This document shows positions 1 through 64,000 of a stretch of 64,000 bases of DNA, piece after piece. The notes beneath the pieces were generated by a model. That model saw only the letters and a program-made list of their open reading frames with translations. It did not search any database and was not told the origin of the DNA. The stretch is from Bolinopsis microptera (Eukaryota > Ctenophora > Tentaculata > Lobata > Bolinopsidae): assembly GCF_026151205.1 (NCBI RefSeq), contig NC_087084.1, positions 15,843,337 to 15,907,336 on the forward strand, in the 5' to 3' direction. The position numbers and the translations under genes are program-made. How positions within the stretch are numbered: position 1 is the first letter of the stretch; each line of letters starts with the position of its first letter.

Positions 1-59
1 CGTGGTTACCATTAGCCCCCGGTTACCCTTTTAGTGATGGTTCCCAGGGTTCCATTAGT

Positions 60-160
60 CCCCTGGTTCCCATGTTGTGAGGTTACCATGGTTACCATTA
101 GCTCACCTGGTTAGCCATGTTAGTGATGGTTACCGTGGTTACCATTAGCTCACCTGGTTA
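60..160. repeat. Duplicated exon-donor junction
   Basis: The donor junction at 154 (plus-strand text TTAGCTCACCTGGTTAGCC) occurs a second time at about 97-115, and further copies of GGTTACCAT-type text flank it. The duplicated piece includes exon bases and the GT donor, so the intron begins as a tandem copy of the junction. Confidence 0.55.
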
Positions 161-1101
161 GCCATGTCCTTGGTTTTGAATCTAATTCCCATAGTTTCAC
201 TGAAGGCCTCATCTACCATACGAACGAAGGTTTCTTGTCGGGACACCTTGAGAGAAGCTAAAATCCTCATCTCTATCTTCAGCTTCTCATCTGGAGGGAG
301 ATATTACAACATAATACTAACTGTAACCATGGTAACTTCTCATCTGGAGAGAGAGGTTTTGTGAAGCTTCTCTTACATCAATACTGGACAACATAATACG
401 ATGTAATCTTTAATCTTTTATGTAATCTTCCTCCATATACAATACACCCTTTATTATTGTCTTATCAGGAAATAGTACGTAGGACTAGTTAGATAATAGG
501 ATAATAGCAGGTTCTAACACTATTACAAAAGTATTATAAAAGCACACAAATATCTAACCCTGGTATGTAACCATGGTAACTAACCCTGATAAGCCCACAC
601 CCTGTAGACGAGTTCGTGTTTGTTCTGCACCTTGACCAGCTGTACGGAGAGAAAGGTTAGCTGTTTACTAGGTTACTAGCTGGTTACTAGGTTACTAGCT
701 GGTTACTAGGTTACTAGCTGGTTACAAGTTTACTAGCTGGTTACTAGGTTACTAGCTGGTTACTAGGTTACTAGCTGGTTACTAGGTTACTAGCTGGTTA
801 CTAGGTTACTAGCTGGTTACAAGGTTACTAGCTGGTTACTAGGTTACTAGCTGGTTACTAGGTTACTAGCTGGTTACTAGGTTACTAGCTGGTTACTAGG
901 TTACTAGCTGGTTACTAGGTTACTAGCTGGTTACTAGGTTACTAGCTGGTTACTAGGTTACTAGCTGGTGACTAGCTGGTTACTAGCTGGTTACTAGGTT
1001 ACTAACCTGTACGGAGAGGAAGGTCCGAGCTAGAGGTAGCCACTTCTTCTCCTCCCTCTCAAACATACCCCGGTATAAAGCCCTAGCACGTGCGTCATGT
1101 C
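154..1101 (-). CDS. Unrecognised multi-exon gene, 3' part missing (three exons seen)
   Basis: Three exons join in phase on the minus strand: 1007-1101, 585-639 and 154-290. All junctions are GT-AG: acceptor TTATAG at 1102, donors GTTAGT below 1007 and below 585, donor GTGAGC below 154. Together they encode 95 residues. The peptide is charged and helical-looking, with FEREEKKWLPLARTFLSVQ in the first exon and KLKIEMRILASLKVSRQE in the third. I recognise no family or motif. The gene continues past the left edge, and its start is not visible: the first exon opens at an acceptor. The last 12 nt of exon 1007-1101 (CTCTCCGTACAG) equal the 12 nt ending the next intron, so that intron lies between copies of one junction. 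Exon structure is well supported by frame and splice sites; function is unknown. Confidence 0.6.
664..1004. repeat. 19-bp intronic minisatellite (GGTTACTAGCT GGTTACTA)
   Basis: About 18 near-perfect copies of a 19-bp unit fill almost the whole intron between exons 585-639 and 1007-1101. The same unit recurs in the adhesion GPCR introns at 15165-15360, 15690-15740, 15918-15995 and 16455-16545, so it is a dispersed minisatellite family. Confidence 0.85.
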
Positions 1102-1585
1102 CTATAACAGGTGGGTCATGTCCCTTTACTTACTGTTTATAATATATGGTTAGGAGGATTTAGTAAATAAGGGTGCGAGCAAATCCGTACAGTTTCTATT
1201 TAAAAGAGATGTGTAAAGAATAAATTACACTCATAGTTACCATAGTAACACACTCATAGGTTCAAATTAAATGTTTAATTTTTGAATAACGATAAAAGAG
1301 TATTTTAACTATTACTGAAACCATTTAAGTACATCACAATATCAAAGTACCACCTAACGAGAGCTCAGCTCCAACAAGAGTAGACAATATAACGAGCCGG
1401 TTTGTTTACTTCCTCGTAAAAGTCTTCTTTAAGCTGGGTAGGTAGGACTACATACTATATACAGTATAGTATACTGTATACTGTATACTATATTATAGTA
1501 GCAGTACTGTATACTATACTGTATATTATATAGTGTATACTAGTAGTAGTACTGTAGGACTACATACTATTTACTATGTTATAAC
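1102..1585. other. AT-rich stretch with TA palindromes, no gene seen
   Basis: I see no supportable exon here. At 1445-1570 there is dense self-complementary TA-rich sequence (TATACAGTATAGTATACTG and relatives) flanked by two copies of TAGGACTACATACTAT, so it could extrude as a cruciform. A short minus-strand frame near 1360-1430 has no consistent splice phase with the gene at 154-1101. Confidence 0.5.
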
Positions 1586-1667
1586 CAGTGCAATAAGTTT
1601 ATAATCGCACCGACTATGTTGATATAATTTGTTCTCAAAACAATGCGATTATAAACTAATTGCACTG
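1586..1667. repeat. 24-bp inverted repeat, hairpin with 34-nt loop
   Basis: Arms at 1586-1609 and 1644-1667 are reverse complements with one mismatch (left arm starts CAGTGCAATAAGTTTATAAT). The loop is 34 nt. It could be a small MITE remnant or a transcribed hairpin; nothing else supports a microRNA. Confidence 0.7.
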
Positions 1668-1848
1668 TTTTGAAAGCACCGAGCAGCTGATATTTTGATT
1701 TCAACAATTGAATTGGCGGGCACACGATCCGTTTCATGATATGTATAAAACAATGCCAATCTAATGCATTATAATACATTTCCATGGAACTATTAAATGT
1801 TATTGTACCACCCCACAGGGCACCGAACAATCAACTTTCATAATAAAG

Positions 1849-4800
1849 GGGGGGGTGACATGTCTCCAATGTCTCCCGCACCTTATCTTTTCGAAAAAGA
1901 CAAAGACATTGGAGACATTGGAGACATTGGAGACATTGGAGACACAGCTTTTGGAGACATTGGAGACATTGGGGACATTTGGGACATTGGGGACATTAGA
2001 GACACAGCTTTTGGAGACATTGGAGACATTGGAGACACAGCTTTTGGAGACTCCTCCTCCTCCTCCTCTTCCTCCTCCTCCTCCTCTTCCTCCTCCTCCT
2101 CCTCCTCCTCCTCCTCCTCCTCCTCCTCCTCCTCCTCCTCCTCCTCCTCCTCCTCAGTCCTCCTCAGTCGTTCTCCTCCTCCTCCTGAGTCCTCCTACTC
2201 CTCTTCATCCTCCTCCTCTTCCTCCTCAATCATCAGTCCTCCTCCTCAGTCCTCCTCCTCATCCTTCTCGTCAGTCTTCCTCCTCCTCCTCAGTCCTCCC
2301 CAAGTCCCCCTCCTTCTCAGTCCTCCCCCAGTCCCCCTCCTCCTATTCAGTCCTCATCCTCCTCCTCCTCAGTTCTCCTCAGTCCTCCTCCTTCTCAGTC
2401 CTCCTCCTGAGTCCTCTTCCTGAGTCCTCCTCCTGAGTCCTCCTCCTGAGTCCTCCTCCTCTTCCTGAGTCCTCCTCCTCCTAGGTCCTCCTCCTTCTCC
2501 TCCTCCTCCTCCTCCTCCTCAGTCCTTCTCCTCCTCCTCCTCCCTCTCAGTCATCCTCCTCAGTCATCCTCCTCAGCCATCCTCCTCAGCCGTCCTCCTC
2601 AGCCATCCTCATCAGTACTCCTCAGTTCTCCTCCTCAGTCCTCATCCTCCTCCTCAGTCCTCCCCAGTCCCCCTCCTCCTCCCATTCACTCCTCCTCCTC
2701 CTCCTCAGTTTTCCTGAGTCTTCCTCCTGAGTCCTCCTCCTCCTCCTGAGTCCTCCTCCTGGGTCCTCCTCCTCCTAGGTCCTCCTCCTTCTCCTCCTCA
2801 GTCCTTCTCCTCCTCAGTCCTTCTCCTCCTCCTCCTCAGTCCTCCTCCTCCCTCTCAGTCATCCTCCTCAGCCATCCTCCTCCTCCTCCTCAGTCCTCAT
2901 CCTCATCCTCCTCTTCAGTCCTTCTCCTCCTGGGTCCTCTTCCTCCTCTTCATCCTCCTCCTCTTCCTCCTCAGTCTTCAGTCCTCCTCCTCATCCTTCT
3001 CGTCAGTCATTCTCCTCCTCAGTCCTCCCCAGTCCCCCTCCTCCTCCTATTCAGTCCTCCTCCTCCTCCTCCTCAGTTCTCCTCAGTCCTCCTCCTTCTC
3101 ATTCCTCCTAAGTCCTCCTCCTCAGTCCTCCCCTCTTCCTCCTGAGTCCTCCTCCTGGTTCATCCTCCTCCTAGTTCCTCCACCTTCTCCTTCTCCTCCT
3201 CAGTCCTTCTCCTCCTCCTCCTCCTCAGTCATCCTCTTCAGTACTCCTCAGTCCTCCTCCTTCTCAGTCCTCCTCCTTCTCAGTCCTCCTCAGTCCTCTT
3301 CCTGAGTTCTCCTCCTCCTCCTCCTCCTCAGTCCTCCTTCTGGGTCCTCCTCCTCCTAGGTCCTCCCCCTCCTCCTCCTATTCACTCCTCAGTTTTCCTG
3401 AGTCCTTCTCCTGAGTCCTCCTCCTGAGTCCTCCTCCTGGGTCCTCCTTCTCCTAGGTCCTCCTCCTTCTCCTCCTCAGTCCTTCTCCTCCTCCTCCTCA
3501 GTCCTCCTCCTCCTCCCTCTCAGTCATCCTCCTCAGCCATCCTCCTCAGTCCTCCTCCTCAGTCCTCATCCTCATCGTCCTCTTCAGTCCTCCTCCTCCT
3601 GGGTCCTCTTCCTCCTCTTCATCCTCCTCCTCAGTCCTCAGTCCTCAGTCCTCCTCCTCATCCTTTTCGTCAGTCCTCCTCCTCCTCACTCCTCCCCAGT
3701 CCCCCTCCTCCTCCTATTCAGTCCTCCTCCTCCTCCTCAGTTCTCCTCAGTCCTCCTCTTTCTCATTCCTCCTAAGTCCTCCTCCTGAGTCCTCCTCCTC
3801 TTCCTCCTGAGTCCTCCTCTTGGTTCATCCTCCTCCTAGTTCCTCCACCTTCTCCTTCTCCTCCTCAGTCCTTCTCCTCCTCCTCCTCCTCCTCAGTCAT
3901 CCTCTTCAGTACTCCTGAGTCCTCCTCCTTCTCAGTCCTCCTCAGTCCTTTTCCTGAGTTCTCCTCCTCCTCCTCCTGAGTCCTCCTTCTGGATCCTCCT
4001 CCTAGGTCCTCCTCCTTCTCCTCCTCAGTCCTACTCCTCCTCCTCAGTCCTCTTCCTCCTCCTCCTCCTCCTCCCTCTCAGTCATCCTCCTCAGCCATCC
4101 TTCTCAGCCATCCTCCTCAGCCATCCTCCTCAGTCCTCCTCAGTCCTCATCCCTCCTCCTCCTGGGTCTTCCTCCTCTTCATCCTCCTCAGTCCTCCTCC
4201 TCATCCTTCTCGTCAGTCTTCTTCATCCTCAGTCCTCCCCCAGTCCCCTCCTCCTTCTCCTATTCAGTCCTCCTCCTCCTCAGTTTTCCTCAGTCCTCTT
4301 CCTTTTCAGTCCTCCTGAGTCCTCCTCCTCCTCTTCCTCCTGAGTCCTCCTCCTGGGTCCTCATCCTCCTAGGTCCTCCTCCTTCTCCTTCTCAGTCATT
4401 GTTCTCCTCCTCCTCCCTCTCAGTCATCCTCCTCAGTCATCCTCCTCAGCCATCCTCCTGAGTCCTCTTTCTGAGTCCTCCTCCTCCTCCTCCTGAGTCC
4501 TCCTCCTGGGTCCTCCTCCTCCTGGGTCCTCCTCCTCCTAGGTCCTCCTCCTCAGTCATCCTCCTCAGCCATCCTCCTCAGCCATCCTCCACAGCCATCC
4601 TCCTCAGCCATCCTCCTCAGTACTCCTCAGTCCTCCTCCTTCTCAGTCCTCCTCAGTCCTCTTCCTGAGTCCTCATCCTCCTCCTTCTCCTCCTGAGTCC
4701 TCCTCCTGGGTCATCCTCCTCCTAGATCCTCCTCCTTCTCCAATCATACATCTACGTCTCCAGTGTCTCCAATGTCTCCAATGTCTCCAAAAGCTTTGTC

Positions 4801-4958
4801 TCCAATGTCTCCAATGTCCCCAATGTCTCCAATGTCTCCAATGTCTCCAAAAGCTGTGTCTCCAATGTCTCCAATGTCTCCAGGACATGTCTCTGCACCC
4901 TATCTTTTCAAAAAAGACAAAAGACATTGGAGACATTGGAGACATGTCACCCCCCCCC
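1849..4958. mobile_element. 3.1-kb terminal-inverted-repeat element filled with TCC-rich sequence
   Basis: Both ends read G7-9 TGACATGTCTCC inward (1849 onward, and reverse-complemented up to 4958). The heptamer AATAAAG flanks both sides (1842-1848 and 4959-4965), though the last G of the left copy is also part of the G run. Inside each end lies an array of the 9-mer GGAGACATT with CAGCTTTT interruptions, inverted between the ends. A sub-block (GCACC-TATCTTTTC followed by AAAAAGACAAA) is in direct orientation at 1880-1910 and 4896-4921. The 2.7-kb middle (about 2050-4745) is TCC-rich polypyrimidine with CAGTCC/GAGTCC interruptions. No transposase frame is seen, so it would be non-autonomous. 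Long frames across it are repeat translation only. Confidence 0.65.
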
Positions 4959-4965
4959 AATAAAG

Positions 4966-5242
4966 AGACAACTACGCCTCAGGGTCTCGGAGCACTGAAT
5001 ACGTTGGCACACGCCATGTATATGCTTGAAGATGATTCGTTCTGGTGACTCGTACGCAGTGGTCACGTGAACCTACCATTTCGACGAATTACTGTCACGT
5101 GACACCCCGTATTACTGATTTCGAGGAATAACTGTCACGTGACACACTGATAAGGAGATTAGCCCCCGACACCGTGAGAAATCTGCCCTTGCCTCATGAT
5201 CTTCAGGGTACTGATTTCATAGTTTAGGCAAAATTCTTCAGG
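4966..5242. other. Short spacer with duplicated CACGTG block, no gene seen
   Basis: A roughly 50-bp block with the shared core CTGTCACGTGACAC is present twice between 5075 and 5150, so it carries two CACGTG E-box palindromes; a third CACGTG lies at about 5065. No exon is supported. Confidence 0.45.
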
Positions 5243-5680
5243 GTACTTCAGGGCTCAGTACAGTGGCCGGTGGGCTCAGTACAGTGGCCGGTGGGCTCAG
5301 TGCAGTGGCCGGTGGGCTCAGTGCAGTGGCCGGTGGGCTCAGTACAGTGGCCGGTGGGCTCAGTACAGTGGCCGGTGGGCTCAGTACAGTGGCCGGTGGG
5401 CTCAGTACAGTGGCCGGTGGGCTCAGTACAGTGGCCGGTGGGCTCAGTACAGTGGCCGGTGGGCTCAGTACAGTGGCCGGTGGGCTCAGTACAGTGGCCG
5501 GTGGGCTCAGTACAGTGGCCGGTGGGCTCAGTACAGTGGCCGGTGGGCTCAGTACAGTGGCCGGTGGGCTCAGTACAGTGGCCGGTGGGCTCAGTACAGT
5601 GGCCGGGGGGCTCAGTAAAGTGGCCGGTGGGCTCAGTACAGTGGCCGGTGCGCTCAGTACAGTGGCCGGTGGCGTAACGT
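5243..5680. repeat. 21-bp minisatellite, about 20 copies
   Basis: The unit GGCTCAGTACAGTGGCCGGTG is nearly perfect across the array. Because 21 is a multiple of three, both strands stay open and yield heptapeptide repeats (LSTVAGG on plus, PPATVLS on minus). There is no evidence that either is translated. Confidence 0.9.
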
Positions 5681-6884
5681 TGCTTGTTATAGCTATGGGT
5701 TTTAACAAGAATAAACGTTAACTGACTAAAAGTGTGTAACTTATAATGCTCTTACATTAAAACATTAAGCACACTAACATGCTCTACTCTCCAAAGCCTC
5801 CCACTTAATGCACCCTCCGTGCTCACTGTTAATTACTTAATAGCAGCTCACATCTGTATTTAATCTGTATTTAATTGCTTATTCATGACTTCCTAATCGT
5901 TATAGAGAGTTAAGATAAGCGAGGTGCCGGAAAAGCCTGAGTAGCAGCTCACATCTGTAGTTATTAGCTAGACTTACTAAGTTATCAATCACTCAGGGTG
6001 TGTTAAACATTAGTAGGACTCTAGTGTGTGTAAAACAGAGGTGTACAAGATAAAGAGACATACAAACATACGGACATACGAACAGACAGACAGAAGGACG
6101 GAAGGACGGACAGAAAGAAAGACGGACAGAAGCTGAAAGAAAGACGGAATGACGGACAGAAAGAAAGACGGATAGACGATTAGACGGAAAGAATAAAATG
6201 ACGGAAAGACGGTCAGATATACGAAAAGACTGATAGACGGACAGACAGTCAGACGAACAGACGGACAGACATTCAGACATTCAGACGGATAGACGGAAGG
6301 AGCAAAAGGACAGAAGGACGGACAGACGGAAGGACGGATAGGCGGATAGACGGAAAGAGCCACAATTTTGATTTTGCAGCAGCTGTGAAATTGACTTAGC
6401 GTAATATAGTTATACTATTATCCACCTACTTAGTACTTAATTTTGAATTGAAAAGTAAAATACTACTGTTAAACCCAGAATATTCAAATATATCATATCA
6501 TTCAAATATATCATTGTCATAATGCGTCATGAAATATAATTGAAAATAGTCGTCAAATTATTATTGACGAACATAAAGATTAAATTATAACTAAACACTA
6601 AAAACACATGAATTAAAAATAAAATCGTATTAACCTTTATGAAGGTTCGATACTATAAAAATGGTTATTTAAACTATTAACTCTTTCGATAAGCTAAGTT
6701 AATAATTTGCTTCCTTCAATAACTTAATTAAGTTAATAATTTGCTTTCTTCAATAACTTAATAAAAATAACTGATTTAAAAACATTTCCTTGCGGACTAT
6801 TCGATCAGAATAGCAAAGCTATTGTCCTATTGTTTATTAAAGTCTGTTTAATTTAATATAAATCAACTAAAAAGTATTCAGTCT
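5681..6884. other. AT-rich intergenic DNA with a degenerate GACGGA repeat
   Basis: 6050-6355 is a purine-rich degenerate array of GACGGA/CAGAAA words. The rest is AT-rich, including near-duplicate text at 6695-6765 (AAGTTAATAATTTGCTT twice). This is the 3' flank of the adhesion GPCR gene, whose stop codon is at 6885-6887. No other exon is supported. Confidence 0.5.
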
Positions 6885-9800
6885 TTAAAGATTAGCGTTA
6901 TCGTCCTTCTTGGCGGGAAACTCTGCCGCGTTAGAGTAAGTGTGGTCTGCTTCCTGTTTGCTGGTTGAAGCGTTAGCGTATACATTAGTTGCAGTGCTCG
7001 CTCCACCGCCTGATTTGGGAGCAGCAGCTGTGTTCATTCCTAACTTCTCTAGCCAGAAACTCTTTACTCCGTCGTTAAGGAGGACGTAGAATACGAATAC
7101 GAATATCCCCTGAAGTGGATACGTTAGTTGTCATAGTAACCCTGTTAGTTTCAGTGTTTTAAAAAAGGAAGTCAAGCTTAATTTAAATTAATAAAATAAT
7201 GTCTAATTTAGAATATTGAAAAAGTACTACAGGTAAGCAGGGGATTTACCTGAGAAGCGTTGAATACGATGAAGAGATACTGAAGTGTGATCTGCAGACC
7301 GGGAGCGGGAATGTTCATGAAAACTCCTAATACCCACCCTGTACCCAGCAGCACCATCACTCCCACTGCTGCCTTCATCTGTCTCTGTAGGGGGGGCAGG
7401 GTTAGAATCACCATAGCAATAGGAAATATTGTTATTTTAGTTAACTACTTAAACCACTTATACTTTATCAATGTGAGCATGAGAACGTCTGATTTATAAA
7501 TCCTAATAATGAGTGACTAACTAACCATTAATTGTTCATTATCACTAAGAATGAGTGACTAACTAACCATTAATTGTTCTTTATCACTGAGATTGGCGTT
7601 CTTTGAGTTTCTGATGACTTTGAGGACGAGCCCGAAGAAGACGAGGTTCACTATGATTGCAAGGATAAGAGGGCCGAAGAAGAGCGCGTAGAAGTTTATT
7701 GTCCCTGGCTTAAGGAAACACCTGAAATAATAATTCAGTTAGTTTCTATGGAAATATCGATTTAAAACTTGCATAGTTAAGTTGATCAAGAAGACAATTA
7801 ATTTGGTGAAATTAACACTCAGATGTGTCAGAAGTTATGTAAGTTATGTAAGTTATGTAAGTTATGTAAATTATGTAAGTTATATAAGTAATGTAAGTTA
7901 TGTAAGTTATGTAAGTTATGTAAGTTATGTAAATTATGTAAGTTATGTAAGTTATGTAAGTTATATAAGTTATTTAAGTTATTTAAGTTATATAAGTTAT
8001 GTAAGTTATGTAAGTTATGTAAGTTATGTAAGTTATTTAAGTTATTTAAGTTATATAAGTTATGTAAGTTATTTAAGTTATATAAGTTATGTAAGTTATT
8101 TAAGTTATTTAAGTTATGTAAGTTATGTAAGTTATTTAAGTTATGTAAGTTATGTAAGTTATTTAAGTTATGTAAGATACGAGTAAGTCTCTAAGATTAC
8201 TCACATTGTCTCAGCCATGTACTGGTGATCAACTACCTCCACACCTCCCACGGTGATCTTCTTGGTGAAAGCGAAGTAGCCGGCTAATGGAAACACTATT
8301 GGTACTCCTGAAGAGATAGAACTGGTTAAGAATATCACATACACTTAGTTACCACCTAGTTACCACCTAGTTACCACCTAGTTACCACTTAGTTACCAGC
8401 TATTGGAATTAACAATATTGGTACTCCTGAAGAGAGAGAACTGGTTAAGAATATCACATACTTTACTACTTTACTACTACAGATATGGGAGTTAATTAAT
8501 TAGATATATCCACTGGACATTCTCAGCCAAGCTCATGGAGGAAAACATAAAGCGAACTATTGTAGTGATTCCACAAACTAACCGTACGCTACAAGGTTGA
8601 ATTTGAGCATGTAGTTGGAGATGTGAGATCCGAATACTTGTACCAGAGAGAGGTACATGAGGAATCCTTCAATCATAGTCCACATGAAGACTACTAGCCA
8701 CATGTAGTGTTGTAGCATCGTGTACACTGCGCAACCTATACTCTTCTGAAAACAACACCTTTTTAACACCTTTACTACACCTACACTGCACAACCTATAC
8801 TCTTCTGAAAACAACACCTTTTTAACACCTTTACTACACCTTACACTGCGCAACCTATACTCTTCTGAAAACAACACCTTTTTAACACCTTTATTACACC
8901 TTACACTGCGCAACCTATACTCTTCTGAAAACAACACCTTTATAGCAACTTTACTACACCTTTACTACACCTTACTACACCTTACACGGCGCAACCTATA
9001 CTCTTCTGAAAACAACACCTTTTTAACACCTTTACTACACCTACACTGCGCAACCTATACTCTTCTGAAAACAACACCTTTTTAGCACATTTACTACACC
9101 TACACTGCGCAACCTATACTCTTCTGAAAACAACACCTTTTTAATACCTTTACTACACCTTACACTGCGCAACCTATACTCTTCTGAAAACAACACCTTT
9201 TTAACACCTTTACTACACCTTGCACTGCGCAACCTATACTTTTCTGAAAACAACACCTTTTTAACACCTTTACTACACCTTACACTGCGCAACCTATACT
9301 CTTCTGAAAACAACACCTTTTTAACACCTTTACTACACCTTACACTGCGCAACCTATACTCTTCTGAAAACAACACCTTTTTAACACCTTTACTACACCT
9401 TACACTGCGCAACCTATACTCTTCTGAAAACAACACCTTTTTAACACCTTTACTACACCTTACACTGCGCAACCTATACTTTTCTGAAAAGAACATTTTT
9501 TAAACATCTTTACTACACAATCTAAACTCTTCTGAAAACAACACCTTTTTAACACATTTACTACACCTTACACTGCGCAACATATACTCTTCTGAAAACA
9601 ACACCTTTTTAACACCTTTACTACACCTTACACTGCGCAACCTATACTTTTCTGAAAACAACACCTTTTTAACACCTTTACTACACCTTACACTGTGCAA
9701 CCTATACTCTTCTGAAAACAACATCTTTTTAACACCTTTACTACACCTTACACTGGGCAACCTATACTTTTCTGAAAACAACATTTTTCTAACACCTTAC

Positions 9801-12800
9801 ACTGCGCAACCTATACTCTTCTGAAAATAACACCTTTTTAACACCTTTACTACACCTTACACTGGGCAACCTATACTTTTCTGAAAACAACATTTTTCTA
9901 ACACCTTACACTGCGCAACCTATACTCTTCTGAAAATAACACCTTTTTAACACCTTTACAACACCTTTATAAACCGGGATATATTTAGATTGAATAACTC
10001 TGCTTGAACATCTAACAACACTCGCTGTATTTTCTAAAAGTAATGTTAAGTTACTGTACGTAAGTAAGAAAAGTAATGCTAGTTATTATACTAGTTATTA
10101 TAAGTTAATAGTAGTTACTATACTAGTTATTATTAGTTTATAGTAGTTATTATACTAGTTATTATTAGTTTATAGTAGTTACTATACTAGTTATTATTAG
10201 TTTATAGTAGTTACTATACTAGTTATTATAAGTTAATAGTAGTTACTATACTAGTTATTATTAGTTTATAGTAAGAAGAAGTATTTTACCAGTTGTATGA
10301 GACCAGAGTTATCTGCCTTAATGAAGACGTCTTGAAGGAGGAAGAGAAGAGAGGCTAATAACAGAGCTATAGAGAAGCAGATGTTAACTTTAGCTGAGCG
10401 GGTAGTCACTATCGCTGAAGCTGGGGAGGGAGTGTTAGTTACTATGACAACTGTTACTATAGTTACTTATCTTGCTCACACTCTCTTAATGATAGTTACT
10501 ATGACAACTGTTACTATAGTTACGTATCTTTCTCACGCTCTATTAATGAGACCGAAAGTTATTAGTACACTATGTCTCTATATAGCCAGGAAACAGAGTA
10601 TAATATGGAAGAATACGAAGGAGCATAAAAATACCTGGTAAAATGAGACCAATAGTTGCTATGAGGCCCAGGACGGACCCTCCTAGGAGAATCTGTGACA
10701 TCAGGGACTGCACCTCTAAATATCCTGGGTCTATCTCTTCCGCAGCCTGAAATATAGCAGTATTAGTATTAGTAGTAACCTGAGATATAGCTTCTTGTAA
10801 AACATCAGTATAATAGTGTAAGGGTCTCTCCAAAGTGATCAGAAGAATTATATTCTGAATGAGCCATGTAACTATAGCAATTGTTATAGTTACTATAACA
10901 ACTATTTCAACTATAGCGATTGTCATAGTAACTATAATAACTATAGTAACTATAGCAGTTGTCATATTAACTATAATAACTATAGTAACTATAGCAGTTG
11001 TCATAGTAACTATAATAACTATAGTAACTATAGCAGTTGCCATAGTAACTATAGTAACTATAGTAACTATAGTAACTATAGTAACTATAATAACTATAGT
11101 AACTACTAACTATAGCAGTTGTCATAGTAACTATAGTAACTATAGTAACTATAGTGACTATAGCAGTTGTCATAGTAACTATAGCAGTTGTCATAGTAAC
11201 TATAGTAACTATAGTAACTATAGTAACTATAGTAACTATAGTAACTATAGTAACTATAGTAACTATAGTAACTATAGTAACTATAGTAACTATAGTAACT
11301 ATAGTAACTACAGCAGTTGTCATAGTAACTATAGTAAGATTACTCACCATGAGGACAGCAAAGCTTGTGTTATGAGAACAGGAGCACACTACGCCGGCCT
11401 CTACTGCACTGCTATCGTATATAGTCTCACATCCATCTGTCTTCCACTCCGCCTGGGTTATTTACTGTTAATATTAGTAATAATATAAACGTTATTTGTA
11501 TATTATTTACAAGAATTACAAGGTATGAGATGATTATAGTAAGATAACATTGTTATTGTTTATTTACCGTTTCAGCCTTGTTATTGTTTACTTACCGTTT
11601 CAGCCTTGTTGTTGTTTACTTACCGTTTCAGCCTTGTTGTTGTTTACTTACCGTTTCAGCCTTGTTATTGTTTACTTACCGTTTCAGCCTTGTTGTTGTT
11701 TACTTACCGTTTCAGCCTTGTTATTGTTTACTTACTGTTTCAGCCTTGTTGTTGTTTACTTACCGTTTCAGCCTTGTTGTTGTTTACTTACTGTTTCAGC
11801 CTTGTTGTTGTTTACTTACCGTTTCAGCCTTGTTGTTGTTTATTTACCGTTTCAGCCTTGTTGTTGTTTATTTACCGTTTCAGCCTTGTTATTGTTTACT
11901 TACCGTTGCAGCCTTGTTATTGTTTACTTACTGTTTCAGCCTTGTTGTTGTTTACTTACCGTTTCAGCCTTGTTATTGTTTACTTACCGTTTCAGCCTTG
12001 TTGTTGTTTACTTACCGTTTCAGCCTTGTTATTGTTTACTTACTGTTTCAGCCTTGTTGTTGTTTACTTACCGTTTCAGCCTTGTTGTTGTTTACTTACC
12101 GTTTCAGCCTTGTTATTGTTTATTTACCGTTTCAGCCTTGTTATTGTTTACTTACCGTTTCAGCCTTGTTGTTGTTTACTTACCGTTGCAGCCTTGTTGT
12201 CGTACCAAGCACATATGTACTTTATTTGAACTCTCCTATTCCCCATCTTCTTCATATTGTTAGCTGTGTCTCCCTGAGTAAGTGATGGTTATCTATTATA
12301 CTGGTAACCATGGTTACAGTTAACTATACTGTGTCTCCCTGGCGAGCATATTCTATGTTAACAGAATAATATTATCACTCAAATGAACTTATTGATGAAT
12401 AACGAGGCAGTTAACTAAACTCACAATCTGAAAGTTAGGCTTGATAACTAAACTCACAATCTGAAAGTTAGGCTTGATAACTAAACTCACAATCTGGAAG
12501 TTGGGCTTGATGTAGAGGTTGAGCACGAAGCCGGCCTCCTGCTCCCCTACGTCTATCTCCAGAACCACAGAGTTTACAAACTTCAAGCTCTCTGCAGCCT
12601 CGGCCCCCTCTGCAGGGTCGAACTCGCCTTTAAGATCGCTCCACAACGTGTCCCTAACTTCACTGGTAGAGTTCCCGACTGGTAGTGGGCCGGTACTTTT
12701 AGTGGGGAAGAAAGCGTCCCCAGAGATTAGAACCACTGACATTTCTTTTATCCCCGTCGCGGAACCGATCTGAGATAAGGTGAATTTAATTGGTTACTTA

Positions 12801-15800
12801 GTGACTAATATGTTACTTAGTGACTAATTGGTTACTTAGTGACTAATTGGTTACTTACTGACTAATTGGTTACTTACTGACTAATTGGTTTCTTAGTGAC
12901 TAATTGGTTACTTACTGACTAATTGGTTACTTACTGACTAATTGGTTACTTACTGACTAATTGGTTACTTAGTGACTAATTGGTTACTTAGTGACTTATT
13001 GGTTACTTAGTGACTAATAATTGGCTACTTAGTGACGTGAACTAGTGCTTAGTATACAGTACTTACCGCAATAGAGGGCTGTCTTGGTTTACCCCCCTCC
13101 TCGCCTCCATCACCAGGTTGTCCCAGCTGGGTCAGATCCTTAGCGTCCGGCAGGAAGAAGGAAATATCTTTATTCTCAGCTCCGTCCTCGTTCTGCACTT
13201 TCATTATCGCTACGTTAACTGACTTTATCAGCTTGTTAGCTACTGCTGTCCGCTTAGCTATCTCTTTTATGTTAGCAACCATCCTGGGGTACAATTGTTA
13301 CTCAAAACTACTGTAAAAATAGCACTAAGAAAGTTGTCATTAATTTCAAGAATTAAAAGTATTAAAAACGACAAATCCCTTACTTTTTGGATATTTCTTG
13401 TTTTTGAGCAATGTCGTCGGTAACCAGATCTCCAGCTGCCATCGAACTTACTGCTGACACTATGTTTTCTGTTGCTGCCTCACTCACTGTCAGAATAGCA
13501 CAACTTTATAATTATAACATTAATACAAGTTTTATTTGATACAAGTTTTATTTGATTATATCATATCTAAAACATTATGTCTCCACAAGGAAGTGAAAGT
13601 GAAAGTGAAAGTGAAAGTGAAAGACAAGCTCACCCTCAGTAGCAGATTGTGCTATCTTCTCCAGAACGTCCGCAGCAGCTGCAATGTCCCCGATCCCAGC
13701 GGCTCCCTCGCTGGCAAAGTCGTTCAGTTGACTGGAGGCGTCGTCTGTATTTTCAGCTGTTATCTCCTGAAGTTAATACATGTTAGGTGCCGTGTTAGGG
13801 GTTATATTAGGTGCCGTGTTAGGTGCCGTGTTAGGTGTTATATTAGGTGCCGTGTTAGGTGTTATATTAGGTGCCGTGTTAGGTGCCGTGTTAGGTGCCG
13901 TGTTAGGTGCCGTGTTAGGTGTTAAATTAGGTGCCGTGTTAGGTGTTATATTAGGTGCCGTGTTAGGTGTTATATTAGGTGCCGTGTTAGGTGCCGTGTT
14001 AGGTGCCGTGTTAGGTGCCGTGTTAGGTGTTATATTAGGTGCCGTGTTAGGTGTTATATTAGGTGCCGTGTTAAGTGCCGCGTTAGGTGTTATAGTAGGT
14101 GCCGTGTTAGGTGTTATAGTAGGTGCTGTGTTAGGTGTTGTATTAGGTGCCGTGTTAGCTGTCGTGTTAGGTGTTATATTAGGTGCCGTGTTAGCTGTCG
14201 TGTTAGGTGTTATATTAGGTGCCGTGTTATGTGTTAAATTAGGTGCCGTGTTAGGTGTTATATTAGGTGCCGTGTTAGGTGTTATATTAGGTGCCGTGTT
14301 ATGTGTCGTGTTAGGTGTTATATTAGGTGCCGTGTTAGGTGTTATATTAGGTGCCGTGTTATGTGTCGTGTTAGGTGTTAAATTAGGTGCCGTGTTAGGT
14401 GTTATATTAGGTGCCGTGTTAGGTGCCGTGTTAGGTGTTATATTAGGTGCCGTGTTAGCTGTCGTGTTAGGTGTTATATTAGGTGCCGTGTTAGGTGTTA
14501 TATTAGGTGCCGTGTTATGTGTCGTGTTAGGTGTTATATTAGGTGCCGTGTTAGGTGTTATATTAGGTGCCGTGTTATGTGTCGTGTTAGGTGTTAAATT
14601 AGGTGCCGTGTTAGGTGTTATATTAGGTGCCGTGTTAGGTGTTATATTAGGTGCCGTGTTAGGTGCCGTGTAAGGTGTTATATTAGGTGCCGTGTTAGGT
14701 GTTATATTAGGTGCCGTGTTAGGTGCCGTGTTAGGTGTTATATTAGGTGCCGTGTTAGGTGTTGTATTAGGTGCCGTGTTATGTGTCGTGTTAGGTGTTA
14801 TATTAGGTGCCGTGTTAGGTGCCGTGCCAGAGGTAAGGGGAGGTTTCATTTGGAATCAAACAGAGAAGGAATTACTTTAATCTAAAGTAAAGAAGAAGTA
14901 TATCACATTAAATACCTCAGTTAGTGCCTCAATCTTGGCAGTATTAGGTGTCTTGATGCAGTTGTAGGTGGGTTTTATAGCAGCATCCGTCTCAGATATC
15001 AGCTCACAGGAGAACTTAGCTTTAGGTTTCAGGTTCGTCGTAGGATCAGCTTGGTCGTAGAGACAATCCTTCTCCTCGCTCTTTCCAGCTCTCATAAAGC
15101 TAACGTCCTGGAACAATCCGTACACACTGTCCACATCCTGTTTCGTGCACGCTACTCCTTCATCAGCTGGGGAGGTTACTAGGTTACTAGCTGGTTACTA
15201 GGTGGTTACTAGGTTACTAACGCTACTCCTTCATCGGTTGGGGTGGGAGGTCAGTTAGTTGTTAAACTTAGTGATCTAGCTGGTTACTAGGTTACTAGCT
15301 GGTTACTAGGTTACTAGGTGGTTACTAAGTTACTAAGTGGTTACTAGGTTACTAACGCTACTCCTTCATCAGCTGGGGTGGGAGGTTAGTTAGTTGTTAA
15401 ACTTAGTAATCCACTATATTGAAACATAAGAAGATAGAAAAGTGAAAGGGAAAGTTCCTAAGATCAACGAGGACTTACCAACACACTTATGATAAAAAGT
15501 GAAAGAGGAAGAGAAAGAGAAAGTAGATTAACCAGGACTTACCGACACACTTCTGCCATTGTAGCTCGTTGACCCCCGCCTCCTTCATCGTCCCCTCTTC
15601 TTCACACGGTAAACAAACTGTAGCTTTCTCATCAGAGTGATCCCCATTCGGACACAGCGTACACTCTGTCAAACCATCTGAAAGAGGGGGCGTTTATTAC
15701 TAGCTGGTTACTAGGTTACTAGCTGGTTACTAGGTTACTAACACAGCGTACACTCTGTCAAACCAGCTGAAGAGGGGGCGTTTATTACAGGTGCTAGATT

Positions 15801-16829
15801 AAAGTAGAGCTACTAACTAATACTTAAAACTATCATAATAAGCAGGTTGCTACAGTGTAAGGTTATCATAGTGATCATGTTACTGTCCCAACGTGTAGTG
15901 GTTGTGAGGGCAGAATATGGTTACTAGGTTACTAGGTGGTTACTAGGTTACTTGCTGGTTACTAGGTTACTAGGTGGTTACTAGGTGACTAACCTGTAGT
16001 AGAGACGTGGTTGTGAGGGCAGGATTTACAGAGCCCCTCGTCACTGTACTCCCCAGCTACACAGACTCTGCACGTGCTGGGTGTGTCCCACCCCTCTCCC
16101 TTCTCACACAGCACACACTCGCTCTGCTTCTCCGTTAACGTGACTAACGGACTCTCACACGGCTGACAGACTCCGTCATCTTTATCTTGATCCTCATTAT
16201 ACTCTCCTACCGGACAAGTCTTGCAGGTTTTGGAGTCCGAGTACACCGTCCCTAGGTCACAGAGCACACATTCGTGCTGCTTCCCTGTCAAGGTTACCTT
16301 GGGACTATCACATGTTGAGCACGTGGCAGTCCCGTCCGCGGCGCTGTAAGACCCGGGCAGACAGTCTACACACTGTATACCCGTCTGGGAAGGGATTGTT
16401 TCTGTCTTTTGTCCCTGGTGAGTGGGGAAATTAGTGAACTAACGTGTAGTGGTCACTAGGTTACTAGCTGGTTACTAGGTTACTAGCTGGTTACTAGGTT
16501 ACTAGCTGGTTACTAGGTTACTAGCTGGTTACTAGGTTACTAACGTGTAGTAGAGAATATGGTTACTAGGTGAGTGGGGAACTTAGTGAATAAAATAAAT
16601 ATCCTTACTAAATCAAGGATAGTTTTAATTAAGATTCAACAAAAGCAGAACAATGCTATGAAATGTAATGAGCACGAACCTTAGAACACATGATGCACTC
16701 ATTCTGCCCTGTTAAGCTATTAGTATGGTACCCTCCTGCACACACTACACACTCAGCATCCCCGGACCCTCTATACATCCCCACTGCACACTCATCACAA
16801 CCGTCTTTATCAGTGTTGGGGACTTCACC
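6885..16829 (-). CDS. Adhesion G protein-coupled receptor (GAIN/GPS, 7TM), 5' end missing
   Basis: Seventeen minus-strand exons join without a phase conflict and give 966 codons plus TAA. Exons: 16680-16829, 15994-16414, 15543-15677, 14916-15166, 13634-13766, 13384-13486, 13067-13283, 12491-12769, 12184-12273, 11348-11452, 10635-10746, 10290-10414, 8583-8745, 8205-8307, 7568-7721, 7250-7384, 6885-7109. Residues 1-235 are cysteine-rich GCC2/GCC3-like repeats (ECVLCDLG, CPVGEY, CVDCLPG). Residues about 320-628 are GAIN-like and end in a GPS (W-x5-C then CSCSHNTSFAVLM). Seven helices follow at about 645-915, with HYMWLVVFMWTMIEGF in TM3, PAPGLQITLQYLF after TM6 and GIFVFVFYVLLN in TM7. The tail has two YxN motifs (YANA, YSNA). 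Known adhesion GPCRs self-cleave at the GPS and signal through a tethered agonist. Here the cleavage tripeptide is HNT rather than HLT/HLS. No signal peptide or start exon is seen above 16829; it may lie in or beyond the N gap. Confidence 0.9.
7823..8175. repeat. 9-bp minisatellite in a GPCR intron (GTAAGTTAT)
   Basis: About 39 copies of AAGTTATGT with T/A variants sit in the intron between exons 8205-8307 and 7568-7721. The plus strand repeatedly spells GTAAGT, but the gene is on the minus strand, so these are antisense to the transcript. Confidence 0.85.
8401..8455. repeat. Copy of a GPCR exon acceptor junction
   Basis: The text GGTACTCCTGAAGAGA and the following AGAACTGGTTAAGAATATCA, which contains the acceptor and first bases of exon 8205-8307, appears again about 120 bp upstream in the gene. 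GTTACCACCTA repeats separate the two copies. Confidence 0.7.
8746..9975 (-). repeat. 60-bp array built on the acceptor and first bases of GPCR exon 8583-8745
   Basis: About 20 copies of a 60-bp unit follow the real exon. On the minus strand each unit reads TTTTCAG, then the first 20 exon bases (AAGAGTATAGGTTGCGCAGT), then GTAAGG or GTAGG and intronic text. Every unit thus carries an acceptor, and many carry a donor 20 nt later. Read in the exon frame, the unit gives KSIGCAV and then stop (TAA or TAG), so using an upstream copy would truncate the receptor. Another frame stays open for many units because 60 is a multiple of three. Confidence 0.85.
10078..10275. repeat. Intronic TACTAGTTATTA repeat
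   Basis: Degenerate direct repeats of TTATAGTAGTTACTATACTAG, about 32 bp apart, fill the intron just downstream of exon 10290-10414 on the minus strand. Confidence 0.7.
10860..11340. repeat. 9-bp minisatellite (ACTATAGTA) in a GPCR intron
   Basis: Dozens of ACTATAGTA units, with interspersed GCAGTTGTCATAGT variants, occupy the intron between the GPS exon 11348-11452 and exon 10635-10746. Open frames on both strands are repeat translation. Confidence 0.85.
11553..12196 (-). repeat. 28-bp array built on the donor of GPCR exon 12184-12273
   Basis: About 22 copies of a 28-bp unit continue directly from the 3' end of exon 12184-12273. On the minus strand each reads GGCTGAAACG followed by GTAAGTAAACAAC. 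The exon itself ends GGCTGCAACG before GTAAGT, so each unit duplicates the last 10 exon bases plus a near-ideal donor. Use of a later copy would add a multiple of 28 nt and shift the frame unless three units were used. Confidence 0.9.
12410..12500 (-). repeat. 33-bp donor-junction repeat after GPCR exon 12491-12769
   Basis: The exon end (ATCAAGCCCAACTTCCAGATT, then GTGAGTTTAGTT) is followed by two more copies with TATCAAGCCTAACTTTCAG. The unit is 33 bp and open, so using the second or third donor would add 11 or 22 residues (VSLVIKPNFQI units) in frame just before the GPS exons. Confidence 0.85.
12785..13020. repeat. 19-bp minisatellite (GGTTACTTAGTGACTAATT)
   Basis: About 12 copies with a CTTAGTG/CTTACTG alternation fill the intron between exons 13067-13283 and 12491-12769. 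Confidence 0.85.
13778..14828. repeat. 12/24-bp higher-order minisatellite in a GPCR intron
   Basis: About 85 twelve-mers alternate GTGCCGTGTTAG and GTGTTATATTAG, with TGTGTCGTGTTA and AAATTAG variants recurring in a longer order. The array nearly fills the intron between exons 14916-15166 and 13634-13766. Both strands stay open (LGAVLGVI on plus, NTAPNITP on minus) purely because the unit is 12 bp. Confidence 0.9.
15165..15800. repeat. Partial copies of GPCR exon edges among 19-bp repeats
   Basis: The 5' edge of exon 14916-15166 (ACGCTACTCCTTCATCAGCT with the acceptor) recurs at about 15220-15248 and 15354-15382. The 3' edge of exon 15543-15677 (GGACTTACCGACACACTT) recurs at about 15471-15488. 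Its 5' edge (ACACAGCGTACACTCTGTCA with the acceptor) recurs at about 15740-15790. GGTTACTAGCT minisatellite separates the copies. Confidence 0.75.
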
Positions 16830-17596
16830 CTGAGTGGGGGTTGTATCAGTAATATAGACTATATTATACAGCTGTGGGTTTCTCTTTTACAATATATTAT
16901 ATATAGTATATATACTATTTATTATACTATTTATTATACATAATATATATACATGTATATATGGACACGTTCATTGAAGTTTGAGGATATTGGTAAATAT
17001 TAGTGACCCTACTAAATAGCACGATGATGTAAAATGTGTCACACTATAAAACTATATAAACCCTCAATGGTTAGGATAATCGTTTCATCCTCTAGATAAA
17101 CTTTGTCGCATAACGATATCTTTATCAGACGATAAGATATCGCTTAAATGCGGCCGGCAGTGAGTTGTAAACTTTGTCACACTATAAAAACGTGACAGAG
17201 TTTATATGGACCCCTTGTTGCCGTGTTTGACCAAACTTTCGAATTTCAAATTTATAGGATAGTTGCATATGACTATTATCTACATATTTAGCGACTTTTT
17301 TCGTTAAATGGTAGCACCATGTAAACTCCGTCACACATTTAAGAAATTTATATGAGGGATGTTTATGACATCCTGACAAGAAATGCCGAATAGTCTAGCA
17401 TTATTTTGTGAGCTGAACGTGTTTGGAATTGTTCACATATTTCATTGTTATAGGCAAATACAAATACAGAAGGCAGAAATAGGTAAATTTAGTCACATAA
17501 ATTTGTATGATATCTCAACATGTGTGAAATTGAGTAAATATTAGTATACCAACTTAAACACCCTATATTACGTACTATGGATCAATTTAAAAATAT
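16830..17596. other. AT-rich region, no exon identified; hairpin at 17117-17145
   Basis: 16880-16960 is TA-rich and self-complementary. Around 17117-17145 the text CGATATCTTTATC-AGAC-GATAAGATATCG folds into a hairpin. The phrase GTCACACTATAAAA appears twice (about 17038 and 17177). Upstream exons of the adhesion GPCR would be expected here or in the following gap, but I could not support any. Confidence 0.4.
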
Positions 17597-17696
17597 NNNN
17601 NNNNNNNNNNNNNNNNNNNNNNNNNNNNNNNNNNNNNNNNNNNNNNNNNNNNNNNNNNNNNNNNNNNNNNNNNNNNNNNNNNNNNNNNNNNNNNNN
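17597..17696. other. Assembly gap (100 N)
   Basis: Exactly 100 N, a typical placeholder length, so the true distance is unknown. It separates the adhesion GPCR from the first piwi gene. Confidence 0.98.
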
Positions 17697-17995
17697 CCTT
17701 AACGTTTATATTAGTTTAGCTAATAAGACCCTTAACGTTTACATTAGTTTAGCTAATAAGACCCTTAAAACGTTTACATTAGTTTAGCTAATAAGACCCT
17801 TAACGTTTACATTAGTTTAGCTAATAAGACCCTTAACGTTTACATTAGTTTAGCTAAGAAGACCCTTAACGTTTACATTAGTTTAGCTAATAAGACCCTT
17901 AACGTTTACATTAGTTTAGCTAATAAGACCCTTAACGTTTACATTAGTTTAGCTAATAAGACCCTTAACGTTTACATTAGTTTAGCTAATAAGAC
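17697..17995. repeat. 33-bp repeat upstream of piwi copy 1
   Basis: About nine copies of ACCCTTAACGTTTACATTAG followed by TTTAGCTAATAAG end 27 bp before the piwi start codon. The same unit, about two copies, precedes piwi copy 2 at 57791-57850. It therefore belongs to the duplicated segment and may be promoter or 5' UTR sequence. There are no unique spacers, so it is not a CRISPR array. Confidence 0.85.
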
Positions 17996-18021
17996 TAAGA
18001 AGGGCGGACTCTAAGTGAAAC

Positions 18022-21000
18022 ATGATTGGACGGGGTGGGTTGGCTGCTAAACTACTGGAGAACGAGCTGAAGCTACCACCAATGCCTTCTGGCTTTGGAA
18101 GGTACTGTTCATACAACAATTATGTTTTAACTTTAAATATGTGTGGGGTTCGCTAATGAAATTTCCTGTATAATTTCGATTCTTCTTTTCTCGAGTTAAA
18201 GTGTTATATTTGATAAATTAAGTAAAGGTTGCGTTACATCCCAGAGGAGCAGGAGTAGGTAGAGCTGCAATGTCTCGTAGTTTAGCAATGAACGGACCTC
18301 CAGGACACTTCATTAGACAACCCAACAAGTGCTCTATACCTGGTGGGACTGCTGCTAAGGGCGGGGCGGCGATGGGACCCCCTCTTCTAGTGAGTACTGG
18401 TGGGACTGCAGAGATAACAACTACTCTTAACAAGGTGGGTGATAATGATAAAAGGCTCTTTTCCTTACAATTTGGTTCAGGAAGGCGACAAGGGAAAGTA
18501 CTTCAAATTGAATAAACCGTTAAGAATTGTAATTACAATATCTCAGTGTTCCTCAAATACTATGTCAATAATTCGAATATCCTAGTTATTTAACTGTAAA
18601 CTTTAACTGCAACTTCCGTTGTACTCAAACCAACTTGCCATCCAACAGGCCCACTCTTAAATATCCCCAGATAGTATAAACAATCTCCCACTCGTTTTAG
18701 CAATCCCTAAACAAATCCCAAACTATCCTCCTTGTAACCAAAACAGAGGTGTTAAAATGCACCCTCTGATAATTAAAACAGCGATGTTAAAATGAACTCT
18801 CTGCACTACCCTGCTGTACTAAATGTCGTACACTAATATATGCCCTAAAATACTACGCTAAAATGACCCTACAACAATAACATGAGCTACATTCTAGTGA
18901 GTAGGTAGAGGGGGGTACAGTCTAGTGTCTTCTGCTGTTTTCGTCAGCATGTGCAAAATAGCAGCGAACCACTGGAAATATTCGTTTAAGAAGAAAGTGG
19001 CCACAAATTGTACTGGCCCAACACTCCAACACATTTGTATCTTGAAATACTTTAAATATATATACTTTCAATCATTCCATTCACTGAACAATGTAACAGT
19101 AACAACAGTACAGCTGCCTCAATTCTCATATTGTGTAGTAACTTGTAGTAACTTGAAGGAACTTGTAGTAACTTGTAGTATAAGTAACTAATGCTTCTTT
19201 CCCAGGCAGTCAAAGTGTGATTTAATATAAGTAGTGTTAAAATTCTGTAACTCCCATAATTAGCGTTATACTGGTAACCATGGTAACAAATATAAAATAT
19301 TGTAACAAAGTTAACTCTGCAGTTGACAGTGAGTGACGATACTGAGTTGCCCAGTAGACCGGGTTACGCGGAGGACGGAGTCAGCATTCCAATCATCACC
19401 AACTTTATAAAAGTGAAGTTCACTGACACAGACGTCTTCCAATACCACATTACATACGACCCTCCTGTAGACAGCAAGTTCCTCAGGTCAGTGTTACCTC
19501 TCCTTAACTAGGTAACCAGGTAACCTGGTAACCAGGTAACCAGTGTTACGGGTTACCCCCCTTTTTACCCCATTATATTTATTGAAACTGTGCAGGAATT
19601 ATTTATTAACCGGGAAAAACAGCGGGATTTATCAAAATAACGCCGCCCCTTATTTTCTACCCGTCCCTTAGCATTATCCGGGATGTGTTTATAATTATAC
19701 CCCTAGGCACAAGCTTCTAGAGCCGAGACTAGCTGATAACAGAGCCTGGAGATTTGACGGTGCTATTCTCTACTCCTCTGCTCAACTACCCTCTCAAGGC
19801 TACTTCACGAGTCTCAAAGAAAACACTGGTCAGAATTCACATTACTATATTGTATGATGTCTTCATAGAACCTGAATAATTAGAGTGTCTCAAAATACAA
19901 CTTTACAACAATACACCTATAATACGCACTATTAGTACTACTATTATATTACTGTGTTACAGGAGAGGACATTACCATGAGGTACACGTTAACCAAGACT
20001 ATAAGTATAGAGAAGTGTATACCTCTACTGAACATTATATTCCGCACTGTTCTCTCTAAACTCAGATACACCAGAATGGGGAGGAACCTCTACGATCCGG
20101 CCAGATCTGTTCACATTCCCAAACACAAGCTCGAGCTCTGGCCAGGGTAATTATTAACTTAATTAAAATTCTATTTAGTAACTTAAGTTAGTAATTAGTT
20201 ATTAAATGATCACTAGTGAGTTACCAATGTTCCTATTACGTTGCCATGGTTACAACACTAAATCACACAGGTACGTGACCTCAGTGTCGCAACTAGACGG
20301 CGGGTTCATGCTGCAAACTAACGTGTCCCACAAGATGCTGAGAACTGACACTGTGATGGATATGTTACTGGAGATACACAAGACTCAGCCTCATAATCTG
20401 CAGTCACGGGCTGTCAAGGAAATAGTGGGTCAGTAGTTTTACTGCTTTTAGATTGCATTTTGCAGGGTCACTAGTATTTAGTAGCGTTGCTAGGATCCAT
20501 TATTCCATCTAACTAACACAGTAACACCCTGTCCCCTGACCGTAGTTCTGCTACAAAACCCAGTAACGTGTCAGATCACGTGATATAAATGTAACCATGG
20601 TAACGTATCAGGTCACGTGATAATGACGAGGTATAACAACCAGACGTATCGTGTAGACGATATCGTGTGGGATGAAACTCCCCGGTCCTGTTTTGAGGAC
20701 AGAAGAGGAAACAAAATATCGTACATAGAGTATTACCGAGATCAATACAGTATTGTTATAAAGGACTGCTCTCAGCCACTCCTTCTTCACAGGTTATATC
20801 TTGTTTCTTATTATTGTTTAGTTTTATATTTCATATCATAGTTCTTCAATTCGCACCATGTTTTATTGTTGAGTATTATATAAGAATATACTGTAAGCTG
20901 ATCTAATGTCTGATGTCCACAGAATGAAGCCCAAAAGAGGACAGAGCCAGCAAGAAGAGAGGCTGATTTATTTGATCCCTGAACTTTGTGCTATGACAGG

Positions 21001-23488
21001 TAAACTACCCCCCCCCCCCCCCCCCGTAGATGTACCCCGTCTCCCTACCCCCTGTCATCCCCCCGTCCCCCCCCCCGTAGATGTACCCCGTCTCCCTACC
21101 CCCAACCCCCCCCCCCCCCCCCCCGTAGATGTACCCCGTCCCCCCCCCCCCCCTCCCCGTCCCCCCCCAGCAACCCGTCCCCTCTCTCACACCTCCCTTC
21201 TCAGGTTTATCCCAGTCTACTATGGACGACTTTATGGTTCGTAAAGATATTGTAGCTCACACCAGACTAGATCCCAGAGACAGAATCAAGGCTATTAAAG
21301 GCTTCATTTGTAACGTGAAGGAGTCACCTGAGGCCACTGAAGAGCTCAGACGCTGGAACCTCCATATCGGTTAGTAACCAGATAGTAACCAAGATAGTAA
21401 CCAGATAGTAACCAGATAGAACCTCCATATCGGTAAGTAACAAGAAAGTAATCGGATTTATATTCGATTAGTAAAATGTTTACTGATAATTGTCCAGTGT
21501 CCTCCATGATTACACACGTGCTGAATTACTTGCCTGATATATCTGAGAACTACTAAGTTGACTATTTGCTGTATTATTTCAGACGATGAAACATTACACG
21601 TACAAGGAAGAGTGCTGGAGTCTGAACAGATTATATTCGGGGGAGGAGGAAACACACATACTGTCGGAGAGAGAGCTGATTTCTCTCAAGCTACCACAGT
21701 CAACGCTCCACTCACACCCGTCAATCTCGACAACTGGTAAAAACATCTACTATTTACCTTTACTATTTACCTCATCTACTATTTACCTTTACTATTTACC
21801 TCATCTACTATTTACCTTTACTATTTAGTATTTACCTTTACTTTATTTTCTTATCTCCTCACCTCATCCCATCTTTTATTTAGGTTACTAATCTGAGTAA
21901 CTCCCAGGTTATTAACCTAAGTAACTCCCAGGTTACTAATCTGAGTAACTCCAAGGTTACTAACCTAAGTAACTACCATATTACTAATCTGAGTAACTCC
22001 CAGGTTACTAATCTGAGTAACTCCAAGGTTACTAACCTAAGTAACTCACAGGTTACTAACCTAAGTAACTCACAGGTTACTAACCTAAGTAACTCCCAGG
22101 TTACTAACCTAAGTAACTCCCAGGTTACTAGTATGTACGCAGCGGGATCAGAACAAAGGGCGTGATCTGGTAACGGTAATGAAGGAAGGAGCAAGGAAAC
22201 TGGGTATGAGAGTAGCGGCCCCTGTAGTACTGCCGCTCAGAGACGATAGGACGGAGAGCTTTATAAGGTAAATATAGTTAGTTACTAGTACTAGTAACTA
22301 ACCTTAGTTACAAGTAACTAACCTTAGTTAACTATTATAAGTAACAAGTACAAGTAACTAATATTAGTTAACTATTATGAGTAACAAGTACAAGTAACTG
22401 ATATTAGTTAACTATTATGAGTAACAAGTACAAGTAACTGATATTAGTAACTACAATTTGTAGTGTACTAGAATAAGTAACCAGTATTTAACATTTTAAC
22501 ACTGTTCCACCACAGAGCGATAACTAGTAACCACTCTAATGATGTGCAGCTGGTGGTTACCATAGTTCCCTCTGACAGAGACGACCGCTATAACGCTATA
22601 AAGCAGCTGTGTTACATTGACATAGCTATAGCTTCTCAAGTAATCAGGACTAGGACCCTGTCCCAGCCTCAGAAGCTGAGGAATGTAGTTCAGAAGATAA
22701 TGCTGCAGATAAACGCTAAGTTAGGAGGGGAGTTGTGGGCGTGTAATATCCCTCTGGGTAATGCTATGATAGTAGGTATAGACACTTACCACGACCCAAC
22801 TAGCCGGGCAGGCTCCTCCTTTACTGGGTTTGTAGCCTCAATGAACAAGATTACTACCCAGTACTTCTCTACTTCTAGAGAGGAAGAGAGAGGTCAGGAG
22901 TTCTCCTCCTCTCTACAGAACATGATGACAGCTGCTTTGCAAAAGTACCTGGAGAAGAACGCTAAGTTACCGGAGCGTATCATAGTGTTTAGGGACGGGG
23001 TGTCGGAGGGACAGTTCTCTGTGGTTAAACAGTACGAAGTAGCACAGTTTGAAGCAGCCTTCTCTCATCTAGAGGGAGGTTACAAGCCCCAGCTAGTAGT
23101 GGTTGTGGTGCAGAAGAGAATTAGAACTAGAATGTTCTACAGTGAGGGGGAAGGTAACAGAGGCAAGGTAATGAACGCTCCCCCAGGTACAGTGCTAGAT
23201 CACACAGTTACTAGTGATACTCTCTACGACTTCTACCTGGTCTCCCAGCATGTGGGGAAAGGAACAGTCACCCCCTCTCATTACGTAGTAGTACACAACA
23301 CCAGTACTCTAAAACCTGACCACATTCAGAAACTCAGTTACAAGTTAACCCACATGTACTGGAACTGGCCGGGTACTGTGAGGGTACCTTCAGTCTGCCT
23401 ATACGCTCACAAGATAGCTTATATGCACGGGCAACATCTCCACCGTCCTGCAGCTCCTGCCATGTCAGATAGACTCTTCTATCTTTAG
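18022..23488 (+). CDS. piwi: PIWI-clade Argonaute, complete (copy 1)
   Basis: Twelve exons join in phase: 18022-18101, 18245-18434, 19323-19486, 19707-19828, 19963-20146, 20271-20428, 20612-20792, 20923-20999, 21205-21369, 21583-21736, 22124-22267, 22516-23488. They encode 863 aa plus TAG. The ATG follows an in-frame TGA six bases upstream. The N terminus has Arg-Gly motifs (GRGG; RGAGVGR), which in known PIWI proteins are methylated and bind Tudor proteins. The PAZ domain spans about 246-360 (TRYNNQTYRVDDIVW, ISYIEYY). MID is about 480-580. The PIWI domain carries the slicer tetrad as D629 (VGIDTYHD), E668 (GQEF), D700 (FRDG) and H838 (YAHK), and the protein ends RLFYL. PIWI proteins bind piRNAs and silence transposons, which suits the transposon-rich surroundings. 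All key residues are present, so it should be an active slicer. Confidence 0.95.
18443..18885. other. About 440-bp segment in piwi copy 1 intron 2, absent from copy 2
   Basis: After exon 2 both copies read GGTGGGTGAT, then copy 1 runs through about 440 bp before rejoining copy 2 at the GAGCTACATT/TAGCTACAGT text. It holds no open gene. The breakpoints are blurred, so I cannot say whether copy 1 gained it or copy 2 lost it. Confidence 0.5.
21370..21445 (+). repeat. Donor-junction copy after piwi exon 9
   Basis: Exon 9 ends AACCTCCATATCG before GTTAGTAACC. After four AGATAGTAACC-type units the text AACCTCCATATCG-GTAAGTAAC appears again, so the exon edge and donor are copied. Copy 2 shows the same at 62690-62830, with more AGATAGTAACC units. 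Confidence 0.75.
21882..22123 (+). repeat. 24-bp array built on the acceptor of piwi exon 11
   Basis: About ten copies of GGTTACTAACCTAAGTAACT-CCCA lead into exon 11, which itself begins CAG-GTTACTAGTATG. Each unit therefore contains CCCAG plus the first seven exon bases. Read in frame from exon 10, a decoy copy gives WLLT then TAA, so only the last copy is productive. The matching array in copy 2 is at 63205-63581. Confidence 0.85.
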
Positions 23489-24987
23489 TTACCATGACAA
23501 CATCTCCACCGTCCTGCTGCTCCTGCTATGTCAGATAGACTCTTCTACCTCTAGTAATTCCAGGTATTGTACCTCAAGACAATGTTAATCAGTTTATGAG
23601 AACTGCTATGTTTTTGACTTTGTTCTATAGTGCTCTCATTTGAAGTTAGTCACTACCAGAATAGAACGTTAACCGAGGTAACCAGGGTAACGGGTAACCA
23701 GGGTAACCAGGGTAACGCTAACCAAAGAATCTAAGTGTCTGATTAATATAATGTAAGATAAATCCTCCTCAAACCAGACTAAAACTTCAGATGAGAACAT
23801 TGTAAATATTATAATAATGTGACACTAGTTTCTCTACTTTGTGGTGTCTGGTAAATGGGAAAGCTTGTTACTAGTACTATACTAGTACTATTTGTAAAGT
23901 AGTTGTAAGGCCCCTTGTTACGTGTGTTTAATTTAGTGAGTTTATTTTAATTATCATTAATATTGCTGCACCCACTTTACCCACTTTACTGCCATCACAT
24001 CACAATGAATGTTACGATTAAAAGATTTTTCATCAGTGCCACTTTTTTCTCCACATTTATGTGGCTGCAAGTTTTTATTGTAATTAACCAGTATTTTCTG
24101 GGCATGAACATTATTTTGTTAATTTTATGACTAGGGGAAGTGGTAGTAGGACAGTACTACCCCACCCCAGAAATTCGTTTTGTTAAATGTCTGAAAATGA
24201 GTTTCATGATATCAGAGTATTTTTTCATTATTTTATTGTTCTATTCAAAACACCCTTACTTGGGCAGAAATTAGAAGTTAGAACTATAAAAATACAGTAT
24301 CTATATTTTTATAATAATAAACCCTAATAAGGATTGTAATGAGGGTTGTGAAGGAAAAGATAGGTGCTGACAGTCAAACGTGTAGCGGTACAAAACTGGA
24401 TGGCGCGGCGACAATTTCATGGAGTCCTAAAACTACTTGTTACACTCGCCGCGCGCGCGCCATTGACACGCCACTTTGAAGTGTACCATTCGGCGTCCAC
24501 ACTTCACGATTGCAACCAAATTCGTGACCCGTCACCAATTTTGCACTGGCTTCTGTGTGGAAATTTCATCTAGTTAACCCCATTAATTCCCCCCAGAATA
24601 CTGATGTAACATTCCCTTCAGTACCGAGACGTGAACATGCCCTTAAAGTAATTGTACTAAATCTTGGGAATGCTTTCACTGAGTCAAATAATTCAAATAA
24701 CACATAAACAACTCTAACATCACTGATATAATATCCCATGAATCGTTGGAGAATTTAGCACAAGCAAAGCGTAACCGACTCGGTAAAAATAAGAACTAAT
24801 TAAATCACAGTAATTTCTATTCAAAATAAAGTTCGCTGAAAAATAGATAACTCAAAACCTGAAACATTCCCGCTATATAAATAGATAGGTCAGTTTGTTG
24901 CTAAATTTTTTACAATGATACTGTCACTATTGAAATCCTGGCAGTGGTATCATGGTAACGTGTTGTCATGGTAACGAGTTCTGATAT
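23489..24987. other. Intergenic region after piwi copy 1, with a copy of its last codons
   Basis: 23498-23554 repeats the last 57 bases of the piwi coding sequence (ACATCTCCACCGTCCTG through the TAG) with four or five changes, just after the real stop. GGTAACCAG words follow at 23678-23715. A GC-rich patch at 24395-24475 (CGCCGCGCGCGCGCC) interrupts otherwise AT-rich DNA. No further exon is supported; this lies between two convergent genes. Confidence 0.5.
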
Positions 24988-27949
24988 TCAACTTCCACTT
25001 TCGCTTCCGCTGAACTTAACAAGAACCTCGTCTAATACTTCTTCCAGCTTGCTAGAGGAATCTGAAATAGAGAAACACTCAGTAACCATATCGAGGGGGG
25101 GGGTGTCCAACCCCAAAAAAAAACATTTTACCTAATTTCTATTTTGGGAATGGGTTTTTTTTTGGGGCTTTTTTGGATTTTTTCCCCTGTTTTTGTAACT
25201 TGTTTAATCTAATTCGACTACATTGAAAACAAAACATATCAGTAACCAGTTGAAGACGATTAGCACAAATCTACTATAATCGCCCTCTCCCAGTTACCAA
25301 CTACCAATATTCTGAATAATCCTGATAGGAACCTACCAAACAGTGATTTGGAGTGTTGCGAATCCTCTGTGTAGTCGTGAGCGAACTGTCCGGTTGCTAT
25401 AGCGACTTCTCGACACAGGTCCAATATATCAATATCTGAGTAAACAAATTTTACAAACAGGTTTTAGCTGTAACCGTAGTAACAAGCTAAAAATGACTAT
25501 ATAACCCCCCCCCCCCCCCCCCCCCCCCCCCAGAATAACACCGAGAACTCGCCTGATATGCTGTGGTTTTGAAACTCAGCCGGGGGGTCGACCCCCCACT
25601 CTGCCTCACATAAAGCTGTAGGCATTTCTAGTCTCTCAATACACATACTAAAAACTAAAAGCTTGTCGGATTTAAACTTGACATAAAATACAACTATAAT
25701 TAGAAACGATCAACTGTGCCAGACAAATTTAGTACAATATATAAACTATAGAGATGTGTTTGAATGTATGTTATTTAGTACAATATATAAACTATAGAGA
25801 TGTGTTTGAATGTATGCTATATTGTACAGTCCTCCAAATAACAGTAGGCTGCTCTACCAAACCAAACTAAAGAACAATCCTGTGCAGCTAAGTAAACCAA
25901 ACCAAATGCAGCTAGCTATGTACTAATTCATAAACATTCTGATTACTGACAATAGCCAGTCTCGTATTTCCAAATTAAGGAGAATTAGGATTATTAGTGT
26001 AATTAGAGAGCCGCTGACTGACCACTCCGCAAGCAATTCCATCCTATTAAGTGCTGATTGAGCTAATGTAGACATATGACCCCGGACCCGACTCACTTTA
26101 CCCACTGATGGTAATATCTAGTGGTATGTTACCATGACAACACGTTACCTAATGGTATTATCTAGTGTAATGAGAAAGTAAAGTGTGTTTCTTAGCAAGA
26201 TCACACGCTGTGTACTACCACTATTACTACTATAAACTATTAACTATATACTCATTGAAATAGCAAGATCCAAATATTTACATGTTACTGGTTAGTTACT
26301 ATTAAGTTATTATAGTTACTATAGTAACAACGTTAAAATATCACTACTAGTACATATTTAAAAGCTAATTTGAAGTTATCAGCACCGAAGAAACAGCGCA
26401 CACAGCAGCAACTGTCGCGCTAATTAGATGTAGACAAATATAGCCGGGCTATTTTCAAACCGCAGTTTTTCTGCTGATTTGAACTGAGCATTTCACGTGG
26501 TAATATAACTGTGAATCAGAAAATATTACATAATAATTACTAATAATTACTATAATCATAGAGTGTTTACTATTATGTGTACATTTTTATAGTTTCATTT
26601 CTTGGCTCTACGGAACCAATCCAACAATTAGTCCTTGCAATTTCTAAACATTCTATTTCAATAGAAAATAAAAATCTCACCCGGATTAGAGAATGTATCT
26701 TCGTCTCCCAACATAATGTCGTCACCTAGAATATAGGGGAGTCACCTTGACTATAGCTATAATAGGGGTCACCTACAATATATAGGCGCAAACTATAATA
26801 GAAAGGGGGTATTCTGTCCAAGAAGCTAGTGGAAGAAGCCCCGTGATATTCTACAAGCCGTAGTACATACATACGTCATACAAGGCATATAAGGCTGTTT
26901 CGGATAATGACAAATATCAGTCACAATTTGTGACTCACAAAAGCAGTTACCTCCGGGTCGTGGTATAATATATCAGATGCAGAGACTGGTTACCTGGTTA
27001 CCTGGTTACCTGGTTACCTGGTTACCTGGTTACCTGGTTACCTGGTCACCTGGTTACCTGGTTACCTGGTTACCTGGTAAGCAGTTACCTCCGGGGCGTG
27101 GTATATTTAAAGTCACGTGACGGTACATTAGAACTATATATCAGATGCAGAGACAGCTTGAAGCTGAAAATCTAAGTACAAATGACAAAATAAAACTTAG
27201 TTGAGTGTGGATCCACAGAGAAATACTGATTATCGCACAGTATGCTATATTGTTATAGTGTTATAGTAAATTGTCGTACATTGTACCGAACTTCGATTAG
27301 CTCAGTCGTGGAAAGTCGTATATAGACTCTGTAAAGCCATGGTAACTATCACTATGGCAAGTGGCAACTATCTAAACCACTATCATCTAGGTTCATAGTT
27401 TGGAGAGACCGGACAAAAACGATATCACTCAAATTATTAGATCATCACAACACGTGACATGACGTCACACCACGTGACATGACGTCACAACACGTGACAT
27501 GACGTCACACCACGTGACATGACGTCACACCACGTGATATTATGTGTATAAAAAGGACCAGTCAGGCGTGGGCTCTGGCTGCCTCGAGTGAAGGTTGGTA
27601 ACGGATGTGTGCAATGTGCAGGTTGACACATCTTAGTGTAACTTCCTTGATGTTAGTCACATTTATTGCATATTTATTAAAAGTGCACTTATATAATATT
27701 GTACTAATATAGCGTGCACATCCAGGGCACCTAATTTTACCATGGCAACGCTGGACACTTAACCCAGGGTCACCATAACAGCAGGATATCAGGTTCATTC
27801 ATCATTGACCAGTCATCCTCTCCTTTGCCTAGCAAAGTAGCAATGCCAAAATAAATATGTGGGTGCAATTCGAATATAATAGCTACAAGCTATTATATTA
27901 GCAGCACTGGAAGACATTTACAGTAGCGAAACTTACCAGCGAACTCCAT
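24988..27949 (-). CDS. Small acidic protein of unknown family, five exons
   Basis: Exons 27937-27949, 26681-26725, 25553-25627, 25337-25435 and 24988-25061 join in phase to give 101 aa and TGA. Exon 1 encodes MEFA plus one base. The intron after exon 3 would start with GC (CAG then GCGAGT), an uncommon but well-formed donor; the others are GT-AG. The N-terminal half is acidic (DDIMLGDEDTF, CEAEWGVDPPAEF). The C-terminal half looks helical (ILDLCREVAIATGQF, SSSKLEEVLDEVLVKF). I see no signal peptide, membrane segment or motif I can assign. It could be a small adaptor or coiled-coil subunit. The first intron is 1.2 kb and contains the GGTTACCT and CRE/E-box repeats. Four phase-compatible junctions make the model credible; function is unknown. 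Confidence 0.6.
25700..25826. repeat. Tandem duplication in an intron
   Basis: A block of about 45 bp containing AAACTATAGAGATGTGTTTG is present twice in a row, in the second intron of the 101-aa gene. Confidence 0.8.
26987..27078. repeat. 8-bp GGTTACCT repeat
   Basis: About ten tandem copies of GGTTACCT, bracketed by two copies of GCAGTTACCTCCGGG-CGTGGTATA text (26942 and 27081). On the minus strand, which is the sense strand here, the unit reads AGGTAACC. The same 8-mer fills introns of piwi copy 2. Confidence 0.85.
27451..27545. promoter_or_regulatory. Array of alternating CACGTG and TGACGTCA sites
   Basis: A 19-bp unit (CACGTGACATGACGTCACA) repeats about four to five times. Each unit holds a palindromic E-box (CACGTG) and a perfect CRE (TGACGTCA), the consensus sites of bHLH and CREB/ATF factors in animals. 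It lies in intron 1 of the 101-aa gene, about 400 bp downstream of its start codon, so it could act as an intragenic enhancer or simply be a minisatellite that spells these sites. Confidence 0.55.
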
Positions 27950-28830
27950 ACTAATAGTGGTTACTAGTTACTAGTATTACTATGATAACAGCAAACAGAT
28001 CTGTGCAGAAAACGACTCTATACAGAAAGAGAGAGTTCAACTATAGCACATAATAATCGCTGCTCATTGATGTCCACCATCTGGCCTTATAAGGAATAAT
28101 ATGGTGGCCGGGGCTCTCTGATCTCATCACTGGAGCAGGGTCGTTAAATTATGCAGCAGTAATATCATACACAGTTGTTCATTACTCTCTCCTTATATGG
28201 GCATCACGTGACACAGTTGTTCATTACTCAGCATGTTGGGTAAAGAGTTGCAGGCCTGGCCAGATTGCATGCCACATGTGATTATCACGCTAAATCCTGT
28301 GAAAGGGGGAGGATTTCATTGGTCGCTCGCTTTGCACGTTTAATTCTGGCAACGGAGCGGACAATTTTACAGTAACAAGCACTCGGTGTAGGACAAGACG
28401 GTCAAACCTTTTAAAATTTGTCGCTATCTTACATTTACAAGAAAGAGAAAGAAATAAACTTTAGCATGTTTATATTGTATTACATTATTAGTACATTTTA
28501 TAGCATATACTTTGTCTTTAGCATGTTTAGTACATTTCCGGTTCGATCACAGCGTGGATCATCTTGGACTGATTCGGAGCCATTTTGAAGTCGACTCTGC
28601 TTCATATTCCTAATATAATGCCAATGGAATGTACTCGATTTATATAGTGACAATTGCTAAAGCTAAGCAGCTTCATGAGCATGTTTCATCTCTGATGTTT
28701 ATCCTCAGTCCATTTGCCACTCGTCCTCCTTCGATGTTCAACTTTCCATAGATTTTCCTGGCATCTGCTACACACTTGATTCACGATGTCAATCCTTCGC
28801 ATCTCGCCGATCTTTGACCATTGTTAATGG
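27950..28830. other. Upstream region of the 101-aa gene, no exon supported
   Basis: This is the expected promoter side of the minus-strand 101-aa gene. Near 28140-28240 the text CAGTTGTTCATTACTC is present twice. At 28680-28820 the minus strand has short open stretches that might be a decayed retroelement, but without a recognisable motif. Confidence 0.35.
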
Positions 28831-31455
28831 TCTGACCCGGCGCGCGCTACTTCGTAGCACTTGCCATCGGGCCAACATTTCGAGAAGAAAGCGGCGCGCG
28901 CTACTTCGAAGAAATTTAGACGAGTAACATCCGTCAAGCCGATCTGCATAAGCATTATTGGATGCGCGCGCGACCCAGTATAGTAGTGCATCGCGCTACA
29001 ACTCAGGCTAATATGTTCATAAACATAATAGAATAGAGATCCGGCGGAATGACAGGCTGAGCGCGGCCCAGTAAGATTGTCGATTGACGGTGTCAACCTT
29101 CGTGCTTCGCAGCTCTAACCGCTAATAAAAAATAACGCCTATCTAACGAAGCATTATTGGATTTACTGGGCGGCGCTCAAGCTCAGCCTGTCATTCCGCC
29201 TAGCCCTAATCTCTATTCTATTATTATGAATATAAATATAATCAATAAAAGCCTGACCTGGGGTCCCCAGGTAAGCATGAGAAAATCTACTTGTAGCGCG
29301 ATTACAGATTAGATTGTAGATGCACTATAAGTATACACAAGATCACACGAGATGGACAGCATCACTGGGCCACGCCGAGCTGCAAAGGCCAAGGATCTTT
29401 AAGCAGGGGTCCGGTCGTTGATCGTTCACATTACTACGTAATCTGCAGCCGAGGGGATGGGTTTCGCTAGTGTAATTTGTACACGATAGCTATGTCAATG
29501 TGTAAAACTGACTACGCGTACTATACGGAGGGGGGTTAAAAATTGTGAGCGTGCTAAATCACTCTACAGTCGCGATCTTCGAAATTGTTTTAGAAGGGCC
29601 CCTGACAATTGCCTCTGACAATTGCAAATTGAAACCAACTTCAATCGCGATCGATGTATTTTCGGACGCTGAATCCGAATCACCCCCCATGGGCATGACA
29701 TAGAGTTAAAATGCTCCCCTGACGAGATATTGGCGAAAAACTGTCTCGATCACGTGATATGACCGTAAAACTAAAACTATAAGGAAGTTAGTCTAATTTC
29801 TCGTTAGGGTGTAACTTTAACTTTAAGCATATGCTTTTGTTAAGGATTGGGTTAGGGTTACGATCAGATTAACAGGTGATACTCGTAAAATATTTGTTCC
29901 ATAAATTACAGGCCCTTGACGAGTCCAACTTGGCGCGCGTCCTGGTACTGCATACTGGTAGGTTTTGTAGCGCGATGCGTTACTGTGCCGCACCGCGCAC
30001 TCAATGAGGTTTCTCACAGCGAGCTGAAATGAATTGACATCGTCAATAATGTAGGTAATGTAGGTAATAATGGTAGGTTATAAACCTACAAGGATCAGAT
30101 TAATGGGTTAGGGTTTCGAATAGTTGTACAGGACCAGCTAGAGAAAGGGTTGAAAAAGTTACGTGACAGTCGAGTGTAGAGTGATTAATCATCATCCTAA
30201 AAATTGTCCAAAAAGTGATTACGTAATATTTGTCTCACGTTGTGGACGTGACCTTCACATAGCCATGTGTCTACGCGTACTGCGTGACGCGCTACTGTTG
30301 CTCTAACCAGAGCCCTCTCGCTTGCAGTAGCGCGCGACCGCCGAAGGATCTACTTGTGAAACAAGCGCGTCACGCAGTACGCGTAGGCACATGGCTATGT
30401 GTAGCGCTACTGCAAGCGAGAGGGCTTTGGTTATATATTAGAGCAAGACGTGACCCTCATTGCTCATCGTCATTTTATTTCGTTTAATAAGATACTCGTG
30501 CATTGCGGGCCCACTATACAACGTGAGGCGCTGGCAACTTAACTAATCAAATTTCAATTAGGTGACTTGAGGGCAATTTACTGGGCGGCGCTCAGCCTGA
30601 CATTCCGCCGAATCTTTATTATATTTATGAACATAATAGCCTGGAGTCCCTACGTTGTATGACCCGCCGCGCACGAAGTGCGCGGCTCCCCCTGTATCGT
30701 CGAAGACGATACAGGTAGTATAGTATAGTATAGGTCCACTATAGTGAAGCGACCGTGGGGGTCACCACGTGATACAAATAGTACACACATTTTTTTCTTT
30801 CATATTGGTAGAATCGTAAAATTGAACAAATTATGTGATTTTAGGGATGATGATTAATCACTTTCAACTCTACTGCTACACTCGACTGCCACGTGACTTC
30901 TTCAACCCGTTCTCTAGCTGGCCCTGAACGACTATTCGAAACCCTAACCCTCTAATCTGATCCCAACCCTTAACAAAAGCAAAAGCTGAAACCCTGACGA
31001 GAAGTTAGGCTAACTTCCTTATACGGTCATATCACGTGATCGGTGAGACAGTTTTTCGCCCATATCTCGGCATTTTAACCCTATGTCATGGCACATGGTA
31101 TGGGGTTAATAATAATATAACGGGTGATACTCGTAAAATATCTGTTCGGGACCGTTGACGAGTCCAACTCGGCGCGCGTCCTGGTACTGGTAGGTTGTTA
31201 AAACACATGGGGGTGATTCGGAATCAGCGTCCGAAAATACATCGATTGAAGTTAGTTTCAACTGTCTTTGAACAATCTCGAAGATCGATTGTAGTGATTT
31301 AGCACGCTCGAAAAGTATTATCCTATTGCGAATTGTGGACGTAGTTCATTGTTGTATCACGTGGTGACCCCCACGGTCGCTTCACTATACCCTGTAGAGT
31401 TTCGACGATACAGGGGGAGCCGCGCACTCGTGCGCGGCGGGTCATACAACGTATG
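28831..31455. mobile_element. Cluster of nested inverted repeats (foldback-type elements)
   Basis: Several inverted pairs are visible. (1) 29012-29074 with 29163-29233, plus a third copy at 30577-30639. (2) A long pair, left arm about 29545-30200 and right arm about 30845-31315, sharing GTGCTAAATCACT, TGTATTTTCGGACGCTGA and CAGTCGAGTGTAG. (3) 30262-30300 with 30360-30405 (CTACGCGTACTGCGTGACGCG). (4) 30660-30775 with 31345-31450 (CGTTGTATGACCCGCCGCGC). A separate block starting GGTGATACTCGTAAAATAT sits in both arms of pair 2 in direct orientation (29873 and 31122), so it inserted after the arms formed. GC-rich hairpins (GCCGCGCACGAAGTGCGCGGC) stand out. No transposase frame is seen. Confidence 0.65.
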
Positions 31456-32956
31456 ACAAGTTCATTGTGTGTTTTAACAGTGTATGCCCATCTTATTTTA
31501 CAGCTAGGGGGACAAATTTTCGGACGATTCCATTGTATGATCGTTTATTGCTTTACTCTGTCATGCTCGAGAAATATTCAATAAAGATGCATTTAGTGAT
31601 TTAAAGGGTGTGTCACTAGTTACCATGACAGCGAACACTCTTGCAGGTACCACCCGTATTCACACTCAGACCTGAGTTTAGTCATTTTCCGATACGAGAT
31701 TGGGGACGGGTTCTGAAAACAAACAAACAACAAACAGTTACCATGACAACACTGCGTACACAACTTTAAAACAGAGTCTTGGAATGTAGCTGATTTATAG
31801 TTAGCTTCTAAGAAGAAATTGATCATTAAAATATAACTTTAACCCAACTTTGACATTCCCGACCTTTTCCATTTTCAGACACTCTCCGCTCCCCGATTAC
31901 CACTTTAAGCATGGTGTACTGGCTATTTATTATTGGCTATTGTGTATAAATTACCCTGGCGTCAGCTTCTCCAAAGCCCCTCCCCTTATGTGAAGATCCC
32001 AAAGAACTAATTCACAATCTTAAAAGTAAAACACAGTATGTAGATTCTTGAAGCAAGAATTAAATCTCTAAAAAATTAAAAAGATCCTCGACTGAGACGT
32101 TGAACACCCCAGCGACCCTGAAATGAAGTTTCGTTAAATTAAATTATTTAAAGCTTACAAATAATGTCTCAATTATAGATTTATCAATTCATGATATTAC
32201 AGGCCAAAGTGTTGTCGTATGGACAATCAATATTGAAAGCATCCGGTATTAGCGCGGCTTGTGAAAAAGCAGAAAATCCAAGAGTAAAATGTGAACGATA
32301 CTTTGGACGCTACATGATTAAACATTTCGCGCGCGCTCTCTAGAACTCTCCGATGTGTCTTCCATGTTATCAGATAAACGTTGCCACTAACTTTATGTAT
32401 ATTCAGTTATGTCAGTGCTATTTTTAGTCCACTATTTCTTAACCACATGATATCAGTGTTTTAAGGAAGGGGAAGCATCATATCAATTTTACGAAAATGA
32501 GAGATATTAACTGTTTGCAATTTTAGGGCTGCAAACTATCAAAGTTTGGTATGAGGGGGGGGGGGGGGGTATGTATAAGTGATAGCACCTTGACACAGAA
32601 GGAAAGAGACAGAACATAGGGAATTATTTAAGAAATGTACTCTTGAGTGCTGCAATAAAAATAGTTGCAGGCAGTTCTCAACATATTTTCAGTATCTTAC
32701 AATTTGTACCGAACATATCCCCCTACATGTACTATAATAACATATTTAAACTATTTTCGCAACTACAATTAAATACATTTATCGAGAATTATGTAATGTA
32801 ACGCGATGGAAGTATTTTAAGCGGGCATATCCTGTCCAAACCCAGGATACATGACATACAGAATTTGGTTAAACTTGTTTGTATGAAAAGCATCAATACA
32901 TGATATAATATGATATAAATAATAAATTTAACTAACCTAAAAACTTAGCAGTTTGT
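31456..32956. other. Region downstream of TCTP; possible isolated minus-strand exons
   Basis: Two minus-strand stretches have an acceptor and an open frame to a stop: 31628-31718 (TTTTCAG, then NPSPISYRKMTKLRSECEYG and further residues to TAG) and about 32065-32115 (ATTTCAG, then VAGVFNVSVEDLFNF to TAA). They do not join to each other or to a neighbour, and I recognise neither. A G run lies at 32556-32570. The remainder is AT-rich without features. Confidence 0.25.
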
Positions 32957-35900
32957 TTAGAACTTTTCAGTTCTGTACAAGTTATTGATGTAGTAGAAAT
33001 TATCTCCCTCTCCGTCTCCGATGTAAAATATTTTAGCACCTTCAAGATCTTCCTTAACATCCTGGAAATGGATTGTGTTGAGTGTTGGCATGGTAACTAG
33101 TAAGTCAGTGTTGTCATGGTAACTACCTTACAAGACATATTTATGGCGGCCTAATTTGCGACGACCGAAATTTTGGCGGTCCGAAAATATGGCGAAATTG
33201 AACAAAAACCGTCAAATTTCGGACGTCACAGAAAATAAGGGTATTTTTCATCATTTTTTGTGACAGTAAGCAGTAAGGAAATTTCTGAAATTCGGTAAAA
33301 TCATGTTCAAACTTAGTCTGTATTAAGACTGTAAGACTTTCATGTTAGCACATACATGTATTTTAATGCAAATTTAAACTGTATTGCTTGACATTCAATT
33401 CGTCATTGGTGTGGTGATAATTTGTCCCAAGATGCCAGAATTTATTTATTTATTTTACTTGATATTACTTTTTAGAAACAAAATAAAGCAGTGAAGGCAC
33501 AGTCATTGAAATAAGCTAAAAGATAATGCGACGGATTCTATTACGACGACCGAAATTTTGGCGGTCCGAAAATATGGCGAAATTTTCGGAAAACCGCCAC
33601 ATTTCGTACGTTATAAATATGTCTTGTAAGGTAGTAAGTCAGTGTTGGCATGGTAACTAGTAAGTCAGTGTTGGCATGGTAACTAGTAAGTCTGTGTTGG
33701 CATGGTAACTAGTAAGTCAGTGTTGGCTTGGTAACTAGTAAGTCAGTGTTGGCATGGTAACTAGTAAGTCAGTGTTGGCTTGGTAACTAGTAAGTCAGTG
33801 TTGGCTTGGTAACTAGTAAGTCAGTGTTGGCATGGTAACTAGTAAGTCTGTGTTGGCATGGTAACTAGTAAGTCTGTGTTGGCATGGTAACTAGTAAGTC
33901 AGTGTTGGCATGGTAACTAGTAAGTCAGTGTTGGCATGGTAACTAGTAAGTCAGTGTTGGCATGGTAACTAGTAAGTCTGTGTTGGCATGGTAACTAGTA
34001 AGTCAGTGTTGTCATGGTAACTAGTAAGTCAGTGTTGGCTTGGTAACTAGTAAGTCAGTGTTGGCTTGGTAACTAGTAAGTCAGTGTTGGCTTGGTAACT
34101 AGTAAGTCAGTGTTGGCATGGTAACTAGTAAGTCTGTGTTGGCATGGTAACTAGTAAGTCAGTGTTGTCATGGTAACTAGTAAGTCAGTGTTGGCATGGT
34201 AACTAGTAAGTCAGTGTTGGCACGGTAACTAGTAAGTCAGTGTTGTCATGGTAACTAGTAAGTCAGTGTTGTCATGAATTAGCAATTTTAATTAATAGGG
34301 GACTTTTACTATTTAATTAATAATTAAATACTTACATGGTAAACCATCACGTTCTTCCACTGGGGTAGGATAAATTTGGCGAAGTTGGTGAGTTCTTTCT
34401 TCCATTCCTTCATTGCTCCTCCCTCGACCTTAGCTAAAGCATCTTCATCGCTCAGTTTCTGAAACAAAGGAAGAGTTTTAATATCCCTGCTAAAGCATCT
34501 TCATCGCTTTAATATGGTCAGCCCCCCATACTTTTCATATTTCATAATTGTATTGTGTATGGAGGTGATGTTATTGAGACTTTGGGCGGTCATAAAACTC
34601 GTGTTCTGAAAGTTGTCCTTTGTACTTGTTTCACTGACCTACGCTTTTTAGCAAATTTATACATTTCGGCCCAATTTATATGTTTGTTTGATTTGCAGTA
34701 CATTTGAATATTTGCTATTTTGTAAAAGTTTTAAATCAAATCAGGTTTATCTCCTTAGCAAAACTGATTGAGCGGTCATCAGATCACGTAACATGACAAA
34801 TCAATCAGAAAGTTGATAAGTTTCTCATTGAATTATAACATTTTCAATGGTGGTGAGGCCTGACTGGGTACCTCATAACCTGATATCTAGTAGCTTCGCT
34901 ACAAGTTACGAAGCAGGAGATTAAAAATGGCGGGACACTGCATCCGACATCCTGAGCTACTTGCCAGTGATTTAGTCTTATGGGAACCTACGCACGGTAG
35001 AGCACAGCAAGGCCGACCAAGACAAAGCTACTTGTCTATGTTACTGAAGGAAGTTGGGACAAACTCTAAAGAGGAACTGCGAACCCTGATGCGGGACAGG
35101 GATATATGGAGGGGGTTTTCTGGCGTAGATCGGACTTAGCTCTGACATAGTAGTAGTAGTAGCTATAGTAGGTAATCTTAGTAGCTCTCATATTTCAGGT
35201 GTTATTTGAAAAAACCAAAAACTTACGTAGTCTTTTTCCTGGAGGCCGTCCACGAAGAATTTCTTCCATCTGGTCATGTTGTCCTCATCCGTCAGCCATT
35301 CCTTGAAACCTTTCTTGTTCATGTAGTTACACTCTACCAATTTGAACTGCAATTATTTAAACTTATCTTTCTGATACAATTAGAATTCTTTAAGTAAGAT
35401 TGAACACTTTGTATCGTTAGATGATGGATATGAATAATATAGTAACATTCACTGGATTATATAAATAATATAACTGGTGACAAGGGTGTAACATAGTAAT
35501 AAAGGTGTATCATGGTGAGAAGGGTGTAACATGATATGGTGACAAAGGTGTATCATGGTGACAAAGGTGTAAAAAGTGTGTAGCATGATGACAAAGGTGT
35601 AACATGATGATAAAGGTGTTACATGGTGACAAGTGTGTAACATGATGATAAAGGTGTAACATGATGATAAAGGTGTTACAAGGTGATAAGGGTGTTACAA
35701 GGTGATAAAGGTGTTACCTGGTGAACGAGGTCGATCTTCCTCTCTGAAGTTTCAGTACCAGCCTCCTCACCGTCCTCGGCACTGTAATTAGTGTTATTTA
35801 ATTATCTAGTTTTATTTAATTATCTAGTGTAATGTAATTATAGACTCTTCGAGTGTAATGTAATTATAGACTCTTCGAGTGTAATGAGAAATTAGAGTGT

Positions 35901-38900
35901 AATATGTCTGGAATGCGATGTAACCAAGGAATGTAGAATTTAACTAAATGCAGTATGTATTGTCTAACCTTATAGCTGGACAATGACCATTGAAAAAATA
36001 AAATAAATAAATGCAGTATGCGAGCTCCGACAAAGTTAAAAAATATAAACCTTATTCGCCCGAGATTCGAGAACAGAGGTCACGTACAGAGGTCACGTAC
36101 GAGAACAGAGGTCACGTACGAGAACAGAGGTCACGTACGAGAACAGAGGTCACGTACGAGAACAGAGGTCACGTACGAGAACAGAGGTCACGTACGAGAA
36201 CAGAGGTCACGTGCGAGAACAGAGGTCACGTACGAGAACAGAGGTCACGTACGAGAACAGAGGTCACGTACGAGAACAGAGGTCACGTACAGGAACAGAG
36301 GTCACGTACAGAGGTCACGTACGAGAACAGAGGTCACGTACGAGAACAGAGGTCACGTACGAGATATAATTGTAAACTCTTTATATTACTATAAATCCCT
36401 CCTCAGCTGAACACAATTAAGACATGTTTTTTTCAATACTCATGACCCCCCCTCCCCTTTTTTGAATCGTATGTAACCACAAACTATAGTTACTATGGTT
36501 ACTGTAGTTACTACAAACTATAGTTATATTACTATAGTTACTAGTTACTATGGTTACTGTAGTTATTGTGGTTACTATGGTTACTATGGTTACTACATAC
36601 TATGATATCATTAGTAAGTTTACACCACTGACCTGGGGTTCGATCCGGCTAATACTACATCTTCATTGTTACTGTAGTGGCCCCACTGGAGACAAAAGTT
36701 GGTTAAGTTTATTTAACATTAAAACATTACACAAGATAAGGTTTTTAGGAGTAATTCACCTACAAAGTCTAAGAGGTTATGTATTCAGAGCGCTTACCAG
36801 CACACTGTAATTACACAATAAATCCCAAAATGATCTTGATAAAGGTTCAAATCTTAATTAACATTATCTTCTAAGCAGGACAAAATAAAGTAAAGTAAAG
36901 TTATAATTCGATAGTTGCTACCCAGCTAGGCAAGTAGTTATATCAATAAATTAATTATAATCTCTATTCAGAGATCTTCATATTTTCATTAATATCCCAA
37001 AACAAATAGAGTTCTACCTAAAATATCTAAGCAATGTAGGTGCATTAAGAATCGCACAGTTAAGTAACTATGACCTAATTATGGTAATTAAGGTAACTAT
37101 GATAACAGTGGTAACTATGGTAACAGTGGTAACTCACCTTACATGCCGCCTTCACGATAGCTCCTCCAAAGAGTTCCTCGTAAGCGTAAGCGTCGCTAAA
37201 GTGGTCCTCGCCTGAAGAAAATATATTTGAATTGATGCAAACTTTTGAATAGCGATTAGAGTTGAAACTCGCGACCTCAAGCAAGTCAATCATGTTTTTG
37301 TTTTCATGTTACAGTTTAGATTTTGATCGTGAACAAATTGCAATATGTGTAGAAAGTGAGGGAAATTGACGTGTACATATAAATTATTGTGTCATAAAAA
37401 AAGGAACGATGTATACGTGATCTGAGATACCAATATCTCAATATCAAAAGGATAGTGTCTAGAAACATTCATAGTCCATGGTGGCAGGTATCAAGTTAAA
37501 CGAAGTTACACTGACTGGCAATGTATACGATTGCCGTCTCCCTCTCTCACCCCTGACCGCTATCAGGGTGCTCCTGAGGATTGAGAATCTAATCCTGGTG
37601 CGCATGTAACACATAATAGCCGCATAGTCTTCTCCTCTCTTCTGGGATAGTTTTTCAGCGAGTCTCTTGTGGTATCTTGTGGCTTGTGGACCCCATCCGC
37701 CACTTGTTGAGTATATAAGTGGGGTAAAGGTGCCTTTTTCCACCTGGATGATTCTGTTGTTGTACTTTTTCATTTTCCTCATTTCATACGGCCAGGTAGC
37801 GCAGTTGGTTAGAACGCCTGTCTTACAATCGTTAGGTTGCGAGTTCGCAACCCACTGACTGCCTGGTCGTGGGGTGAGCGTCGTCGACGTTCAGCTAAGG
37901 ATCATGAGTGGTCTATGCAGCCCCCCGGTCTACTCAGCCGAATACTCGAGAAATCGGGTGTGAGGGTTAAATGAGGAGCTGCACATTGCAGCAAAGTCTC
38001 GGACGAAGAAAGTATGGTACACACTACCTTAACCGTCACTGGCCAAAAAGATCCTTCGGCTTCCTGTAATTGGCTGGTTGCACTTGTGTAACATTGTGGC
38101 TGTTGGAATACACCGAAGTAAAATAAGTGTCTAGATAAAAAATGAGCTTTATAGATCTGTTCCATATCTTTTTTGTCATATGTGGGTGAGTTGGGGTGGG
38201 TAACACAGACATCAAAGAATGTTCGTTCAAATGTGCTCCAGAGACCTCGTGAGGATACATCAGGTGCAGCTCTATCAGCATTGGTACCAACAATTTCTTC
38301 ATTATCAAGGGGTATCAATGCTGGCTCAGTCACTACATCTCTGCATACTTCACGCTGCAGCTCTGCATTTAGATCGCGGATGTTGTTGTGTCTCATAGAA
38401 ACATAGCCACCTTTCTTGCATATAAGTGTGTGATTCACATTATTTCTCTCTCCACAAGCACAGTGAAATGGGGTGTTAGGGATCTCCCAACCATAACGCA
38501 AGTACAGAGCATCACGGAACTCAATCTTGTTCAGGGAGTAGCCAAATCTCTTCAATGGAAGTGCAGTAAGCCAACATCCTGAACCTTTCTCTTTGATGAA
38601 CTGGAGAGATCTCTTTAGGTTGGGATCTCTTACACTGTCCTCTATTGATTTGCTAACTGTAAATAAGTGTTTCTCCTTGATTGCCTTGAGACTTTTTATA
38701 GTGTCATTTTGAATTGACATGTTGTAATGTTCAAGGGTGTTTTGCTGGTTGATAATCAGGTCTGTGAGGTCTTTTGTGATGGTGACTGAGGCTGTGAATT
38801 CTCTATTGCAGTTTTCAACTGGGTTGGAGATACCTAGGCCACCATGTCTGACTGGCAATGCAAATATGGAGCGGTCCAAGTCTGATATGTTCTTACCCAA

Positions 38901-40735
38901 GATTGTTGGAATAAAATCTGTTCTGATGCAATCATCCAATGGTTGAAACAAGTGACTTATACCCGGGATGGTCCTCTGAATGAACGTCCACCGGTGACAA
39001 ATTCCCTTAGTATATGCAGTCAAAGCAGCTTGGGGCTCCTCAACAGCAATTGATGACAACAGCTTGATGTCCTTTTTTTTTTTTTTTTTTTTTTTAAAGA
39101 GAGGCTGGGCCTGGTTGGCCCACGAGAGGATAGCATATGGATGCTTTGCCTACCTCTGGGGTATGGCAGTCCTGTGGGAGGATGCCAGCGGAATCAAGAT
39201 GTGTAATCACGGATGATGGTAAGTGTTGTGGGGTGTGTTATAGATAAACGGTTAGGTGGTGGTTGAGTGTGGAAGAGAGGGGCGAAACAAGACGGCGTTA
39301 AAGTAGTCGCTATGTTACACCTGTCTGGTCCAACTCCTCCGGCACCACTAAGCGTTTAGTGTGGTTTGTAAAGTTGACAATGGTGGAGATGTGTTGGTTG
39401 TCGAATATGTCATTGACAGAGAGGTAGTAGTCCCGGAAATATTGACCTCTTATTTGGGCAATAGCCGGGCACTGTCCGAGAAAGTGTGAGACAGTCTCCT
39501 CTCCGTCGCCGCATTTTGGACAAGCACTTGTGTCTGATTTGTGAATGGTGTGTAGGTGTTTGTTGAGGCCACAATGTCCCGTGATGAGGTGCACTGCAGT
39601 TCTGTAATTTTGTCTGTTGTTGCTGAGTGTAGTGTTGAGATTTTTGATGATGTTGATGTTTTTATGTCCAAGTGTCAGTTTAGTGTGTCTGGGACCATTA
39701 GTAATCCATGATTCTTGATTAAGTTTTGTGACTTTGTCGTTGATCAGGCGTTTGATGTAAGATTGTGGAATTGGGCAATTCAAAGTGGATTCACTGGTTG
39801 TGCCATTTTTGGCCAGCTCGTCTGCTTTTTCATTACCCCACAATCCGATGTGTGCTGCTATCCATCTGATCTCTAAGGTGTTAGTGGATCCGAGTGTATT
39901 GAGGGTGTCGTAGCAGTCTCTAGTGGTTCTACTCCTCGTTGAAGGTGAGGATATAGCTTGAATAGAGGAGAGACTGTCTGACCATATGATGATATGTGTG
40001 TTTGTGTAAGTTGATAGATATTTACAAGCTTCGATGATGGCAGTGAGTTCAGTTTGATAAACGGTGCAATAATCAGGAAGCTTGAATGATCTTTCATCTA
40101 GTGTAGTGTTGTTGTTGTCTGTGGTGATAATATAACCAGCCCCGCTACCTGAGTCTGTGCGTGACCCGTCTGTGTAGCAGGTGATGGTTTCACTGGGGAT
40201 GTTGTCGATGGTGTTTTGGAGTGAGCCTCTATATTCAATGTTGTCAGCTCCAGGAGTGGTGACCGTGAAGCGTCGTTCAAGCATCATGGTTGGTATAGAT
40301 AGGTCTCTCTCTGCTTTGGGTGGTATGTTGAGGTCTACCATGAATTGTTTGTTGATAGTGGTGTGAGTTGTGATGGTACCTTTTCTGGGGGCGATAGTTT
40401 CGAGGGTTAGGCTTCCATATGCTTGAAGCCTGGCTGTGCCCTTTGCTGCTTCACCTCTCAGGAAAAGTATGATATCTGGAGTGTTAGTGTCCTGACACCA
40501 TTTATGGACTTTATCTGAGACATATTTGTTCTTAAAAGCTTCGCTGCCAATTGCTGCACCCAAATGGCGTTCTCCTTCAGACTCAATTTTAATATACGTC
40601 ACGTACATTGAATTTGGAGCGCGATCTTAGTTTTAGCACCATCACGTGGCAATCAAAATATCAAGCTACACTTAAATAATATGAGATAATGAATTATAAA
40701 GTCTCACCAGTGCATCTATCGATAAAGACAAGCAT
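32957..40735 (-). CDS. Translationally controlled tumour protein (TCTP) homologue
   Basis: Seven minus-strand exons join in phase to 188 aa plus TAA: 40708-40735, 37138-37211, 36633-36685, 35718-35781, 35227-35346, 34336-34458, 32957-33061. All introns are GT-AG. The N terminus (MLVFIDRCTG, then EDHFSDAYAYEELF) matches the family's opening M-x3-x-D-x3-(G/D)-(D/E)-x-FSDAY pattern. VLAGSNPSAEDGEEAGTE matches the loop with its G-N-x-S-A-E signature. FAKFILPQWKN and IFYIGDGEGD match the K-x-WQF-x-GE region before the C terminus. TCTP is a cytosolic protein linked to translation, growth and calcium binding in animals; usual length is about 170 aa. It is divergent and lacks the usual C-terminal cysteine (it ends RTEKF). 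Intron 1 is 3.5 kb because it hosts nested retroelements. Intron 6 is mostly minisatellite plus a MITE. Confidence 0.8.
33085..34276. repeat. 26-bp minisatellite in TCTP intron 6
   Basis: About 25 copies of AGTAAGTCAGTGTTGGCATG-GTAACT, with TCTG, GGCT and GTCATG variants, run from 33640 to 34276, and one or two copies lie at 33085-33123. The MITE at 33126-33631 splits the array, so the MITE arrived after the repeat existed. Confidence 0.9.
33126..33631. mobile_element. 506-bp MITE with TA target duplication
   Basis: The ends are perfect inverted repeats starting CCTTACAAGACATATTTAT, flanked by TA on both sides (33124-33125 and 33632-33633). TA duplication is typical of Tc1/mariner-type transposition. 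Inside, a block of about 40 bp (GACCGAAATTTTGGCGGTCC and following GAAAATATGGCGAAATT) is present twice in direct orientation. No transposase is encoded, so it would be mobilised in trans. Confidence 0.85.
34909..35170 (+). mobile_element. 5'-truncated non-LTR retrotransposon (RT C-terminal tail)
   Basis: The plus-strand frame 34909-35139 begins RRLKMAGHCIRHPEL and continues LVLWEPTHGRAQQGRPRQSY and EELRTLMRDRDIW to a stop. This RLAGHC-x-RHPEL-x-ASKLVLWEP-x-HG-x-GRP pattern is the familiar C-terminal end of reverse transcriptase ORFs in many invertebrate LINEs. A TAG microsatellite follows at about 35147-35165, like a LINE 3' tail. It lies in TCTP intron 5, antisense to the gene. Confidence 0.7.
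35500..35715. repeat. Degenerate AAGGTGTAACATGRTGA repeat
   Basis: About 11 imperfect units of 17-19 bp lie in TCTP intron 4 and run up to the donor of exon 35718-35781 (GGTGTTAC then CTGG). The last units resemble the donor text. Confidence 0.7.
36068..36365. repeat. 17-bp minisatellite (GAACAGAGGTCACGTAC)
   Basis: About 17 copies lie in TCTP intron 3. Each carries AGAGGTCACGTAC, which contains AGGTCA, the nuclear-receptor half-site, and an ACGT core. Open plus-strand frames here are repeat translation. Confidence 0.85.
37788..38142 (+). mobile_element. tRNA-derived SINE inserted in retroelement A
   Basis: The head at 37790-37868 has a polymerase III A box (TAGCGCAGTTGGTTAGAACG) and a B-box-like GCGAGTTCGCAACC, with TCTTACAA where an anticodon loop would be. 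An unrelated body of about 270 bp follows. It interrupts the element A frame between KAH and MRKMKK. The cloverleaf arms are too mismatched for a working tRNA. No clear target duplication longer than 2 bp is visible. Confidence 0.65.
39073..40487 (-). mobile_element. LINE B with RNase H domain, 5'-truncated, inserted in element A
   Basis: The minus-strand frame runs from 40487 to the stop at 39310. It contains an RNase H domain with its acidic residues (CYTDGSRTDSGSGAGY, QTELTAIIEA, IWSDSLSSIQAI, AAHIGLWGNEKADELAK) and a zinc knuckle (CPKCGDGEETVSHFLGQCP). A 3' UTR of about 200 bp and a poly(A) tail (T run 39073-39105 on the plus strand) follow. TGTCCT flanks both ends (39068-39073 and 40488-40493) as a target duplication. 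The domain order fits RNase-H-bearing LINEs of the I/Jockey type. The RT domain is missing, so it is a dead-on-arrival copy. Confidence 0.8.
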
Positions 40736-41290
40736 GTCGAAGTGTCAGAAATATACTGATAAACTTGTGGTGTCAGTTCAAACAAACGGGGTAAAAGGAC
40801 GAGATCAACTGGCGCAATCGTTGAAGTACGCGCACTAGCGCTCGATTCTAATTTTAATTCTTAAAACCTGGAGTGGTAAATTTAGGAATGCGCGGCGTTC
40901 GGAAAATCTAGTCATAACAATATTATTTTATAAACATAACCAAATAACTAATTTCAAAATCAGACAGTCAAAATTAATCATTAAAGCGTTTTAAAATTAA
41001 TTTTTATGCAATTAGTAGGCAAATTTTGCTTTTAAATATGTAATTACCACTATGTTCAATAGTAAATATTGACCGCGCGCAATCAATGAAAATAAAAGTA
41101 GAAAGTGCGGACTCACGTGCCTAGAATTAATATTTTCAAGTTCTCATTTTTACACGCGTGTACTTTAATACGCAGCTGCTGGTCGCCTCATGTTTGAAGT
41201 TGTTGACTCCATTGAATATTATTATGCTGTTATTCTTATAAGGTATCTTCTGTGCGATGGTTACGTAACCCCTGAGTAGAGTCAGGGCCC
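40736..41290. other. Upstream flank of TCTP, no exon supported
   Basis: AT-rich sequence with a CGCGCGC word near 41074. It holds the expected minus-strand promoter of the TCTP gene but no motif I can defend. I find no upstream kinase exon for the plus-strand gene that ends at 56510. Confidence 0.35.
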
Positions 41291-41390
41291 NNNNNNNNNN
41301 NNNNNNNNNNNNNNNNNNNNNNNNNNNNNNNNNNNNNNNNNNNNNNNNNNNNNNNNNNNNNNNNNNNNNNNNNNNNNNNNNNNNNNNNNN
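41291..41390. other. Assembly gap (100 N)
   Basis: Exactly 100 N immediately before the 56-bp array. Upstream exons of the kinase gene could be missing here, and the real array length is uncertain. Confidence 0.98.
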
Positions 41391-44300
41391 AGTAGACTTC
41401 ATAATTTTCATGTTGGCAGGAAAAACCTTTTCCTTTCTCTCAGGGACTAGTAACTTCATAGAGTTCATTTTTGCAGGTAAACTTTTTTCCTTCTTTTCAG
41501 GGACAAAGTAGACTTCATAGATTTCATGTTGCGGGAAACTATTCCTTTCCCCTCAGGGACTAAATTCATAAGTTCTTTGTTGCAGGTAAACTTTCCTTTC
41601 CCTCTCAGGGACTAGTAGACTTCATAGAGTTCATTTTTTGGAGGTAAACTTTTTCCCTTTCTCTCGGGGACTAGTAAACTTCATAGAGTTCATTTTGGGC
41701 AGGAAACTTATTCCTTTCCCCTCGGGACTAGTAATTTTCATAGAGTTCATGTTGGCAGGTAAACTTTTTCCCCTTTCTCTCAGGGACTAGAGCCCTTTAA
41801 ATTTCCCATGTTCAGGTAAACTATTCCTTTTCTGGGGGACTAGGACTTCATGGGTTTTCAGGGTTGGGGCGGGTAAACAATTTCCTTTTCTCTCGGGGAC
41901 AGTAGACTTCATAGATTTAAAATTTTTGGCAGGTAAACTTTTTCCCCTTTTCTGGGGACTAGTAGACTTCATAGATTTTTCATGTTGCAGGAAAAACTTT
42001 TTCCCTTTTCTCTCAGGGACAAGTAGACTTCATATTTTAAATTTTGGGGCAGGAAAAATTTAATTCCTTTCTCTCAGGGACTAGTAGACTTCATAGGTTC
42101 ATGTTGCAGGAAAAAACTTATTTCCTTTTTCTCTCAGGGACTAGTAAACTTCATAAGTTCAGGGTTGCGGGAAAACCCTTATTCCTTTCTCTCGGGGCCC
42201 TAGTAACTTCATAGAGTTCATTTTGGCGGGAAAACCCAAATTCCCCTTTCCTCGGGGACTATAGCCCTTAAATAGAGTTCATGTGAAAGGTAAACTTATT
42301 CCTTTCTCTCGGGGACTATAACTTCATAGATTTTCATGTTGCGGGGTAAACTTTTCCTTTCTCTCGGGGACTAGTAACTTCATAGATTTTCATGGGGCAG
42401 TAAACTTTTCCCTTTCTCTCAGGGACTAGTTACTTCAAGATTTTCATTTGGGCAGGTAAACTTTTTCCCTTTCTCTCAGGGACTATTTAGATTTCCCTAA
42501 TTTTCATTTTGGCGGGAAAACCCTTTTTCCCCTTTCTCTCAGGGACTATTAGCTTCATAGGTTAAATTTTGGGCAGGAAATTTATTCCTTTCTTTAAAGG
42601 GACTAGTAGACTTCATAAGTTCAGTTGCAGGTAAACTTATTCCTTTCTCTCGGGGAAATAGTAGACTTCATAGATTTTCATTTTGGGCCGGAAAACCCTT
42701 TTTCCTTTTCTCTCAGGGGGGGGGAAAATTTGGGGGGGGGGGGGTTTTTTTGGGGGAAACAAGTAGATTTTCATAGATTCATTTTTTGGCAGGAAAAACT
42801 TTTTTCCTTTTCTTCAGGGACTATTAGCCCTTCATAGAGTTCATGTTCAGTAAACTTTTTTCTTTCCTCTCGGGGGCCAGTAGACTTCATAGAGTTCATG
42901 TTGCAGGTAAATTTATTCCTTTCTCCCCAGGACTATAGATTTCATAGATTTCATTTTGCGGGAAAAAACTATTCCTTTCCTCAGGGACTAGTAACTTCAT
43001 AGATTTTCATGTTGCAGGTAAATTATTCCTTTCTCTCAGGGACAAAGTAAAACTTCATAGATTTCATGTTCCCAGGTAAACATTCCTTTCTCTCAGGGGG
43101 ACTAGTAATTCATAGAGTTAAAATTTTTTGAGGGTAAACTATTCCTTTCTCTCAGGGACTAGTAGACTCATAGAGTTAAATTTTTCAGGTAAACTTTTTC
43201 CCTTTTCCCTCTCAGGACTAGAACTTCATAGATTTCATGGGTTTTCCCCCAAACCCTTTCGGCATTTTGGTTAAATTTACCCCTTTCTCTCGGGGGACTA
43301 GTAGACTTCATAGAGTTTCATTTTTCCCGGGTAAATTTATTCCTTTCTCTCGGGGAAACTAGTAGATTTTCAAGAGTTCATGTTGCGGTAAATTTATTCC
43401 TTTCTCTCAGGGACTGGGTAGATTTTCCTAGAGTTCATGTTGCAGGTAAACTTATTCCTTTCCTCGGGGGACTATAGACTTCATAGAGTTCATTTTGCGG
43501 GTTTAAACATTCCTTTCTCTCAGGGACTAGTAAAACTTCATAGGGGTTCATTTGCAGGTAAATTTTTTTTCCCTTTTTTCTCGGGGGGGGGGAACTAGTA
43601 GACTTCAAGAGTTCATTTTGGGCAGGTAAATTATTCCTTTCTCTCAGGGACTATAGACTTCAAAAAGTTCATGTTCCCAGGTAAACAACCCTTTTCCTCT
43701 CAGGGACAGTAACTTCATAGTTTTTAATTTTGGGGCAGGAAAATTTATTTTTTCTCTCAGGACAGAAGACTTCAAAGAGTTCATGTTCCCAGGTAAACTT
43801 TTTCCCTTTTCTCTCGGGACTAGTAGCTTCATAGAGTTCATGTTGCAGGTAAACTTTTTCCTTTCTCTCAGGGACTAGTAGCCCTTCATAGAGTTCATGT
43901 TGCAGGAAAATTTATTCCTTTCTCTCAGGGACTAGTAACTTCATAGGGGTTTCAGGGGTTGCGGGAAAAAAAAAACTTTTTCCCTTTCTCTCGGGGAACT
44001 AGTAACTTAAATAGAGTTCAGGGTTGCGGGTAAATTTATTCCTTTCTCCCCGGGACTATAGACTTCATAGATTTTAAAGTTGGGGAAAAATTTTTCCCTT
44101 TTTCTCTCAGGGACTAGTAAACTTCATAGAGTTCATTTTTGCAGGAAAAACCTTTTTCCCTTTCTCTAAAGGACTGTAGCCCTTCATAAGTTCATTTTGG
44201 GGCCGGTTAAACTTTTTCCCTTCTCTCAGGGACTATAAAATTCATAGATTTTCATTTCAGGTAAACTTTTCCCTTTCTCTCAGGGACATTAGACTTCATA

Positions 44301-45445
44301 ATTTTCAGGGTTTGCGGGTAAACAAAATTTCCTTTCCCCTTTCGGGGACAAGTGACTTCTAGAGTTCATTTTTCAGGTAAACTTTTTTCCTTTCTCTCGG
44401 GGGACTGGGAGACTTCATAGAGTTCATGGGGGCAGGTAAACTTTTTCCCTTTCCTCAGGGACTAGTAATTTCATAGAGTTCATTTGAAGGAAAACCTTTT
44501 TCCTTTCTCTCGGGGACTAGTAACTTCATAGAGTTCATGGGGGGCGGGTAAACTTATTCCTTTCTCACAGGGATAGTAAACTTCATAATTTTCATTTTGC
44601 AGGTAAACTTTTCCCTTTTTCTCTCAGGGACAAGTAGACTTCAAAAGAGTTAAATTTGGGCAGGTAAACTTATTCCTTTCTCTCAGGACTAGTAGACTTC
44701 AAAATTTTTCCTGTTCGGGAAAAATTTATTCCTTTCTCTCAGGGCCTAGTAGCTTCATATTTTTTCAGGGGAAGGAAAAACTATTCCTTTTCTCTCAGGG
44801 ACTAGTAGCCCTTCAAAGAGTTCAGGGTTCCCAGGAAATTTATTCCTTTCTCCCCCAGGGACTAAAAGATTTCATAGAGTTCATTTTGGGAAAGGAAAAA
44901 TTTTTTCCTTTCCCCTTCGGGGACTAGTAACTTCATAAAATTTTTTTTCATGTTGCAGGTAAACTTTTTCCCTTTTCTTCAGGGACTAGTAACTTCATAA
45001 GTTAAAATTTTTCAGGTAAACTTATTCCTTTCTCTCAGGACTGTAGACTTCATGAGTTCATTTTTGAAAGGAAAAACTTATTCCTTTTTTCCCCAGGGAC
45101 TAGTAGATTTCATGATTCATGTTGCAGGAAAACTTTTTCCCCTTTCTCTCGGGGCCTAGTAGACTTCAAAAGTTCATTTTTGCGGGGTAAACATTCCTTT
45201 CTCTCAGGGACTAGAAAGGACTTCATAGAGTTCATTTTGGGCATTTAAATTTAAACCCCTTTCTCTCGGGGACAAGTAGATTTCATAGAGTTCATGTTGA
45301 AGGAAAACAATTCCTTTCCCCTAAAGGGGACTAGTGGGGACTTCAAAGATTTCATTTTGCGGGAAAAAAATTTATTCCTTTCTCTCGGGGCCCAAGTAGA
45401 CTTCATAGGTTCAGGGTGGCAGGAAATTTATTCCTTTCTCTCAGG

Positions 45446-45494
<49 letters not shown>

Positions 45495-48400
45495 AATTTA
45501 ATTTCATAGATTCAGGTTGCGGTAAACTTTTCCTTCTCTCAGGGACTAGTAGACTTCATAATTCATTTTGCAGGAAAACTTTTCCTTTTTCTCTCGGGGC
45601 CTATTAAACTTCATGAGTTCATGTTGCAGGTAAATTTATTCCTTTCTCTCAGGGACTAGTAACTTCATAGAGTTCATGTTCAGGTAAACTATTCCTTTCT
45701 TTTCAGGGACAGTAACTTCATAGAGTTCATGTTGCGGGAAAACCTTTTTCCCTTTCTCTCAGGATTTGAACTTCATAAGTTCATTTTGCAGGTAAATTTA
45801 TTCCTTTTTTCCCCGGTTTTATTTAATTTCATTATTTTCAGGGTTGCAGGTAAACTTTTCCCTTTCCCCTGGGGGACTATTAGACTTCATAGATTTTAAA
45901 TTTTGGGGCGGGAAAACTTTTTCCCTTTCTCTCAGGGACTAGTAGACTTCAAAATTTTTTCATTTTGGGCAGGTAAATTTACCCTTTCTCCGGGGACTAT
46001 AGACTTCATAATTTTCATGTTGCAGGAAAAAAAAATTTTCCTTTTCTCTCAGGGACTAGTAGACTTCAAAAGTTCATTTGGGGCAGGTAAACAATTTCCT
46101 TTCTCTCAGGACTAGTAAAACTTCATAGAGTTCATGTTGCAGGAAAACTTTTTCCCTTTTTCTCTCAGGGCCTAGTAGACTTCTAGAGTTCTTTTTGGGC
46201 GGGTAAACTTTTTCCTTTCCCTCAGGGACTATTAGACTTCATAGAGTTATTTTCAGGAAAAAATTTCCTTTCTCTCAGGGACAAGTAGACTTCATAGATT
46301 TTCATGTTCAGGTAAATTTATTCCTTTCTCCAGGGACATGGGATTTTATAGAGTTCATTTTGGGCCGGTAAACTTATTCCTTTCTCCAGGGACAAGAAGA
46401 TTTCATAGATTTTCTTGTTGCGGGAAAACTTTTCCCTTTTTCTCTCAGGGACAGAAGACTTCATAGGGGTTCATTTTGGGGCAAAAAAACCCTTTTCCCT
46501 TTTCCCTCTCAGGGCTAGAAAGATTTCTTTAGAGTTCATTTTGGGGGCAGGAAAACTTTTCCTTTCTCTCGGGGAACTAGTAGATTTTATAGAGTTCATT
46601 TTTGGCAGGTAAACTATTCCTTTCCCCTCGGGGGGGGACTGTGGGACTTCATAGAGTTCATTTTGGGGAAAGGAAAATTTATTCCTTTCTCTCAGGGACT
46701 ATAACTTCATAGATTCATTTTGGGGTAAAAAAAAAAAAAAAGGGGGTAAACTTTTCCTTTCTTCTCGGGGACTAAAAGATTTCCCTAAGTTCATGTTGCG
46801 GGAAAACCTTTTTCCCCTTTCTCTCGGGGCCCTAGTAATTTCAAAAAGTTTCATGTTGCAGGTAAACTATTCCTTTCCCCTCGGGGGACGGGAATTTCCC
46901 ATAGATTTAAATGTTCAGGTAAACTTTTTCCCTTTTCTCCCCAGGGATTTAGAAAAGATTTTAAATTTTAAAGTTGCAGGTAAACTTATTCCTTTCCTCG
47001 GGGACTGGGTAGACTTCATAGAGTTCATTTTGGGGCAGGTAAACTTTTTCCCTTTCTCTCGGGAAATTAGAACTTAAGTTTTCATTTTGGGCAGGTAAAT
47101 TTATTCCTTTCTCTCAGGGACTATTAACTTCATAGATTTTCATTTTGGGCAGGAAAACTTTTCCTTTCTCTCAGGGACTAGTAGACTTATGAGTTCATGT
47201 TCCCAGGAAAACTTATTCCTTTCTCTCAGGGACAAGTAGATTTCATAGATTTTCATGTTGCAGGAAAATTTAACCCCTTTCTTCAGGGACTAGTAGACTT
47301 CATAGATTCCCATGTTGCAGGAAATTTATTCCTTTCTCTCAGGGACTATTTAACTTCTTAGAGTTCATTTTTGGCAGGAAAACTTTTTCCCTTTTCCCTC
47401 TCAGGGACGGGTAACTTCAAAATTTCATGTTGCAGGTAAACTATCCTTTCTCTCGGGGGGGGGGGGGGGGGGGGGGGACTATTTGACTTCATAGAGTTCA
47501 GGTTGCAGGAAAAACTTTTCCTTTCTCTCAGGGACTATAGACTTCATAGATTTTCATTTTGGGCAGGAAAACTTTTTTCCTTTCTCTCGGGGGGAACCAA
47601 AGACTTCATAGATTTTCATGTTGCAGGTAAACTTATTCCTTTTTCCGGGGACTGGGTAGATTTCAAAGATTTTCATTTTGGCAGGTAAACTTATTCCTTT
47701 CTCCAGGGACTAGTAGACTTCATAAGTTAAGTTGCAGGAAAACTTTTTCCCTTTCTCTCAGGGACTAGTAGACTTCATAGAGTCTTTTTCAGGTAAACTT
47801 TTTCCCTTTTCCCTCTCAGGGATTTAGTAGACTTCATAAGTTAAATTTTTGGGGGCAGTAAACTTTTTTCCTTTCCCCCCCAGGACAGAGACTTCTTAGA
47901 GTTCATGTTGCGGGAAAACCTTTTTCCTTTCTCTCAGGGACAATTAATTTCAAAGATTTCATTTTGGGCAGGTAAACTTTTTCCCTTTCTCCCCGGGGAA
48001 CTGAAAAACTTCATAGAGTTCATTTTGCAGGAAAACATTTTTTAATTCCTTTCCTCAGGACAAAGTAGACTTCATAAAAGTTCATGTTGCGGGGGTAAAC
48101 TTTTTCCTTCCCTAAAGGGCCCTAGTAGACTTCATAAGTTCATGTTCAGGAAAAATTTATTCCTTTCTCTCAGGGACTGGGTAGACTTCATAGAGTAAAA
48201 TTTTCGGGTAAACAATTCCTTTCTCCCAGGGACTAGTAACTTCATAATTTCATTTCAGGTAAATTTATTCCTTTTCTTCAGGGGACATTAACTTTATAGG
48301 GGGGGGTTCAGGGGTTTGGCGGGGGTTAAATTCCCTTTTCTTCAGGGACAAAAGACTTCTTTGGGGTTCATTTTTCCCGGGTTTAAACTTTTTCCTTTCC

Positions 48401-51400
48401 CCCTTCCCCCCCCCCCCCCTTTCCCCCCTTTTTCCCCCCCCCCCTTTTTTTTCTCTCGGGGACTATAGACTTCATAGAGTTCAGTTCAGGAAAATTTATT
48501 CCTTTCTCTCGGGGACAGTAACTTCATAAGTTCATTTTGGGCAGGTAAAATTTAAACCCTTTTTCTCTCAGGGACTATAATTTCATAGAGTTAAATGTTG
48601 CAGGTAAACTTATTCCTTCTCTCAGGGCCCAGTAATTTCATAAGTTCATTTTGGGGCGGGAAACTTTTTCCTTTCTCTCAGGGACTGAAAGGCTTCATAA
48701 TTTCATTTTGGGGCAGGTAAACTTTTTCCCCTTTCTCTCGGGACTAGTAACTCATAAGTTAAATTTTCGGGTTAAACTATTCCTTTCTCTCAGGGACTAG
48801 TAGACTTCAAGATTTTCCATGGGGGCGGAAACTTTTCCCTTTCTCTCGGGGAAACAAGAGATTTTTATAGATTTTCAGGGTTTGCAGGTAAACTTTTTCC
48901 TTTTCTCTCAGGGCCTATAGACTTCATAGAGTTCATTTTGGGCAGGTAACTTTTCCTTTCTCTCAGGGACTAAGACTTCATAAAAGTTCATGTTAAAGGT
49001 AAATTTATTCCTTTTCCCCCGGGGCCTAGTAACTTCAAGTTTTTCATTGGGCGGGTAAACTTTTTTCCTTTTCTCTCAGGGACATTAATTTTCATAATTT
49101 CCAGGGTTGCGGTAAACTTTTTCCTTTCCCCTCAGGACTAGTAGACTTCAAGAGTTCATGTTGCAGGTAAACTTTTTCCCTTTTTCCTCAGGGACAGTAG
49201 ACTTCTTTGATTCATTTTGGGGCAGGTAAACTTATTCCTTTCTCTCGGGGACTATAGACTTCATAGAGTTTCATGTTGCGGGAAAATTTATTCCTTTCTC
49301 CCCAGGGACTAGTAAAACTTCATAGAGTTCATGTTTTTGGGCAGGAAAACCCTTATTCCTTTCTCTCGGGGACTAGTAGATTTCCCAAGATTTCCCTGTT
49401 CCGGTAAACTTTTTCCCTTTTTCTCTCGGGGACAGTAGACTTCATAGATTTCCCTTTTGCGGGAAAACCCTTTTTTCCTTTTCCTCTCGGGGACTAGTAA
49501 ACTTCATAGATTTCATGTTCCCAGGTAAACTTTTTCCTTTCCCCGGGGACTAGTAGCCCTTCAAAAGTTTCATTTTGGGCGGGAAATTTATTCCTTTTCC
49601 CCGGGGGCCTAGTAGATTTCATAGAGTTATTTTGGGGCGGGTAAACTATTCCTTTCTCTCAGGGACTAGTAGACTTCATAGAGTTCATGTTGCAGGTAAA
49701 CTTATTCCTTTCTCTCAGGGACTAGGTAGACTTCATAGAGTTCATGTTGCAGGTAAACTATTCCTTTCTCTCATGGACTAGTAGACTTCATAGAGTTCAT
49801 GTTGCAGGTAAACTATTCTTTCTCTCATGGACTAGTAAGTAGACTTCATAGAGTTCATGTTGCAGGTAAACTTATTCCTTTCTCTCAGGACTAGTAGACT
49901 TCATAGAGTTCATGTTGCAGGTAAACTTATTCCTTTCTCTCAGGGACTAGAGACTTCATAGAGTTCATGTTGCAGGTAAAATTATTCCTTTCTCTCAGGG
50001 ACTAGTAGACTTCATAGAGTTTCATGTTGCAGGTAAACTTATTCCTTTCTCTCAGGGACTAGTAGACTTCATAGAGTTCATGTTGCAGGTAAACTTATTC
50101 CTTTCTCTCAGGGACTAGTAGACTTCATAGAGTTCATGTTGCAGGTAAACTATATTCCTTTCTCTCAGGGACTAGTAGACTTCATAGAGTTCATGTTGCA
50201 GGTAAACTTATTCCTTTCTCTCAGGGACTAGTAGACTTCATAGAGTTCATGTTGCAGGTAAACTATTCCTTTCTCTCAGGGACTAGTAGACTTCATAGAG
50301 TCATGTTGCAGGTGTAAACTATTCATTTCTCTCAGGGACTAGTAGACTTCATAGGTTCATGTTCAGGTAAACTATTCCTTTCTCTCAGGGACTAGTAGAC
50401 TTCATAGAGTTCATGTTGCAGGTAAACTATTCCTTTCTCTCAGGGAATAGTAGACTTCATAGAGTTCATGTTGCAGGTAAACTATTCCTTTCTCTCATGG
50501 ACTAGTAGACTTCATAGAGTTCATGATTTGCAGGTAAACTTATTCCTTTCTCTCAGGGACTAGTAGACTTCATAGAGTTCATGTTGCAGGTAAACTTATT
50601 CCTTTCTCTCAGGGACTAGTAGACTTCATAGAGTTCATGTTGCAGGTAAACTTATTCCTTTCTCTCAGGGACTAGTAGACTTCATAGAGTTCATGGTTGC
50701 AGGTAAACATATTCCTTTCTCTCAGGGACTAGTAGACTTCATAGAGTTCATGGGGGGCAGGTAAACTTTTCCCTTTTTTCCCCTGGGGGGGGGGGGGGAC
50801 TAGTAGATTTCATAATTTCATTTTGGGCAGGAAAACTTTTTTCCTTTTCCTCTCGGGGAAATAGTAGACTTCATAAGTTCATTTTGGGGGCGGGTAAACT
50901 TATTCCTTTCCCCCTCAGGGACTAGTAACTTCAAGATTTCCCATGTTGCAGGAAAAACTTTTTCCCTTTTTTCCTCTCGGGGACTAGTAGACTTCATAAT
51001 TTCCCTGTTGCAGGAAAATTTATTCCTTTCCTGGGGGACATTTAACTTAAAAGGGGGGGAGTTCATTTTTGCGGGTTAAATTTATTCCTTTCCCTCGGGG
51101 AAATTTTTTTTAAACTTCAAAGATTTCAGGGTTGAAATTTTAAAAACTTTTTCCCCTTTTTCTCTCGGGGACTAGTAACTTCATAGAGTTCATGTTGCAG
51201 GTAAATTTATTCCTTTTCTCCCAGGGACTAGTAGACTTCATAGATTTTCATTTTGGGAGGAAAACAAACCCTTTGCTCTCAGGGACTAGAGATTTCATAA
51301 GTTCATTTTGGGCGGGAAAATTTTATTTTTTTCCTCTCAGGGACTATTAGACTTCATAGATTTTAAGGTTGGGAAAGGTAAACTTTCCTTTCTCTCAGGG

Positions 51401-54400
51401 ACTATAACTTCATAAAGTTCATGTTGCAGGTAAACTTTTTCCCTTTTTCTCTCAGGGACTAGTAAACCTTTTCATAGGGGTTAAATTTTGGGCAGGTAAA
51501 CTTTTTCCTTTTCTCTCAGGGCCAAAGAAACTTCATAGAGTTAAATTTTTCAAAAAAAAACTTTTCCCTTTTCCCTCTAAAGGGAAAAAAAAAAAATTAA
51601 AAAAAAAAAAATTTTTTTGGGGATAAACTTCATGAGTTCATGTTGCAGGGAAAAATTTTTCCCTTTTCTCTCAGGGCCCAGTAGACTTCAAAAGGTTCAT
51701 TTTTGCAGGAAAAATTTAATTTCCCTTTTCCCAGGGACTAGTAGACTTCATAGAGTTCATTTTCGGGGGAAAACTTTTTTCCTTTCTCTCGGGGAAACAA
51801 AATGACCCCCTAGAGTTCATGTTGCAGGTAAATTTATTCCTTTCTCTCAGGGCCTAGTAGACTTCATAAGTTCAATTTTGCGGGAAACTTTTTCCCTTTT
51901 CCCTCTCAGGGACAGTAACTTCATGGGATTTTCCTGTTGCAGGTAAACTTTTTCCCTTTTCTCTCAGGGACTATAACTTTAGGGTTCATTTTGGGGGCGG
52001 GTAAACTTTTCCCTTTTTTTCCCCTCAAGGACTAGTAGACTTCATAGATTTTCATTTTGGCAGGTAAACTTTTTCCCTTTCTCTCAGGGACTAGTAAATT
52101 TTCATAGATTTCCCTTTTTGCGGGTAAACTTATCCTTTCTCTCAGGGACTAGTAGACTTCATAGAGTTCATGTGCAGGGTAAACTATCCTTTCTCTCAGG
52201 GGACTAGTAGACTTCCATAGAGTTCATGTTGCAGGTAAACTTATTCCTTTCTCTCAGGGACTAGTAGACTTCATAGAGTTCATGTTGTCAGGGTAAACTA
52301 TTCCTTTCTCTCAGGGACTAGTAGACTTCATAGAGTTCAAGTTGCATGTAAACTTATTCCTTTCTCTCAGGGACTAGTAGACTTCATAGAGTTCATTGTT
52401 GGCAGGTAAACTTATTCCTTTCTTCTCAGGGACTAGTAGACTTCATAGAGTTCATGTTGCAGGTAAACTGATTCCTTTCTCTCAGGGATAGTAGACTTCA
52501 TAGAGTTCATGTTGCAGGTAAACTTATTCCTTTCTCTCAGGGACTAGTAGACTTCATAGAGTTCATGTTGCAGGTAAACTATTCCTTTCTCTCAGGGACT
52601 AGTAGACTTCATAGAGTTCATGTTGCAGGTAAACTTATTCCTTTCTCTCAGGGACTAGTAGACTTCATAGAGTTCATGTTGCAGGTAAACTTATTCCTTT
52701 CTCTCAGGGACTAGTAGACTTCATAGAGTTCATGTTGGCAGGTAAAGCTATTCCTTTCTCTCAGGGACTAGTAGACTTCATAGAGTTCATGTTGCAGGTA
52801 AACTTATTCCTTTCTCTCAGGGACTAGTAGACTTCATAGAGTTCATGTTGCAGGTAAACTTATTCCTTTCTCTCAGGGACTAGTAGACTTCATAGAGTTC
52901 ATGTTGCAGGTAAACTATTCCTTTCTCTCAGGGACTAGTAGACTTCATAGAGTTCATGTTGCAGGTAAACTTATTCCTTTCTCTCAGGGACTAGTAGACT
53001 TCATAGAGTTCATGTTGCAGGTAAACTTATTCCTTTCTCTCAGGGACTAGTAGACTTCATAGAGTTCATGTGGCAGGTAAACTTATTCCTTTCTCTCAGG
53101 GACTAGTAGACTTCATAGAGTTCATGTTGCAGGTAAACTTATTCCTTTCTCTCAGGGCCGGGACTAGTAGACTTCATAGAGTTCATGTTGCAGGTAAACT
53201 ATTCCTTTCTCTCAGGGACTAGTAGACTTCATAGAGTTCATGTTGCAGGTAAACTTATTCCTTTCTCTCAGGGACTAGTAGACTTCATAGAGTTCATGTT
53301 GCAGGTAAACTTATTCCTTTCTCTCAGGGACTAGTAGACTTCATAGAGTTCATGTTGCAGGTAAACTTATTCCTTTCTCTCAGGGACTAGTAGACTTCAT
53401 AGAGTTCATGTTGCAGGTAAACTTATTCCTTTCTCTCAGGGACTAGTAGACTTCATAGAGTTCTTGGTTGCAGGTAAACTTATTCCTTTCTCTCAGGGAC
53501 TAGTAGACTTCATAGAGTTCATGTTGCAGGTAAACTTATTCCTTTCTCTCAGGACTAGTAGACTTCATAGAGTTCATGTTGGCAGGTAAACTTATTCCTT
53601 TCTCTCAGGGGACTAGTAGACTTCATAGAGTTCATGTTGCAGGTAAACTTATTCCTTTCTCTCAGGGACTAGTAGACTTCATAGAGTTCATGTTGCAGGT
53701 AAACTTATTCCTTTCTCTCAGGGACTAGTAGACTTCATAGAGTTCATGTTGCAGGTAAACTTATTCCTTTCTCTCAGGGACAGTAGACTTCATAGAGTTC
53801 ATGTTTGCAGGTAAACTTATTCTTTCTCTCAGGGACTAGTAGACCTTCATAGAGTTCATGTTGCAGGTAAACTTATTCCTTTCTCTCAGGGACTAGTAGA
53901 CTTCATAGAGTTCATGTTGCAGGTAAACTTATTCCTTTCTCTCAGGGACTAGTAGACTTCATAGAGTTCATTTGCAGGTAAACTTATTCCTTTCTCTCAG
54001 GGACTAGTAGACTTCATAGAGTTCATGTAGCAGGTAAACTTATTCCTTTCTCTCAGGGGACTAGTAGACTTCATAGAGTTCATGTTGCAGGTAAACTTAT
54101 TCCTTTCTCTCAGGGACTAGTAGACTTCATAGAGTTCATGTTGCAGGGTAAACCTATTCCTTTCTCTCAGGGACTAGTAGACTTTCATAGAGTTTCATGT
54201 TGCAGGTAAACTATTCCTTTCTCTCAGGGACTAGTAGACTTCATAAGTTCATGTTGCAGGTAAACTATTCCTTTCTCTCAGGGACTAGTAGACTTCATAG
54301 AGTTCATGTGCAGGTAAACTATTCCTTTCTCTCAGGGACTAGTAGACTTCATAGAGTTCATGTTGCAGTAAACTTATTCCTTTCTCTCAGGGACTAGTAG

Positions 54401-55273
54401 ACTTCATAGAGTTCATGTTGCAGGTAAACTTTCCTTTCTCTCAGGGACTAGTAACTTCATAGAGTTCATGTTGCAGGTAAACTTATTCCTTTCTCTCAGG
54501 GACTAGTAGACTTCATAGAGTTCATGTTGCAGGTAAACTACTCTTTCCTCTCAGGGGACTAGTAGACTCATAGAGTTCATGTTGCAGGTAAACTATCCTT
54601 TCTCTCAGGGACTAGTAGACTTCATAGAGTTCATGTTGCAGGTAAACTATTCCTTTCTCTCAGGGACTATAGACTTCATAGAGTTTCATGTTGCAGGGTA
54701 AACTATTCCTTTCTCTCAGGGACTAGTAGACTTCATAGAGTTCATGTTGCAGGTAACTATTCCTTCTCTCAGGGGGAATTTGGTTTTGGAAGGAAATTAA
54801 GGGGACTGGTTCATGATTTCAGGTTGGGAAAGGCCTTTTCCCCGGGGGTTGTAATTTTGGTTAATTGGGGTAAATTATTTTTTTGGGGTGAGTTATAATT
54901 TATGGGGGGGGCGGGTAAACTACCCTTTTTCCGGGGGATTAAAACCCCAAGAGCAGGGGGTAAATTTTTTACTTCAGGATAGGACCATAGATTTCCCATG
55001 TTCAGGTAAACTTTTCCCTTTTTCCCAACTGTGGGCCCAATTAGCTTTTGAGGAAACACCCCCGGGGAAAAGGTAAACTTTTTCTTTCATAAAAAAAATT
55101 TTTTCCTGGGATTTGTAAAACTTCATGGGTTTCAGGGTTGCGGGAAATTTATTCCTTTTCTCCGGGGAAATAGTAACTTCAAAAGGGTTCTTTGTTGCGG
55201 GGAAAAAAAAAACTTATTCCTTTCTCTCAGGGACTATAGACTTCAAAAAAAATTTTCATGTTGCAGGTAAACA

Positions 55274-55309
<36 letters not shown>

Positions 55310-56075
55310 TTTAAAACTTTTTCCCTTTTCCTCCCCGGGACTAGAGATTTTCAAGAGTTCATGTTGCAGGAAAACCCTTTTTCCCTTTTCTCTCGGGGAC
55401 TTAGACTTCATAGATTTCATGTTCCCGGTAAACTTTTTCCCTTTCTCTCGGGGCCAGTAGACTTCATAGAGTTCATTTTGCAGGAAAAACTATTCCTTTC
55501 TCTCGGGGACAAGTAACTTCATAGAGTTCTTTGTTGGAAAGGTAAACTTACCCTTTTTCCCTCAGGGACAGAAAGACTTCATAATTCATGTTACGGGTTT
55601 AAACTTATTCCTTTCTCTCAGGGGGGAACATAACTTCATAAAAGTTTCCAATGTTGCGGGAAACTTTTTCCCTTTTCTCTGGGGGGACAAAGTAGACTTC
55701 ATAGAGTTCATTTTGGGCGGGAAAAACTTAGCCTTTCTCTCAGGGACTTTTAGATTTCCCAAAAGGGGGTTCATGTTGCAGGTAAACTTATTCCTTGCGC
55801 TCAGGGACGAGTTAGACTTCATAGAGGTTCATGTTGCAGGTAAACTTAGTCCGTTTCTCTCAGGGACTAGTAGACTTCATAGAGTTCTTGTTGCATGGTA
55901 ACCTTATTCCTTCTCTCAGGGACTAGTAGACCTTCATAGAGTTCATGTTGGGCAGGTATACTATTCCTTTCTCTCAGGGACTAGTAGACTTCATAGAGGT
56001 TCATGTTGCAGGTAAACTATTCCTTGCTCTCAGGACCTAGTAGACTTCATAGAGTTCATGTTACAGGTAAACTTA
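41391..56075 (+). repeat. Giant 56-bp tandem array, each unit a 33-nt exon with its splice sites
   Basis: The clean unit (best at 49670-50740 and 52150-54770) reads TTATTCCTTTCTCTCAG, then 33 nt from GGACTAGTAGACTTCATAG to CATGTTGCAG, then GTAAACT. The 33 nt encode GLVDFIEFMLQ. In the order acceptor, exon, donor they form a complete microexon, and the next acceptor comes after only 23 nt. The frame joins to the kinase exon at 56394 (MLQ then VDPARRPDI), so the unit looks like an amplified kinase microexon. 14685 bp divided by 56 is about 262 units. 41391-49620, 50750-52130 and 54770-55700 are heavily corrupted, with homopolymer expansions (for example G runs at 45448-45493 and 47456-47477) that look like consensus error rather than natural divergence. 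Confidence 0.85.
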
Positions 56076-56235
56076 TACACTGGGGGAGGTGTCTTCTTAA
56101 ACTCGGCACAATATGGCCACTAAGTTGGGGTGTCTTCTTTTACCCATCATTTCGTTAATTTTATCCCAGTTCTAAAGTGTGTAGTATAGTAGTATAGTAG
56201 TATAGTAGTGTGCAGTTAATACTCCTTTATAAATA

Positions 56236-56407
56236 ATTTAATATTATTAAATGCAGGTTGATCCAGCAAGAAGTATAGTATGAGTGTGCAGTTAATACTC
56301 CTTTATAAATAATATTATTAAATGCAGGTTGATCCAGCAAGTAGTAGTAGTGTGCAGTTAATACTCCTTTATAAATAATATTATTAAATGCAGGTTGATC
56401 CAGCAAG
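56236..56407 (+). repeat. Triplicated acceptor junction of the kinase last exon
   Basis: AAATGCAG followed by GTTGATCCAGCAAG occurs with exon-like starts at 56257, 56328 and 56394, spaced 71 and 66 bp. Only the third continues into the coding exon; the first two reach a stop within 9 to 17 codons. Confidence 0.9.
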
Positions 56408-56510
56408 GAGGCCTGATATTGACACTGTGATACAGAAGCTGGACATGTTGGAAAGTAACTCCGGCTTCACTAGCGACGATAATCTTTATGTAGAAAACAT
56501 CAAGTTTTAA
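56394..56510 (+). CDS. Last exon of a protein kinase (C-lobe end)
   Basis: Acceptor AAATGCAG is followed by 38 codons and TAA, beginning VDPARRPDIDTVIQKLDMLE. The D-P-x-x-R-P-D-I pattern is the conserved Arg-containing segment after helix H of protein kinases. Preceded by LVDFIEFMLQ from the 56-bp array it resembles the NAK family (AAK1/GAK/BIKE), where MLQ-x-(D/N)P occurs, but the fragment is too short to decide. No N-lobe, glycine loop or HRD/DFG exon is visible upstream in this window, so the gene is mostly missing, probably in the gap or elsewhere. The protein ends ENIKF. Confidence 0.65.
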   Translation, partial: VDPARRPDIDTVIQKLDMLESNSGFTSDDNLYVENIKF

Positions 56511-57790
56511 AGTGTTATCTTATCAGACTACTAACTTATTAGATAATAATTAATTAGTATACTAACTAACTTATTAGATAATAATTTAGTTTTCATTGCT
56601 TTTTATTTAATCCTATAATAGAACAATCATACTTTGATATCTATAATTATTTAAGTAACAGAACATAATAACAATTATTCCAGAATTTAAATACATTCTA
56701 TCTGGTATCAGAATGAAAATGCTGATAAAAATTGTTAAAACCGTTCATATTTATACAATAAGTGATTCTAACAATAAGACTATCTACTGAGACCTTAAGT
56801 CCACGAACCAGTTTTCCAATTCTTCCCTGATAACACTTTTATATCCTTTATGATAATAACCTTGTTAACCTTGATAACCTTGTTAACCTTGTTAACCTTG
56901 ATAACCATTATATTACGGGTAAAGAAATTTAATTTAAGATACAAATTTATTGGGCAAATTTACTTGTTTAAATGTTTAACGTTAATTTTTCAATTTAAGT
57001 AAAGTCAGGGGAATAAGTTATGTTTTATTTCAGTTATTTGTTACGTCCTATAATTTTACACAATTTTAATAATTCAGATAAAATACTAATGTTATGGTAC
57101 CAATTGTGGGCAATTATTTGGGATAATGTAATAAGTAAAAAATATTAACGTTGGGAACAATGATGACTAAGTTACCCCATTTCTTTTCTTCTAATGAGTT
57201 ATTAATTTTAACAGCAATTTTACGTCTACTATAAATTATAGAAAGTCTGCTTCCTGGTAAAGTTCCTCAGTTTTACAAACACACAACAAGATACAAATCT
57301 TTTAAATTTACGTTAATTACATATTATTGACGTATATTACAGGAAACCCCGAATATTCAATGCTTAATGCATAATTAAATAGATTGAATGAGCTAAATGG
57401 AATTAAAAATTAAACTATCAATAAATTATTATTGACCATACACAGAGTGCAACACAAGGAAGAAACAATTTTATATTATACGTCTTTACAAAGTTGGAAT
57501 TGTGTTAAATGGAGTATTGTTCTTTGTGAAAATGTCTGAATAAAAAAAAACTGGTTTTATTGAATAATAAATAAATTATAAATATAAGTTATGTTCTTGC
57601 CTCTTAGAATTTACAATAATTTTATCAGTAGGATAAGTGTCAATCTTGGTTTAAGTAAAAAACATCAATTTTCTTTTGTAGGATACATAACAGTTTACAC
57701 TTGAAAAACGTTGATTCTGAGGGTCACGGTGATTCTAGAATTCTGGAAAAGTTGCGGTCTGAAATATAAATAATAAAGTTAACATTGCTG
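56511..57790. other. AT-rich intergenic DNA, no gene seen
   Basis: Downstream flank of the kinase exon and upstream flank of piwi copy 2. A short CCTTGTTAACCTTGATAA repeat lies at 56868-56905. No exon, RNA gene or mobile element could be supported. Confidence 0.5.
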
Positions 57791-57850
57791 ACCCTTAACG
57801 TTTACATTAGTTAAGCTAATAAAACCCTTAACGTTTACATTATTTTAGCT
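57791..57850. repeat. Two copies of the 33-bp pre-piwi repeat
   Basis: The same ACCCTTAACGTTTACATTA unit as at 17697-17995, about two copies here against nine upstream of copy 1. Confidence 0.85.
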
Positions 57851-57876
57851 AAGAAGGGCGGACTAACAAGTGAAAC

Positions 57877-60800
57877 ATGATTGGACGGGGTGGGTTGGCT
57901 GCTAAACTACTGGAGAATGAGCTGAAGCTACCGCCAATGCCTTCTGGCTTTGGGAGGTACTGTTCATACAACAATTATGTTTTAACTTTAAATATGTTTA
58001 GGATTCGCTAATGAAATTTCCTGTATAATTTCGATTCTTCTTTTCTCGAGTTAAAGTGTTATATTTGATAAATTAAGTAAAAGTTGCGTTACATTCCAGA
58101 GGTGCAGGAGTGGGTAGAGCTGCAATGTCTCGTAGTTTAGCTGGTAACCAGGTAACCAGGTAACCAGGTAACCAGGTAACCAGGTAACAGTTACGTTACA
58201 TTCCAGAGGTGCAGGAGTGGGTAGAGCTGCAATGTCTCGTAGTTTAGCTGGTAACCAGGTAACCAGGTAACCAGGTAACCAGGTAACCAGGTAACCAGGT
58301 AACCAGGTAACAGTTACATTCCAGAGGTGCAGGAGTGGGTAGAGCTGCAATGTCTCGTAGTTTAGTTGGTAACCAGGTAACTAGGTAACCAGGTAACCAG
58401 GTAACCAGGTAACCAGGTAACCAGGTAACCAGGTAACCAGGTAACTAGGTAACCAGATAACAGTTACATTACATTCCAGGGGAGCAGGAGTAGGAAGAGC
58501 TGCAATGTCTCGTAGTTTAGCAATGAACGGACCTCCAGGACACTTCATTAGACAACCCAACAAGTGCTCTATACCTGGTCATGGTGGGACTGCTGCTGAG
58601 GGCGGGGCGGCGATGGGACCCCCTCTTCTAGTGAGTACTGGTGGGACTGCAGAGATTACAACTACTCTTAACAAGGTGGGTGATGACATTAGCTACAGTC
58701 TAGAGAGTAGGTAGAAGGGGGGTACAGTCTAGTGAGTAGGTAGAGGGGGGTTCACTGTACAGTCTAGTGTCTTCTGCTCTTTTCATCAGCACGAGCAAAA
58801 TAGCAGCGAACCACTGGAACTGGTAACCATAGTAACCACTGGAACCACTGGAAATATTCGTTTAAAAAGAAAGTGGCCACAAATTGCACTGGCTCAACAC
58901 TCCAACACATTTGTATCTTGCAATACTTTAAATATATAAACTTTCAATCATTCCATTCACTGAACCAACAGTATAGCTGCCTCAATTCTCATATTGTGTA
59001 TTAACTTTAAGTATCTTGTAGTAACTTGTAGTAACTTGTAGTAACTTGTAGTAACTTGTAGTAACTTGTAGTATAAGTAACTAATGCTTCTTTCCCAGGC
59101 AGTCAAGGTGTGATTTAATATAAGTAGTGTTAAAATTCTGTAACTCCCATAATTAGTGTTATATTGTAACCATAGCAACACATTAGCGTTAGGTATATAA
59201 TATATTGTAACAAAGTTAACTGTGCAGTTGACAGTGAGTGACGATACTGAGTTGCCCAGTAGACCCGGTTACGCAGAGGACGGAGTCAGCATTCCAATCA
59301 TCACCAACTTTATAAAAGTGAAGTTTACTGACACAGACGTCTTCCAATATCACATTACATACGACCCTCCTGTAGACAGCAAGTTCCTCAGGTCAGTGTT
59401 ACCTCTCCTTAACTAGGTAACCAGGTAACCAGGTAACCAGGTAACCAGGTAACCAGGTAACCTGGTAACCAGGTAACCAGGTACGGTAACAGTTGCACAT
59501 TACATACGACCCTCCTGTAGACAGCAAGCTCCTCAGGTCAGTGTTACCTCTCCTTAACCAGGTAACCAGGTAACCAGGTAACCAGGTAACCTGGTAACCA
59601 GGTACGGTAACAGTTGCACATTACATACGACCCTCTTGTAGACAGCAAGTTCCTCAGGTCAGTGTTACCTCCCCTTAACCAGGTAACCAGGTAACCAGTG
59701 TAACGGGTTACCTCCCTTTTTACCCCATTATATTTATTGAAACTGTGCAGGAATTATTTATTAATTATTAAGCGGGGAAAACAGCGGGATTTATCAAAAT
59801 AACGCCGCCCTTTATTTTCTACCCGTCCCTTAGCATTATCTGGGAGGTGTTTATAATTCTACCCCTAGACACAAGCTTCTAGAGCCGAGACTAGCTGATA
59901 ACAGAGCCTGGAGATTTGACGGTGCTATTCTCTACTCCTCTGAACAGCTACCCTCTCAAGGCTACTTCACGAGCCTCAAAGAAAACACTGGTCAGTTACC
60001 ATGGTTACAGAATTCACATTGCTATATTGTAAAGAAAACACTGGTCAGAATTCACATTGCTATATTGTATGATGTCTTCATAGAACCTGAATAATTACAG
60101 TGTCTCAAAATACAACTTTACAACAATACACCTACCTATAATACGCACTATTACTATTAGTACTACTATTATATTACTGTTACCTGGTTACCTGGTAACC
60201 TGGTAACCTGGTAACCTGGTAACCTGGTTACGCTATAATACGCACTATTAGTACTACTATTATATTACTGTTACCTGGTTACCTGGTTACCCGGTTACCT
60301 AGTTACCTGGTTACCTGGTAACCTGGTTACAACAATACACCTATAATACGCACCATTACTATTAGTACTACTATTATATGACTGTGTTTCAGGAGAGGAC
60401 ATTACCATGAGGTACACGTTAACGAAGACTATAAGTATAGAGAAGTGTATACCTCTACTGAACATAATATTCCGCACTGTTCTCTCTAAACTCAGATACA
60501 CCAGAATGGGCAGGAACCTCTACGATCCGGCCAGATCTGTTCACATTCCCAAACACAAGCTCGAGCTCTGGCCAGGGTAATTATTAACTTAATTAAAATT
60601 AATTTAGTAATTTAAGTTAGTAATTAGTTATTAAATGATCACTAGTGAGTTACCAATGTTCCTATTACGTTGCCATGGTTACAACACTAAATCACACAGG
60701 TATGTGACCTCAGTGTCCCAACTAGACGGCGGATTCATGCTGCAAACTAACGTGTCCCACAAGATGCTGAGAACTGATACTGTAATGGATATGTTACTGG

Positions 60801-63800
60801 AGATACACAAGACTCAGCCTCACAATCTGCAGTCACGTGCTGTCAAGGAAATAGTGGGTTAGTAGTTTTACTGCTTTTAGATTGCATTTTGCAGGGTCAC
60901 TTGCTAGGATCCATTATTCCATCTAACTAACACTCTGACCCAGTAACGTGTCAGATCACGTGATATAAATGTAACCATGGTAACGTGTCAGATCACGTGA
61001 TATAAATGTAACCATGGTAACGTATCAGGTCACGTGATAATGACGAGATATAACAACCAGACGTATCGTGTAGACGATATCGTGTGGGACGAAACTCCCC
61101 GCTCCTGTTTTGAGGACAGAAGAGGAAACAAAATATCTTACATAGAGTATTACAGGGATCAGTATAGTATTGTTATAAAGGACTGCTCTCAACCTCTCCT
61201 TCTTCACAGGTTATCTCTTATTTCTTATTATTGTTTAGTTTTATATTTCATATCATAGTTCTTCAATTCGCACCATGTTGTATTGTTGAGTATTATATAA
61301 GAATATGAGCTGATCTAATGTCTGATCTCCACAGAATGAAGCCCAAGAGAGGACAGAACCAACAAGAAGAGAGACTGATTTATTTGATCCCTGAACTTTG
61401 TGCTATGACAGGTAAACTGGGTGCCGCTTTTTATTACAAGGTATTATAAGTGTTTAACAATAACAACGGTATCCCTCGTAACATGTTTTAACCCTTCACT
61501 ATAAGATACTTTATATGTAAGCCGTGATTATTTGATAGATTTTAGGTAGTATTGTGTAATATCGATGCTAGTGAGTTATAATTATGCAGTGGAAGTGGAA
61601 CATCAAGTTCTGGTCTGCGTGAAAGGTTCGGTGGATCTGCACCTGTGTGAGTGCTAAATGTATCACCTCAGGAAGGAGGGGCTGTAAAAGAGCGGTTCAG
61701 ACTGTGTCTGGTAGAGTGATAAATAGATCACTTCAGATTGTTAGATCACAAGGCAAGGATGGTCTTCGTTGTAGATGTTGAATTCTCACCTTGAAGGAAG
61801 GGGCTTAGATCACGTGGGTTTTAAGCAGGTGGATTATTGTCTGGGCGATGTCTGGTAAATTATGTCCTACAGGAGGATAAAACCACGGACAGGACATTAT
61901 GTAAGGTCCGGTGAAATGGTCATTGAGAGAGAGATTGAGTTTGCCCTATTCGATAGAGGGTCATCATTGATGCCGGACTATTAGAGACTAGGACCAGTTA
62001 TGGTTGGATCCTGGTGAGCACGCATGGGGCATGTCGTTATAGGGAGAATCAGCAATGGTTGATTTGGTTGGATCATGGATACCACGGGTGGGGCATGTCG
62101 TTACATAGGGAATCAACGATGGTTGATTCGAGGTCAGTTAGATTAAGTTAGGGATAAGTTAAGGTACGGTCAACGAGAGTTGACCGTAATATGTTGTATT
62201 CTGATAAAGAGAATTAGATCTCTGGTCGTTTTTGGGCGATATAGGTCTGGTTAATTAGGATTTAAAGTAGAAGTTTGTCGAATTGGTCATTGTGTTGTTT
62301 TATAGTTTAATATTTTGTAACCATCGTTATTACTTTCGTTTTCGTTGTTCGTAACCTAAATTACTACAAATAATCTACGAATCTGAAGCAAGTAGTGACT
62401 GCTTATAACATTGTAGATGTACCCCCAGCCACCGTCCCCCCCCCCGTCCCCCCACCCCCGTCCCCCCTCCAAACCCCTGTCCCCCCCCCCCCCCCCGTCC
62501 CCCGTCCCCTCTCTCACACCTCCCTTCTCAGGTCTATCCCAGTCTACTATGGACGACTTTATGGTTCGTAAAGATATTGTAGCTCACACCAGACTAGATC
62601 CCCGAGATAGAATCAAGGCTATTAAAGGCTTCATTTGTAACGTGAAGGAGTCACCTGAGGCCACTGAAGAGCTCAGACGCTGGAACCTCCATATCGGTAA
62701 GTAACCAGAAAGTAATCAGATAGTAACCAGATAGTAACCAGAAAGTAACCAGATAGTAACCAGATAGTAACCAGATAGTAACCAGATAGTAACCAGATAG
62801 AACCTCCATAATCCATATCGGTAAGTAACCAGAAAGTAAACAGATTTATATTCGATCAGTAAAATGTTTACTGATAATTGTCCAGTGTCCTCCATGATTA
62901 CACGATACTGAATTACTTGCCTGATATAATATCTGAGAACTACTAAGTTGACTATTAGCTGTATTATTTCAGACGATGAAACATTGCACGTGCAAGGAAG
63001 AGTGCTGGAGTCTGAGCAGATAATATTCGGGGGAGGAGGAAACACACACACAGTCGGAGAGAGAGCTGATTTCTCTCAAGCTACCACAGTCAACGCTCCA
63101 CTCACACCTGTTAACCTCGACAACTGGTAACTCATCTACTATTTACCTTTACTAATTACCCTTACTTTATTTTCTTATCTCCTCACCTCATCCCATCTTT
63201 TATTTAGGTTACTAACCTAAGTAACTCCCAGATTACTAACCTAAGTAACTCCCAGATTACTAACCTAAGTAACTTCCAGGTTACTAACCTAAGTAACTCC
63301 CAGGTTACTAACCAAAGTAACTCCCAGGTTACTAACCTAAGTAGTAAGTAACTCCCAGGTTACTAACCTAAGTAACTCCCAGGTTACTAACCTAAGTATC
63401 TCTTAGATTACTATCCTTAGTAACTCCCATGTTACTTACCTAAGTAGTAAGTAACTCTCAGGTTACTAACCTAAGTAACTCTCAGGTTACTAACCTAAGT
63501 AACTCCCAGGTTACTAACCTAAGTAACTCCCAGGTTACTAACCTAAGTAACTCCCAGGTTACTAACCTAAGTAACTCCCAGGTTACTAGTATGTACGCAG
63601 CGGGATCAGAATAAGGGGCGTGATCTGGTAACGGTAATGAAGGAAGGAGCAAGGAAACTGGGTATGAGAGTAGCGGCCCCTGTAGTACTGCCGCTCAGAG
63701 ACGATAGGACGGAGAGCTTTATAAGGTAAATATAGTTAGTTACTAGTAATTAACCTTATTTAAAGTTATTATAAGTAACAAGTACAAGTAACTAATATTA

Positions 63801-64000
63801 GTAACTACAATTTGTTATGTACTAGAATAAGTGACCAGTATTTAACATGTTAACACTGTTCCACCACAGAGCGATAACTAGTAACACCTCTAATGTTAAC
63901 ACTGTTCCCCCACAGAGCGATAACTAGTAACACCTCTAATGTTAACACTGTTCCCCCACAGAGCGATAACTAGTAACCACTCTAATGTTAACACTGTTCC
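57877..64000 (+). CDS. piwi: PIWI-clade Argonaute, copy 2, cut by window end
   Basis: Exons 1-11 match copy 1 in order and phase: 57877-57956, 58480-58675, 59228-59391, 59869-59990, 60393-60576, 60700-60857, 61029-61209, 61335-61411, 62532-62696, 62973-63126, 63582-63725. Lengths are identical except exon 2, which is two codons longer (PGHGGT for PGGT). The amino-acid changes I noticed are few (K to E in exon 2, A to E in exon 4, S to N in exon 8); most differences are synonymous and no stop or frameshift is seen. This suggests a functional gene or a second haplotype. Exon 12, which would hold the catalytic residues, is only begun, and its first bases occur three times (63870, 63916, 63962). 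Introns differ from copy 1 by extra junction copies and a 1-kb insertion in intron 8. The role would be as for copy 1. Confidence 0.9.
58078..58480 (+). repeat. Three truncated copies of piwi exon 2 with GGTAACCA arrays
   Basis: Before the full exon 2, the acceptor and first about 42 exon bases (AGGTGCAGGAGTGGGTAGAG to CGTAGTTTAG) occur at 58101, 58206 and 58324. Each is followed by GCTG or GTTG and tandem GTAACCAG units that supply many donor-like GTAACC sites. They could act as 44-nt cassette exons. Copy 1 has none of these. Confidence 0.85.
59380..59700 (+). repeat. Extra copies of piwi exon 3 3' edge and donor
   Basis: After the real donor at 59391 the last about 45 bases of exon 3 (CACATTACATACGACCCTC through CTCAG) plus GTCAGTGTTACC recur at about 59495-59550 and 59617-59672. 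They are separated by AGGTAACC repeats. Copy 1 has only the original. Confidence 0.85.
60000..60335 (+). repeat. Intron 4 duplications in piwi copy 2
   Basis: AAAGAAAACACTGGTCAG, the exon 4 end with donor, recurs at 60031-60048. The text TATAATACGCACTATTAGTA recurs with GGTAACCT/GGTTACCT arrays between. Copy 1 intron 4 is single-copy. Confidence 0.8.
61420..62412. other. About 1-kb insertion in piwi copy 2 intron 8
   Basis: Copy 1 goes from GACAGGTAAACT directly into a C run and GTAGATGTACCCC. Copy 2 has about 990 bp between the same landmarks. The insert contains internal near-repeats around 62000-62130 (GGGGCATGTCGTTA twice, ATGGTTGATT twice). I see no coding frame or inverted ends, so its nature is open; a non-autonomous element is the simplest guess. 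Confidence 0.55.
63205..63581 (+). repeat. 24-bp acceptor array before exon 11 of piwi copy 2
   Basis: About 15 units of GGTTACTAACCTAAGTAACT-CCCA precede exon 11, five more than in copy 1. As there, every unit ends in CCAG and restarts with the exon's own first bases. Confidence 0.85.
63840..64000 (+). repeat. Triplicated acceptor junction of piwi exon 12
   Basis: A 46-bp unit (acceptor CCACAG, AGCGATAACTAGTAAC and intron text) starts at 63870, 63916 and 63962 and runs into the window end. In copy 1 the junction is single. Reading from the first acceptor hits TAG within the second unit. Confidence 0.85.

Follow-up and report, generated by a model that had tools for sequence, protein, structure and literature searches.

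A complete 33-nt coding exon of an STK16-type protein kinase gene, together with its own splice acceptor and donor, forms the repeat unit of a tandem array tens of kilobases long in the genome of Bolinopsis microptera. Our preferred explanation, to which we give a probability of about 0.6, is that a boundary-spanning minisatellite of the 'mirage' type encloses this microexon and is tolerated by the gene, and that the mRNA would usually carry one copy or very few. The window analysed here is a stretch of 64,000 nucleotides (C13:15843337-15907336), and the search for exact exon copies took in the whole genome (264.65 Mb, 232 contigs).

The exon array inside and outside the window

In the window the array occupies positions 41391-56076 on the + strand and starts directly after a 100-N scaffold gap (41291-41390). 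Its 14,686 bp correspond to about 265 unit-lengths of 55 or 56 bp. An intact unit consists of TTCCTTTCTCTCAG, GGACTAGTAGACTTCATAGAGTTCATGTTGCAG and GTAAAC in this order, and acceptor, exon and donor are all present in each intact unit. The 33-nt core translates in phase 0 to GLVDFIEFMLQ, and intact units are separated by spacers of 22 or 23 nt. The 47-bp acceptor-exon-donor core, allowing up to 3 mismatches, was found 36 times in the window versus 0 expected from 100 shuffles, and the 33-nt exon occurs in 37 exact copies. The intact modules are confined to two blocks on the + strand, 49655-50651 and the larger 52307-54758. Outside these blocks the array keeps the same period with about 65-78% matches (Tandem Repeats Finder) and contains many indels and homopolymers, which looks like poor consensus rather than evolution. 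The original prediction of a 14.7-kb array with about 260 modules was therefore right about the period and the length, but its module number is an estimate from length. Similarly, the 56-bp unit and the 23-nt spacing that it gave are each one of two forms.

The array is not limited to the window. In the whole genome, 499 exact exons were found, 149 on the forward and 350 on the reverse strand. All 149 forward copies lie within the C13 stretch around the kinase gene. A second piece of 7,185 bp is located to the left of the window (C13:15829990-15837174) and contains 112 exact exons at C13:15830060-15836217; its end consists of several hundred Ts in a row, more noisy array and a block of 6,162 Ns. 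More of the array is carried by an unplaced contig, C85 (30,807 bp), both ends of which are noisy array. All 60 reverse matches to a longer pattern are on C85, the 350 reverse exact exons being known as a total. The C85 stretches that were read (19,808 of the 30,807 bases) contain 204 exact exons (133 + 71) and homopolymer runs of 245-762 nt. Even the noisy C85 blocks have a unit 8-mer density of 0.05-0.12, versus 0.0014 in non-array DNA.

The array pieces are located at scaffold gaps. Together they amount to 52,678 bp (7,185 + 30,807 + 14,686), about 3.6 times the part in the window. This total equals about 950 unit-lengths and is not a measured copy number, as it includes homopolymers and 10,999 unread bases of C85 and may mix two alleles.

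The host gene is an STK16-type kinase

The upstream kinase exons sought in the original prediction were found beside the left array piece, on its 5' side and 55-61 kb leftward of the array in the window. They have splice sites, agree with each other in phase and read MGGWLCSC..., YAIKRL, RGSLHDL...HRDVKP, NVLISDDG...MDFGS, YRAPELFE and SLGCVLYEM. Exons 1-6 could be joined into 226 codons with no stop and with AG and GT at all borders, and intron 3 contains a retroelement-like open frame. Exon 7 passes into G-rich sequence that is garbled over about 930 nt ahead of the left array piece. Its last 14 or so residues are garbled too, and no intact junction into the array could be read. The last coding exon (window 56394-56510, + strand; VDPARRPDI...VENIKF, then stop) was the genome's only match to a 49-aa query (E up to 0.001). 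It joins the array exon in phase 0, as the original prediction had it.

The joined protein, with 14 residues of the garbled exon 7 entered as X, was compared with solved structures. Among 13 matches the best was human STK16 (PDB 2buj_A, 4.1e-63), followed by GAK (9e-33), and the Pkinase domain PF00069 was also matched (2.4e-39). Judged by these matches, the host gene is a protein kinase of the STK16 type, which agrees with the predicted kinase exon. GLVDFIEFMLQ, an 11-residue segment that we take to be helix H, aligned without gaps to the STK16 stretch just before VDPHQRPHI. This alignment suggests that the array exon encodes a necessary part of the kinase, and at least one copy is probably required for a normal protein. 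The alignment with 2buj_A starts only at residue 14. By inspection, the MGGWLCSC of exon 1 may correspond to the MG..C.C acylation motif at the N-terminus of human STK16.

Splice signals and spacing would favour one copy or very few

The splice sites of the unit were scored with a matrix built from the same few local sites to which they were compared. The unit acceptor outscored all 18 local acceptors, and the unit donor equalled or outscored 11 of the 15 local donors. Among the AGs and GTs outside the arrays, 5 of 10,911 and 93 of 12,510, respectively, reached such scores. The unit sequence and these scores bear out the claim of a 33-nt phase-0 coding exon with good splice signals.

The spacing is quite different from that of ordinary introns. 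The 15 introns measured in this kinase gene and in a Piwi gene of the window were 124-3024 nt long versus 22/23 nt for the spacers, which supports the view that neighbouring copies lie too close together to be spliced in the usual way. The distance required between the 5' splice site and the branch site in human systems is about 50 nt (PMC6692369), and ultrashort human introns that do get spliced have 43-65 nt (PMC8363638), according to the cited passages of both papers. Another source counts short distances among the known causes of mutually exclusive splicing (PMC5740500). Given the requirement of about 50 nt, a spacer of 22/23 nt could hardly act as an intron, so neighbouring copies should exclude each other sterically. 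If a spacer was retained, the frame would shift into stops.

Which copy would be used? The 3'-most one (56034-56066, + strand) reads DLVDFIEFMLQ and is followed by GTAAAC. It is the only copy with an intron of normal length (predicted 327 nt) and with no later copy before the last exon, and on these grounds it is the likeliest to be used. It has the form GACCTA...TTACAG where internal copies have GGACTA...TTGCAG, and these differences may be sequence errors. Any single consensus copy would give the same protein, and the 3'-most copy would change one residue. We suggest two reasons why the gene tolerates the array: all copies encode an identical set of 11 in-frame residues, and neighbours would not be joined across such short spacers. 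A mature mRNA would then contain one copy or very few in most cases, and the kinase would still be made from it.

Since steric exclusion is limited to neighbours, several copies could still enter one mRNA. Skipping one copy leaves 77-79 nt, which is less than the shortest local intron yet still a length found in humans, and skipping two leaves 132-135 nt, inside the local intron range. If non-neighbouring copies were joined in this way, the C-lobe of the kinase would gain variable multiples of 11 residues, and the 33-nt length, phase 0 and strong splice signals would all permit it. However, a repeated segment at this place would probably break the kinase fold, and the alignments with STK16 and GAK (the best 3 of 13 matches) contain no repeat there. 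We thus regard this reading as unlikely. A related proposal, that hundreds of identical competing cassettes are used stochastically and sometimes several at once, with variable multiples of the 11-residue helix segment, seems doubtful to us. If it was true, satellite DNA would be a reservoir of functional exons and the 22/23-nt spacers would serve as spacing rulers for the spliceosome. Searches of the genome with parts of the protein revealed no kinase retrocopy that could prove the splicing.

The acceptor of the last exon lies in a repeat of its own. A triplication of about 66 bp (56196-56407, + strand) covers it and creates decoy acceptors before 56257 and 56328, the true one being before 56394. 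We considered whether duplication centred on junctions was a special process and rejected it, as duplications were not clearly commoner at junctions than elsewhere in either gene. In the kinase gene, 5 of 14 junctions (the exon 3 donor and the acceptors of exons 4, 5, 7 and last) were duplicated versus 637 of 2,709 positions. In the Piwi gene the numbers were 2 of 19 junctions versus 648 of 4,170 positions, with two donors placed one base off. Control stretches varied widely, with 106/4,000, 108/3,000 and 2,740/5,000 duplicated positions.

The DNA between the array pieces

Two segments of the window lie between the array pieces, and both are bounded by N gaps. The contig at 17697-41290, between two N gaps, contains the Piwi gene (PF02171) and is largely collinear with window 57790 onward, 3' of the last exon. 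The collinear matches have 82-99% identity (60 of 71 matches listed; many come from one 26-bp repeat and one is inverted). This collinearity makes it a probable misplaced contig of the alternative haplotype. The contig at 1-17596, before the first 100-N gap, gave no match when compared with the flanking stretches. A single 291-bp probe taken from this contig has 96% identity to C13:15762735-15763022, upstream of the kinase gene, so it may be a second contig of this kind. On the simplest reading, the 41 kb between the array pieces would then probably consist of misplaced alternative-haplotype contigs that split one unassembled array. Such a misplacement is in keeping with how the likely source assembly was made, namely with wtdbg, HiRise and TGS-GapCloser (PMC10232365). 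That the kinase gene is truly interrupted by the Piwi gene is unlikely, as the intervening contigs match elsewhere on C13. The identity in 17697-41290 is low for alleles in places, and this contig may alternatively be a real segmental duplication.

The similar C13 counterparts of these contigs suggest two unmerged haplotypes, in which the array length may differ. One possibility is then that this haplotype carries a damaged or dead version of the gene and that the kinase is made from the other haplotype, with a shorter array; the open frame in intron 3 points in the same direction. In contrast, the reading frame is open in exons 1-6 and in the last exon, and protein searches of the genome revealed neither exons 6-7 nor the last exon a second time. 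The search with exons 6-7 returned the two exons themselves and five matches of 42-55% identity, apparently other kinases. A dead gene on this haplotype is therefore quite unlikely in our judgement.

Near-identical copies and two spacer forms

The clean copies are nearly identical. Up to 3 mismatches were allowed in the search of the left piece, yet each of its 112 exons proved exact, and all 111 spacers between them were of two forms, GTAAACTATTCCTTTCTCTCAG (n=59) and GTAAACTTATTCCTTTCTCTCAG (n=52), in irregular order. For four stretches together, 353 of 369 exons were exact (found at up to 3 mismatches, units with indels being uncounted). Exon and spacer are equally homogeneous, so the identity is best explained by turnover of the array and not by codon selection. 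Growth to tens of kilobases may have proceeded by unequal exchange or slippage, which would also keep the copies near-identical. A mobile or viral source of the unit was rejected: none of the viral contigs in IMG/VR matched it, although this set may lack records close to the present genome, and the forward exact copies all lie around the kinase gene on C13.

The order of the spacer forms also bears on whether the copy number is mostly a product of assembly, in which noisy reads, gap filling and unmerged haplotypes would have enlarged an array of modest size. Large garbled parts, homopolymers of hundreds of bases, the position of the pieces at scaffold gaps and the software of the likely source assembly are all consistent with such inflation. 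In addition, runs of the spacer code recur within pieces, the longest with 17 and 19 units, above the maxima of 16 and 15 in 30 shuffles. On the other hand, 112 consecutive clean units were found, and a simple assembler loop would hardly give the two forms in an order that is irregular overall. The codes of different pieces do not coincide either. The longest run common to the left piece and C85 was 12, and again 12 with more of C85, versus a shuffled mean of 11.4 and maximum of 19. Since they overlap no more than shuffled codes, the two look like different stretches. We therefore consider it improbable that assembly accounts for most of the copies. The array pieces differ in their spacer codes, and the alleles are unphased.

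Relation to known systems

Exon-containing tandem units are known from LPA KIV-2, titin and nebulin, where units in variable number are spliced in. Those units are larger and have normal introns, whereas the units of the kinase array have 55/56 bp and spacers too short for usual introns. Dscam-type mutually exclusive clusters are closer in anatomy, being arrays of alternative exons in which short spacers can enforce exclusion (PMC5740500; see also PMC6071210). In such clusters, however, the exons differ and the choice changes the protein, while 353 of 369 copies are identical here and choice would be almost without coding consequence. Despite the anatomy of an extreme mutually exclusive cluster, a dedicated Dscam-like mechanism that selects exactly one of hundreds of copies is thus very improbable. 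In human segmental duplications, internal tandem repeats with 30-bp units and 4 copies on average alter gene structure by changing exon or intron lengths or creating splice sites (PMC2812944), but the cited passages describe no whole exon cassette at hundreds of copies.

The nearest relatives are the 'mirage' minisatellites of amphioxus, which span an exon-intron boundary in Adh3 and in the globin genes BflGb6 and BflGb9 and apparently do not interfere with regular splicing, according to the cited part of PMC3087553. The globin mirages described there span one boundary with few units (6 and 3 in two BflGb6 haplotypes). In contrast, the unit of the ctenophore array, in another phylum, encloses a whole exon together with its two boundaries, and hundreds of copies extend over tens of kilobases. 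The claim that no array like this has been described was thus too strong with respect to mirages; for a whole exon so amplified, we found no report in the open-access literature, with most subscription papers outside the scope of the search. The kinase array is of the mirage kind with a new twist, in that a complete coding exon is enclosed and repeated hundreds of times.

The array adds comb jellies to amphioxus as animals with boundary-spanning minisatellites. It amounts to a minigene experiment set up by nature, in which hundreds of near-identical cassettes compete in one transcript and the effects of proximity, exon definition and steric spacing could be read from the mRNA. It also indicates that a complete coding exon can be taken up into a minisatellite with its frame preserved, which is relevant to models for the gain of exons and introns by tandem duplication.

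Repeats at other actual or possible exon boundaries

The kinase gene that hosts the array carries a further duplication. Upstream of its true exon 4, the acceptor and initial bases of that exon (AGAGGATCCCTGCATGAC) occur in at least four additional copies. These copies lie at 1640-1790 and 4200-4490 (C13:15824976-15827826) of L013, the stretch to the left of the window that contains the upstream exons. They probably represent a milder form of the array process in the same gene. Intron 3 contains a 739-aa open frame (L013 1681-3897), which by inspection resembles a reverse transcriptase of the Penelope type followed by a GIY-YIG-like tail; a Pfam search with this frame gave no match.

Within the window, two short repeats are possible one-boundary mirages (minisatellites across an exon-intron boundary). 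The first, a 28-bp minus-strand repeat of about 23 copies (11550-12200), carries the donor-like site AAACG|GTAAGT in its unit, after an apparent minus-strand coding stretch; no Pfam match was obtained for the open frame there (12392-12793). The second is a 33-bp repeat of three copies (12412-12511), which apparently spans a donor.

Other features of the window

The Piwi gene (19323-23488) matched PF02171 in its final part, and a 66-bp duplication (23432-23555) spans its stop codon. A 96%-identical stretch begins near window coordinate 65225, beyond the right edge, and is probably the other haplotype. The Pfam search also detected an RNase H domain (PF00075) on the minus strand at 39313-40626, which probably belongs to a retroelement; the adjoining 415-aa frame (37905-39149) had no Pfam match. 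A CTC-rich repeat of 2.7 kb with strong GC skew (2051-4741) has AGACATTGG-type repeats on either side, at 1904-2051 and at 4756-4882, and these are oppositely oriented.

Rare units of the array

On the unplaced contig with more of the array, the GTAAAC donor is replaced by GTATGT in two units (C85:26000-30807). These units are a rare variant within the array, and they could serve as position markers in long reads.
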